Source of the DNA: a virus
Length of the DNA stretch: 49,084 nucleotides
Virus record (IMG/VR): IMGVR_UViG_3300008448_000141
Coordinates: 1 to 49,084 of that record
Reading direction: 5' to 3' (one strand)
Each line of letters begins with the position of its first letter. The stretch's first letter is position 1. A model generated the notes under the pieces. The model was not told the origin of the DNA. It ran no database searches and saw only the letters and a program-made list of their open reading frames with translations. This document shows, one piece after another, positions 1 to 49,084 of this stretch. The position numbers were made by a program, and so were the translations under genes.

Positions 1-1585
1 CTGTTCCTCCAGCGTTGCCTTGTCCAGCAGTTCCGGAACCACCAACAGCACCATTATCTGCACCACCTCCACCTGAACCACCAGATAAACCAGCATTTGA
101 AGTGGTATTAAGAACATGATTACCGCCGCCACCGCCACCTAAAGCGGTTGTTAAGAAAGCAGTTGTGTTCGAACCATTGGTTGCTCTTGTTGCACTTGTT
201 CCTGAATTTCCACCAGCACCAATAACAAAAGTATAAGTGTCATTTGGAAAAACTGTAGAAGATCCAGTAATTAATCCTCCTGCTCCACCACCTCCTCCAA
301 TGGGACCACCACCTCCGCCGCCAGCAACAATTAAATATTGAATGGTATAATTTTGTGAAGCAAGAGTTGCCCATGCAATTCCTGTATAAGTTTCTAATAC
401 ATTATTTGCTGAATTCCAAAGTATTGTTCCGTTTGCTATTCCAGAAGGTCTTGTATTTGCCGTCAATACAACATTTAATGATGTGGTATAGAAATTAATT
501 ATTGTTACTACATCATTTGCATTACATGGTGTGTCTAATATTATTGAAGTACCATTATTTGCAACATAATCGGTAGAAGGTAATCTTAAACCATTTCTAA
601 GAACATCAACACTATTAACATTATAAACTGTAGAGAATGAATTTTGATTTGCAGTAGCTACAAATTCTGCAATTGAACGGTGTGCAGGTGAAGAACCTGA
701 AAATTCTGGACCAGAAACATCTATCCAATAACTGCTACCACCATCATTTGTGTAACGATAGATAACATCTGTACCAGTTTCATACCATATATCACCAATA
801 ACTGGATTATCAGGAGGATTCTCTGAGGTTGTTGATCTTATACCACCACCGACAACATTGCCTGTAACAACTAAAGTATTATTTGAATTGTAGAAATTTA
901 AATTGGCTGTGTTTGAAATATATCCGGCAGAATTTACAGTTAATACATTATTGGCTGCAAAACCACCTAAAGATGTTATTCCACCACCTGTATTGGCTTT
1001 ATCGAAAGCTGCTTGTATTCTTGTATTTTGAGTGATGTTAACATTTTTAATTATATTAACTTCATCTTGTATTGCAATACCTGTGGCTAATGCAAGATTA
1101 GCTTGAGTAAATGCTGCTTGTGAATGTCCTTCAACAAAAGTAATTCTGGTATTTTGAGCAGTATTAACACCTTGAAGTATGACTGTATTTGATGCCGCAG
1201 TATTGGCTGTATCTCTAGCAACTTGATCTGGTGATGCGGCCGCAGCAGAATTTGCCTGATTATAAGCTGCCTGTGCAAAAGAATCTACAGATGTGATTCT
1301 TGTATTTTGCCAAACATCAACACCTTGTGTATAGATTGTATTTGAAGATGCAGTATTAGCTTGATCAAAGGCAGCTTGAATTTTTGTATTCTGTGATGCA
1401 ACTACACCTTGTGTGTAGATTGAATTTGCACTTGCTGTTGCTGCCAGAATTCTTGCAACATTATCTATTGATCCAGAAATAGTTGTGCCTATCCTAGTCC
1501 AAGTTCCTTCCGAACTTGAATATTCATATAGAATTCCATTTAGTGTGGCCTGTTGGCCATTAGTAGGTGAACTTGGAAAAGACAT
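1..1585 (-). CDS. Tail fibre with glycine-rich tip, 3' end outside window
   Basis: This frame opens at ATG 1585 and has no stop before base 1, so at least 528 codons are present and the C terminus is missing. Residues 1-33 (begins MSFPSSPTNGQ) form a short fibre-type module. About residues 40-195 carry TQGV..QNTRI and QAAF/AFDKAN repeats like those of the other fibres here, probably a trimeric shaft. Residues about 195-295 nearly duplicate a block of the 1270-aa fibre at 8883-12695. A beta module with VDVLRNG follows, then a Gly-rich domain (LIVAGGGGGG at about residue 420) of the kind used by phage adhesins for receptor contact. No clear Shine-Dalgarno precedes the ATG, which lies 8 nt after the stop of the 41-aa gene, so translational coupling is likely. 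Fibre identity is well supported; the receptor is unknown. Confidence 0.8.
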   Translation of the reverse strand, partial: MSFPSSPTNGQQATLNGILYEYSSSEGTWTRIGTTISGSIDNVARILAATASANSIYTQGVVASQNTKIQAAFDQANTASSNTIYTQGVDVWQNTRITSVDSFAQAAYNQANSAAAASPDQVARDTANTAASNTVILQGVNTAQNTRITFVEGHSQAAFTQANLALATGIAIQDEVNIIKNVNITQNTRIQAAFDKANTGGGITSLGGFAANNVLTVNSAGYISNTANLNFYNSNNTLVVTGNVVGGGIRSTTSENPPDNPVIGDIWYETGTDVIYRYTNDGGSSYWIDVSGPEFSGSSPAHRSIAEFVATANQNSFSTVYNVNSVDVLRNGLRLPSTDYVANNGTSIILDTPCNANDVVTIINFYTTSLNVVLTANTRPSGIANGTILWNSANNVLETYTGIAWATLASQNYTIQYLIVAGGGGGGPIGGGGGAGGLITGSSTVFPNDTYTFVIGAGGNSGTSATRATNGSNTTAFLTTALGGGGGGNHVLNTTSNAGLSGGSGGGGADNGAVGGSGTAGQGNAGGT

Positions 1586-1593
1586 TTATTTTT

Positions 1594-1719
1594 TTATTCT
1601 GATGTTACAACTTCTGACCAACTGGTCGTTTCTTCATTCCATCTATAATATTTTCCATCATTTTCGGCAACAATAACTTGTGTTACTGTACCACTTGTAA
1701 CTTTCGCAAAATGAGCCAT
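1594..1719 (-). CDS. Small 41-aa protein ahead of the fibre gene
   Basis: The reading frame encodes 41 residues starting MAHFAKVTSGTVTQVIVAEN and ending TSE before TAA. A strong Shine-Dalgarno (AAGGAGA) sits 8 nt before the ATG, and a late-promoter-like AATAAATA lies 27 nt upstream, so this is probably a real gene despite its size. Small phage proteins with a MAHFA....VTQVIV start are common next to fibre genes; their function is unknown to me. The position directly before the fibre at 1-1585 suggests an accessory or capping role. It could also be the detached N-terminal module of a longer protein. Confidence 0.6.
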   Translation of the reverse strand: MAHFAKVTSGTVTQVIVAENDGKYYRWNEETTSWSEVVTSE

Positions 1720-1745
1720 CTTTACAATCTCCTTGTATAATATAG

Positions 1746-1753
1746 TATTTATT
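1746..1753 (-). promoter_or_regulatory. Late-promoter-like AATAAATA
   Basis: The minus strand reads AATAAATA, one mismatch from the T4 late promoter TATAAATA, 27 nt before the ATG at 1719. It overlaps the stop of the upstream 951-aa gene. The octamer also occurs inside genes of this AT-rich window, so position is the main support. Confidence 0.3.
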
Positions 1754-4604
1754 CAGATCCCAAATAGCCAATTGGGCGTACAAAAACACTTGTATTTGCA
1801 GCAGTATTTGCAAACACAAAAGAATCTCCTAGTAAAAGTCTTACTGCACCTGTTCCGCCAACTTGATTAGATTCGATGATATTCGCTCCATATCCAAAAG
1901 TAACATTATATGGACTTGGTATATTAGCTACACTACCATCTTTTACTCCACCTGAATCTCCAGTATTTGATATACCATATAAAGCAACGCCACCACCAGT
2001 TGAATAATATATTCCTGATGATCCAGCACCACCAGTAGGGCCAGCACCACCATAAGTTCCTCCATCACCATTATAACCTCCGGCGCCACCGTAACCATAT
2101 TGTCCTGATCCTCCTCCTCCGTTGCCGCCGCTTGTTATAGCACCAACAGGCATAACTCCAGTTAAAGCTCGGCCTCCAAGCATATTTGATGAACCGCCTC
2201 CAGCTTCAATAATTCTTTGGCCATTTATGTAAATACTAGAGTTACTATTTGCATATACACCAGGAGTATTTTGTGAAACACCGGCTCTTAATGTTATAAT
2301 ATCACCTTGATTTACTGGATAATTTGAAACCCATTTCAATGCTCCTCCACCTCCATATTGATGTGGTGGACCAACAGTAACACCTGTACCACCAGCACCA
2401 ACACAAACTCCATGTAGATATCTTATGCCATATGGAACAACTACTGTAACATTACCGCTAGCAGTATTTCCTACAACAATTTTTTCATAGGATTGTATGT
2501 AATCTACCGCACCATTTGCAAATGCCGGTGTATATTTTAAAACTATTCCTGAATTTGCATCAGGATAATTTGCATTTGGTAAAGATACATACACTTCACC
2601 CGTTGTGACATCTTGGATAAGACTTGGATCTTGGCCAGCAATTGATTCTACTGCTTGGTTTGGTAATAAATGAGGAGTTATCCAATAACTATTTGCAGTA
2701 CTTACAAAAGAAGTATTTGATGTTGAAGAAATATCTCCATTTTCTCCTCTGATAACAACAAATGATGGTAAACCTGTATGTGATTCTGCTCTAATAGATC
2801 CAAAAGCAACATTTGAATACCCACTAGCAGGAGGAAATGCAGAAAAATAATTTAAAGATCCTGGTGTTGAAATACTACTACTTAATATTTTACCACCATA
2901 AGAATCATATTGTTTTAAAGTCCATGTACCTGAAAAATTATCATATTTTAACATCTCTAATGTACTAAGTGATGAGTTGGATCTTTGATAAAGTCCATAA
3001 AAAATATCTTCTTCATCTTCATGACAAGAAACTTGAACTGATATTGTTGTAGAATTTCCTGTTACAGGTGAACGATCAAATGTTTTTGTCCAACTTGTTC
3101 CATTTGTTGTTGGATTACTGTTAGTTAATATTATAATTCTACCACCATCAGTTACCGATGGTGTAGTTGTATCATTCTCATTTGAATATAACGCAATGTG
3201 TTTTCCTGTATTAGATATCTTTGCACCTTTAAAATGCAATGATCCACCGCTTGCAACACCACTAGCATTGGTTGAACTACCTATATTGCCACTACTCAAT
3301 GTTGATACGTGAGACCAAGTATTTGCATTTGTATTCGCTCTTCTGTAGATAGAAACGGCAGAAGAATTTCCAATAAGCATAATTAAACCGTCATTACTTA
3401 CAGACATTGGACAAGATTCATTTAATACAGTACTATATGCTTCATATGTGTATGTTGATTGTGGTACATACATATACTGTGTTTGTGACCAATCATTATT
3501 TGCACTATTTTTTTGAAAAACCAAAAAAGATTTTCCATAATATATAGCACCAGATCCATCAGAATATTGGCCAATCAAATAATTTACTGAAGATATTAAT
3601 GTATTATAGGAAAGCATTATTCCACCTATACCTAATCCCCAATAAATACCACGTTGATATCCTCCCACGGGCGTGCCCGGACCAATAACTGGCCATACGC
3701 TAACACCAGAAGGAAGACCAATTTTATATAAAAAAGTTGGATTTCCATAATCTGATGTTTCATATATGTAAATAGATGTATTTGGAGCTACAGTAACGCC
3801 ATAAGTATAATTAGCAACTGATACAAAAGAATTTGCGTGTTGAGATAAACCTGTTATTGCTAATTTTCCATTGTGTGCAGTAATTCTTCTTCCAAATTGT
3901 GCATTTGCTTGAGAACCGCTTATAAAAGGCACAGTTGATTGTCCTGTCAGTCTAAAACCAACCGCATAATCTAAAAGAACAAAACTTAATCTTATTGTTG
4001 TTCTTGCAATTGATATATTAGATCCGTCTGATGCAGTAAATGTAACAACAAATACACCAGCATTGTTTGCTTCTGTTGATGGTGTAATTGTAAATACATT
4101 ATTAAGTTGTGATATTGTTGCTGTGTTTGCTAATGAACCACCGGTGACTGCGTAACTCCATATAACATTTGAACCTTCTGGATCAACAGCAGTTAGAGTA
4201 ATGACTGTTGGTGTTCCATCTGTCGATAAACGATAAGAAGAATTTGGTCCTATTGTTATTGCTGGTGCACCAGTTGGTGTTGTAGCAGTAGATATTAGAT
4301 ACCAAACTGTACCATTCCAAATATAAACGCTACTTGTATCTGTTGCAAAAGCTTGTTGGCCTACATTAGCAGATGCAGGAAAAGAAGAAACATTAGAGTA
4401 CAAAGACATTCCAACACCAATTTCATTGCTGGTACCTGCAATTGCACCCCAATCAGTTGTAAATCCTTCAAAACCAGAAGTTTGTGTATTGTAACGAAAA
4501 TAATTAGGTACACCTGTTGGTCGTTGTGCAGTATTTCCACTAGGTACACTAATAGAAGAATTTGCTTTAATTAAATCTGCCAAATCTCTTGCTCGACTAA
4601 CCAT
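1749..4604 (-). CDS. Large adhesin with propeller-like centre and Gly-rich tip
   Basis: This 951-aa protein begins MVSRARDLADLIKAN, a fibre N terminus of the S/A-RDLA(D/N)L type also seen at 22551-23438 (KAANLANL). Residues about 107-210 look like a cadherin or Ig-like beta domain (VDPEGSNVIWSY). Residues about 215-700 contain repeated strands such as MSVSNDGLIMLIG and KISNTGKHIALYS, each followed by IYxR or IIIL strands, suggesting a beta-propeller. Residues about 755-945 are very Gly-rich (SGGNGGGGSGQYGYGGAGG). This domain opens with VPYGIRYLHGVCVGAGG, homologous to the tip of the 470-aa fibre at 23449-24861. The protein probably binds the host surface. It lies 12 nt after the LamG adhesin gene and is likely co-expressed with it. 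The propeller assignment is inferred from pattern only. Confidence 0.8.
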   Translation of the reverse strand: MVSRARDLADLIKANSSISVPSGNTAQRPTGVPNYFRYNTQTSGFEGFTTDWGAIAGTSNEIGVGMSLYSNVSSFPASANVGQQAFATDTSSVYIWNGTVWYLISTATTPTGAPAITIGPNSSYRLSTDGTPTVITLTAVDPEGSNVIWSYAVTGGSLANTATISQLNNVFTITPSTEANNAGVFVVTFTASDGSNISIARTTIRLSFVLLDYAVGFRLTGQSTVPFISGSQANAQFGRRITAHNGKLAITGLSQHANSFVSVANYTYGVTVAPNTSIYIYETSDYGNPTFLYKIGLPSGVSVWPVIGPGTPVGGYQRGIYWGLGIGGIMLSYNTLISSVNYLIGQYSDGSGAIYYGKSFLVFQKNSANNDWSQTQYMYVPQSTYTYEAYSTVLNESCPMSVSNDGLIMLIGNSSAVSIYRRANTNANTWSHVSTLSSGNIGSSTNASGVASGGSLHFKGAKISNTGKHIALYSNENDTTTPSVTDGGRIIILTNSNPTTNGTSWTKTFDRSPVTGNSTTISVQVSCHEDEEDIFYGLYQRSNSSLSTLEMLKYDNFSGTWTLKQYDSYGGKILSSSISTPGSLNYFSAFPPASGYSNVAFGSIRAESHTGLPSFVVIRGENGDISSTSNTSFVSTANSYWITPHLLPNQAVESIAGQDPSLIQDVTTGEVYVSLPNANYPDANSGIVLKYTPAFANGAVDYIQSYEKIVVGNTASGNVTVVVPYGIRYLHGVCVGAGGTGVTVGPPHQYGGGGALKWVSNYPVNQGDIITLRAGVSQNTPGVYANSNSSIYINGQRIIEAGGGSSNMLGGRALTGVMPVGAITSGGNGGGGSGQYGYGGAGGYNGDGGTYGGAGPTGGAGSSGIYYSTGGGVALYGISNTGDSGGVKDGSVANIPSPYNVTFGYGANIIESNQVGGTGAVRLLLGDSFVFANTAANTSVFVRPIGYLGSE

Positions 4605-4616
4605 AGTTTTTCTCTT

Positions 4617-7600
4617 TTATTGTGTTAAAAATGTTAATGTTGGTGCAGTAAAGTTTGCAGTATATCTAGCAAATCTAGTGATACGGAGATCATCAATATA
4701 ACCATTGGTGTCTGCTGTAACAGATCCATTGTAAAATTCTGCGCCAATATAACAAGCACCGCTAAATGTAGATGAAGAAGACCATGTGCTACCAGAGGCT
4801 GTACCGTTTACATATAGTGTTACAGTAGATCCAGATCTTACTACAGCAATATGAATCCAAGTTTGTCTTGTAGCAGCTGCTCCTGTTATTCTTATTGCGC
4901 CACTACTATATACTGTCCAATTACCTCCTGATACATATATTTCAATACCAGAAGCACCAACAGAATCTCCTAAAGTACAAAGTCTGTAATTACCAGTAGC
5001 ATTCAAATAAGCCCACCCTTCAATAGTAAAATCTCCTGATAATGTAAAAATATCTAAAGCTCGACTAAAAATATAATCTCCAGAACCATCAAATGTTAAT
5101 GAACCTGTGCCAAATTTTTTAGTGGAATTTAAACTAACATTACCAACAGTTTCCATAACATTGCGAGAAGTTATATCAACTATTCCCATAGTGTTCATAT
5201 TAGATAGATAATTAATACCAGAGTCATTTGGAAATGTTTGAAGTGCTGGGGTGAAGTCAGCAGTGTATTTTGCAACACCAGTTTGTATTTTAACTGATGA
5301 AATATATCCTGTGTAATAACCACTTAATGCTCCATCATATGGACCACCAACAGCGACTTTAAATGTTCTTGGTTGTAATGATGATTGTTGAACTCTATAT
5401 GTGTCCAAACTTTGTGCTAATGTTATTGGAGTTACAGAAGAAAGTCCATTGACAAAAATTCTAAGCGTATTGCTTGAATCTCTTGTTATTGCTATGTGAC
5501 TCCATTCATTAATTTTTATTGGATTAGATGTAGCAGTTGTTCCACCATGGGAATTCCATACACCAGTAGAGTAACTAAATCCTATAAAACCACTGGTGTT
5601 GATGTTTAAAAACCAACCTCCATTGTCTCCAGTTTGCCAATAAAATCTTGACATTATATTGGTGTTTAATGATAGAGGATATATCCACAGTTCTATAGTA
5701 AAAGGTCCAGTTGTTATTAATCCACTATCTGTACTATTTGTCTGTAAGTAATCTGATCCATCAAAGTATGCAGATCCACCATGTGTTGCCAAAGAATATA
5801 CATCGGTTGGCTTAAATGGAGAAAAATTAACAACTTTAGTATCACCGTTTCTAGTAATAGTAAAATTATTACTAGAATAATCTTTAAATCTATTAGATTG
5901 GCACATCAACAAAGATGTATTTGCAATCGCTGTTAATTCAGAAGTTGGTGGAGTAAATGCAGATGTATAAACAGCAGTTCCATTTACAACACGTAAATTA
6001 CTAATATACCCAGTAAAAGGAAGATCTGCACTGCTTCTATTACCAAGCATTAAATCTGCGACGTTCGGAAAAGTAGTAGACTGTGTATTTGAAGCTCTCT
6101 CAACCCCATCGATGTATATCTTTAGAGTTCCAGAGTTTTTAACTATTGCAATATGATGCCATCTGTTAACTGAAGTTGAATTAGCTGGCGTGCTTAATTG
6201 CGGGAATCCTGCATGACCTTGACCACCAACCACAAAATTTGTATTATTTAATGAGAAAACTGATCCGTTACTATTTCCACTTGCGTCAGTAGACATAATC
6301 AGACTATATGCTGCGGCAGAAGTAGCTGTTTTAAATGCCCAAAATTCTATTGTCCAAGCACTGGCAGCGCTTAAATCTGTTAGAACTGTTCTAGATAAGG
6401 TTAATGTATCTCCAGATCCATCAAAGAAATTACTCCATCTTGCTGGACTAAACGGAGAAAATGATCCCATTGAAGGATTACCATTTCGTGTTACATTATT
6501 TCTTAACGCAGATTCATCAATAAATGTATGGTTATTAATTGATTGAAAATTTTGTAATGTTAACACCGCAGTATTTGCAACGGCTGTTAATTGAGATGTG
6601 GGAGGAGTAAAATTTGATGTGTAAAGAGAAGTACCTCTAACATATCTAAAATTAGACATATAACCTGCTACTGGTTCTCCTCCGTTGCTTTGTGCTCCAA
6701 GCATTAAAGGATTAGCCTGATCAACTAAAGACACACCTGCACTTGATAATGTTATAGTTGTTCCTAGAACACCATTTAAAAATCCTCTTACAGTTTGTCC
6801 AGATCTTGTTATTGCAACGTGATTCCATGCGTTCAATGTCATTGTACCACATGAATAATTACTATTTACGCCATGTACATCCCAAGCTGATCCAGTATAA
6901 CTTAAAAAGATATAAAATCCAAGATTGCGTTGAGCAAAGTAAAAGGCACCATAACCTGTTCCATTTTTACTAAACCACGCATAATATGTATTACTTGCAT
7001 TAGATGTTGGATATATCCATGCCTCTATTGTCCAATCTAGATTGCTAGGTTCTAAAGCAGCATTGTCCGCAATAGTTATATAATCACCAGAACCATCAAA
7101 GAAACCTGATCCTGTTGTAGTATCTGTTTCTGTAAAAGGACCAAATGTTAAAACTTTAACATCACCGTTTTTAGTTATAGTAAAAGCATTAGTAGAATTG
7201 TCAATCAAACGATTTGATTGACAGGTCAGCAACGAGGTGTTAGTTATGTTGGTTAACGGTGCCGTGGGTGGCAAAAATATGGTTGCGCCAACAGTTGTGC
7301 TTGATGTTTGGTACGCGGCTGGAACCGAACCCTTTACCGACCGAAGGTTTGAAATGTTTCCATTCCAAAAATATACGTTTCCGTAACTAGCACCTACTCT
7401 ATTTGTTGTGCTTGAAAGATTTGAAGATGATGTGAAAGTACCACCCAATACGCCATTAACAAACAACCTAAACACTCCACTCTGTCTTGTAGCACAAACG
7501 TGAAACCAAGTGTTTTTAGTGCAAACAATACTTGTCATTAAGTTTTGGACGTCTTGTCCCAAGTAAAAATAACCGTTTGTGATGTTTATAGAGATATTAA

Positions 7601-8543
7601 ATCCATCTGTGAATGGAGAACTTCCACTACGACTATCAAAAATAAATGAGTAATCAGAGAATGTGCCTGTGTAATACACCCATGCTTCTACACAAACATC
7701 ACCTGTTCCTGCATTAGTTACGCCACCAGTGGTAATAAGATAATCTCCCGTACCATCAAAATAATTACTCCAATTTGTATCGTATGGACTAAAGGTGTGA
7801 GGTTTGGTATCACCACTAATAGTTGCAGAAAAACCATTTGGAGATACATCTGTAACAAAACTATTACTATCTCCATTAATTGCTAATACTGTTCTGTTGA
7901 AGTATTCATCTGTAGAAGTTACAGTTAATGTAATTAGAAACTGAAAAGATTGTAATTGTGCATCAGAAATAATAACTGTAAATTGATAAATTCCGTCTAC
8001 GGTTGAACCAGATATTAATCCTGAAGAAGATAAAGATAATCCGGCAGGTAATGTACTACCAGATTGCAATTCATAAGTCAATGGTGCGTCACCTGTTCCA
8101 ACAAGTTGAACAGAAACCGTTAATGGTGTTGTTGTGACATAAGATGTTTGAGTAAAATCTGGAGTACCACTTACTAATAAACCTGGTGCCCAAATTGCAC
8201 CTGAATTATCAGGATTAAAAACAAATATGTTTGTGTTACCAAGTCCAGATGCAGTTGGTAATGCAACACGAAGCTCTGTTGAGTTTACATATGTTACATT
8301 TGCCGAAACAACTTTTGAACCAGAAACAAATACATTTGCAGAAGAATTAAAACCTGTTCCAACAATCTTTATATATGAATTAGTTGTTGCTACAGCAGTA
8401 TCATCTAAATTATTAAAATTACTATCAGTAACAATAATTGATGTAATTGCTACAGAGCCAGCACCAATACCTCCACCACCTGTTCTGCTATTGGTGAATG
8501 TAAAATTGGAAACACGATTCTGGCTTGCTGTTTTTAATGACAT
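4617..8543 (-). CDS. Giant adhesin with IPT, Ig and five LamG-type domains
   Basis: This 1308-aa protein has an IPT/TIG-like domain at about residues 30-120 (YIKIVGTGFNSSANVFVSG) and a putative Ig domain at about 125-215 (LPAGLSLSSSGLISG). Five concanavalin-type LamG domains follow, beginning near residues 259, 480, 705, 922 and 1150. Each starts with a (Y/F)FDGSGDY-like strand followed by (T/V)IE(A/F/L/G)W and later W.H(I/V/C)A..R and VNG. Linkers between copies repeat the pattern NxFTITxNGDxKVxxFxPF. LamG folds commonly bind glycans, so a host polysaccharide is the likely target. The start overlaps the stop of the 109-aa gene as TAATG. Base composition is visibly more GC-rich near 7200-7330, suggesting a mosaic origin. 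Confidence 0.85.
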   Translation of the reverse strand: MSLKTASQNRVSNFTFTNSRTGGGGIGAGSVAITSIIVTDSNFNNLDDTAVATTNSYIKIVGTGFNSSANVFVSGSKVVSANVTYVNSTELRVALPTASGLGNTNIFVFNPDNSGAIWAPGLLVSGTPDFTQTSYVTTTPLTVSVQLVGTGDAPLTYELQSGSTLPAGLSLSSSGLISGSTVDGIYQFTVIISDAQLQSFQFLITLTVTSTDEYFNRTVLAINGDSNSFVTDVSPNGFSATISGDTKPHTFSPYDTNWSNYFDGTGDYLITTGGVTNAGTGDVCVEAWVYYTGTFSDYSFIFDSRSGSSPFTDGFNISINITNGYFYLGQDVQNLMTSIVCTKNTWFHVCATRQSGVFRLFVNGVLGGTFTSSSNLSSTTNRVGASYGNVYFWNGNISNLRSVKGSVPAAYQTSSTTVGATIFLPPTAPLTNITNTSLLTCQSNRLIDNSTNAFTITKNGDVKVLTFGPFTETDTTTGSGFFDGSGDYITIADNAALEPSNLDWTIEAWIYPTSNASNTYYAWFSKNGTGYGAFYFAQRNLGFYIFLSYTGSAWDVHGVNSNYSCGTMTLNAWNHVAITRSGQTVRGFLNGVLGTTITLSSAGVSLVDQANPLMLGAQSNGGEPVAGYMSNFRYVRGTSLYTSNFTPPTSQLTAVANTAVLTLQNFQSINNHTFIDESALRNNVTRNGNPSMGSFSPFSPARWSNFFDGSGDTLTLSRTVLTDLSAASAWTIEFWAFKTATSAAAYSLIMSTDASGNSNGSVFSLNNTNFVVGGQGHAGFPQLSTPANSTSVNRWHHIAIVKNSGTLKIYIDGVERASNTQSTTFPNVADLMLGNRSSADLPFTGYISNLRVVNGTAVYTSAFTPPTSELTAIANTSLLMCQSNRFKDYSSNNFTITRNGDTKVVNFSPFKPTDVYSLATHGGSAYFDGSDYLQTNSTDSGLITTGPFTIELWIYPLSLNTNIMSRFYWQTGDNGGWFLNINTSGFIGFSYSTGVWNSHGGTTATSNPIKINEWSHIAITRDSSNTLRIFVNGLSSVTPITLAQSLDTYRVQQSSLQPRTFKVAVGGPYDGALSGYYTGYISSVKIQTGVAKYTADFTPALQTFPNDSGINYLSNMNTMGIVDITSRNVMETVGNVSLNSTKKFGTGSLTFDGSGDYIFSRALDIFTLSGDFTIEGWAYLNATGNYRLCTLGDSVGASGIEIYVSGGNWTVYSSGAIRITGAAATRQTWIHIAVVRSGSTVTLYVNGTASGSTWSSSSTFSGACYIGAEFYNGSVTADTNGYIDDLRITRFARYTANFTAPTLTFLTQ

Positions 8544-8872
8544 TAATTAATCTCACTACCAAACGCACTAAAACTAATATTATTTGAAGATGAATTACAG
8601 GTTAAAACATCTGAGTTTGCAAGTGTTATACCAAGAGTCATAGCAACCATATCATTTGCTGGTACAGTTGTATTGTATGCAATGTAGTGTTTGTTAGCTA
8701 ATGTTTCTCCGCTTGGCCTAACTGCCACACTAAAGGCACCAGATGAACTTGAAAGATTGCATATGGTTACTGTACTGACCACGGCTGAAGTTGCACTAGG
8801 TACAGTATATATTGTGTTAGCCACATTAGCAGTTGGATTTATTTGTCCTAAAACTTTGTATGAAATTCCCAT
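8543..8872 (-). CDS. Small beta-sandwich tail-associated protein (109 aa)
   Basis: The protein shares a pattern with the 111-aa product at 24873-25208: IYTVP...., then a hydrophobic strand ending in N, HYIAYNTTVPANDMV, and a late GxxLANSDVLTCNSSS strand. Such about 110-aa all-beta proteins are frequent next to fibre genes of aquatic T4-like phages, but their role is not established. Its stop overlaps the ATG of the LamG adhesin gene (TAATG), so the two are translationally coupled, which suggests a partner or cap. An exact TATAAATA lies upstream. Confidence 0.7.
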   Translation of the reverse strand: MGISYKVLGQINPTANVANTIYTVPSATSAVVSTVTICNLSSSSGAFSVAVRPSGETLANKHYIAYNTTVPANDMVAMTLGITLANSDVLTCNSSSNNISFSAFGSEIN

Positions 8873-8882
8873 TTGTTATCCT

Positions 8883-11800
8883 TTAAGCACCCATCAACAA
8901 AAATGAACTTAATATATTTATAGGTGATGACCAAGCAACTAATTGTATAGTAGCATATGCAGTTGCTGGTGATGTTAATACTACCGTTAAACCGTCAGAA
9001 GCAGTATAGTCGCTATCTTTAATTAATTTAACACCGTTGTAGTAAACATCTAAAGCATTTACATCATAACCTTGGCTAGTTGTAAATGTAGTCTGATTTG
9101 CAGTTGCAATAAATGTGTCTGTTACCTTTATACCACCTGCACTAATTATACCAGTATCTAATCTTACAGAAGATCCTGTAATGTCTAACCAGTATGCATT
9201 TGTACCATCCGATGTATAACGATACATAACATCTGTGGTTGTTTTATACCATATATCACCAACAACAGGATTCAATGGTGCAGTAGCAGAACTGGTTGAT
9301 CTGATGCCTCCACCAACAACATTACCCGTAACTACTAGTGTATTATTAGATGTATAATAATTTAGATTGGCATTGTTGGCAATATATCCAGCAGAATTAA
9401 CCGTCAGTACATTATTAGGTGCAAAACCACCAAGAGATACTACACCACCTCCACCACCAGTATTTGCTTGATTAAATGCAGCTTGAGTATAAGCTAATAC
9501 ATCATAACCATTAATGAAAACAGAATTACTAATTAAATTAGCTTTTAATGTTGAAATTCTAAGTGATGCATGATTTGGATCTAATAGATTAGTACCTTGA
9601 ATTTCTGGCGTATAATTATCTAACAAATACCAAGTATTTGTAGAAACATCTTTAATGAGACCGGTATGTTTAAGAGTATCACTTTCTATATAATGTGCAA
9701 CAAAACCAATATCGAGTGCATTACCTGTGTTATTGTTTGCAAGAAGAATAATAGGATCATTGATAACAACATTATTTGAAGTATAAGTTGTTGTGTTTCC
9801 AGAAACAAATAAATTTCCTGTAACTGTTAAGTCACCTGAGATTGTACCACCAGAAGAATTTAATTTTGTATTGGCAGTATTGAATGAAGCTTGTGCAAGA
9901 ACATTTGCAGAATTGGCCTGAGCATATGCACCAAAGGAATAATTATTAATTGCATCTAATCTGGTATTCTGAGTGTTATCGACACCTTGAATTATGATTG
10001 TGTTGGACGATGCTGAGTTTGCTGTATTTCTGGCATATTGATCAACAGAAGAACCTACATTAATATTATTTGCAGCATTAAAAGCAGCTTGCGCTAATGA
10101 ATTTGCAGAGTTGGCTTTGTCATAAGCATTTTGAGCAAGCGTTGCAGTTGGAGACCAAACAGATAAAGCATCGGATGCAACCGCATATGCCAAATTTGCC
10201 TGAGCATATGAACTATTAGCGTAAGAATTTATGGCTATAATTCTGGTATTTTGCCAAGTATCTACACCTTGAGTATAAATTGTGTTTGCACTTGCTGAGT
10301 TGGCTGTTAATCTAGCAACGTTGTCAATTGCATATTCACCACCAGTATTTGCTTTATTAAATGCGGCTTGTGCTAGTACATTAGCAGAGTTTGCTTTATC
10401 AAATGATGCCTGAATATAGGTATTTTGTGTTATATTGACTTCTGCTAATTTTGATGCCAATATATCAGCGGCTTCTGCCATGTTGTAAGCAGAATTGGCT
10501 TTATCAAATATTGTTTTACCATTAAATGTGATGCTCTTATATGGTGTATCAGACGGATTGGTTGTTATTACAATACCATTTGCACCATTGATACGGATAA
10601 TATCATCACCAACCGCATTAAGATCACCTTGACCAACAACATTCCATGTTGAGAATGTACTGCCTAAAGAAATCTTTACATTACCTTCTCCCATATCATA
10701 GACATGGAAACCAGTAAATGTATCAAATGCAATTGTAGAAACATTAGAAACAATATTACTATAAACATTTGAACTGTCTATAGAAGCAACTTTGAGCATT
10801 GGACTGGCATTATTTGCCTTATCAAATGCAGCTTGTATTCTGGTGTTTTGTGTGGTGTCTACACCTTGTATTACGGCAATATCAGCTGCATTTGTATTTG
10901 CTTTATTGAAAGCAGATTGTGCCAAATTGTTTGCAGCATTGGCCTGTGTATAAGCACCGCCTGCATATGAATCTACTGCTGTAATCCTAGTATTCTGTGT
11001 CGCATCTACACCTTGAGTGTAAACGGTATTTGAAGAAGCAGAGTTGGCTGTATCTCTAGAGTACTGATCTATTGCATTATTGGCTTTATTAAATGCAGAC
11101 TGTGCTAAATTATTCGCTGCAATTGCTTGAGTGTATGCACCATCAGCATATGAATCTACTGCTGCAATTCTGGTATTTTGCCATGTATCAACACCTTGAG
11201 TATAGATGGTGTTAGATGTTAGAGAATTTAATTTATCGGTTAAATCGATACCATTTACAATGACAGATGTTGCAATTAAATTGCCTTTAAAATAATCTGC
11301 TTGAATATTTGCACGACTAAAACTACTGTCGTTCAAATCAATTAAAGAATTAGAAGTTACACCTGGTGTGTAACCATCAAAAAATAAAAATTCTTTTAAA
11401 TTTGGATCTCTAAATAATCCTGCTTTACGAACTGTACCATCATTATATGTTCCAACAAAACCAAAATCTATAGCATCACTTAATGTATTGTTGTTTGCAA
11501 GAAGTAATAGTGATGCATCGATGTCTATACTTGCTGTATTTAAAGTTACTTCGGTACCAAGAACTGTTAAATTTCCTGTTACAGTCAAATTTTCCGTTAT
11601 TGAAACATCACCGTTAATGGTGCCACCATTGTTAACAAAATTATTGCCTACATTCGCCGCAGCAAAAGCAGCATTTAATCTTGTTGTTGTGGAAGATATT
11701 ATATTGTTTTGATATGCATCTACGCCTTGTGTATAAACAGTATTAGCCGATGCTGTATTTGCAACAGAAAATACGGTTTGTATTACATTATTTTGATGTA

Positions 11801-12695
11801 GATCTACACCCCGATTGTAAACGGTATTAGAAGAAATTTGATTCAGAAAATCTAATATATTTACGCCAGCAACAGTTGCCGTTTCAGAAATTAAATTTGC
11901 TTTAATGTAACCAGCAATTAAATTGGCTTTTATAAAAGACGCATCATTAATATTAATTAATGTATTTGCTTGAACTGTTTGTGTGTAATCTCTGAATAGA
12001 AAATATTCATCTAGATTTGGATCTCTAAACAAACCAGTATAAGAATTTGCACCATTATTATAGAGTCCAACAAATCCAATATCAAAAGTATCACCTAAAA
12101 CATTGTTGTTTGCTAAAAATATTATTGGATTATCAATCTGTAAACTGTTGGTATTTGTATATGTGGTGTTACCTTCAATTATGAAATCATCACCTACAGT
12201 TAAAGTACCAGTTATAGTAACATTTCCTGTAACTGTGCCGCCAGAACTTACAAATGTATTACCAACATTGGCTGCAGCAAATGCCGCATTGATTCTTGTA
12301 TTTTGTGCCGCATCAACACCTTGTGTATAAACAGTATTGGCTGCAATTGTATTTGCAATGTCTCTTACAATCTGATCTATATCATCAGAAAGAGCATTGA
12401 TAGTTATTGTTTTTGATGATGAGTTTGTTGAGATGCTTACATTATTACCTGCAACAATACTTAAAGTATCCGTTGGTGAAGTTGCAAGTATTAATGTTGA
12501 GTTTGAATTGATTGTGGCAAAAGAGTCTGGTTGTATGCCAACCAGATCCAGATCAAATGATGATATTTGATTATTAGCTCTCTTAAAAAATAATTTACCG
12601 TCAGCATAGTTAAGAGCTAATTCTCCAAACTGTAGACTTGACGGTATATTTCCTGTTACGCCAGAGCTTTTTAAACGGATTTTTGTATTTGCCAT
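8883..12695 (-). CDS. Long tail fibre, 1270 aa, modular
   Basis: The N terminus (MANTKIRLKSSGVTGNIPSSL, then FGELALNYADGKLFF) is a short anchor of the kind found at the start of Mtd-like and other phage fibres. It is shared with the fibres at 13237-14901 and 14934-17942. Three copies of an about 125-residue module (core xLLLANNN....DxGFVG, then a GLFRDPN-like strand) lie near nt 12240-11845, 11625-11215 and 9855-9485. Between them are Ala/Asn-rich AFNKAN and TQGVD..QNTRI repeats, probably a trimeric coiled or helical shaft. A block at about nt 9465-9165 is nearly identical to one in the fibre at 1-1585. The C terminus carries a DVYYNGVKL beta module and ends LLMGA. An exact TATAAATA lies 36 nt upstream of the start. 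Confidence 0.85.
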   Translation of the reverse strand: MANTKIRLKSSGVTGNIPSSLQFGELALNYADGKLFFKRANNQISSFDLDLVGIQPDSFATINSNSTLILATSPTDTLSIVAGNNVSISTNSSSKTITINALSDDIDQIVRDIANTIAANTVYTQGVDAAQNTRINAAFAAANVGNTFVSSGGTVTGNVTITGTLTVGDDFIIEGNTTYTNTNSLQIDNPIIFLANNNVLGDTFDIGFVGLYNNGANSYTGLFRDPNLDEYFLFRDYTQTVQANTLININDASFIKANLIAGYIKANLISETATVAGVNILDFLNQISSNTVYNRGVDLHQNNVIQTVFSVANTASANTVYTQGVDAYQNNIISSTTTRLNAAFAAANVGNNFVNNGGTINGDVSITENLTVTGNLTVLGTEVTLNTASIDIDASLLLLANNNTLSDAIDFGFVGTYNDGTVRKAGLFRDPNLKEFLFFDGYTPGVTSNSLIDLNDSSFSRANIQADYFKGNLIATSVIVNGIDLTDKLNSLTSNTIYTQGVDTWQNTRIAAVDSYADGAYTQAIAANNLAQSAFNKANNAIDQYSRDTANSASSNTVYTQGVDATQNTRITAVDSYAGGAYTQANAANNLAQSAFNKANTNAADIAVIQGVDTTQNTRIQAAFDKANNASPMLKVASIDSSNVYSNIVSNVSTIAFDTFTGFHVYDMGEGNVKISLGSTFSTWNVVGQGDLNAVGDDIIRINGANGIVITTNPSDTPYKSITFNGKTIFDKANSAYNMAEAADILASKLAEVNITQNTYIQASFDKANSANVLAQAAFNKANTGGEYAIDNVARLTANSASANTIYTQGVDTWQNTRIIAINSYANSSYAQANLAYAVASDALSVWSPTATLAQNAYDKANSANSLAQAAFNAANNINVGSSVDQYARNTANSASSNTIIIQGVDNTQNTRLDAINNYSFGAYAQANSANVLAQASFNTANTKLNSSGGTISGDLTVTGNLFVSGNTTTYTSNNVVINDPIILLANNNTGNALDIGFVAHYIESDTLKHTGLIKDVSTNTWYLLDNYTPEIQGTNLLDPNHASLRISTLKANLISNSVFINGYDVLAYTQAAFNQANTGGGGGVVSLGGFAPNNVLTVNSAGYIANNANLNYYTSNNTLVVTGNVVGGGIRSTSSATAPLNPVVGDIWYKTTTDVMYRYTSDGTNAYWLDITGSSVRLDTGIISAGGIKVTDTFIATANQTTFTTSQGYDVNALDVYYNGVKLIKDSDYTASDGLTVVLTSPATAYATIQLVAWSSPINILSSFLLMGA
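8915..8922 (-). promoter_or_regulatory. Late promoter TATAAATA
   Basis: The minus strand reads exactly TATAAATA, the T4 late-promoter consensus, 43 nt before the ATG at 8872 and inside the 3' end of the 1270-aa fibre gene. It would drive the 109-aa gene and the two adhesin genes after it. Confidence 0.5.
9165..9465 (-). repeat. Paralogous fibre block shared with 720-1010
   Basis: The encoded segments are nearly identical: SLGGFAPNNVLTVNSAGYIA versus SLGGFAANNVLTVNSAGYIS, then LVVTGNVVGGGIRST in both, then NPV(V/I)GDIWY and a YRYT(S/N)DG strand. This is a duplicated module in two fibre genes; the domains after it differ. Confidence 0.75.
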
Positions 12696-12698
12696 TTA

Positions 12699-13205
12699 CT
12701 AAAAACTTCCACCATCTTTCGTATTTTCTTTATTTATAGATGATTCTTCAACAACTTCTTTTGCTTTTGGAGAATCAACTTTACGTCTTTGAGCAGGAGT
12801 TAATTGTAAATATTCAATTTTTTTATTTAATTTGGCAATAACTTCATTCTTTTCTTCAATGGTCTTTTGTGCTTTAGATAATTCAGACCTAAAAGTTTTA
12901 ATATGTTCTACTTGATGTTTTGTTTTATCATATTCAGTTTCTTTATCTTTGATAGCTTCAAGTTTTTTTGTTAACTCATTAACAGCATCTTTTAAAGATT
13001 TTATTTCTTGAGTTTCAAAATTGTTTTTATTTGTTTTTAGTGTTTGAAGTTCTTCATCAAAGTTTTTTAACTGAAATTCATATGTTTCAATTACTTCTTT
13101 GCTAATTCTTTCGTTAGCTTGTAATGATATATTTCTCAACAAAGCATCATTTAAAGTACTAGCCAAAATATCAATGTAATAATTAATATACTTATCATTT
13201 TCCAT
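12699..13205 (-). CDS. Coiled-coil protein of unknown function (168 aa)
   Basis: Residues about 30-130 are a near-continuous charged heptad-rich helix (LKDAVNELTKKLEAIKDKE, LSKAQKTIEEKNEVIAKLNK), so a long coiled coil is expected. The N terminus (MENDKYINYYIDILASTLND) is hydrophobic-aromatic, and the C-terminal 25 residues are polar and probably disordered. A good Shine-Dalgarno (AGGAG) precedes ATG 13205. It sits between two long fibre genes and ends 3 nt before the 1270-aa fibre starts. A fibre assembly or trimerisation helper is possible by position only; no family is recognised. Confidence 0.65.
   Translation of the reverse strand: MENDKYINYYIDILASTLNDALLRNISLQANERISKEVIETYEFQLKNFDEELQTLKTNKNNFETQEIKSLKDAVNELTKKLEAIKDKETEYDKTKHQVEHIKTFRSELSKAQKTIEEKNEVIAKLNKKIEYLQLTPAQRRKVDSPKAKEVVEESSINKENTKDGGSF
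12731..12738 (-). promoter_or_regulatory. Late promoter TATAAATA
   Basis: An exact TATAAATA on the minus strand, 36 nt before the ATG of the 1270-aa fibre and inside the 3' end of the coiled-coil gene. Sequence and spacing match T4-type late promoters. Confidence 0.5.
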
Positions 13206-13236
13206 AACAAACTCCTATTCATTAAACAATTATATA

Positions 13237-14901
13237 TTAGAATGTTCCACCCTCTAATGTTGTGGACCAAACAGGAGTTCCAGAAGAATTTACGGTTAAT
13301 ATTTGACTTGACCAATCTTGATCAGCGCCTTCAGCTCCTGCAGCTGCTGTAACTTGTAATGCTCCTGTTCCATTTCCATATATGATACCTTTTGTAGTTG
13401 CAGATGCAAATCCTGTACCACCTTGTGGAACTGTTAAACCTGATATTGCTGAACCTGTTGCAGCAGTTAATCTACCATAAGCATCAACAGTTACAGAAGT
13501 TATTGTATTGTTTGTGGCAAGAGAACCTGTTAGTGTATAAGTTGTGTTTGCAAGAGAAGAAAATCCTTCTGCGCCAGCAATTAATATACCACCTGTAGTA
13601 TAAGAAGAAGAACCGGTACCACCACGAGCATAAGGAAGAACACCAGAAATTAATTGAGAGGTGTCAATTGCAATATTTTCTACAGTTGCGGATGTAGCTC
13701 TACCATAATCATCAACTGTTAATGCCGATATTGTTCTGTTATTTCCTAAAGTTGGTCCTGTTAGTGTGAATAAAGAATTGGCTAAAGACTTTAATGCATT
13801 AGTTCCATCACCAATAACAATTTGTCCAGCTGAAAATGTATTTGTTCCTGTACCACCAGACCCTACAGGTAGTGCTGTGCTTAAAGCTAAAGAACCAGAA
13901 GAAATTGTTGTTGCAATTACATTACCTTTGAAGTAATTGGCATTGACATTTGCCTTTGCAAAAGTAGCGTGTGAAGTGTCAATTGTATTATTTGAATTTA
14001 TTTCTGGATCATAGTCAGCAAATACATAATATTCTTGGTTTGTGGCACTTCTAAAGAAACCAGTATGTGAATTTACTCCTATGCCACCATGGTGAGCAAT
14101 AAAGCCAATGTCTACTGTGTCAGTAGTATAATTATTGCCAGCTAAAAATATTAATGAATCTTCAAGTCTTAATGTACTTGTTTCAATTACTGTTGAGTTA
14201 CCCAATACGGTTAAGTTACCAGTAACAACTAAATCTTTATCTGCGGCAATTCTTAAACTAGTATTGATTATCTGTTCGCCACCTGAAGTGTTTGCACGAA
14301 CAACGGTATTATCAACACTTAATGTTACATTATCAAGACCAACATTACTTGTAATACCTTCACCACCAATTACAGTAAGTGTATCGCCGCCAGAAACTTC
14401 ACTTGTTCCTGAGTCACCATTCAAAGTAAAGGATGTTGAAATTGGATTTGTTGTAACACTTGTAATACGACCATTTGCAGCAACAGTAATTGTTGGAATC
14501 GATGTGCCAGAACCAAATGTTCCTGCGGTTGTTACATTTGAAAGATTTGCAGAAAGTGCTACGGCTCCTGTACCATCAAATGATACAGCTGATGCAATAA
14601 CTTCACCACCTATGGAGAAGTTTCTGCCTGTTTCTAATGCAGTTGCGGTGTTTGAATTACCATATAATCTACCATAAAATGCACCATTTGCATCTCTTTT
14701 AACTAATGTATTAAATGCATTTGCAGCTGTTGCCGTTCCAATGTCTGCTATAGAAGTACCACCAATCGCTATTGGACCACCACCGGTAGTACCAATAAAC
14801 AAGGTATTTGAAGCATAGGAATACGCCAGTTCACCAGGTGATAAAGATGTGGGTGTACTAGTGACTAGTGATCGTTTTATCTGAATTCTTGTATTGGCCA
14901 T
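13237..14901 (-). CDS. Tail fibre, 554 aa
   Basis: The N-terminal anchor (MANTRIQIKRSLVTS, then SPGELAYSYASNTLFIG) is shared with the two neighbouring long fibres. Residues about 220-340 hold one copy of the module with core SLIFLAGNN....DIGFIAHH. The rest consists of repeats typical of phage fibre shafts: GGTG turns (VGSGGTGTN, ARGGTGSS, PQGGTGFA) alternating with TVDDYGRATSAT and TVDAYGRLTAAT strands. The protein ends TTLEGGTF, much like the IDAGTF end of the 1002-aa fibre. A possible AATAAATA promoter lies upstream. It probably forms a beta-rich trimeric receptor-binding or connector fibre. Confidence 0.85.
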   Translation of the reverse strand: MANTRIQIKRSLVTSTPTSLSPGELAYSYASNTLFIGTTGGGPIAIGGTSIADIGTATAANAFNTLVKRDANGAFYGRLYGNSNTATALETGRNFSIGGEVIASAVSFDGTGAVALSANLSNVTTAGTFGSGTSIPTITVAANGRITSVTTNPISTSFTLNGDSGTSEVSGGDTLTVIGGEGITSNVGLDNVTLSVDNTVVRANTSGGEQIINTSLRIAADKDLVVTGNLTVLGNSTVIETSTLRLEDSLIFLAGNNYTTDTVDIGFIAHHGGIGVNSHTGFFRSATNQEYYVFADYDPEINSNNTIDTSHATFAKANVNANYFKGNVIATTISSGSLALSTALPVGSGGTGTNTFSAGQIVIGDGTNALKSLANSLFTLTGPTLGNNRTISALTVDDYGRATSATVENIAIDTSQLISGVLPYARGGTGSSSYTTGGILIAGAEGFSSLANTTYTLTGSLATNNTITSVTVDAYGRLTAATGSAISGLTVPQGGTGFASATTKGIIYGNGTGALQVTAAAGAEGADQDWSSQILTVNSSGTPVWSTTLEGGTF

Positions 14902-14927
14902 TTTCTATCCTTGCATAGATTCTATGG

Positions 14928-14935
14928 TATTTATT
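14928..14935 (-). promoter_or_regulatory. Late-promoter-like AATAAATA
   Basis: AATAAATA on the minus strand, 27 nt before ATG 14901, the same sequence and spacing as the site before the 41-aa gene at 1719. One mismatch to the T4 late consensus. Confidence 0.35.
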
Positions 14936-17900
14936 AAAAAGTCCCTGCATCAATTATGCCACCATAATCTGTGGAATATAATGATCCTGCGAAAATTGCA
15001 CCAGCCACACCAGCTCCACCAGCGAGTATTAAATCTCCAGAATTTGTATTTACAGATGGAAAACCACCAGCTATTCTCAATGTTCCGGTCATTGTATCAC
15101 CTGGTCTTTGAACAGCATTTGTAGTCTGACTTAATGCTGTTGTTGCATCAATTAAGGCTTGTGCAGCATAACCGTATGCCACATTTGCACTATCAAAAGC
15201 TGCGGCCGCATAGTTAAAGGATGAGTTTGCAGTATTTCTTGCATACTGATCAACATTGTTTGGTAAAGTGGCATCAATTGCTTGTTGAGCTAAGGCTAAT
15301 GCTTGTGAGATTCTATTATTCTGTGTACCATCAACATTAGATTGATATTGTATCTGACTATTGATATCATTAATGGTGCCTGCAAAAGACTCTACTGTAG
15401 AGATTGCAAGATTTGCTTTATTGAAAGCGGAATTAATTGCTGATTGTTGAGAATTGGCTTTATCAAAAGCTAATTGTGCCGTTACTTGTACAGTATTGGC
15501 TTTATTAAACGCAGCCTGTGCATGAGAAAATGCAGAATTAGTTCTGCTGAATACCAAATCAGTATAAGTTATTGCAGAGTTTGCTCTATCATAAGCACCA
15601 TTAGCTTTTGATCTTGCGTAACTATCTGTAGAAGATATGGTAACATTAGCGGAATTAGCTTTGTCAAATGCTGCTTGAGCTAATATTGTTGCATCATTAG
15701 ATTTTGAAAAACTTGCTTGAGAATAATTAGTTAGATAAGCAATGTCTGTTCGTGCAACAGTATCTATTTGATAAACACTATTTGATTTTGCATATGCAGC
15801 TTGTGCAATATTAAGTGCCGAATTTGCTGTTATACTTGTTGCATTTACTCTTGATCGAGCCCAAGGGTCAACATTATAAACAGTAACATCAACGTTTGCC
15901 AATGCACCAGAAGAAACAACAATATTATTTGCATCAACCCATCTTAATGTTCCAAAACCATCTGTCGATAGAATTTGGCCCATTTGACCAAAAGAACCAT
16001 CAGCATATATTCCACCATCAATATAAAGATTATACCAATGATGTGATATGTCACCTAAATTTTGGCCTAGTACCTTTGGAGATATATCACCATCAAGTTC
16101 AATACTTCCATCAATGTTGAGCATTCCTGAACCAACATTAATATTTGGAACAAATAATGTATTTGTTGAAGAATCAAATCTTAAATTTGCAGAACTACCA
16201 AAAATACCATTATTGTTATATTGAACCCAAGTATTATTTCCTGTAATTGTTGTTACGCCATTTGCTTTATTGAAAGCGGCTTGCGCTAATGAATTTGCAG
16301 AGTTGGCTTTATTAAATGCTGATTGTGCTGAATCTGTGGCTGCATTTGCTTTATTGAAAGCAGCTGGATTATATGTGTAATTGTTTGCATAATCATATGC
16401 GGCTTGTGCTATACCTCTTATATGAAGAATTTCATCATCTTGTATAATATTTTGTGCTTGAGCTTCAAATGCTTCTGTAAGTGCAGTATTAGCTTGTCCA
16501 AAAGCTAATTGTGAATATGTTATTGTAGAGTTTGCTCTTGCGTATGCCGACTGTGAATAATTATCAATTGCTGATATTCTGGTATTCTGTGTTGTATTAA
16601 CGCCAGCTTGATATGATATAGAAGAATTGGCTGTGTTTAATGCACCTTGTAAATACTGACCTTTTAAAGAAGCATCTATAGCGGTATTGTCTGCACCAAA
16701 AGCAAGAAGGAACGCATCGTTGGCACGGTCAAATACTGTAGATACTCTAGATGATACTGCATTAATATTATTGTTTTGTGTGGTATTAGTAGCAAACAAT
16801 ATAGAAATATTTGCATTTGCAGCATTGATCGCACCTTGCAAGTAAGAAATATTTGCAGATACATTTGTTGCATTGGCTGCATTAAATGCCAGTTGAGATA
16901 TTGTTTGTGCAGTATTGGCTGCTGCATAGGCCGCATCTAATCTGTCTGATAGACCAGTTACACGGGTGTTTTGTGAAATATTTATTAATGAAACAACATC
17001 AATATTTGCATTAGCCGTATTCAATGCACCTTGTAAATAGTTTGCCAAATTGGCTGCACTATTGGCTTGATTGAAAGATGCTTGAGAAATTGAAGATGTG
17101 GAATTTGCTTTGGTGAAAGCTGCATCTAATCTGGTACTAGTTTGGCTTATCTGAGTGTTCTGCCAGTCATTTAGATTGTTTAATCTTTCTATGTTGACAT
17201 TCGCACGGTCTAAACCACCTTGTAAGTACAATGTATTTGCCGATGCGGTATTAGCCTTATCAAATGCAGATGCAACAGATGGCTGAAGTGCAATAGTATT
17301 GGCTGAAGCAGAGTATGCAATCGTATTTGCAGTATTTGCTTGTGTATAAGCATTGGCTGCGGCTAGTTCTACATGACCTAGTCTGGTGTTCTGTGTTGCA
17401 TCGATGCCATACAGAACAGTTATGTCTGATACTGCACCAGACACCAGAGGTTGTAATGTTACTGTGTTGGCTGATGCAGAATATGCAACTGTGTTAGCTG
17501 CATTTGCAATAGATAGTGCGGCTTGTGCGGCTACATTTGCAGATATTCCATTGGCTGCAGCCGAAGTTGCAAGAATGTTGGCTGCATTGGCCAAATCGTA
17601 TGCAGAATTTGCTTTGTTGCTGGCAAAAGTAATGCTATTATTTTGAGTTGTTTGTATGCCAAAAAGATAACCTATATTGGCTTCAACTGCATCAACTTCT
17701 ACTTTTAATGTTACTGTGTTAACTGAAGCTAGAGTTGCAGTATTTTGTGCATTATTGGCTGCATTGAATACTATCTGTAAATCTCTGGATATATCAGAAT
17801 CAATAATCTCAACAACAGAATTGACACCATTTACAGATTTACCAATGTATAGTGTATTGGATACAAAAGAATAAGCTAACTGGCCATCTTCTAGAAAAGC

Positions 17901-17942
17901 TGGTGCTGTATTACTATATGAACGAAGAATCTGATCGGCCAT
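14934..17942 (-). CDS. Long tail fibre, 1002 aa, AFNKAN-repeat shaft
   Basis: Residues 1-50 form the shared anchor (LEDGQLAYSFVSNTLYIGK). Most of residues 60-560 and 660-960 are Ala/Asn-rich repeats with an approximate A-x-x-A-F-x-K-A-N-x-A period and interspersed TQNTRIxA motifs, compatible with an extended trimeric alpha-helical shaft. A small globular insertion lies at about residues 575-660 (WVQYNNNGIFGSSANLRFDS; LGDISHHWYNLYIDGGIYAD), of the type seen in fibre chaperone-proximal domains. The C-terminal 45 residues (PGDTMTGTLRIAGG....GGIIDAGTF) resemble a foldon-like fibre end. The start overlaps the stop of the 84-aa gene as TAATG. The protein is probably a proximal or mid fibre; the receptor is not predictable. 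Confidence 0.85.
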   Translation of the reverse strand: MADQILRSYSNTAPAFLEDGQLAYSFVSNTLYIGKSVNGVNSVVEIIDSDISRDLQIVFNAANNAQNTATLASVNTVTLKVEVDAVEANIGYLFGIQTTQNNSITFASNKANSAYDLANAANILATSAAANGISANVAAQAALSIANAANTVAYSASANTVTLQPLVSGAVSDITVLYGIDATQNTRLGHVELAAANAYTQANTANTIAYSASANTIALQPSVASAFDKANTASANTLYLQGGLDRANVNIERLNNLNDWQNTQISQTSTRLDAAFTKANSTSSISQASFNQANSAANLANYLQGALNTANANIDVVSLINISQNTRVTGLSDRLDAAYAAANTAQTISQLAFNAANATNVSANISYLQGAINAANANISILFATNTTQNNNINAVSSRVSTVFDRANDAFLLAFGADNTAIDASLKGQYLQGALNTANSSISYQAGVNTTQNTRISAIDNYSQSAYARANSTITYSQLAFGQANTALTEAFEAQAQNIIQDDEILHIRGIAQAAYDYANNYTYNPAAFNKANAATDSAQSAFNKANSANSLAQAAFNKANGVTTITGNNTWVQYNNNGIFGSSANLRFDSSTNTLFVPNINVGSGMLNIDGSIELDGDISPKVLGQNLGDISHHWYNLYIDGGIYADGSFGQMGQILSTDGFGTLRWVDANNIVVSSGALANVDVTVYNVDPWARSRVNATSITANSALNIAQAAYAKSNSVYQIDTVARTDIAYLTNYSQASFSKSNDATILAQAAFDKANSANVTISSTDSYARSKANGAYDRANSAITYTDLVFSRTNSAFSHAQAAFNKANTVQVTAQLAFDKANSQQSAINSAFNKANLAISTVESFAGTINDINSQIQYQSNVDGTQNNRISQALALAQQAIDATLPNNVDQYARNTANSSFNYAAAAFDSANVAYGYAAQALIDATTALSQTTNAVQRPGDTMTGTLRIAGGFPSVNTNSGDLILAGGAGVAGAIFAGSLYSTDYGGIIDAGTF

Positions 17943-18196
17943 TAGTATCTTCCAGAATCCGTGCCACTAATCTGTGACAAGAATGTTGACACAGGAATGG
18001 TTTCAAACTTACCTGTGTTTGCATTGTATACAATTACGGAATTATTGGCCAGTTGAGTTGTGTCCATATCAGTCAGAGATTTCAATGTTCTACTGCCATA
18101 TGATATGGTAGATACCTTTGCCTTGGTATCTTTAACTTCTACTTTTACGGTAGATAAACTAGTTGGTGTGATTTTGACACGAATGTTTGATGACAT
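17942..18196 (-). CDS. Small fibre-linker protein (84 aa)
   Basis: The N terminus (MSSNIRVKITPTS) reads as a short beta anchor. Residues about 40-70 contain LTDMDTTQLANNSVIVYNAN followed by TGKFE, a motif pattern common in phage fibre and connector proteins. Shine-Dalgarno AAGGT is close to the ATG. It lies 3 nt after the 112-aa gene and overlaps the 1002-aa fibre as TAATG, so it is probably made in step with that fibre and links it to the baseplate. Function is inferred from context. Confidence 0.6.
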   Translation of the reverse strand: MSSNIRVKITPTSLSTVKVEVKDTKAKVSTISYGSRTLKSLTDMDTTQLANNSVIVYNANTGKFETIPVSTFLSQISGTDSGRY

Positions 18197-18199
18197 TTT

Positions 18200-18538
18200 C
18201 TACCTTGTGACAGCTGGAGAAACCTCAAAGATTCCCTCCAAGATCCTAGTTGTTGTATTATTTGCACTTTCTCTAATGATAGTGTCATAAACATAACGAC
18301 CAGGAGCAATATTTGCTGTCACAGTTGCAGGTAGTGTAAGTGTAATGGTACCTTCAGACACATTTATAGATGTCGAAAAGGTTGCTGTTGCGTTTGCAGA
18401 GTAATATGACTTACGAATCTGGCTATTTGCTGTATAACCAGTCAAGTCATAATTTTGATTGTAGGCGTCATCGACCGTTATTGTTATTGTAAAAGTCGAG
18501 CCTTGTTCGGCGAATAGGTTGGAGTATGCAGCTGGCAT
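18200..18538 (-). CDS. Baseplate/fibre adaptor with BppU-like Ig domain (112 aa)
   Basis: The whole protein fits one Ig-like beta-sandwich: FAEQGSTFTITITV, YDLTGYTANSQIRKSYYS, GTITLTLPATVTANI and PGRYVYDTIIRES....RILEGIFEV. The LTGYTA..QIRKS pattern and the closing GRYVYD strand resemble the N-terminal domain of phage baseplate upper proteins (BppU type), which docks fibres on baseplates. It heads the fibre genes down to 14934 and follows the unusual gap at 18539-18665. An ACTAAATA element lies 30 nt upstream. Confidence 0.7.
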   Translation of the reverse strand: MPAAYSNLFAEQGSTFTITITVDDAYNQNYDLTGYTANSQIRKSYYSANATATFSTSINVSEGTITLTLPATVTANIAPGRYVYDTIIRESANNTTTRILEGIFEVSPAVTR

Positions 18539-18665
18539 TGTTTCCTCATTAAAAAAACCTTCTGGACTATTTAGTTGCCATTAGGACGCCAGGAGTAAAA
18601 TCGCTTTTTTAAGACCAGGAAAGCGTCCGGAGTTTTTTTGGGCCGGAACGAAAATTTTCGAAATT
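18539..18665 (-). other. Structured intergenic leader, possible alternative hairpins
   Basis: This 127-nt gap is the longest on the minus-strand side and is locally GC-rich. Plus-strand GGACGC (18584-18589) can pair with GCGTCC (18623-18628). CGCTTT (18602-18607) can instead pair with AAAGCG (18620-18625). The two stems share 18623-18625 and exclude each other. TCCGG (18626-18630) also complements CCGGA (18643-18647), and CGAAAATTTTCG (18649-18660) is a perfect palindrome just after the stop of the 223-aa gene. It may act as a terminator, attenuator or small RNA; structures were judged by eye only. Confidence 0.4.
18568..18575 (-). promoter_or_regulatory. Late-promoter-like ACTAAATA
   Basis: ACTAAATA on the minus strand, 30 nt before ATG 18538, the same spacing as the exact TATAAATA before gp48. 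It has two mismatches to the T4 consensus, so the call depends on position in a genuine intergenic gap. Confidence 0.35.
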
Positions 18666-19337
18666 TTAGGTTTCTTGAGTTTCTATCCAGGAATGAAGAT
18701 TTGCCAAATGTTCTTCATTCAAACATAATAACTGTGGAAAAACATTTAACCACAAGTAATCGACACCTGGTACGGTTGCTTTAATTGACAAAGCAGCTGG
18801 TCCTTCTCTTAGTAGATCAAAAGTACAAGTAGCACCATTTACCACATATGTTGATTTTTGAGATGCACCTAGACCATTGATAGAAATGGTATCAGAATTG
18901 TCACCTGTTGTGTTGTTTTTAATTCTTATATTTTGAATTTCTTCACAAATATTATGGTTTTCATCATAAACACCAACTTTCAAGGTAATGCGATTGTTTT
19001 CACCATATATCTTCTTCAGGTTTGTGTCATAATATGTGTGGTCAAGCAATTCTACCTGTAATTGTTTTAAATGCACAGTTCTATTGTCATTATCTAAAAA
19101 AGCCATCATTTCTTTATTGTTAATACTCATACTTAACATAGTATATTCTTCTTTTGTTAAGTTCTGAAGGTGGTATGAAGGCCATCCAGCACCATCGTTC
19201 AGTCCTTCAACAGGAACAATGAAACCAACAAAACCAGTAATATGTCTATTTTCTGGATTAACATATACAGTATAATTTTTTCTTGGATCATACTGTTGTT
19301 CAACAGCAATTTCCGTAACTTGTTCAAATTGTGACAT
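18666..19337 (-). CDS. Unassigned protein with Ig-like half (223 aa)
   Basis: I do not recognise a family. Residues 1-100 include YTVYVNPENRHITGFVGFIV and a W-P-Y-rich turn. Residues about 115-195 (RITLKVGVYDENHNI, STYVVNGATCTFDL, AALSIKA) look like an Ig or invasin-type beta-sandwich, which would suit a surface-exposed virion protein. It begins 3 nt after the U32-like enzyme gene and was probably translated with it, so it may be that enzyme's substrate or partner. It is followed by the structured gap at 18539-18665. Confidence 0.6.
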   Translation of the reverse strand: MSQFEQVTEIAVEQQYDPRKNYTVYVNPENRHITGFVGFIVPVEGLNDGAGWPSYHLQNLTKEEYTMLSMSINNKEMMAFLDNDNRTVHLKQLQVELLDHTYYDTNLKKIYGENNRITLKVGVYDENHNICEEIQNIRIKNNTTGDNSDTISINGLGASQKSTYVVNGATCTFDLLREGPAALSIKATVPGVDYLWLNVFPQLLCLNEEHLANLHSWIETQET

Positions 19338-19340
19338 TTT

Positions 19341-20351
19341 TTACCTTTTTAACCTTGGAAACAATTTAATTAATACATCATCACATAAAGTACATTCTGT
19401 ACCACAAACATTTTTACAATTTTCTGTAACTTTATTAAATCCTACATCAGTCAATTCATCCGCAGAAGTGTTCATCAATATATTTGGCGGTTTAGTTGAA
19501 AATAGGTCTTTTAATTGAGCACTACTATCTTCATACATATAAGCTTTGGTCAATTTAAGCCATTTTTCAATTGGAACACCACGACCAGCAAGTTTATATA
19601 TATCAACTAAATCATCAAACTTCTGTAAATTATTTGGTAGAGTAAAAGCAGTTTTTAAGTATTGCTGAGGCTTTTCCTCAAAGTAATCCGTACAACCTAA
19701 CTTTTGGTGTACAATATTGATGACTTTCATATTTGATTTCTCATTGGTTTGAGCAATCATCATGTCATCTATATTCTTCCACAAACAATCCACAATACAA
19801 CCTTCATTTATCAACATGGTAATTGGTATATTCAGACTATTACAATATTCTCGGATCTTTTTCAACTCATCTAAATTACGGTTAAGTGAACGATCTACAA
19901 TAATACTGCGAATAGACAAAACTTCAACCAAAAACATCACATCTTTAAGTGTTCTTGGTATGTTATTAACTGAATTCTTTACTTCTAATGGTTTACCATC
20001 ATTTCTCACATTCCTGAGAGCGCTCATAAAAAGATGATCTCTCATTACATAAGTGTTGTTCATGCAAACTATGTCAGGATCAACTTGTTTTATGTGAGCA
20101 AGAACTTTATCTAATTCTTCATAAAACTCATTCGAATAATAATTACCATTAATTAAATATTGTAACTTGATACCATATTTTTCTCTAAGTTCATAAAGCT
20201 CTGAATAATTTTCAGGCTTAAGTGATAAAGCTCTGGCTGAGCCAAATGCATTATCAGAGAAATATATGTCATTAATTCTTTTTGTTGGTAATTCTTCAAT
20301 AACATCAATTATGCCAGGTGTGTATGGCAACGAAAACATCCTATTTTTCAT
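19341..20351 (-). CDS. Peptidase-U32-like TIM-barrel protein with Cys cluster
   Basis: This 336-aa protein differs from its fibre neighbours: it has an ordinary enzyme-like composition and no repeats. The alternating pattern (INDIYFSD, GIKLQYLINGNYY, DIVCMNN, SIRSIIVDRSL, IPITMLINEGCIVDC) resembles the barrel of U32-family proteins (UbiU/UbiV, RlhA, TrhP, YhbU type). The central E183-G-C185-x3-C189 matches the NEGC...C signature, with C220 a possible further ligand. The later LKTAFTLPNNLQKFDDLVD..K.AGR stretch also fits. The C terminus has C312-x3-C316-x3-C320-x2-C323. Known U32 members bind 4Fe-4S and several perform oxygen-independent hydroxylation; whether this one does is inference. No radical-SAM CxxxCxxC is seen near the N terminus. 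It may modify a virion protein, a host surface component or RNA. Confidence 0.6.
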   Translation of the reverse strand: MKNRMFSLPYTPGIIDVIEELPTKRINDIYFSDNAFGSARALSLKPENYSELYELREKYGIKLQYLINGNYYSNEFYEELDKVLAHIKQVDPDIVCMNNTYVMRDHLFMSALRNVRNDGKPLEVKNSVNNIPRTLKDVMFLVEVLSIRSIIVDRSLNRNLDELKKIREYCNSLNIPITMLINEGCIVDCLWKNIDDMMIAQTNEKSNMKVINIVHQKLGCTDYFEEKPQQYLKTAFTLPNNLQKFDDLVDIYKLAGRGVPIEKWLKLTKAYMYEDSSAQLKDLFSTKPPNILMNTSADELTDVGFNKVTENCKNVCGTECTLCDDVLIKLFPRLKR

Positions 20352-20368
20352 AATGTACTTTCAATCAA

Positions 20369-22300
20369 TTATGGATTATAACCTAAATTCAAATATAAGT
20401 TTCTTTTCTTGGTTGCAAGTCCAAACCAACGGGCACCAATATTTGCATTGTGGTATGTAGCAACTGCATACACATTACATTCAATATTGTAGTGACCCCA
20501 ATAAGGACTTGTAAAATCTGTTGTAACTGGTGTCATATTAACATAAAATGCCATAGTTGCGCCTGTACCTTTTGTAGAACTTCCTGGTGAAGAACCGCTC
20601 AACCATGGATAATCCCAAAAGTTAATTTCGTATATTTTAAACAATGCAGAGAAAGCTTGGAAATCGTAATTGCCTTTCCAATCTGGTCTTGTATTTGCTT
20701 CATTTTCAACTCTACCAGCAATATATCGTGTATTTGATAGACCGGCTGCATTGGCAACATCTATACGCATTGTAATTATAGCTCTATAACCACCGCCACC
20801 CGTTGTATTATATGTAGAATTAATGACGCTATAATTTTGGCCAATTGTGTTTGCTTGACCGGTGATGCTGGCATTAGTTTGATTGTAAATATATGATGGT
20901 GCGCCTGCTTGTGTAACACTTCCATCTAATGCATTTGTAGCAGTCAGCTGAATATCAAGAGAACCTAATACATTGATAAACAAATCAGAAGGTAAAGAAA
21001 CAAGATCAGATAAACGAACAGCAGAATTTGCACCTAATGGTTCTGGAATATTAGATAATGCAGTTATAATTGCACTATTAACATAAGTAACAACTGTTGT
21101 TGGTGGTGTGTTACCAGTAATCAATTGACTGGTTACATTTGTAATATTTACACCATTTGAAAAAAGATTTCCTGATGCGTAAATATTTCCTGCATTAATA
21201 TTAGCTGATCTAAAAGAAGCATGATTAATGTCAATATTATTATTTGAATCAACTTCTGGTTCATAATTATAAAATGCATAAAAATCTGTAGTTCCAGATT
21301 TTCTAAAAAAACCAGCATGACGATTTGTTGCGCCATCATTATAGTTACTTACAAATCCAATATCATGTGTGTCTGAATAATAATTATTTGCACCAAGATA
21401 CATCAATGTGTCATTGGCTGTAATTGATGAAGTTAGAATTTCTGTTGTGGTGCCTTCAACAATTAAATTTCCTGTTACATTGAGATCACCAATTTGTAAT
21501 GCGGCATTGTCAATTTTTATAGAACCGTCAACTAATTTGATAGCTGCATTTCCAATATAAACAGATCCGGGACCAACATAAACAGAATGAAAAGGACTAT
21601 TTGCAGAACCTAAATCATAAGTATTGGCAGTTGTTGGTAAAACATCACCCGAAACATAACCAGCATAATTGAAAACAGAACTTTGTGATATCCATGTATT
21701 ACCATTAACGGCAGAATACATCAGAATATTGTTTGCAGCACCAGGTGTTACTTCTTTTAATGGATTTAAACCATTACCAACTAACACCGAATCAGGTGTT
21801 GCATTAATAACTTGTCGTGCTAATAATGTGTTATATGCTGTTACTATTCTTACAAAATCATTTTCTCTGGCCGGTATTTGAAGAATTATATTTTCACCAT
21901 CAGAAGCTTGATAATCTAGATTGCCTAATTGAACACCGTTAACATAAACATCAACATAACCTAAATCATACCTTTGAACTGGAAAAAGTGTTTGTCCAGA
22001 AGTGGCATAATATTCAGCTACTTGTCTAAATGTTTTTGGTGCTGCGATGCCTGAAGCTGGAATAGCAAGGTATCTTATTTGAATATTACTTGTGCCAGCT
22101 GCAGGTGGTGTGGCAAATTTTATATAAGTTCCATCGAAATAATAATCTTCTGGACTGATAACAGCTCCATCTATAACAACGATAGCTGAAACAGGAGAAC
22201 CAGGTTCAATTGTTGTCACAAATGAATCTAATACGCCGTTTCCACTAAAAGAATCGTAGTAATATTCTGCTATTAATGGTTTTGCGCCGATGTAACTCAA
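20369..22300 (-). CDS. Tail fibre, 643 aa, MSYIG anchor
   Basis: The N terminus MSYIGAKPLI matches the MSYIGNS start of the 470-aa fibre. Two beta modules follow at about residues 19-80 (VVIDGAVISPEDYYFDGTYI) and 95-155 (YVDVYVNGVQLGNLDYQASD). Residues about 270-390 hold one copy of the shuffled module (TLMYLGANN....DIGFVSNY....GFFRKS). The last 200 residues form a distinct beta domain with aromatic-rich strands (YEINFWDYPWLSG; GARWFGLATKKRNLYLNLGY), probably the receptor-binding tip. A likely AATAAATA promoter lies 24 nt upstream. The U32-like enzyme gene follows 17 nt downstream. Confidence 0.85.
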   Translation of the reverse strand: MSYIGAKPLIAEYYYDSFSGNGVLDSFVTTIEPGSPVSAIVVIDGAVISPEDYYFDGTYIKFATPPAAGTSNIQIRYLAIPASGIAAPKTFRQVAEYYATSGQTLFPVQRYDLGYVDVYVNGVQLGNLDYQASDGENIILQIPARENDFVRIVTAYNTLLARQVINATPDSVLVGNGLNPLKEVTPGAANNILMYSAVNGNTWISQSSVFNYAGYVSGDVLPTTANTYDLGSANSPFHSVYVGPGSVYIGNAAIKLVDGSIKIDNAALQIGDLNVTGNLIVEGTTTEILTSSITANDTLMYLGANNYYSDTHDIGFVSNYNDGATNRHAGFFRKSGTTDFYAFYNYEPEVDSNNNIDINHASFRSANINAGNIYASGNLFSNGVNITNVTSQLITGNTPPTTVVTYVNSAIITALSNIPEPLGANSAVRLSDLVSLPSDLFINVLGSLDIQLTATNALDGSVTQAGAPSYIYNQTNASITGQANTIGQNYSVINSTYNTTGGGGYRAIITMRIDVANAAGLSNTRYIAGRVENEANTRPDWKGNYDFQAFSALFKIYEINFWDYPWLSGSSPGSSTKGTGATMAFYVNMTPVTTDFTSPYWGHYNIECNVYAVATYHNANIGARWFGLATKKRNLYLNLGYNP

Positions 22301-22323
22301 AATAGTTCCTTTATTTTCTCAAA

Positions 22324-22331
22324 TATTTATT
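22324..22331 (-). promoter_or_regulatory. Late-promoter-like AATAAATA
   Basis: AATAAATA on the minus strand, 24 nt before ATG 22300 and overlapping the stop of the 74-aa gene. One mismatch to the T4 late consensus; it would drive the 643-aa fibre and the U32-like gene. Confidence 0.35.
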
Positions 22332-22551
22332 GTGTTTTTGGAGGAAAGGGTTTTACTACCGCTTCAACCGAATCATAGTAAGATGTGCCTGGATGTGTTG
22401 AACTTAAACATTCAATCCAGAAAAGAGGTTCTCCAACAGGAAATTCTTGTCCATCTTCTACAACTTGAACAACTCTTTTTCCAATTACTGGTGGATTTTC
22501 TTGTACTCTAGGATCTTTAACAACTTCATTAGGTGATATTAAAGCTTTCAT
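22327..22551 (-). CDS. Conserved-type small protein of unknown role (74 aa)
   Basis: The protein starts MKALISPNEVVKDPRVQENP and contains VGKRVVQVVEDGQEFPVGEP then LFWIECLSS. Small proteins with this I-SP-E....G-RV..V....FPVG.PLFW pattern occur in tail-fibre clusters of T4-like aquatic phages, where they remain uncharacterised. Its ATG overlaps the stop of the 295-aa fibre gene (TAATG), so production is coupled to that fibre. A fibre accessory role is a guess from position. Confidence 0.65.
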   Translation of the reverse strand: MKALISPNEVVKDPRVQENPPVIGKRVVQVVEDGQEFPVGEPLFWIECLSSTHPGTSYYDSVEAVVKPFPPKTQ

Positions 22552-23438
22552 TAGTTATACTCCGCCCAAGATACTACTGATGTGTTTCCAGCATTGTTAG
22601 TGACTATAGAATATGTATTTGATGCTGGGACAAGAAATGATATTGATTGTCTATCTCCAGAATTTCTTATGGTATTACTTGCAATAGTTACGGCACCAAC
22701 GTTAGCAGTAACAGTTATTGCGGAAGCACTTGTTGTTGATGCCCAAACAAAACTAACAATCATTGGTTTGTTTGTAGAATTTGTATACGATGTGCCGAGT
22801 GCTCTAACACCAGTTCTATCAGTTAATGTTTGTTGATAACCAAATAATCCTTGATTGTACCAATCAAAATAATCATATGTTCTAGAAATCCATGCTGTTC
22901 CATTTGAAACATATGTGCTGTTTGCTGTGCCTGGATGTAAAAACAATCCGTAAGATGGATAACTGATCCAATCATTGCCAGTATCTACAAGGATATTATT
23001 AGCAGCTGCAGGTCTTGGAATAATACCAATGCCACGGGTTGTGGCATTTGCCGAATACCATTTTGTACCATCAGAAACAATCACATTATTTGGTGATCCT
23101 GGAGCAATGGTATCTACCGGATTGAGGCCTCTGCCAATTAAAATACAATTGTTTGCTAACTCTGAACCGCCAGTCCCTCCAGAAGTGACAGGAAGTGTGT
23201 TGGATGTCAAACTGCCTGTTGTCAGAGCGTAGATCGCACCGCCGACATTGAAAGACGCCAGGCCTGTTCCTCCAATATTTGTTGGTAATGTTCCAACTTG
23301 TATAATATTGTTGCCTGTGGTAAAGTGCAAAGCACCATTTGCATGATAGGCATCTCTACCAGTACCACCACGCCAGATATTTAAAATACCAAAATTTGTA
23401 TTACTTGCTAAATTGGCTAGATTTGCTGCTTTTGTCAT
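22551..23438 (-). CDS. Short tail fibre, 295 aa
   Basis: The N terminus (MTKAANLANLASN) is a fibre start related to the SRARDLADL type. Residues 20-110 hold three GGTG turns (RGGTGRDAYH, IGGTGLASF, SGGTGGSEL), typical of trimeric beta shafts. Residues 130-180 repeat PG(S/T)(P/A)NNxxVSxGTxW-like units. The last 100 residues form a beta-sandwich tip (VSFVWASTTSASAITVTANV ... VSWAEYN) of the kind that ends many phage fibres. The stretch near nt 23100-23290 is more GC-rich than its surroundings, hinting at exchange. The stop overlaps the ATG of the 74-aa gene. Confidence 0.8.
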   Translation of the reverse strand: MTKAANLANLASNTNFGILNIWRGGTGRDAYHANGALHFTTGNNIIQVGTLPTNIGGTGLASFNVGGAIYALTTGSLTSNTLPVTSGGTGGSELANNCILIGRGLNPVDTIAPGSPNNVIVSDGTKWYSANATTRGIGIIPRPAAANNILVDTGNDWISYPSYGLFLHPGTANSTYVSNGTAWISRTYDYFDWYNQGLFGYQQTLTDRTGVRALGTSYTNSTNKPMIVSFVWASTTSASAITVTANVGAVTIASNTIRNSGDRQSISFLVPASNTYSIVTNNAGNTSVVSWAEYN

Positions 23439-23448
23439 TTATTTGCCT

Positions 23449-24861
23449 TTAGTATTCTATCAGAACCATTCCATCAGGTATAGATGCTGCATCTGGCCGA
23501 TGATCACCTTGACCATAAGAGAACAATGAACCAGCAGGTTTGAATGATTGTCCTGTTATATTGAAATCTCCTGTGGCACCCAATCCATCTCCGCCATCTT
23601 GAGCAACACCCCAATAATCATAATAACCACCAGAACCACCAGTTGCAGTACAGTATGCACCGAAAGATGTTGTGCCTCCGGTATTTGCTGTTCCAGAGTA
23701 TGCATTGATTGATGCACCTTTTGTGCCAATCGTAACAACAACATTTTCACCACCATTTAAACCTGTAATATATTTAACAGCTATTCCACCGTTACCTCCA
23801 CGGGAACCATATAATAGATTAGGTGAAACTGCAAAACCTCCACCACCACCAACGCAAGTAACTTTTAAGTTTCTGATACCTTGTGGTACGGTATATGTTG
23901 TGCTTGATGTTATTTTTGTTCCTCGGCCACCACCAGCAAGTTGTGTTGTTGCAATTCCGTAATCTAGCACATTGCCTGATACCCAATTTGTTCCATTTGA
24001 AACAAGAATATTGTTTGCTGTGCCTGGTGCAACAGTAGAATAAGGACTTGCACCATTTGTGATTACAACAGAATTTGCAGTTGGGCTACTTAATCCTGTT
24101 CCACCTGCAACAGAAGGTAGTGTGCCGGTTGTTAATGTTGAACCATTAATTGCATATAGAGCTGTGTTTGCAACGAAAGATGTTAAACCTGTTCCACCAT
24201 TTGCAGTTCTTAGTGTACCACCTAGTGTAACATTTCCTATTGTTGCAACCAAAGGTGTTAAACCTGTATTGCCACCACTAAAAGATGTTTGCAAAAGATA
24301 TCTATATGTTGAAGCACCCGTTAAATATGTATCTCCGTTTGCGGTACCTGTTCCAAGGACAGTTGGACTAACAATGTTGTGATCAATGCTCTCTGCATTA
24401 ATGCCTGTTAATGTATATGCATTACCATAATAATATCCATCGATGTAGATATTCGAATTTGCGTGTAATACATTTACATTTGCCCAATTACCATAAACGG
24501 TAAAATTCCTTAGAATATTAACATCACCTTGAGAATTCCATTCTGGTGCACCAATAGCTAGAGATCTATAAGAAACTGTGCCTTGAGCAGGAGCAATTAA
24601 AGATGTTTGTCTAGAAAGATAACGAACAACAATATTATTTGAACCATTTGTTGGTGCAGTATAAAATGTTAGTTCATTTGTTCCTCTATTAATATAGTAC
24701 GTTGCTGGATTACCAACAAGACCATTAACAACCACTTGAACATCATTTTCAGATTCAACATATCGTGTGAGTTGAAATCCTGTTCTTACACCATTACCAG
24801 AAAAAAATTCTATTCCAGGTGTAATCCAGTTTTCTATATTAGAATTGCCAATGTAACTCAT
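23449..24861 (-). CDS. Tail fibre with Gly-rich tip, 470 aa
   Basis: The N-terminal MSYIGNSNI anchor and the following beta module (VQVVVNGLVGNPATYY) match the 643-aa fibre. Residues about 160-290 are GGTG-type shaft repeats (TANGGTGLTSF, VAGGTGLSSP). From about residue 320, SSTTYTVPQGIRNLKVTCVG opens a Gly-rich domain with GGGGG, GSRGGNGG and GGSGG runs. This is the same tip class as in the adhesin at 1749-4604. Gly-rich tips of this kind are known in phage adhesins such as gp38-type proteins, where loops between Gly-rich helices contact the receptor; whether the fold is the same here is inference. Confidence 0.82.
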   Translation of the reverse strand: MSYIGNSNIENWITPGIEFFSGNGVRTGFQLTRYVESENDVQVVVNGLVGNPATYYINRGTNELTFYTAPTNGSNNIVVRYLSRQTSLIAPAQGTVSYRSLAIGAPEWNSQGDVNILRNFTVYGNWANVNVLHANSNIYIDGYYYGNAYTLTGINAESIDHNIVSPTVLGTGTANGDTYLTGASTYRYLLQTSFSGGNTGLTPLVATIGNVTLGGTLRTANGGTGLTSFVANTALYAINGSTLTTGTLPSVAGGTGLSSPTANSVVITNGASPYSTVAPGTANNILVSNGTNWVSGNVLDYGIATTQLAGGGRGTKITSSTTYTVPQGIRNLKVTCVGGGGGFAVSPNLLYGSRGGNGGIAVKYITGLNGGENVVVTIGTKGASINAYSGTANTGGTTSFGAYCTATGGSGGYYDYWGVAQDGGDGLGATGDFNITGQSFKPAGSLFSYGQGDHRPDAASIPDGMVLIEY

Positions 24862-24872
24862 GTCAACCTTTA

Positions 24873-25208
24873 TTATTGGTTAGTTGGTACAACTTCTAAA
24901 ATTGATAAAAATACATCGCAGGCACTATTTGCAGAAGGTTTAACTTTAACCGCATCTCCTGCCTGAAGAACTAATTTTTGTTCTAGACCTGCGACAACAA
25001 GAGAACCACCAACAGGAATTGTGGCATTAGCAACCATGTAGTAATCGATTGATTCACGGGTAATAAAAACGTTTGCTTCATATGGTGTTCTTGATGTATT
25101 TGCAATAATCAAACCAACGCCTATTGTTTGTGTCGATGCAGGCACAGTATATACTGTTGCACCTGATGTTGTAACATTTTTTGAAGGATATGATTTAAAA
25201 GTATTCAT
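24873..25208 (-). CDS. Small beta-sandwich tail-associated protein (111 aa)
   Basis: This is a paralogue-like partner of the 109-aa product at 8543-8872. Shared features are a VYTVPASTQTIGVGLIIANT strand pair, then SIDYYMVANATIPVGGSL and LVLQAGDAVKVKPSANSACD. The fold is probably all-beta. It lies between the 125-aa fibre-base protein and the 470-aa fibre, so it may form a ring or cap where fibres attach. The function is not established. Confidence 0.7.
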   Translation of the reverse strand: MNTFKSYPSKNVTTSGATVYTVPASTQTIGVGLIIANTSRTPYEANVFITRESIDYYMVANATIPVGGSLVVAGLEQKLVLQAGDAVKVKPSANSACDVFLSILEVVPTNQ

Positions 25209-25221
25209 TTATATTCCTATA

Positions 25222-25599
25222 TTAACTTAAAGCAACTGAAACTGCTAAAGCATCATCTAAAATTCTTTGTCTAAATTGTATGATTGCGGTACCACCAACA
25301 GACCCCGTTATGACAAGATTATTTCCTGTTATTGTATCTGCAACAGTCAAATCGTTACCAACATTTGCACTATTTGTAACTTGTAATGATGTTCCTGGTC
25401 CTGTCATCAATACATTACCAGTAAATAATGCGGTATTAGAAACTTGCAGACCTACACCAGAACCATTCAGTACAAGTGTACCTTCCATTGTGTAGGTACC
25501 TTTGCTAAGACGATTTAGTTCGTTAGCAATGTCATTGGTGTTAATCATCCAATCGCCAAATGTATTGGCGTAACTTAGAACGGATACGGTATTTGCCAT
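25222..25599 (-). CDS. Fibre-base protein (125 aa)
   Basis: Residues 1-40 (SYANTFGDWMINTNDIANEL, then GTYTMEGTLVL) form a helical base leading into beta shaft strands. Residues 45-105 repeat LQVSNTALFTGNVLMTG and LQVTNSANVGNDLTVADT in the GNVxVTG style of fibre shafts. The C terminus (FRQRILDDALAVSVALS) is short, with no tip domain, so this is either a stub anchor for another fibre or a truncated paralogue. Its ATG overlaps the stop of the 73-aa gene (TAATG), directly after the giant baseplate protein gene, which suits a role at the baseplate rim. Confidence 0.7.
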   Translation of the reverse strand: MANTVSVLSYANTFGDWMINTNDIANELNRLSKGTYTMEGTLVLNGSGVGLQVSNTALFTGNVLMTGPGTSLQVTNSANVGNDLTVADTITGNNLVITGSVGGTAIIQFRQRILDDALAVSVALS

Positions 25600-25820
25600 T
25601 ATTGTTTATCTATCAGTAGACGTATTAAGGATTTGATTTCACCAATATCATTCTTTAATTCTGTAATTTCACTATTCATCTTATTTATCTGCTCTTTTTG
25701 TGCTCTCAAAAGTTTGACTTTATTATAATATTCATTCTTCTCATTAACATCTGTATTCATAATAGCCATACTTTTTGTGTCACGAATAAAATTGGTTCCG
25801 GTTACTTTTACCAAGGCCAT
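25599..25820 (-). CDS. Small coiled-coil protein (73 aa)
   Basis: The first 20 residues (MALVKVTGTNFIRDTKSMAI) look like a beta hairpin. The remaining about 50 residues form a single charged heptad helix (YYNKVKLLRAQKEQINKMN, then ITELKNDIGEIKSLIRLL), so an oligomeric coiled coil is expected. It starts 1 nt after the stop of the 2334-aa baseplate gene and is coupled by TAATG to the fibre-base gene. It may clamp fibres to the baseplate. The family is not named. Confidence 0.7.
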   Translation of the reverse strand: MALVKVTGTNFIRDTKSMAIMNTDVNEKNEYYNKVKLLRAQKEQINKMNSEITELKNDIGEIKSLIRLLIDKQ

Positions 25821-25821
25821 A

Positions 25822-28800
25822 TTATAGTCCTATTCCTGAAGGTAGAGCAAGTGCTCGGATGTCTGATAAAAATGGTACATTTGTTCTGTCTGATGTTGCA
25901 AGGACAATCTTGATTGCAAACTGACTGAATTCTGTATATACTTGACCATTTGTACTTGTATAAGAAATATTATTATTTGCACCAAAACCCCACATACCAG
26001 GTCCAACCTCATATTCAATCATATTTGTTCTATCTTTTGAATATGAAGTTGTCAGATTTACTGGTGCCATGAGCTGCCACTCTTGTGCTTCAAATTGCTC
26101 TGTGTCATTACGGTTTTGTATTTTGTAATACACATAAACTTCTGAACCTAATGGTTTGTAAGCAGTATAGTAAACTCTTAAATCGCCAGAATCATTTTCT
26201 GGTGTGAGAATGACTTTCTTGGTGAAATATTTTGCAAATGCAGGACCACCGTCTGGTGAAGTTTCACCAACAACAGTTACTATCGCATTTGAACCATTTC
26301 CTGATGCATCAACTAAAGAAACTGTAGGTGTTTTTGCATATCCTGAACCAGGGTATGTTACAAATACAGTTTCAATGGCACCTGTTGATGTATTTGTTGT
26401 AAAGTCGAGCACAGCACGGTCTATACCAAAATCTGGTGCGCTTACTGTAATCGATGTTGCATTTGCGTTATAATTTGCACCACCATTAACAATATTAATT
26501 AACGAATCACTTTCAATACCAAGATTGTTAACATATTGTTGAATATTGAACAGAGATAGTCCGTCATCTGCCAACAATGGGCTTAAATTTGGATCTGAAG
26601 AAGAAAGTGTTGCAAACAATTGGAAAGAATTGCTTGAAGATTTTTTCAGAATACGTTCACCAAGGCCATCTGAGAAATAGATGTTATCTTGTAATGGTGT
26701 TCCCATTTTACCTGGTGTAACAGATGTTGGTGCAGTTACACTCAAATCACTCGACAATGTTGTACTGTAAGTATAATTGATATTTGTAAATGTTGGTACA
26801 AAATCAGTTGTACTTAAATTAAAAGCGTGCATCGGACTTGTTGGTGCACCATTCTGATTAACAGCATTTGAAATTAATTCTTTGTCAATTGAAGAAAGAA
26901 CATCACTTGAACCTAATTTGTTTGCTGGTAAACCTTCTGGTGTAACAAACTGCAATCTTGGTGTTTTTGTTGTATCAAATACACATTGCTCAATTACAAA
27001 CATCAAGTCTTTAGATTGATCAGCAGTCCATGTCATGGAGTTCTGTGATTCAAATAGAGCACCAATATATGGTGAACCACCAATTTTGGTTGGTTGACTT
27101 GGTGCTGCATCTGTTGGCAAAGCTTTTGCAGTAGAAGAAATAGCAACTTGATTTTGTTGTGCATAGTACACATAGTAATCAGATGTACCAGCAGAAATCA
27201 ATATTGCATAGAGAACACCAGACTGCACATAAACTGGAGCTGGGAATTTAAACTCAGTATATGATGTTGGATCCAAATAATGTGGATTGTTTGAAGTTAC
27301 AACATCGTCTGCATCTAATGTAACTCTAGAATAATCTAGAGTATTTCCGTTTGGTTGACCATTTAATGTATTGACAATACCAACTGTGATTGGAAGTATT
27401 GGTCTTACGTTACCAGGGAATGGCGAAAAGAACAGTTTAACAGAGCTTAAGAAAACACCGTTTGGATAGTTTTCTTTAGATATGATAAATGTTTGTGCAA
27501 TTGGATCATTAGGTGATTGTGATTCAACAACATTGTATGTCTGCAAACTTAGTGGTGTAAATTTCTTAGAAGAAGAATCTACAGATGGAGAGAAGTTTGA
27601 AGAATTTGTTGTTTGTATTGCACCTGCAACAAATGTTGATTCAGCATATGTTGTTGCTGTTTCTGGTGCACCTGCACCACTTCTGTTGTCTATGCGGAAT
27701 ACACGGGAGCCAATATGAAATACGGAACCTGGTATATTAAAGATTGCAATAAACTGACCTTTTTCATCCGTTGTCAAAGAAGCAGGACGATCACCTTCAC
27801 GAATAACATCTGCATAACTTGCAGCCTGACCTTTGACAGAATACTTTGCAGTAATATTACCAACAGAAGCACTTCTACCAAAAGATATCTTTAGTGCTTT
27901 ATTAACTGTTACTGTGCGGGTTTCGCCATCATATTCTGTAACTGTTGCATAATCAGTATCAACAGCACTTAAAATAAGTGTTTTGTCTTTAATTGATTGT
28001 GCCGCATCGTAAATTGGTTGCCAAGTTGCCATTTGTGTACGCCACAATGCTACCCAGCCTGCGTCACCATCACCGCCTATCGTTGGTCTTGGTGGAACAT
28101 AAATTGCACCAAACTTATATTCATACAAATAAGTAGATGTCACAGTAATTGTTGCACCAGTATAATATGCATCAATATTACTTGCAGCTTTGTCTAACTG
28201 AAACTTTGTAACGCCGATGAAATATGACCCACCATCAGGCATCTTGTATTCTGTACCAATCGCATCAAAATTCAAACCATTTGGTGTTTGTGTATTCCAA
28301 AACATTGTTCCATCAGGTCCGGTTATTGTCATTGCAAAACCTGCAACGGATTCTGCATTGTTAATAGACCAAGTTAAAGTTTTTGTTCCTACTGTTGCGG
28401 TATAGTTATAAGTATATTCTGTATTTCTTGCTGCAACGTTTATGATTTGTGTGCCATTGATACTTACTGTTCCTGTACCTGTTGCGTATACTCTGACAGT
28501 ATAAACACCTGCTGTTTCTATCTCAAGTGGATATGTTGGAGCATATGGGTTTGCATTACTTTGATTACCCCAAACAGAATATTGATTAAACCATGTTGGT
28601 TTTCCGTTTAGATTGGCTGTTTTAAATATGTTTTGAGCAACAGCAGAAACGGATGAAGTAAATGTTCCACCAACACCAGCTACTGTTCCTGAATTATGTG
28701 TACTTGTGAAACTTCCATTCTCAAATACAATTGTTCCTCTTGCAGAAGAACTAATGTAATTTCCAGCAATATCAAAAGTTGCGTTGATTAGAATGTCAGA

Positions 28801-31800
28801 TGTTACATACTCTGGTGGATTTACAATTTCTCCAACATACAAACGAACACTTGTTCCATTTGGATATTTGTAAACACCAGCTACACGACAAATTGGGAAG
28901 AATTGATCTGCATTGTCATCATAAACACCAACAATATCATCTTCAAAGAATTTGCCTGTCACATTGATTAATTCAATTGTATTTGGCAATGTCATGTAAG
29001 AATCTACATTATATCCATCAAACCAACAAGAAACTGGAGTATTAATCTTCATGCCTTTTGCACGAACAATAATTTCTTGTGGTTGTATGTGTGGAAGAAC
29101 TGCGTTATTTGTTATATAACCTTTGTTCTGTGCAAGACCTTCTGCCGCTGAGGAAGATGCATCAGCAGCCATTAGTCCTTGTGTTTGTTTTACATAAGAA
29201 TCTTCGATGGCCTTTTTAGTTTCATTTACGGATGCTGTTGTACCTATAACTGATTGCCAATCACCAGCATTTAATAAATTAATACCACCATATTGTTGTT
29301 CAAATTGCATATTTGGATTTGCAATTGTAATTTGTGGTGGTTGATTGGTATTAACCCAATTGTCCATTGGTGGGTTAAGTGTCATAACACCTTCATATAA
29401 AGCAACATCAAATGGGTTACAACTAATTGCACCACTTGCTAATTGTTGCTTTACTAGGCTTCTCTGTGTATATGGTAAAGTATATACGTTGGTACGACCA
29501 CCTGCCATGCTATGTGCAGTATATGTGTTTGTTTTCTTTATTGTACCAAATGAATTTATTGTAGAAGGATCTTGCAATGCAAACTTGTCAACATAATTTA
29601 ATGCGGTCATCTGCTTCTTGCGGATATTGATGTTTGCAGAGAAGTTTTTGGCTGTACTGTCTGCTGTACCAAAAGATGAGAAGTCATCAACAAGAATACC
29701 GTTTTTGAAACGATTTAATCCATTTTCATCTGGAATCTGTAGTGCTTGTGCATTTGATTCTAACAGATTTAATGATGTATAGTATTCAAGATTATCAACT
29801 TGATTCTGTAATCTTGTAATATCTTCTTTTGCCCAACGTTTATGAAGAATCTTATTGATGGAAATATTTGAAGGAGATGTTCTTAAAACAACACCAAAAC
29901 GACCTTGTCCTGGAATATAATTTGGTCCTTCATTTGGAACATATGCAGTATATGGATCATATGTAATGTTTGCAAGAACCAATGCACCATCTGGTTCAGC
30001 AGGCAATAAAGGATTGAGAGAAGGTGTTCCTCTTATTAACAAGAATTTACTATCTTTTGTTAGAACAAGTTTGTCTTTTCTACCAAGATAATAAGAATAA
30101 TTACACAAATAATTTGTTAGTGCATTAGGTATTAATGTACCCTTAATGTTAACGTTATTTGAATTGGTTATTGTTTTGTACTCCCAAACATAACCAGTTT
30201 GTAGATTTGAACGGCATGGTCTAAAGTCTAAACAATCTCTCAGATTGTAGATGATACCATTCTTTGCAACATATCTTGGAATTTCTGGATAAGTTTCTGG
30301 TAATGCAGAACTTAAATATGAATTAACGCTAAAGTATCCATCGCCGCCAGAGTGTTGATAATAATCAAAAATAACAAGAATGTTGCCTTTTGGTTTTGTA
30401 ACACCGGGTTGCATTTTTAGTGTTGAATGGTCATAGAAGTTATCTCTTTGTCCATTATCCAACAAGAATGATGTTGTAATATCTGTATAATTTGCAAGAG
30501 ATATTGCATTGTTTGGTGTTGCAGAACCAACATCTAAAATTGCTTTAATTTTCTTAACATCATTGACATACAAACTCATTGGAGTTGTTGTGATGCCTTC
30601 ATTTTTAATTAATATTTGTGCGCTTTCTAAATCAACTAAAGTATTTGCAACAACTGTAGTAAATGCAGAACCAGCGTGAGTTGTGTTACCTTGAATTAAG
30701 TCTTTATTCTTTAATATAAGGTTAGTATTGTTTCCGTTAGAAACAAATACAGATGCATAAACATCAATACCATAAGTGATATTTGCAAATGCAGCAGATG
30801 TGAAGACTGCACTAGTTGAAGATGTTAATGTAACACTATTTGCAGTTGTGTTGAATGGTAGAATTTCTCCAGTTGAACGGTTGACAACAGTAAACAATTG
30901 TTTAAATGTGTCACCATAAATTGGTGTGTTTAATGAACCATGAAACTGTATTGGAGAAATTGTATTAATTGTAAATGTATTACTTACAGGGGAGAAACCA
31001 ACATTTCTGAATATCTGTGTAGAATAGTAGGACGAATCATTTACGTTGGCTGTGTAATCATAACCAACTTTGAAAATTAATTCTGGTGCTTCTGGTGCTT
31101 CAAATACAGTATCACCTGTACCTTCTATCTTACCATCTGGACTTATATTTGCCCACGAAGTTAGATCCCAATTGCTTGTGTTAACTTGTGTTAGAGATTC
31201 GACATCTTTTGTTTGAAAGTCTAATGCAAATGTGCTTGTGTTATCTGGTGTAATATTCCATTCAGTATCTACAGTAAATGTTTTTGTTGAACCATTATAA
31301 TCTGTAACATATCTAAAGTCGCCAGAGTTTGTTCCACCAGTAATAACTAACTTAACACCAATATAAGCATTATTTGATGTAGAAAATTTGCTTGTTGCAT
31401 CTAAAATTTGCAATGTTGTGGTAGTTGCTGTGTTTGCAACTCCAGTCAAAGTATAAAGATTAACATCACAAACATGAGCATTAAATGTATAATTTGCAGT
31501 ATTAGAACCTGTTCCAGATACAAAATCAAATGAACGAATTAATGCTTTACCAATTAATGTAGAATTATATCCTGCTTGATTTGTTTCATTAACCAAATCT
31601 GCTTCAACACAATGCAGATCAACATATTCCATTTGTGTTGAATTAAATAAATTGTTTGCATTATCGACAATAAAATAACTTCCATAATTAATAAAAATGG
31701 AAGCTGGGTCTACTAGTTTTGTATCTCTTGCACGGTCACCGACAAGTCTTAATTGAGATTGATTTTCAATACGATAACCACGAACATAAGCAATACCTTT

Positions 31801-32826
31801 GCTAATAGTTAAGTCGTATTTTGAACCATCACCATCTTCATTTGGTTCTGGTATAAGTTTAAAATCTTCAACAACATAATCACCATTTGATTCATAATCA
31901 CGCTTTGCAAAATAATCATCGATTGCAGAGTAAACAGTAGAATCGGTTTGCTTTAGAATTTTACCATCTTCAATACGCATTAATTCAATAAAGTTATCAT
32001 CGTTGCCAGGTGTTAATTCAATTGCAGTTAATTCTAAGTTAATTTGATAACGGTCTGCACCTGGTGCTTGATAATTTGAGTAACCTGATGCTGGATCTAG
32101 TAAAGATATGTCATCTGAACTTGTAATTGTATTTTCAACAATTAATAAACCAACACGATATGATGGTGTATTGTCGTATTTTTCTAGAATAATTGTCTGT
32201 GGTTGTACATTTACAAAATTACCAATTTGATATTTTGAGGTTGTACCATCAGCATTTTCGACATCGTTATATCCATTAACAACATAAAAGACACCTTCTG
32301 AGATAGATGCAACAGAAGATCTACCAATAGATGTAACTCCACCAGCAACTCCAATTGTGGTTGCTAAAGGTGCGGTAACAGATAAACCACCAGAGTTGAT
32401 TCGAACATTCATTGCATCAGAGAATTTTCCACCAGATGTATATGATACAATAAGAGTTGGTGGATCACCAGGAGTTATAGCATTTCCTGTGGCTTCAGCA
32501 TATGCAATAACTTTTGCAGAAACGGTTCCGGTGTCATCAGTAATTGTTTTACCTAAGAACTGGTCTAAAACAATAGAAGAACCTTCAATGAATTGATTTA
32601 ACTTGATATATTCACAAATAAGGTTTGTGGTAATTTTACCACCAGTAACGGGTGTATTTTGTGAATAAATTGCAGAAGCAAACTTTGAGATTTGATTCTG
32701 AAGAATCGTTTGAGATTGTGTTAACTCTCTTGCTTGAACTGCAACACCAGGTTTGAATAGAATCCTATGATAGTTTTTATTAGGATCGTAATCGTCATAG
32801 TAAGGTTCTACATTGTAATTTTTCAT
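25822..32826 (-). CDS. Giant baseplate structural protein, DUF4815 type (2334 aa)
   Basis: The N terminus (YDDYDPNKNYHRILFKPG, then VQARELTQSQTILQNQISKF) is characteristic of DUF4815-type phage baseplate proteins, the largest virion proteins in many aquatic T4-like phages. A coiled-coil stretch lies near residues 990-1030 (ITRLQNQVDNLEYYTSLNLL). A conserved-looking IIVRAKGMKINTPVSCWFDG strand follows near 1250. Residues about 1400-1515 form a PA14 or carbohydrate-module-like insertion (GVYTVRVYATGTGTVSINGT). The C terminus (VGPGMWGFGANNN ... FLSDIRALALPSGIGL) closes a beta domain. By position after gp8 it should occupy the outer wedge role that gp9/gp10 play in T4. That equivalence is inference. 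Confidence 0.78.
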   Translation of the reverse strand: MKNYNVEPYYDDYDPNKNYHRILFKPGVAVQARELTQSQTILQNQISKFASAIYSQNTPVTGGKITTNLICEYIKLNQFIEGSSIVLDQFLGKTITDDTGTVSAKVIAYAEATGNAITPGDPPTLIVSYTSGGKFSDAMNVRINSGGLSVTAPLATTIGVAGGVTSIGRSSVASISEGVFYVVNGYNDVENADGTTSKYQIGNFVNVQPQTIILEKYDNTPSYRVGLLIVENTITSSDDISLLDPASGYSNYQAPGADRYQINLELTAIELTPGNDDNFIELMRIEDGKILKQTDSTVYSAIDDYFAKRDYESNGDYVVEDFKLIPEPNEDGDGSKYDLTISKGIAYVRGYRIENQSQLRLVGDRARDTKLVDPASIFINYGSYFIVDNANNLFNSTQMEYVDLHCVEADLVNETNQAGYNSTLIGKALIRSFDFVSGTGSNTANYTFNAHVCDVNLYTLTGVANTATTTTLQILDATSKFSTSNNAYIGVKLVITGGTNSGDFRYVTDYNGSTKTFTVDTEWNITPDNTSTFALDFQTKDVESLTQVNTSNWDLTSWANISPDGKIEGTGDTVFEAPEAPELIFKVGYDYTANVNDSSYYSTQIFRNVGFSPVSNTFTINTISPIQFHGSLNTPIYGDTFKQLFTVVNRSTGEILPFNTTANSVTLTSSTSAVFTSAAFANITYGIDVYASVFVSNGNNTNLILKNKDLIQGNTTHAGSAFTTVVANTLVDLESAQILIKNEGITTTPMSLYVNDVKKIKAILDVGSATPNNAISLANYTDITTSFLLDNGQRDNFYDHSTLKMQPGVTKPKGNILVIFDYYQHSGGDGYFSVNSYLSSALPETYPEIPRYVAKNGIIYNLRDCLDFRPCRSNLQTGYVWEYKTITNSNNVNIKGTLIPNALTNYLCNYSYYLGRKDKLVLTKDSKFLLIRGTPSLNPLLPAEPDGALVLANITYDPYTAYVPNEGPNYIPGQGRFGVVLRTSPSNISINKILHKRWAKEDITRLQNQVDNLEYYTSLNLLESNAQALQIPDENGLNRFKNGILVDDFSSFGTADSTAKNFSANINIRKKQMTALNYVDKFALQDPSTINSFGTIKKTNTYTAHSMAGGRTNVYTLPYTQRSLVKQQLASGAISCNPFDVALYEGVMTLNPPMDNWVNTNQPPQITIANPNMQFEQQYGGINLLNAGDWQSVIGTTASVNETKKAIEDSYVKQTQGLMAADASSSAAEGLAQNKGYITNNAVLPHIQPQEIIVRAKGMKINTPVSCWFDGYNVDSYMTLPNTIELINVTGKFFEDDIVGVYDDNADQFFPICRVAGVYKYPNGTSVRLYVGEIVNPPEYVTSDILINATFDIAGNYISSSARGTIVFENGSFTSTHNSGTVAGVGGTFTSSVSAVAQNIFKTANLNGKPTWFNQYSVWGNQSNANPYAPTYPLEIETAGVYTVRVYATGTGTVSINGTQIINVAARNTEYTYNYTATVGTKTLTWSINNAESVAGFAMTITGPDGTMFWNTQTPNGLNFDAIGTEYKMPDGGSYFIGVTKFQLDKAASNIDAYYTGATITVTSTYLYEYKFGAIYVPPRPTIGGDGDAGWVALWRTQMATWQPIYDAAQSIKDKTLILSAVDTDYATVTEYDGETRTVTVNKALKISFGRSASVGNITAKYSVKGQAASYADVIREGDRPASLTTDEKGQFIAIFNIPGSVFHIGSRVFRIDNRSGAGAPETATTYAESTFVAGAIQTTNSSNFSPSVDSSSKKFTPLSLQTYNVVESQSPNDPIAQTFIISKENYPNGVFLSSVKLFFSPFPGNVRPILPITVGIVNTLNGQPNGNTLDYSRVTLDADDVVTSNNPHYLDPTSYTEFKFPAPVYVQSGVLYAILISAGTSDYYVYYAQQNQVAISSTAKALPTDAAPSQPTKIGGSPYIGALFESQNSMTWTADQSKDLMFVIEQCVFDTTKTPRLQFVTPEGLPANKLGSSDVLSSIDKELISNAVNQNGAPTSPMHAFNLSTTDFVPTFTNINYTYSTTLSSDLSVTAPTSVTPGKMGTPLQDNIYFSDGLGERILKKSSSNSFQLFATLSSSDPNLSPLLADDGLSLFNIQQYVNNLGIESDSLINIVNGGANYNANATSITVSAPDFGIDRAVLDFTTNTSTGAIETVFVTYPGSGYAKTPTVSLVDASGNGSNAIVTVVGETSPDGGPAFAKYFTKKVILTPENDSGDLRVYYTAYKPLGSEVYVYYKIQNRNDTEQFEAQEWQLMAPVNLTTSYSKDRTNMIEYEVGPGMWGFGANNNISYTSTNGQVYTEFSQFAIKIVLATSDRTNVPFLSDIRALALPSGIGL

Positions 32827-32835
32827 TTATCTACC

Positions 32836-34206
32836 TTAAAAACTTAAAACGAGTCTGAGTTGTTCATTACCATTTGGTGATCTTTGCACAGGACTTCTAT
32901 TTTCGACATACATTAGATATCCGGAGCCTATCGCAATTTCGGTTGGATCATATTGAACGGATACTCTTGTGGTACCAGAAGTTGCACCAATAATTGCTTC
33001 ACCCAATGTATGTGTACCTTGTGTATTTATTAGATGTAATATATTGTTTGATGAGTCCCAAGAACAAACTTTTCCTATAAATGATGCTTGATATAGGTTA
33101 GCACCTTGATATACTTGTTCACCCACACTATAGTTTCCTGCTCCAAAGGTTACATAACACAAATCTGTTGTATTATATATTGTTCCAGTAGGAATACTAC
33201 CTGTTTTTAATTGAGGGTTTACAACAATTCCAACCTGTCTAAAAGAGATGTCTGTTGGTATTTTTTCACCTTCCGTACCATTCAGTTCAACCGAAATCAT
33301 CAATCGGTCACATCCTAATTCCGAAATTGGATCTGAACCATGGCCACCGACTGGAGAAATTATAGGAATTGCTGTTGCGTTTGCACCAGGATAACCAGCG
33401 GGTACTGTTATTGTTGCTGTTGCATAAGTGTAATTGTTTCCGGTTTCAGTAACAATAATGTCTTGGACTTGACGGTTGTATACATTTGCATATGCTTTTG
33501 CACCTTGGCCGTCACCAGTTATTGTTACTACAGTAGAATCTGTTCCATTAGTATAATTGTTGCCTCTGGTGACAACATTAATAGCATTAATCTCACCCAA
33601 ACCGGCTGGTCTTGTAGAATCTGCTCTGGCTTGACCTACGGTTAATGGCATCCATGTGTCATCAAAAAAGTTTTTCTTCAATCCTTTGTCAATTGTGGTT
33701 ACATATATCCATTTGTAACCATCTGCAAGAATTAGTGTTTGTCCTGGTTGTGTTGTTCCAGGTTGTAGAATTGGTTCTACTGTTGAATTTCCATCGTTAT
33801 TATTATAAAGACATTTAAAAATTTGATCAAAACGATTTCTAACATAAAATTTTTGAATTAATTTTTTATACTCATCTCTAGCAAACATATCTTCATAATC
33901 TTTGTAATAGTCATAGACTGTTCCTGTCGTCCAATCAATTCTTTCAACTACTGGACACATATTTGAAGATGTGATGAGTTTAGCTGCAATCATATTCTTT
34001 AGAATACCTTTGACTACAACCTGATTTTGTGTTGGTGCTGGTGGATCAGTATCATCCAACCAAGGATCTACGCTACCAATAAACATATAAGAACTGGTAT
34101 CGTGTTTTGGTGAATAACCTGAACCAGAAACAACGAAGAAATAACCTGATTCGACCTGTGCTGTCGAAGCGTAAGTTGTTAGTAATCCTTTAACGACATT
34201 TGCCAT
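32836..34206 (-). CDS. gp8: Baseplate wedge protein gp8
   Basis: This 456-aa protein shows the gp8 pattern: an early YFFVVSGSGYSPKHD and DPWLDDTDPPAP, then FKCLYNNNDGNST, TTQPGQTLILADGYKWIYVT and FFDDTWMPL. T4 gp8 (334 aa) forms dimers in each baseplate wedge between gp7 and gp10. The extra length here lies mainly in the C-terminal half (GDGQGAKAYANV, then repeated beta strands). It follows the gp7-position gene by 12 nt, in T4 order (6, 7, 8), and precedes the DUF4815-type protein. Confidence 0.8.
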   Translation of the reverse strand: MANVVKGLLTTYASTAQVESGYFFVVSGSGYSPKHDTSSYMFIGSVDPWLDDTDPPAPTQNQVVVKGILKNMIAAKLITSSNMCPVVERIDWTTGTVYDYYKDYEDMFARDEYKKLIQKFYVRNRFDQIFKCLYNNNDGNSTVEPILQPGTTQPGQTLILADGYKWIYVTTIDKGLKKNFFDDTWMPLTVGQARADSTRPAGLGEINAINVVTRGNNYTNGTDSTVVTITGDGQGAKAYANVYNRQVQDIIVTETGNNYTYATATITVPAGYPGANATAIPIISPVGGHGSDPISELGCDRLMISVELNGTEGEKIPTDISFRQVGIVVNPQLKTGSIPTGTIYNTTDLCYVTFGAGNYSVGEQVYQGANLYQASFIGKVCSWDSSNNILHLINTQGTHTLGEAIIGATSGTTRVSVQYDPTEIAIGSGYLMYVENRSPVQRSPNGNEQLRLVLSF

Positions 34207-34218
34207 AATTTTTACTTA

Positions 34219-36978
34219 TTAAGTGTTTAGAGAACTTATCCAAATGTTACTTGACATAACGTTTTGTTTAAATGTCAAGCTGGTTGTTAAATTGTTTGCA
34301 TATGCAGAATTTACACGAATTCTTAATGGAGGTATTAATTCACCCAAAACATACTGTGGTTGATCAACAGAAGTTATGGTTTTATATGTATTACCACCAT
34401 CAAGTGAAACAAAATCATAAGGATGCATGAAATCACTAAAGAATATTACTCCATTTCCTGTTGCGATATTCCATGCCTCGGTTAAGTTGGTAATATTTAT
34501 GTAGTCTGAACCAGAGATTACATTAGCGGTTGCAACATTTGGTACAATAGTTGTCCAATTATCTTGTATAGTTATAGTATTTGCAGTTGCAGATCTAATT
34601 TTAGAATACAAAATTTCATTTCTTCTATTATAGAGTGTCACATAACTATTAGAAGTTAAATATATTGAATTTCGTACATTGGCCGCACCAATATTTGTGA
34701 AAACAATGGTGTTGGAACTTCCATTTGCCAAATCTGCAACATACGAACTGGTACCAATTAAGGTACTTAATGCATTTACTCTATAGTCCGATTGTTGTAC
34801 CGTCATACTATAACTATTTGAATTTCTTAAAATGTTATAGGTCGAATAATTTAAACCAGAAGGATGTAAGAAACCGAGAACTTTTTCTTTATATTTGGCC
34901 AAAGCTTCTTCAACTTGAAGCATATAGGTGTATTCATTGTATATTTTATTTTGCAATACGGAATACGAAGATGGAAATCCGTCTTGATTTGAGTATTGGC
35001 CTTCATCAAGGTTGATACCTTCTAAGAATACTGCATCGGCCTTTGCATTTCCATTACCATATATTTTTCTGCCGTTTGTAAATTTTGTATCTGTTATGGT
35101 ATTTGCAAGTCTGACCTGTGTTGAAACATCTTCACCACCACGCCATATTGAAAAATTATTTGCACTATTTAAAATACCATCATAATCATATGTTCTTAAA
35201 TTATATACAGCCAACATAGTGTTTGCATTTGCTGTATAAGTAGAAATTGAATCTACGTTCGCTCTAAAGTATAGATTTGTAAATGTATTTCCTTGATAAA
35301 TTATATCGCCACTTTGCGGCATAACATTAATATTTGTAATTAATAAATCTTGTACTCTAAGAGAAACTTCAGGAGTTTCAACATAATTTAAACCAGGATT
35401 TGTTATTGTTACTTCTAAAATTTCACCATAAGGAGAACCAGTAACAGCAAATTCTGCATCACCACCAACCAACTGTCTGACAGTTAAAACTGAACCACCT
35501 CCAGTATTACTACTAACTTCTATATCTGGTAAAAATTTATTATAACCCATGCCGCCTAATGGATAAATTGCACGACCAGCTGGATCATCAACATAGGTAA
35601 TTTCAGTTATAGCACCTGTTTCTGGTTGAACCGCTGTAACATTTGCGTATGCACCATATCCTGAACCTCCTACAAATCTTATTTGATCACCAACAATATA
35701 ATTTTCTCCTCCATCTATAATAATAATTGGTGGGAGAATACCTATAGTTGGCAAAGCTGATCTTGAACCTGATTCTGTTGCATAGAATCCTGTTGCGGAT
35801 GCAATTGTTGTGCCGTCATATCCTGTACCAGCAGAAGTGATAGTTGTTTCTTCAATACCGTAAGTAGTTAAAACGGGGAAAGTTAATGCTTCTGCAATTA
35901 CAGTATTGGCATTTGCAAATTCATTGTTTGCAAAATTATAAACACTATTTCCAATTGGATTTGCACCCCAACTAAATGTGGTGTTACCGAGATATGTGTT
36001 AGCTTTAGATTGTATTTGATCTTCTGGAACATAATATACAATCAAAGGTTCATCATTTAACTTTGTCAATATACTTTTTGCACCAAATCCTGTTCCAGGT
36101 GGAGAAAGTAGATTGATTTCTGTAAATGAACCTGCACGATAACCGTGTCCAGGATAAATTGGTGTTGTACCTTTAATTGTTGCACTTGTTACTTTTGAAA
36201 TATAAGCATTAGCTGCAACAGGTGGGTCAACTGTTGGGTCCAAACCACCATAAAACACCACAGGATCACCAACATCATATGAAACACCACGACTTCTTTT
36301 ATTTAATTTTACTGTTGCAACTGATCCAATAATACGAGCTCTAGGTGTATAATTGTTAAATGAATGAATTCTACCATGAACATCAACAATTTTTACATAT
36401 TCACCTGCTTCAAATGTTCTTTCAATATTAGATAAAACAATTTTAGTTTCTCTATCACTTGTTATAACATTTTGAACAGTTGCATATGCTTTAGACGTTT
36501 CACCAAAAACTCTATATCCTATTGTTTGTGTCCAAACTGGTGAAGTGTTTGATACTCGAATTGAACGAGTGGCAACCCATTTACCATCAGATGCTTTAAG
36601 AATGTAATCTTTTGTATTGTATAAATTGACATCAGAATTGTAAAGAACTCTGAATAAAAATTGAAATGATGCTGGTATACCTTTAGATTGGTATAATTCT
36701 TTTGCAATCTTGATTAATCGTCTTTCATCAACCAAAGCATCTTTTGGAAAAAAAGACAAGAAATCATTTTTAAAATACTCTAAAAATTCAGAAATCGTTG
36801 TATCTATATCCCAATATTCAGATATACTTTTTGAATCGTACAAAACTCCACGATTTTCTTCCATCCACTCATAGTAGGATTTTAAGAATAAAACAAAATT
36901 GGTATAATCTTCACTACCACGAATAAAATCGGGTAGTTGATATGGTATTAATAAAGATGTTTTGTTATTAGCCAGCAT
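34219..36978 (-). CDS. Baseplate wedge protein in the gp7 position (919 aa)
   Basis: The N-terminal 120 residues are helical and well ordered (LPDFIRGSEDYTNFVLFLKS, YEWMEENRGV, then IPASFQFLFRVLY), a start common to the protein lying between gp6 and gp8 in aquatic T4-like phages. The remainder is beta-rich with GYGAYANVTAV and YPGHGYRAGS-type strands, which also occur in gp8 and in the DUF4815-type protein. T4 gp7 is 1032 aa and links the wedge to the outer baseplate. The start overlaps the gp6 stop as TAATG, supporting co-assembly. Equivalence to gp7 is by position; sequence recognition is partial. Confidence 0.65.
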   Translation of the reverse strand: MLANNKTSLLIPYQLPDFIRGSEDYTNFVLFLKSYYEWMEENRGVLYDSKSISEYWDIDTTISEFLEYFKNDFLSFFPKDALVDERRLIKIAKELYQSKGIPASFQFLFRVLYNSDVNLYNTKDYILKASDGKWVATRSIRVSNTSPVWTQTIGYRVFGETSKAYATVQNVITSDRETKIVLSNIERTFEAGEYVKIVDVHGRIHSFNNYTPRARIIGSVATVKLNKRSRGVSYDVGDPVVFYGGLDPTVDPPVAANAYISKVTSATIKGTTPIYPGHGYRAGSFTEINLLSPPGTGFGAKSILTKLNDEPLIVYYVPEDQIQSKANTYLGNTTFSWGANPIGNSVYNFANNEFANANTVIAEALTFPVLTTYGIEETTITSAGTGYDGTTIASATGFYATESGSRSALPTIGILPPIIIIDGGENYIVGDQIRFVGGSGYGAYANVTAVQPETGAITEITYVDDPAGRAIYPLGGMGYNKFLPDIEVSSNTGGGSVLTVRQLVGGDAEFAVTGSPYGEILEVTITNPGLNYVETPEVSLRVQDLLITNINVMPQSGDIIYQGNTFTNLYFRANVDSISTYTANANTMLAVYNLRTYDYDGILNSANNFSIWRGGEDVSTQVRLANTITDTKFTNGRKIYGNGNAKADAVFLEGINLDEGQYSNQDGFPSSYSVLQNKIYNEYTYMLQVEEALAKYKEKVLGFLHPSGLNYSTYNILRNSNSYSMTVQQSDYRVNALSTLIGTSSYVADLANGSSNTIVFTNIGAANVRNSIYLTSNSYVTLYNRRNEILYSKIRSATANTITIQDNWTTIVPNVATANVISGSDYINITNLTEAWNIATGNGVIFFSDFMHPYDFVSLDGGNTYKTITSVDQPQYVLGELIPPLRIRVNSAYANNLTTSLTFKQNVMSSNIWISSLNT

Positions 36979-38810
36979 TATTTTGTTGTTACTGTAACTG
37001 TAATTGCATATGGATCTAATTCATCCAATGTTATGATTCTATTATATGTGGAGGAAACGATTCTTTTTGCTGGATATGCAACAATACGCATCATGCCGTC
37101 AGTACTAGCCAATGCAGTTGGTGCAAAATTTTTGAGTGTTACTGTACCAGAAGAATAATCAACTACACCAGCATTTGTATCTGCTGTTGAACTAACCAAC
37201 ATATTTTTTACACCATTCTCAAAGTAATATGTTTGTAGTGTTCCGTGGTTAGTATCAGATTCTTCAAAATAAACAGCAGGATAGAAGTTAACTTTTGCAT
37301 CATATTGTGAAAAAGACGGTGTAATTGTTACTCTTTTCTCACCAAATCCTTTTTCCAATTGATTACCAAAATTAATAATATAATCTAAGTTTTTATTAAA
37401 TGTTGGTATAAGTCTCTTTTGTAGATAAAGATCAAAATCAACTGCAACAATAGAAGCATTTAATCCTTTAACATATGTTATTAAATCTGAAAGAATAAAT
37501 GTTGAATTGAATGTATTTAAATTTGCGTTACAGAAAGTGATGATACCTTGTCTAACTAAAGTTTTAATTTGTGCAGCAGTCAATGTTGTTTTGTTTTGAT
37601 CGTACAGAATGTCACTCTTTAGAATTAAATAAACATAATCAACTTCTACCAATTCTGGTGTTACTGTTACCACAGAAATTGGTTTAATAACATCTTCAAG
37701 TATAACTTGTTTTTCATAGTCTGTCAAATTGTACGCACCTTGTGGTTTGATTGCAATTAAGACTTGACCGTAACGAGGTGGATTATTTTCTTCACCACCC
37801 CAAACAGAAACAGCTTGAATTGGTATATTAAATTTATTTTGTTGAATAACTGTCATGTAATCATTTTTTGTAACTGCACGGCCTTGAGCTGCGTATGCTT
37901 TTGGTGCCTGAAATTTAATAGAATCTACACTTTCTCTGTTAGATCCAAAAGAAGCTTTTTGTAAAGGTGTTATTGTTGGGTTGCCGTAACCACTCACACT
38001 TTGTGTTATAGTAAAATTATTTGCACCTCTGGATGATGTACCTCTTGTAACAATGTATGAAATGTATACAATGTTTCCATTATCTAATTTTTTACCTAAT
38101 ACTCCATCGCCAAATTGAATTTCGTATTTTCCATCAATACTTTCTTGCAAGAAAAATACTTTACTTGTATCTTCTAATGTTAGATGGTTTGTTGCAAGTG
38201 TGTAAGTATCAGAAGTGTTATCGATTGATGATTTTTGTACGATAACAGAAATTGATGATGTGTCTACCGTTACTTCTGGTATACTAAAAAGAAGTTTTGG
38301 ATTTGTTGACAAATTAACAACGTATGTCAAACGAGCTGGTATACCTTGTTTTAATGTTACATTTGAAAATAAAGCGATATTATTTGAAGTGTTTACTGTA
38401 GTTTCATCAACCGTTACAAAGTTATAGTTGATACTGTTAACAGCTTCAGAAATAAAATTGGTAAATTTTGGTAATGTTAATGAACCTTCTACCACATTAT
38501 TAAATTGAATATTTACTTTGGCTGTTGGTGCAGTATAAGATTGTGGAGAATAATTTAAAAGTTTTGCATGAGAAACAACTGATGCTCTTTGAGTAGCTGT
38601 ATCTAAAAACATCTCATTTGCAACCATATTTAAATAATAAGCATTGTATTGTGTATTATACGCCAATATGTCAATTAATGTTGCAAGTGCAGAACCTTCA
38701 TAGTTATAGTCATTTAATACGTTTTGAGATTTTAAATAAGTTTTTAGATTTTGTTTTATCGTATCAAAATCTAATTCTGTTATTTTCATTTCTGAGTTTG
38801 CGCCAGCCAT
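36978..38810 (-). CDS. gp6: Baseplate wedge protein gp6 (J-like)
   Basis: At 610 aa this is close to T4 gp6 (660 aa). The N-terminal core is typical: FDTIKQNLKTYLKSQNVLND, then DILAYNTQYNAYYLNMVANE and TATQRASVVSHAKLLNY. The middle (SIDGKYEIQFGDGVLGKKLD, YIVTRGTSSRGANNF) and a later VTKNDYMTVIQQ-type helix match baseplate J-like proteins. Gp6 forms the inner ring that joins the six wedges and holds gp25 and gp53. It lies directly downstream of gp25, as expected for this conserved pair. Confidence 0.88.
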   Translation of the reverse strand: MAGANSEMKITELDFDTIKQNLKTYLKSQNVLNDYNYEGSALATLIDILAYNTQYNAYYLNMVANEMFLDTATQRASVVSHAKLLNYSPQSYTAPTAKVNIQFNNVVEGSLTLPKFTNFISEAVNSINYNFVTVDETTVNTSNNIALFSNVTLKQGIPARLTYVVNLSTNPKLLFSIPEVTVDTSSISVIVQKSSIDNTSDTYTLATNHLTLEDTSKVFFLQESIDGKYEIQFGDGVLGKKLDNGNIVYISYIVTRGTSSRGANNFTITQSVSGYGNPTITPLQKASFGSNRESVDSIKFQAPKAYAAQGRAVTKNDYMTVIQQNKFNIPIQAVSVWGGEENNPPRYGQVLIAIKPQGAYNLTDYEKQVILEDVIKPISVVTVTPELVEVDYVYLILKSDILYDQNKTTLTAAQIKTLVRQGIITFCNANLNTFNSTFILSDLITYVKGLNASIVAVDFDLYLQKRLIPTFNKNLDYIINFGNQLEKGFGEKRVTITPSFSQYDAKVNFYPAVYFEESDTNHGTLQTYYFENGVKNMLVSSTADTNAGVVDYSSGTVTLKNFAPTALASTDGMMRIVAYPAKRIVSSTYNRIITLDELDPYAITVTVTTK

Positions 38811-38811
38811 T

Positions 38812-39201
38812 TTATCTATTTCTCTCTAAAATAAGTTGCACTTCTATAGGTGTTGTTGAATTTTCCATGTAGAATGACAAGCTCAATGAATATGCGTTTT
38901 TATCTGGTTGTGGGTTTACGTGTAAACTTTTTATGATTGCTCTAGGTTCATATTTTTCCAACATTGATCTACATTCTTTTTCTAAAGCTATACCAGTCAA
39001 AGGTGATATCAACTCAAATAAGAGTGCGTCAAGATTGGATCCTAGGTCAGGATTAAAAGGTCTTTCAAATTTTCTGGTAGACAATAAATTGCGAATAGAC
39101 CTAAGAACTGCTTTTTCGTTATAACTTAAAGCAATATCTTTGGTTACCGGTTTTTTGGTAAAAGTAAAATCTATATCGGAATATATTATTTCGGTTGCCA
39201 T
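38812..39201 (-). CDS. gp25: Baseplate wedge protein gp25
   Basis: The 129-aa length fits T4 gp25 (132 aa). Diagnostic stretches are DIALSYNEKAVLRSIRNLLS, then RKFERPFNPDLGSNLDALLF and the C-terminal IIKSLHVNPQPDKNAYSLSL. Gp25/gpW-like proteins sit in the wedge core and nucleate sheath polymerisation; family members occur in all contractile injection systems. It is followed one base later by gp6. Confidence 0.92.
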   Translation of the reverse strand: MATEIIYSDIDFTFTKKPVTKDIALSYNEKAVLRSIRNLLSTRKFERPFNPDLGSNLDALLFELISPLTGIALEKECRSMLEKYEPRAIIKSLHVNPQPDKNAYSLSLSFYMENSTTPIEVQLILERNR

Positions 39202-39211
39202 CTGTTATTTA

Positions 39212-40030
39212 TTACCCTATCCTATCAAGTAGTTTATCAGATCCTACATAATTCTTCAATAAAGCAGATTCTGAGTTACCTATATCTTTGAATTGAATGA
39301 CATTCTGTACTTTGTCTACTGTAGTTTTAACATTTGTGTAATAAGTAATATCGTGGGTTTGTCTGGTTGACAAAAAGGTATTGATATTTGTCATTAATGT
39401 GTTAAGAGTGGTTTTTATGGAAGATGAAAGGTTTGAACTTTTACTTGTAGAACCAAATTCATCAGTACTAACCGATACAGAATTTTGCACCGTACTTGAA
39501 TATGGTGCAAAAGAAACTGCGTTAGCACCAACCTGTGGTCCAACTAAAACACTAGTAAAAGAACCCATCATAACCGAAGTATTAGTAATGTCATCAGTTT
39601 GATTTGAAATGTATACAAGTTGTTTTGAATAATTAACTGCAGGTCTATAATAAGGATTTACCGTATCATTTGGATCCCATGCAGTTACACCAGAAATTCT
39701 ATTTGTATGTGCCAAAAAGTTTGTTGATGTCTGCAACAAAGCATAAGACACATTGGCTACAGTTTCTAATCCAGAACAACCATTGGCCCAATAGTAAATA
39801 TTATTTGCTGTGTTTATAATTGTTGATGTATTGGTTGAACAAGGATTTTTAAAATAACCTCCAACAGTATTGTTTGTAACATCCTGTGCCATCCAAGAAT
39901 CCATAAATGGAGGCATTTTGTCCAACATATTTAAAGTATTTTGTGGATATTCTTCTACTGCACCATTTGGATCATCAAAGTTGTAACCCAATGTATCATA
40001 AAATCCTTCTGCATTTTCAATTTTTGCCAT
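39212..40030 (-). CDS. Unassigned baseplate-region protein (272 aa)
   Basis: The start is set at ATG 40030 because AAGAGGT lies just upstream, overlapping the stop of the needle gene. An in-frame ATG at 40060 would overlap the needle gene and lacks that site. Sequence features: YPQNTLNMLDKMPPFMDSWM, a Thr/Asn/Ser-rich middle, and a C-terminal helical part with TLNTLMTNINTFLSTRQTHD and TTVDKVQNVIQFKD. No family is recognised. Lying between the needle and gp25, it is probably a virion protein. Confidence 0.6.
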   Translation of the reverse strand: MAKIENAEGFYDTLGYNFDDPNGAVEEYPQNTLNMLDKMPPFMDSWMAQDVTNNTVGGYFKNPCSTNTSTIINTANNIYYWANGCSGLETVANVSYALLQTSTNFLAHTNRISGVTAWDPNDTVNPYYRPAVNYSKQLVYISNQTDDITNTSVMMGSFTSVLVGPQVGANAVSFAPYSSTVQNSVSVSTDEFGSTSKSSNLSSSIKTTLNTLMTNINTFLSTRQTHDITYYTNVKTTVDKVQNVIQFKDIGNSESALLKNYVGSDKLLDRIG

Positions 40031-40040
40031 TATTAACCTC

Positions 40041-40898
40041 TTAAACCATTGGTGGGCCAATTAATGGTGTTGGTGCACCAAGATTGCCCGTGTGTACATG
40101 AGAATTATACATAGATACGTTTATCACATCAGTCATCCAAATTGCCTGCATAACAGAAAATAGTCCTAATGGTGCAACCACACTACCTATTGGTGCAAAA
40201 ATACTACCAATAACATGAATACAACCTGGAACGGCTACAGGTGTTGCTGGTGTTGGCCAACCGAGTGACAAACCACCAGTTGAAGAACAGAAACCATATG
40301 GTCCTGCATACACACCCATGTTTGCATTGATACGACTTTCTGCTGTCAATGAATCACATACAATTGAACCATTTACATACATATCAGAGTTTACATCAAG
40401 CGAAAAAGCACCAGATAATCTTACTGCACCGCCAAAGTTTTCATTTGCTTTGAGTGCAATATCCATGTCACCAAGAAATTCCATTTCACCTTTTGCTCTG
40501 AGATTATAATCACCTTGAACAATCATGTTATAGTCACCGTCAACCCTAGTTGACATATCACCTTTTACGTGCATATTTGCATCGCCATGTATGGTAATAT
40601 TGCAAAAACCTTTGATTTCTACGTTATTTTTGCCTGCAATAATCTGATAATTGTCACCAAAGACTTTATACACCTGGTCACCGTTAGTATGCATCTCAAT
40701 AAAGTTTTTTGATTTGCCGTGCTGCAGGCGAATACGTTCTCTGGATGGCGTATCATCCATTTCAAACTTATGACCAGATTCCGTTTGTGTTACACGATTA
40801 TATGGGTATAATGCAGGAAACTCTGGTGATTGAGATTCTGGTTCTTGCCATAAACTAGTATCCCTAGGTTCTTTGGGATTTTGCACATCATCAGCCAT
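40041..40898 (-). CDS. Central spike (needle) protein with HxH tip
   Basis: After an early segment (TESGHKFEMDDTPSRERIRL, QHGKSKNFIEMHTNGDQVYK), residues about 85-160 repeat V.GD-type strands (INITIHGDANMHVKGDMST-like, RVDGDYNMIVQGDYNLRAKG). This is the intertwined beta-helix of gp5/VgrG-type spikes. The C terminus (MYNSHVHTGNLG) carries H267-V-H269; HxH motifs at the apex of spikes such as P2 gpV bind an iron ion. In T4 the helix is the C-terminal part of gp5, whereas here it is a separate gene two genes downstream of the OB-fold gene. It overlaps the preceding gene as TAATG. It should form the membrane-piercing needle. Confidence 0.82.
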   Translation of the reverse strand: MADDVQNPKEPRDTSLWQEPESQSPEFPALYPYNRVTQTESGHKFEMDDTPSRERIRLQHGKSKNFIEMHTNGDQVYKVFGDNYQIIAGKNNVEIKGFCNITIHGDANMHVKGDMSTRVDGDYNMIVQGDYNLRAKGEMEFLGDMDIALKANENFGGAVRLSGAFSLDVNSDMYVNGSIVCDSLTAESRINANMGVYAGPYGFCSSTGGLSLGWPTPATPVAVPGCIHVIGSIFAPIGSVVAPLGLFSVMQAIWMTDVINVSMYNSHVHTGNLGAPTPLIGPPMV

Positions 40899-41782
40899 TA
40901 TGCAGGACCTTTACTGTCACTTGGTGAAAAATTTTGAATTATATTTTGTTCTATTTGTGCAGGAGTTGGTATAGTTGATCCAACTTTCTTCAATATTTGA
41001 TCAGAAGCTCTAAGATCAGCTGCACTTGTTGGTGAAGTTAAACCTGTTGTTGCAGCACCTGCAATTGCAACCGTATTTGTAACAACTTGTTGAGCACCAA
41101 CCAAAACTTGTTGAGCTGCTGTAAAAACTTCTCCTGCGGCGCCGATTAAATCTTTATAACTTCCAGGTGGATCTCCTACACCAAATTGATCAAAAGCTCC
41201 GGTAGCATCACCGGCAGCTGCTGCTTCTTCTGCTAAAACTTCCGACCAAACATCAGCAAATAATGATCCTATTGCTTTTAATATTTGGCCAATACAACCT
41301 TTAAACCACGATAATACTCTAGCTGGTAAACTAAGAATCCATTGTAAAATGGCTTTTAATCTAATGATAACAGCAAGAACATATTTTTGAAAATCTAAAA
41401 TTGGTTTAATGTATTCTTTATATATTGTCTTTATTTCTTGCGCTATTTGTTTAAGTTTATTAATCAATGCTGATGGTACACCAGAAGGATCTCCTAAACC
41501 CAAAAATCTTTGAATTGCTCTAATACCAGTTCGAACAGCTTGAGCGATTGCTTTTAGAAACTTTTTAACACCTATGTTTTTCTTTAACTCCAAAGAAAAG
41601 TCACAAGAATGTGCTCTAGATGCATTTGTTGCAGATGTACTACTATTTGCAACACGACCTACGGCTGGTGATGGTATTGTTGGTATTCCAACTACTTGAG
41701 AATCGTATGTATAATTTGGTCTAGGTGCATTGGTTTCTATACCAGATGCATTTGTTGGAGCTAATTTTGCATCACTTGCCAT
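40898..41782 (-). CDS. Amphipathic helix-rich protein between hub and needle (294 aa)
   Basis: Residues 1-65 are polar and low in complexity. Residues about 66-185 are a basic, amphipathic and locally hydrophobic helical region (KKFLKAIAQAVRTGIRAIQR, FQKYVLAVIIRLKAILQWIL, ARVLSWFKGCIGQILKAIGS). Residues 205-260 are Ala/Val-rich (AAQQVLVGAQQVVTNTVAIA). No family is recognised. It is translationally coupled by TAATG on both sides, to the OB-fold protein and to the needle. It could be a spike-loading chaperone, a cargo released with the needle, or a membrane-active effector; all three are inferences. Confidence 0.6.
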   Translation of the reverse strand: MASDAKLAPTNASGIETNAPRPNYTYDSQVVGIPTIPSPAVGRVANSSTSATNASRAHSCDFSLELKKNIGVKKFLKAIAQAVRTGIRAIQRFLGLGDPSGVPSALINKLKQIAQEIKTIYKEYIKPILDFQKYVLAVIIRLKAILQWILSLPARVLSWFKGCIGQILKAIGSLFADVWSEVLAEEAAAAGDATGAFDQFGVGDPPGSYKDLIGAAGEVFTAAQQVLVGAQQVVTNTVAIAGAATTGLTSPTSAADLRASDQILKKVGSTIPTPAQIEQNIIQNFSPSDSKGPA

Positions 41783-42243
41783 TATGCGTCCCTCTCAGCG
41801 TTTGATTGATTAACATAAATTGATTCACCGTAAAAGTTTTCTTCACCTTGTACATCTGCATCAGTTGATGATTGTGTGCCACCAACAGATGATGGTGTCA
41901 AGTCAAACGATTGTGAACTCGATGTGCCAGATCCTGGTCTAGAAGATGCACCTCTTTTTATACCAGGCAGAACACCCATCATGACAGGAAACTGTGCTGC
42001 ATCACCATCCATGAAAAACCCCACAACCCAATCACCAATTCTAGGTGTACTAAAGGTATCAGCGTTATTTATTGGATGCATAGCAGATGCCCAAGGCAAA
42101 TCTTTGGTTGGTAATTTTTGTTGATTGTTATCATGCCAACCAAATATTCTAACTTGACAGCGAGCGAGGCCCAATGGATCAACTCTAGTCTCCACAACAC
42201 CAACCCACCAACGAAAACCATCTTTACCTAAAAAATTTTCCAT
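41782..42243 (-). CDS. gp5: Hub OB-fold protein, gp5 N-terminal type (no lysozyme)
   Basis: Residues 1-95 match the gp5/gpV OB-fold: WWVGVVETRVDPLGLARCQV, RIFGWH, LPTKDLPWASAMHPI, IGDWVVGFFMDGDAAQFPVM and MGVLPG. T4 gp5 continues with a lysozyme domain and the needle helix. Here the protein ends at 153 aa after a Ser-rich linker and an acidic DADVQGEENFYGESI tail. The start overlaps the gp27-like gene as TAATG and the end overlaps the amphipathic-protein gene the same way. It should adapt the hub to the spike. The tail motif recurs in the upstream hub protein. Confidence 0.82.
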   Translation of the reverse strand: MENFLGKDGFRWWVGVVETRVDPLGLARCQVRIFGWHDNNQQKLPTKDLPWASAMHPINNADTFSTPRIGDWVVGFFMDGDAAQFPVMMGVLPGIKRGASSRPGSGTSSSQSFDLTPSSVGGTQSSTDADVQGEENFYGESIYVNQSNAERDA

Positions 42244-43778
42244 TAAATCGATTCACCATAAGTATTGTTTCCGTAAAAATCTTCATTGCCTTGTATATCT
42301 GCATCTGCGTTAACATTATTGTTAACAACATTGACATTTATGGCTTCACCATAAAAGTTTTCTCCACCTTGAATATCTGCATCACCAAAGCCAGTTCGTA
42401 AATTTGAAATGTCATTGTAAAAATCTGTTATGCCAGATAAAGACCTATTTTGTGCAGTATCTTGATCGATATCTGCATGGTCTTGTATAGAACTGTCTTT
42501 AGCAACCTCTAAAACTGTTTGATATACTGATGGTGCAACAATAACGTGCCGCACGGCATTTACCAAATATCTTCCAGAGAAAAATTTATCAAGTTCTTTA
42601 TTAGTTCCTGTTGATAAAGAATATAAATTAAATTCAATTACTTGACCTGGAGTAATATTTGGATCTCCTGGTATTGTCATTTTTAAAACATTATAATTTG
42701 CCATAGCCAACTCTGCGGTTCTATGTGGCACAAATTTTTCTATTCTTATATCTTCACCAAGAGTTTCTTTTGATCCATTTATAAATGGTACATTATTTTG
42801 ATCTTTATTTGTAACTACTAATTTAAGTTTACCTTCAGGTGATTGTGTCTGAGTTGCGCCTTTTTTATTTCTTTTAAAATTTACTGCATCACCAGGATTT
42901 AAACGTTTTTTATAATTTTGATTGTAATTGTAATCAGTTACATTAAAGTTTCTTGTTAAAGGATCTATTGAAATTAATCGATTTGAAAAAGTTCCAGAAT
43001 CAATATCTTCTAACATATCATGTGTTTTAATAACTTCAAAATTTAATACACTTATCATGTCAGATTGAAAATTTTGATATTGATCTGGTAAATTTAAAGC
43101 TTGATATTTGTATTTTGCGTATGATTTTTGTCCCATCATACGTGATAACGAATCGAATTGAAAGCCATTTTTATTCTCAAAAAATATCATATCAGCAGTT
43201 TCGCCACCATTGTATAGTGGTCGAGCATAGTTTGATAACCAACTGATTGCTTCGATAGGTTTTGCTCTTGGTATTACAAAATCATACAAACCACTTGTAG
43301 GTAATATGTTTAGTTTTGATGTTGGTATTCTTAACTCTAAATTTAGAATTGTTGCAACCATTTCAGATATTGGTTTGTCTTTAAATACTCTCACAACCTT
43401 TGACTGTTCAGACAATAACAATTCTTCTGAACAAAAATATAAAGTATAGAATTCCACCATCATATTGCCTGAAGGTGTTCTTGGTCCAATCTTGTATACT
43501 CTAAATTTTTTCTTTACTCCAGAGTTACCACCAGAACCTAAACTCTTATCAAATTGCACCTCTATAATTTCATTACCACTTAGTTGTAACTTTTGTATAA
43601 GACCTAAAGCATCTGAAATTGTAACAAAACCAGAAGTTACAAAACCATATAAATCTTCATAATATGAAAACTCATACATTAACTGTTTAATGTCTATTTG
43701 TACATTATTTCCAGTAATTAAATTTAATTTTTCAAGAGAAAAATCTTGTGCAAAAGCTAATCCTGAACCAATAGCCAT
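42243..43778 (-). CDS. gp27: Baseplate hub protein, gp27-like (511 aa)
   Basis: The N terminus (NVQIDIKQLMYEFSYYEDLY, GFVTSGFVTISDALGLIQKL) and DKPISEMVATILN, then YDFVIPRAKPIEAISWLSNY match the tail-hub fold of T4 gp27 and gpD-type proteins, which form the trimeric ring between tube and spike. Beta regions at about residues 285-440 (GDPNITPGQVIEFNLYSL; GRYLVNAVRHVI) are the second tube-like domain. The last 60 residues are disordered and carry two copies of DADIQG.E.FYG. T4 gp27 is 391 aa, so this tail is additional. It lies 1 nt after gp53 and overlaps the OB gene. Confidence 0.75.
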   Translation of the reverse strand: MAIGSGLAFAQDFSLEKLNLITGNNVQIDIKQLMYEFSYYEDLYGFVTSGFVTISDALGLIQKLQLSGNEIIEVQFDKSLGSGGNSGVKKKFRVYKIGPRTPSGNMMVEFYTLYFCSEELLLSEQSKVVRVFKDKPISEMVATILNLELRIPTSKLNILPTSGLYDFVIPRAKPIEAISWLSNYARPLYNGGETADMIFFENKNGFQFDSLSRMMGQKSYAKYKYQALNLPDQYQNFQSDMISVLNFEVIKTHDMLEDIDSGTFSNRLISIDPLTRNFNVTDYNYNQNYKKRLNPGDAVNFKRNKKGATQTQSPEGKLKLVVTNKDQNNVPFINGSKETLGEDIRIEKFVPHRTAELAMANYNVLKMTIPGDPNITPGQVIEFNLYSLSTGTNKELDKFFSGRYLVNAVRHVIVAPSVYQTVLEVAKDSSIQDHADIDQDTAQNRSLSGITDFYNDISNLRTGFGDADIQGGENFYGEAINVNVVNNNVNADADIQGNEDFYGNNTYGESI

Positions 43779-43779
43779 A

Positions 43780-44382
43780 TTATGCCATCAATTCCAAAAG
43801 TTCTTTTTCCAACTGGTCTGCATATGCAGCATTGATTAATTTTATTTTTCTCTTTTTTTCATTTAAATTATACTCATAATCATATACAGAAACGGATCTT
43901 TTTGTTATTACAATTTCTACTTGGCCTGTTGCTGTTGTAACAATCGATTTTGATTCTACGGTAGAATCCCATGTTTCTTGATCAACCCGCACAGAAAAAG
44001 TAACTTTTCTATTTGTTGTTAATTCTGTTTGAGTTATTACTTTTTCATAATGATTTAAAAGATTTTGTGTATTAACATTGGGATATTTTGATTCCATGTA
44101 ATTTTTAAAAACAATAGACTCTAAAGGCCAACCCCATTGTGCATCTAATATATTGTTTGGCAATAAAACCATCCAAAACCTAAAAGGATCATCATAATAT
44201 TTGGCTGCAATAATTTCTGGTGTATCCGATTCTTGTATATCATATTCATAGTAGATTGATGAATTTTGTAATATTGCAGGTCTAACACTTGCTCTTGCTA
44301 ATAAATTGGTATAAAGTATGGAATTACCATTCTTTGTATAAACAACTGTTGGAAGAGTATCAAAATATCTTAATGAACCCAT
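43780..44382 (-). CDS. gp53: Baseplate wedge protein gp53
   Basis: The 200-aa length fits T4 gp53 (196 aa). The key segment is YEYDIQESDTPEIIAAKYYD followed by DPFRFWMVLLPNNILDAQWG and WPL, the LysM-like core by which gp53 clamps the wedges around the hub. The C terminus is charged and helical (YDYEYNLNEKKRKIKLINAA). It lies 1 nt after gp48 and 1 nt before the hub gene. Confidence 0.92.
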   Translation of the reverse strand: MGSLRYFDTLPTVVYTKNGNSILYTNLLARASVRPAILQNSSIYYEYDIQESDTPEIIAAKYYDDPFRFWMVLLPNNILDAQWGWPLESIVFKNYMESKYPNVNTQNLLNHYEKVITQTELTTNRKVTFSVRVDQETWDSTVESKSIVTTATGQVEIVITKRSVSVYDYEYNLNEKKRKIKLINAAYADQLEKELLELMA

Positions 44383-44383
44383 T

Positions 44384-45364
44384 TTAATATCCTTGATTAA
44401 TCATGTTTTTATCTATGAGTTCTATTTCTTTAAAATTCATAGTCAATGTTGTTTGAACCGGAGCTCCATCACTATGAGCAGACCATCCATTAGGTGCATA
44501 ATTAACATCAATAGATGTTATAACACTTTCTGCAACTTTTGTAATGTGTTTATTTCTTACACCATTAAATAAAAAATCTACTTCAAAAGTATTAGGTATG
44601 TCATATAACATTCCAGCCACTCCACTACGAATCGTTGGTGCAGCTGCACTTCTAAATTCTTTTACTATATTTCTGACTTCTATAGCTTCTTCTCTTGAAG
44701 TTGGTGTAAATGTAAATGCTAATTGATAGTCTCTAAATGTTATGCCATCAAATAAAACTTGTTCTCTTGGATTTATAGCCAAACCACCAGTATTCAATAA
44801 TAATTTTGTTACTGGTGAGTTTGCAATAGATCCTACAGTTTGAGATAGTTTTCCTAAACCAGGTATGGCACTAGATGCTGCCAGAGCTACATCTTTTAAA
44901 CTGGTTGCTCCATAACTTGGAGTATAAGGAAATGCAACAGTATCTGGCATATATAACGCTATAGTTTTAATTGGTGTTTTTTTTCTTTGTACAAAACTTG
45001 CATCTTTTAAAGCCGCTCGGCCACTTTCTGCAATTCCAGTAGCAACTTGGCCAGCTGCACTCCAAAGTTTTCCAATTCGATCCGTCGCAGATTGATCTTC
45101 GCCACCTACAGCGCTCGAAGCAGTTTCAAAGGCACCTGATACAGATTTGGCAGTATTTGTAGCGAGTTGAGAAGGTTCGATTTTATTAATCGTAAAATGA
45201 ATATAATGACCTTTTGTTGCAGAACTTAAATCTTTTGGATATTTGTAACCAGCAAGATCATATCGAGAAGTTCCGAATAAAACACCTAAAGGTCCACCAG
45301 GTACATTAGTTATTCCAGGTATGGCAACTCCACCAAGAGAATCGGGGATAGAAATGATGGCCAT
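44384..45364 (-). CDS. gp48: Baseplate tail-tube cap gp48
   Basis: This 326-aa protein is somewhat shorter than T4 gp48 (364 aa). The core is recognisable: NTGGLAINPREQVLFDGITF, RDYQLAFTFTPTSREEAIEV, VRNIVKEFRSAAAP, then a final LTMNFKEIELIDK strand of the tail-tube fold. A Ser/Ala-rich insertion at about residues 65-120 is predicted helical. Gp48 starts the tube on the hub. It is the first gene of the leftward block and has an exact TATAAATA 30 nt upstream. Confidence 0.88.
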   Translation of the reverse strand: MAIISIPDSLGGVAIPGITNVPGGPLGVLFGTSRYDLAGYKYPKDLSSATKGHYIHFTINKIEPSQLATNTAKSVSGAFETASSAVGGEDQSATDRIGKLWSAAGQVATGIAESGRAALKDASFVQRKKTPIKTIALYMPDTVAFPYTPSYGATSLKDVALAASSAIPGLGKLSQTVGSIANSPVTKLLLNTGGLAINPREQVLFDGITFRDYQLAFTFTPTSREEAIEVRNIVKEFRSAAAPTIRSGVAGMLYDIPNTFEVDFLFNGVRNKHITKVAESVITSIDVNYAPNGWSAHSDGAPVQTTLTMNFKEIELIDKNMINQGY

Positions 45365-45400
45365 GAGATTGTCTTTCTAAGGTTGAATATACATATTTAT
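45365..45400. promoter_or_regulatory. Divergent intergenic region gp48/gp4
   Basis: This 36-bp gap separates the leftward baseplate block from rightward gp4. It contains most of the leftward TATAAATA. No rightward late octamer is visible here, and gp4 has no clear Shine-Dalgarno, so the rightward promoter may lie inside the gp48 gene or be weak. Confidence 0.6.
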
Positions 45401-45401
45401 A
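45394..45401 (-). promoter_or_regulatory. Late promoter TATAAATA for the baseplate operon
   Basis: An exact T4 late consensus on the minus strand, 30 nt before the gp48 ATG. Its last base overlaps the first base of the gp4 start codon on the other strand. Confidence 0.6.
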
Positions 45402-45835
45402 TGGCATACCAAGGATTATTCAAACCAAGAAACCCACAAAAGTATGTGGGTGATACTAAAAACATAGTTTATCGCTCTTCATGGGAATGTAGGGTGATGG
45501 ATTGGCTCGACCGCAATGATGATGTGATATCGTGGGCATCTGAAGAACTTTTTATACCTTATATGTCACCAGTTGATGGTCGTAGACATAGATACTTTCC
45601 AGATTTTTTAGTCAAAATCAGATCAAACAATGGTATCAGAACAGAACTATTAGAGATCAAACCTAAAAAACAAACACACCCACCAGAACAAAGAAAAAGA
45701 GTAACAAAGCAATATATTCAAGAAGTTGCAACTTGGGGTGTCAATCAAGCCAAATGGAAAGCAGCAGAAGAATACTGTAAGGACCGTGGCTGGACCTTCA
45801 GAATCATCACAGAAGATCATTTGGGTCTCAACTAA
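45401..45835 (+). CDS. gp4: Head completion protein gp4 (nuclease-like)
   Basis: The start is set at ATG 45401 (MAYQGLFKPRNP), giving 144 aa against 150 in T4 gp4; the upstream in-frame TTG at 45383 is rejected. The protein has an intact PD-(D/E)XK-type core related to the TnsA nuclease domain: E29 in RSSWECRVMDW, D68 in RYFPDFLVKI, and E85 with K87 in LLEIKPKK. In T4, gp4 acts on filled heads before tail joining. Divergent orientation to gp53/gp48 resembles T4, where genes 2 and 4 point away from 53. Confidence 0.85.
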   Translation: MAYQGLFKPRNPQKYVGDTKNIVYRSSWECRVMDWLDRNDDVISWASEELFIPYMSPVDGRRHRYFPDFLVKIRSNNGIRTELLEIKPKKQTHPPEQRKRVTKQYIQEVATWGVNQAKWKAAEEYCKDRGWTFRIITEDHLGLN

Positions 45836-45843
45836 ATAGTGAG

Positions 45844-46440
45844 ATGGCATCAGCACTTAAAACACTATCATCTGGATTAAAAGAGGCACAGGTTCAACCT
45901 ATGTCTAGTGATTCTATGAGATGGTTAATGACTAAAATTGCTGAACTTAGAAACCCACTTAAAGTCGCAAGTGATATAAACAAAGATACTGGTCGTAAAG
46001 TCACAAGATTTGGTCCAGGAAAATTGTATTGTTTCTATTACGATCCAAAAGGTAAGAGTGAAATGCCATATTATGACAGATTTCCTTTGGTATTGGTATT
46101 ACAAAAAGATGTGGATGGTTTCCTAGGTTTAAATCTACATTATCTACCAATAAATTACAGAATTGCCTTTTTAGGTAAGCTTTTAAAATTTGCGATCCTA
46201 GACGATGAGAACAATGTTGAACGTCTGAGAGTGTCTTATGACATTCTGAGTGCCTCCAGACGCCTAAAAGAGTTTAAACCGTGTTTAAAAAAGTATTTGA
46301 CTGGTCATATCCAGTCAAGATTACTTGCCATCCAACCTGATGAGTGGGAAGTGGCAGCTATGTTGCCTATGCAGCAGTTTAGGAAAGCTACCGTTCAAGA
46401 AGTTTGGCAAGATTCCACAAGAAAAATAAGGAAAGATTAA
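45844..46440 (+). CDS. Protein in the gp2 position (possible DNA end protector)
   Basis: The 198-aa product contains TGRKVTRFGPGKLYCFYYDP, MPYYDRFPLVLVLQKDVDGF, LGLNLHYLPINYRIAFLGKL and a C-terminal AMLPMQQFRKATVQEVWQDS. Proteins with the YYD.FPLV....GFLGLNLHYLP pattern occur next to gp4 in aquatic T4-like phages. T4 has gene 2 (DNA end protector, 274 aa) at this place, so position suggests gp2, but I cannot confirm homology and the length is shorter. It starts 8 nt after gp4 and ends flush against the tube-protein ATG. Confidence 0.55.
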   Translation: MASALKTLSSGLKEAQVQPMSSDSMRWLMTKIAELRNPLKVASDINKDTGRKVTRFGPGKLYCFYYDPKGKSEMPYYDRFPLVLVLQKDVDGFLGLNLHYLPINYRIAFLGKLLKFAILDDENNVERLRVSYDILSASRRLKEFKPCLKKYLTGHIQSRLLAIQPDEWEVAAMLPMQQFRKATVQEVWQDSTRKIRKD

Positions 46441-47394
46441 ATGGCCTGGATAGATGATCTATTTTCAGTACCAGAAAGAATAACGAATCAAATCAATCAA
46501 GCTGTAACAGGTGCGATAGGTATTCCAAATTCCACAAAAGGAAGAATTTCTGATTTCAAATCTAGTTTTGTTAAAGACCTTGCAAGACCAAGCCGATTTG
46601 ATATTCTTCTTCCAATACCTTTTGCCATGACACCATATATTTCTTCTTCTAGAAGTTTACAATATCGATGCGAAGCAACACAATTGCCAGGAAGAACTTT
46701 TGCAACTACAGAACAAAAGACTTATGGTCCAATAGAAAAACATCCATATTTAACAACATTTAATGATATAGATTTAACTATCATTGTTGACGATGATATG
46801 AATCAAAAAATATTTTTTGATGCGTGGTTAAATTATATTAACCCACAATACAATAACAATTTTAGATATCGTGATGATTATGCTTCCACATTAACAGTTA
46901 ATCAATATGATGTAACAAATCAATTATCATATTCGATCAATTTGTACAATGCATATCCAATTGCAATCAATCAAATGGATTTAAATTGGAATGACGATGG
47001 TTATCATAGACTATTGGTAACATTCTCATACACATATTGGAAAAATAATTCATTACAAGCAATTGGTATGGAACTGATAGATCAAGGCCTTGCAGACTTT
47101 TCCAGCATTTCAGACGGCCTTGGTCCAATAGCCGCTATTGGTGGTGCAGACAGAGGTTCTATGCCTATAGTAGATTCTCCAACAACTGAAGGTTGGATTG
47201 ATCCAACGTTATATGAAGGTGGTTTGGATAATTCTGACTTAATGGGTGATATAGACAATTGGGATCTAATGAATCCAATTGGCGGCGATACACCAAATGA
47301 AGTTTCGTTTGAAAACCAAAACACAGAAGAAAATAACTTTGGTTTGGATAATTCGGAATTGATAGGTGATATAGATAATTTTGATCTACAGTAA
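46441..47394 (+). CDS. Tail-tube-fold protein (gp19/gp54-like) with acidic tail
   Basis: Residues about 45-215 match the T4 tube fold: ARPSRFDILLPIP, SLQYRCEATQLPGRTFATTE, QKTYGPIEKHPY, LTIIVDDDMNQKIFFDAWLN, then INQMDLNWNDDGYHRLLVTF. T4 tube proteins are gp19 (163 aa) and the longer initiators gp54 (320 aa) and gp48. The 317-aa length and closeness to gp48 favour a gp54-type initiator. The order tube, chaperone, large gene would equally suit a main tube protein. The last 75 residues are acidic, with two copies of GLDNS(D/E)L(M/I)GDIDN(W/F)DL. Shine-Dalgarno AAGGAAAG is present. Confidence 0.75.
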   Translation: MAWIDDLFSVPERITNQINQAVTGAIGIPNSTKGRISDFKSSFVKDLARPSRFDILLPIPFAMTPYISSSRSLQYRCEATQLPGRTFATTEQKTYGPIEKHPYLTTFNDIDLTIIVDDDMNQKIFFDAWLNYINPQYNNNFRYRDDYASTLTVNQYDVTNQLSYSINLYNAYPIAINQMDLNWNDDGYHRLLVTFSYTYWKNNSLQAIGMELIDQGLADFSSISDGLGPIAAIGGADRGSMPIVDSPTTEGWIDPTLYEGGLDNSDLMGDIDNWDLMNPIGGDTPNEVSFENQNTEENNFGLDNSELIGDIDNFDLQ

Positions 47395-47432
47395 CCAGAT
47401 GGTGATTAATTTTTTAATGGAGTGAAAATAAA

Positions 47433-48158
47433 ATGGCTTTACCTAAAATTGATGTACCAACTTATGAAGTTGAATTGCCGGTTTCTAAAAAGAAAATTAA
47501 ATTTAGACCGTTTCTAGTCAAAGAACAAAAAAATTTACTGATGGCTATGGAATCATCGGATTCTATCACAGTACAGCAAGCAATTTCTGATATACTCAAT
47601 AATTGTACACTAACAGACAATATCAATATTGACAAACTTCCAATTGTTGATATTGAATATTATTTTTTACAATTGAGATCAAAATCTGTTGGTGAGGTTG
47701 TTGAATCAAAATATCGATGCAACAATGTTGTTGACGATAAAGAATGTGGTAATATAATGGAACACAATCTTGATTTGACACAAATCAAAGTGCAACAAGA
47801 TGAATCTGTTTCTCCAGAAATTCAATTAACAGATAAATTAATGATAAAAATGAAATACCCACAGTTTGGCATAGTAAAGGACTCTTTAATGTTGGAAGAT
47901 ATTAATGAAGTTACCTTTAATATGATTTCACAGAGTATAGAATATGTTTATGATGGTGAACAGTTTTACTATGACCACGAAGCACAACCAGGTGAAATGT
48001 TGGAGTTTGTAGAAGGTATGAATCAAGAACAATTTACAAAGGTTGAAAAGTTCTTTAATAATCTTCCAAAATTAAAAAAAGATATAGATTTAACTTGTAG
48101 TAAATGTGGTTTTAAACATAAAATTGCAGTAGAAGGCTTAGAAAATTTTTTCGGTTAA
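47433..48158 (+). CDS. gp26: gp26-type baseplate hub / tail assembly chaperone
   Basis: The 241-aa protein has the T4 baseplate gp26-family start (MALPKIDVPTYEVELPVSKK, KIKFRPFLVKEQKNLLMAME) and IVDIEYYFLQLRSKSVGEVV. Two cysteine pairs, C96/C105 and C222-S-K-C225, could form a zinc ribbon. Shine-Dalgarno GGAG precedes the ATG, after a 38-nt gap without a visible late promoter. The last codons before the TAA contain a T TTT TTC slippery heptamer, so a fraction of ribosomes may continue in the -1 frame. In T4, gp26 and gp51 act in hub assembly; a tail assembly chaperone role is inferred from gene order and the frameshift. Confidence 0.8.
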   Translation: MALPKIDVPTYEVELPVSKKKIKFRPFLVKEQKNLLMAMESSDSITVQQAISDILNNCTLTDNINIDKLPIVDIEYYFLQLRSKSVGEVVESKYRCNNVVDDKECGNIMEHNLDLTQIKVQQDESVSPEIQLTDKLMIKMKYPQFGIVKDSLMLEDINEVTFNMISQSIEYVYDGEQFYYDHEAQPGEMLEFVEGMNQEQFTKVEKFFNNLPKLKKDIDLTCSKCGFKHKIAVEGLENFFG

Positions 48159-48340
48159 CTTTTCGTCATGACAATCTGAGAAATTATTACAAAACGAACT
48201 TTTCGTTAATGCAGCACCACAAATATAGTTTGACCGAACTTGAAAATATGTTACCATGGGAAAGAGATATTTACATAGCTCTGTTGATTTCGTTTATTGA
48301 AGAAGAAAATCAAAAAATACGAGAGAGACAGAGAAAATAG
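48146..48340 (+). CDS. -1 frame extension of the gp26-type protein (62 aa)
   Basis: From the slippery heptamer T TTT TTC at 48146-48152 the -1 frame is open to TAG at 48338-48340. The extension is 62 residues: RLTFRHDNLRNYYKTNFSLM, then QHHKYSLTELENMLPWERDI and YIALLISFIEEENQKIRER. It is coding-like throughout, including the 19 residues before its first ATG at 48209. That ATG has no Shine-Dalgarno and lies just after a 6-bp hairpin (48193-48198 with 48202-48207). A fusion of about 302 aa would result, as for G/GT-type chaperones. The alternative is an independent 43-aa gp51-like gene. Confidence 0.6.
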   Translation, partial: FFRLTFRHDNLRNYYKTNFSLMQHHKYSLTELENMLPWERDIYIALLISFIEEENQKIRERQRK

Positions 48341-48343
48341 TAA

Positions 48344-49084
48344 ATGCCTAAACAAATTGGTGAACAAACCAAAAAGACCGTTGGCGTCTTATTAGGAGGT
48401 AGTGGCGTAAATGCCAGTACCACCAAAGTCAATTCCATCTCACCAAAAATAACTACTGCTAAAAAAGTTGATGCGATAGATCCTTCTTTGGCTGGACTAT
48501 CTGCTGTTCAATTACTTGGTTCAATATATGAAGAATTAAAAAAACAAGAAACAGCAAGACGATTCGAATCGGAGTTGGATAGTCGTTTTCAAGAAGAAAT
48601 AAATCTTGAAGAAGATTTAAGACATAGAGAATTAATAAAAGCTTTAACAGGTAGAAGACCAGAGAAAAAGGTACAAGATTCAAAATCAAGAGCCAGAAAA
48701 GAAGAAGTTACAGAAGTACCTAAACCAAAAGTAGAACCAAAGCCAAAAGTCACTAAAAAAGCTCCTGCAAAAGGAAAAGTCACTAAAAAAGCTCCTGCAA
48801 AAGGACGTGCAGCAGAGGCACCAAAAGCACCTGAAGCAAAACCGCCGGCAGCACCAGCACCTAGAGCACCAGAAGTAAAACCTCCTACACCAAAAGCACC
48901 AGAGGTTAAACCACCGCCTGCTCCAACACCTAGAGCACCTGAGGTTAAACCTCCTGCAGCACCAGCACCAAAGCCTACAGCAAGGCCTGCACCTAAAAAA
49001 GAAGTACCTAAACCAACAGCAGAAAAGGTGCTGAAACCAGCACCTAAACCTCCTGCAGGAACAGATACAGCAGTAAAGCAAATG
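48344..49084 (+). CDS. Pro/Ala/Lys-rich large virion protein, 5' part (tape measure candidate)
   Basis: This frame opens at ATG 48344 (MPKQIGEQTKKTVGVLLGGS) and has no stop before the window end, giving 247 codons so far. Residues about 45-105 are helical and charged (LAGLSAVQLLGSIYEELKKQ, FQEEINLEEDLRHRELIKAL). From residue 125 the chain becomes Pro/Ala/Lys-rich and low in complexity (APKAPEAKPPAAPAPRAPEV), with a perfect 30-bp tandem repeat encoding KVTKKAPAKG twice. It begins 4 nt after the -1 extension ends. Tape measure genes typically follow frameshifting chaperone genes, so this is the natural candidate; a hub protein is the alternative. Confidence 0.6.
   Translation, partial: MPKQIGEQTKKTVGVLLGGSGVNASTTKVNSISPKITTAKKVDAIDPSLAGLSAVQLLGSIYEELKKQETARRFESELDSRFQEEINLEEDLRHRELIKALTGRRPEKKVQDSKSRARKEEVTEVPKPKVEPKPKVTKKAPAKGKVTKKAPAKGRAAEAPKAPEAKPPAAPAPRAPEVKPPTPKAPEVKPPPAPTPRAPEVKPPAAPAPKPTARPAPKKEVPKPTAEKVLKPAPKPPAGTDTAVKQM
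48745..48804 (+). repeat. Perfect 30-bp tandem repeat (two copies)
   Basis: Units 48745-48774 and 48775-48804 are identical and encode KVTKKAPAKG twice in the low-complexity part of the right-edge gene. Identity at the DNA level suggests a recent duplication. Confidence 0.85.

Follow-up and report, generated by a model that had tools for sequence, protein, structure and literature searches.

A divergent U32 protein of phage fibre cassettes occurs together with a candidate tip domain and an Ig-like partner

Characterised proteins of the U32 family are hydroxylation factors that act on RNA or on ubiquinone precursors, according to two papers (PMC6599085, PMC6747719). UbiU and UbiV are 4Fe-4S-binding, oxygen-independent hydroxylases with one cluster each, held by the patterns CX6CX16CX38C and CXnCX12CX3C, respectively (PMC6747719). 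Prephenate is needed by TrhP for ho5U34 in tRNA and by RlhA for ho5C2501 in rRNA; E162, C170 and C177 are essential residues of TrhP, and whether prephenate serves as the oxygen donor was left open by the authors (PMC6599085). Since these proteins are hydroxylation factors, the “peptidase” function suggested by the name in many phage records was dropped.

The RB69ORF050c-type proteins (phrog_5757), which are found in RB69-like phages, Serratia phage 92A1, Proteus phages, Klebsiella phage Marfa and Shewanella phage Thanatos, belong to the same U32 subgroup as P0001, the protein reported here. Their genes are situated in a DNA-modification region, downstream of the DNA polymerase gene and near either a dCMP hydroxymethylase gene or a thymidylate-synthase-like gene plus sugar genes. 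Prephenate is made by chorismate mutase, and hosts make prephenate. A CM_2 chorismate mutase gene was found within about 300 nt of the U32 gene in five of six Straboviridae records, the record without one being Klebsiella Marfa. It also occurs near U32 in KLB31, Thanatos, 92A1 and PM2 (as the second gene behind U32 in the latter two), and in AlbertHofmann the next gene after U32 is not CM_2. RB69-like and related phages have a small chorismate mutase gene immediately after U32 or separated from it by one gene, near a thymidylate-synthase-like gene; places with chorismate mutase and U32 are L125:4983-6394, G704-G708, L126:7001-8391, L004:7974-9618 and L006:5968-7543. One bacterial reading frame (L114:955-2442, minus strand) fuses U32 (E 4.2e-9) with CM_2 (E 2.8e-17), so that CM_2 is fused (L114) or close by (G543) in 2/14 bacterial genomes, three more having it on another contig. 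The occurrence of CM_2 beside or fused to these relatives ties the subgroup to prephenate and, hence, to hydroxylation. Arabinosyl-hydroxy-cytosine is reportedly the subject of Lee et al. 2025 and Mahler et al. 2025. The modified base of Mosigvirus derives from 5-hydroxy-deoxycytidine, as stated in PMC13390438. Given this origin and the prephenate-dependent C5-hydroxylation of pyrimidines by TrhP and RlhA, U32 and chorismate mutase may take part in base modification of the Mosigvirus type; neither PMC6024577 nor PMC12838424 uses the words chorismate or U32 in its main text.

The window, i.e. the whole stretch of 49,084 nucleotides that was analysed, stems from a T4-like phage, as it contains genes with PHROGs matches to baseplate, tail tube, head closure and DNA-end-protector families. 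One baseplate-region protein (34219-36978) is matched at low identity by 70 phage records, among them phages of Synechococcus, Stenotrophomonas, Sinorhizobium, Methylophilales, Pelagibacter and Caulobacter. Numbers of promoters (28 vs 23.0, sd 4.2) and terminators (3 vs 2.1, sd 1.5) were near the shuffled expectation. In the gene at 8883-12695 about 330 bases (11767-12098) are absent from the near-identical contig of L003, which is a length change in a fibre-like gene.

The earlier note on this DNA had described a U32-like reading frame, without giving its strand, between a fibre gene and an Ig-like protein. The frame is present at the coordinates given there, on the minus strand (Table 1), and both neighbours were recovered; the fibre label, however, follows from context, the upstream gene having no match in either Pfam or PHROGs. 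It is called a fibre gene because of its make-up and because neighbouring genes (22551-23438, 23449-24861 and 18200-18538) match tail-fibre families of PHROGs. We refer to its C-terminus as the tip by presumed analogy with T4-like fibres. In the window 17 nt separate the upstream gene from the U32 gene, and 3 nt lie between the U32 stop and the partner start.

Table 1. Features of the U32 locus in the window
Feature	Position	Strand	Description
Fibre-type U32 gene (P0001)	19341-20351	-	ORF, 336 aa, ATG start
Partner gene	18666-19337	-	223 aa; predicted all-beta, Ig-like, C-terminal helix; downstream homologue in 26/27 loci
Upstream fibre-like gene	20369-22300	-	643 aa from TTG, start uncertain; fibre by context only
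C-terminal “tip” domain	20372-20821	-	last 150 aa of the upstream gene; adjoins U32 in 27/27 loci; proposed substrate
Far-flank marker, fibre-cassette gene	18200-18538	-	phrog_1084 / phrog_3304; homologues also in relatives lacking U32
Core motif C185-x3-C189-x5-D195	19767-19799	-	invariant in 21/21 rows; proposed ligands together with C220
C220 codon (LGC)	19692-19694	-	invariant in the family and fibre-type alignments
C312-x3-C316-x3-C320-x2-C323	19383-19418	-	invariant in 14 and 21 rows; proposed second Fe-S site, metal binding inferred

Sequence profiles indicate that P0001 is a divergent member of the U32 superfamily by descent, though below Pfam's own cut-off. A profile of 13 relatives that was aligned and built without P0001 recovered it at E 9.1e-23, the next of the 143 window ORFs being at 0.24. 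A similar family profile, whose source alignment had included P0001, scored it at 75.8 bits against at most 6.8 bits for 2000 shuffles of itself. The family profile was built with ten of 15 bacterial loci; L112 was omitted (ORF untrimmed), and L120, L121, L123 and L124 failed the motif filter. P0001 matches phrog_5757 (“peptidase”) at E 2.3e-5, as do all 21 aligned fibre-type rows (best 2.8e-7), PHROGs being used without a curated cut-off. Other PHROGs matches of these rows are phrog_1458 (E 1.9e-9) in one of 21, phrog_36869 in two and phrog_12001 in one. In profile comparisons with E. coli UbiU, UbiV, TrhP and RlhA, P0001 alone gave E 3.9e-4 (probability 35%) and its alignment with phage relatives E 4e-8 (95%); comparing the fibre-type rows with TrhP, RlhA and UbiU gave E 8.3e-6 (83.5%). 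Pfam PF01136 (Peptidase_U32, cut-off 22.4 bits) returned no P0001 match at E up to 1, and among three orthologues L266 reached 15.7 of 22.4 bits while L253 and L249 had no score. The same family had no match in the window record vs 10/14 control genomes. Its cut-off is passed by the relatives L004, L007, L111, L114, L118 and L122; scores of 44.3 and 43.6 bits were obtained for the two members of the tblastn set that were scanned. Neither NCBIfam nor a PDB sequence search gave a significant match to P0001. A tblastn search with P0001 (E up to 1) matched 216 phage records, mainly RB69-like and other Straboviridae, all below 60% identity and at 22-24% among the matches listed.

Both cysteine signatures named in the earlier note were found in the protein, the first as N182-E183-G184-C185-x3-C189 and the second as the four C-terminal cysteines of Table 1. 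P0001 has nine cysteines, seven of which (C185, C189, C220, C312, C316, C320 and C323) occur in each of the 14 family rows, P0001 included; the same seven, together with D195 and D196, are invariant in 21 fibre-type rows. Chance cysteines are ruled out by this invariance and by the profile E of 9.1e-23. The four-Cys core of the characterised U32 Fe-S hydroxylases is incomplete in the fibre type, which has three Cys and Asp195 in the 21 rows. At the sixth position after C189 (by eye) the three RB69-type and four bacterial rows have Cys, six bacterial rows have His, and the fibre type has Asp. Cys, His and Asp can all serve as cluster ligands, on which ground we propose a core cluster held by Cys3-Asp, or by Cys3 with an open site, and a putative second cluster at the C-terminus. 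At the position of TrhP Glu162 lies T178, as judged by eye in a very distant alignment; some bacterial relatives have Gln there. The AlphaFold2 model of P0001 is poor (pLDDT 49), too poor for cluster geometry. Its top Foldseek match is the U32 protein Mk0906 (PDB 5d88, E 3.1e-4), which in VIA-align gave Z 9.8 and an rmsd of 3.8 over 177 residues; other TIM barrels equal or beat this score (Z up to 11.1), so the match is not specific. The U32 kinship claimed in the earlier note thus stood up: similarity to U32 was found along several profile lines and by Foldseek on the poor model.

One of 33 related-phage records reached through a baseplate gene, whole records that form part of 82 loci (L157-L238), contains a fibre-type U32, an orthologue of 71% identity. 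The two-sequence alignment of this and the window protein led to 29 IMG/VR loci, three on contigs near-identical to the window and 26 on further phage contigs (47-70% identity). A single-contig or assembly artefact is ruled out by both sets. The 27 loci examined are these 26 and one of the three near-identical contigs (L011). In 27/27 an ORF immediately precedes U32, with a 17-nt overlap at the U32 start in 24 and a gap of 16-17 nt in three, and its C-terminal domain is homologous throughout. A partner of 212-229 aa follows directly 3' of U32 in 26/27, the remaining contig ending inside U32; in L253 the U32 stop overlaps the partner start. From the sequence layout, the overlaps (upstream gene with U32, U32 with partner in L253) would fit coupled translation. 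Within the 150 aa of the tip domain G113, H129, W137 and N146 are invariant in 17 rows, and as its last residues are encoded across the U32 start in most loci, their conservation may partly reflect that overlap. A scan by the tip domain alone returned 23 loci, with U32 adjacent in 22 and the partner in 21 (the exceptions, L270 and L275, are contig-cut); as the pattern was drawn from U32-linked tips and 22/23 contigs were already in the orthologue set, this is a consistency test. The fibre-type U32 alignment of 21 rows omits six of the 27 loci, i.e. the cut L267 and L246-L248 and L257-L258, which score like L245 and L256, and the window protein stands for L011. The partner alignment (20 rows) additionally lacks L263.

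Other genes were noted in these phages. A ThyX-type thymidylate synthase gene (L245:11046-11726, minus strand; PF02511, E 1.9e-44) lies on the opposite strand just past the fibre cassette. In the fibre region of L259, a phage with a fibre-type U32, a radical SAM protein (14457-15548; PF04055, E 1e-12, weak SPASM) represents a second Fe-S enzyme near fibres. The relative G711 has a glycosyltransferase 2 plus HtrL_YibB protein behind the fibres, and collagen-like Gly-X-Y runs occur in fibre-like genes of both G711 and L243 (places L242:16913-18508 and L243:12420-15119).

For the reverse comparison, 12 of the 32 U32-negative records were read in the region that follows their baseplate gene. Both flank markers, homologues of the large baseplate-side gene (25822-32826) and of phrog_1084, are present in 10/12; G713 and G730 stop before the far flank. 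In 10/10 related records with both flanks U32, tip domain and partner were all missing by profile search: the tip gave no match at E up to 1, and the best values for the others were E 0.72 and 0.11. These ten were chosen by size among records reached through a single baseplate gene, and very distant tips could escape the profiles. A partial match to the upstream protein was also seen in nine of the ten. L157, a close relative, shares the far flank (phrog_1084 homologue), and its 66% identity to the upstream protein is confined to residues 1-387; its slot holds no tip domain, U32 or partner. The L157 slot (9699-13582) contains glycine-rich fibre-like ORFs along with cupin-like and methyltransferase-like ORFs, assigned by eye and with no Pfam match. 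Throughout loci L157-L238 the tip domain was absent, which carries little weight, since the far-flank marker occurs only in L157 and an upstream-protein match only in L157 and L158. In the loci that could be seen, tip, U32 and partner occur as a set or not at all.

The description of the partner as Ig-like in the earlier note agrees with its prediction: AlphaFold2 gives a confident all-beta model (pLDDT 86) with a C-terminal helix, and the best solved match by Foldseek is domains 4-5 of the S-layer protein SbsC (E 3.6e-4, TM 0.29 of the query), which we take to be Ig-like. The viral structure library had no partner match below 1e-3, and no Pfam family was found for the window partner (best E 0.098). 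In PHROGs the 20 partner members share no common family, four families being matched by one member each. On the model, the partner is probably an Ig-like protein with no closer relation found in these searches.

Simple counting of dN/dS in four orthologue pairs of other contigs gave 0.019-0.065 for U32 and 0.042-0.145 for the partner, which points to strong purifying selection on the fibre-type U32. In a set of 50,697 annotated phage records, the sequences matched by U32 of the window and of L253 are all below 60% identity (at most 24.4% among the matches listed), in organisms that resemble those matched by the RB69-type protein; no match was found there for the L253 tip domain, the L253 partner or the window partner. 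In plasmids, neither P0001 nor the RB69-type protein had a relative. Viral scans with earlier queries gave only the near-identical contigs and enterobacterial phages, a first scan of genome contigs gave no relative, and another early profile gave 0/9 genomes. The phrog_5757 profile was matched in 0/398 genomes of the phylum of G004, 17/294 of the phylum of G006 and 1/14 control genomes. A wide family profile matched 184/398 genomes of the phylum of G004; as the best ones listed mainly match positions 1-195, these were read as other U32 families. Literature searches of partial coverage found nothing that links peptidase U32 with a phage tail fibre or with viral auxiliary metabolism, and no work on phage U32 was among the matches listed for U32 with phage, hydroxyl or UbiU. 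Our data establish the fibre-type U32 as a real, conserved and new branch of U32 that is tied to a tip domain and a partner.

The best reading of this association, to which we give an even chance, is a dedicated module for fibre-tip maturation in which U32 and the partner covalently mature the tip. Three parts would make up the module, namely the fibre-type U32, the Ig-like partner and a fibre-like protein that ends in this specific tip domain. U32 would be translated from a start just behind or inside the end of the upstream gene, and the partner directly after it. The U32 protein would have a TIM-barrel-like fold and two Fe-S clusters, one at C185/C189/C220 with D195 or an open site and one at C312/C316/C320/C323. 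Together with the partner it would act on the newly made tip inside the infected cell, before assembly. Given the linkage, the tip domain, made just before U32, would be the most economical target. The likeliest chemistry would be a hydroxylation that needs no oxygen and uses prephenate, or a host metabolite like it, as the donor, as in better-studied U32 proteins; by this analogy we infer hydroxylation as a further step. Points against this reading are the lack of CM_2 in the fibre-type records (all of them fragments, and prephenate is available from hosts), the incomplete four-Cys core, T178 in place of Glu162 by eye, the missing Pfam match of P0001 and the missing fibre-family match of the upstream gene. 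The earlier note had left the choice between a fibre-modifying enzyme and an auxiliary gene carried as cargo. Fibre modification is favoured, because U32 is linked to one tip domain and one partner and is jointly absent with them in 10/10 records. The fit to the characterised hydroxylase families did not hold, given three core Cys, an Asp in place of Cys or His and, by eye, T178 at the Glu162 position.

An unlikely but serious alternative is a U32 hydroxylase that modifies nucleotides, DNA or RNA, or another auxiliary metabolic gene, merely located in an exchange-prone fibre cassette; its targets would be DNA precursors, tRNA or rRNA, as for TrhP, RlhA or the cluster of RB69-like phages. TrhP and RlhA serve the C5-hydroxylation of RNA pyrimidines (PMC6599085), the RB69-type relatives lie among DNA-modification genes, and fibre slots exchange cargo, L157 having other genes there. 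Against this stands the linkage to one tip domain and one partner, which are present and absent along with U32. The fibre clade is moreover separate from the RB69 type, and no chorismate mutase gene lies beside the fibre-type U32 (0/26 fibre-type records and 0/4 for the window and its three near-identical contigs, all of them fragments). A thymidylate synthase gene of PF00303 is likewise absent from the window and these three contigs, again fragments.

We consider it just as improbable that the role is non-enzymatic, U32 and the partner being adhesin, collar or chaperone subunits of the tip whose metal or Fe-S sites stabilise it. In T-even phages the position directly behind a fibre gene is that of gene 38 (adhesin or chaperone), and U32 directly follows the fibre-like gene. 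The partner is Ig-like, a common fold in virion proteins, and U32 departs from the catalytic residue of TrhP (by eye). The linkage with tip and partner, which favours maturation, could also mean a structural role. Between the window and L243, however, U32 is 70% identical, while the tip and the partner each reach 39% (and the phrog_1084 gene 63%), which is unlike an exposed adhesin, and U32 keeps the invariant residues of its family. Should the role be structural after all, the recruitment of an Fe-S barrel into a fibre would also be unexpected. It is very improbable that the enzyme alters a host surface component such as a receptor, blocking superinfection or aiding adsorption and travelling with the matching fibre, for although this would also explain the linkage with one tip type, nothing beyond linkage speaks for it, and a gene that overlaps the one upstream is likely to be expressed alongside the late structural genes.

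Returning to tip maturation, our results suggest that these uncultivated T4-like phages chemically finish a fibre tip that contacts the host. The wider claim, a new class of receptor-binding tips covalently finished by an oxygen-independent Fe-S U32 protein and an Ig-like partner in an inseparable cassette, with U32 acting on protein, is put forward tentatively, and we would sooner expect it to fail than to hold. If true, it would extend the U32 family to protein modification and would bring phage chemistry beyond the plain genetic code to the point of host contact. Three adjacent genes offer a clean experimental handle.

Compared with the known systems, the fibre type stands apart from the RB69 type in clade and neighbourhood. 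The tree, which has long branches, recovers the 21 fibre-type sequences as a single group with support 100/98 and the three RB69-type sequences as another (100/100); the RB69-type proteins share about 21-26% identity with P0001, and the fibre type has fibre-cassette neighbours with no CM_2 found among them. Both types carry the C-terminal four-Cys motif, but the RB69 type has, by eye, the full four-Cys core, unlike the fibre type. TrhP (YegQ), RlhA (YdcP), UbiU and UbiV, whose substrates are RNA or ubiquinone precursors, possess a related U32 domain with a different cluster layout, and Glu162 of TrhP is, by eye, not kept in the fibre type. The bacterial relatives (L110-L119 and L122) come from the phylum of the genome that holds L083 (Planctomycetota bacterium), and all four that were scanned with PF01136 pass (L111, L114, L118 and L122). 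In ten aligned rows they keep the C-x3-C core, C220 and the four C-terminal cysteines, just as the fibre type does.
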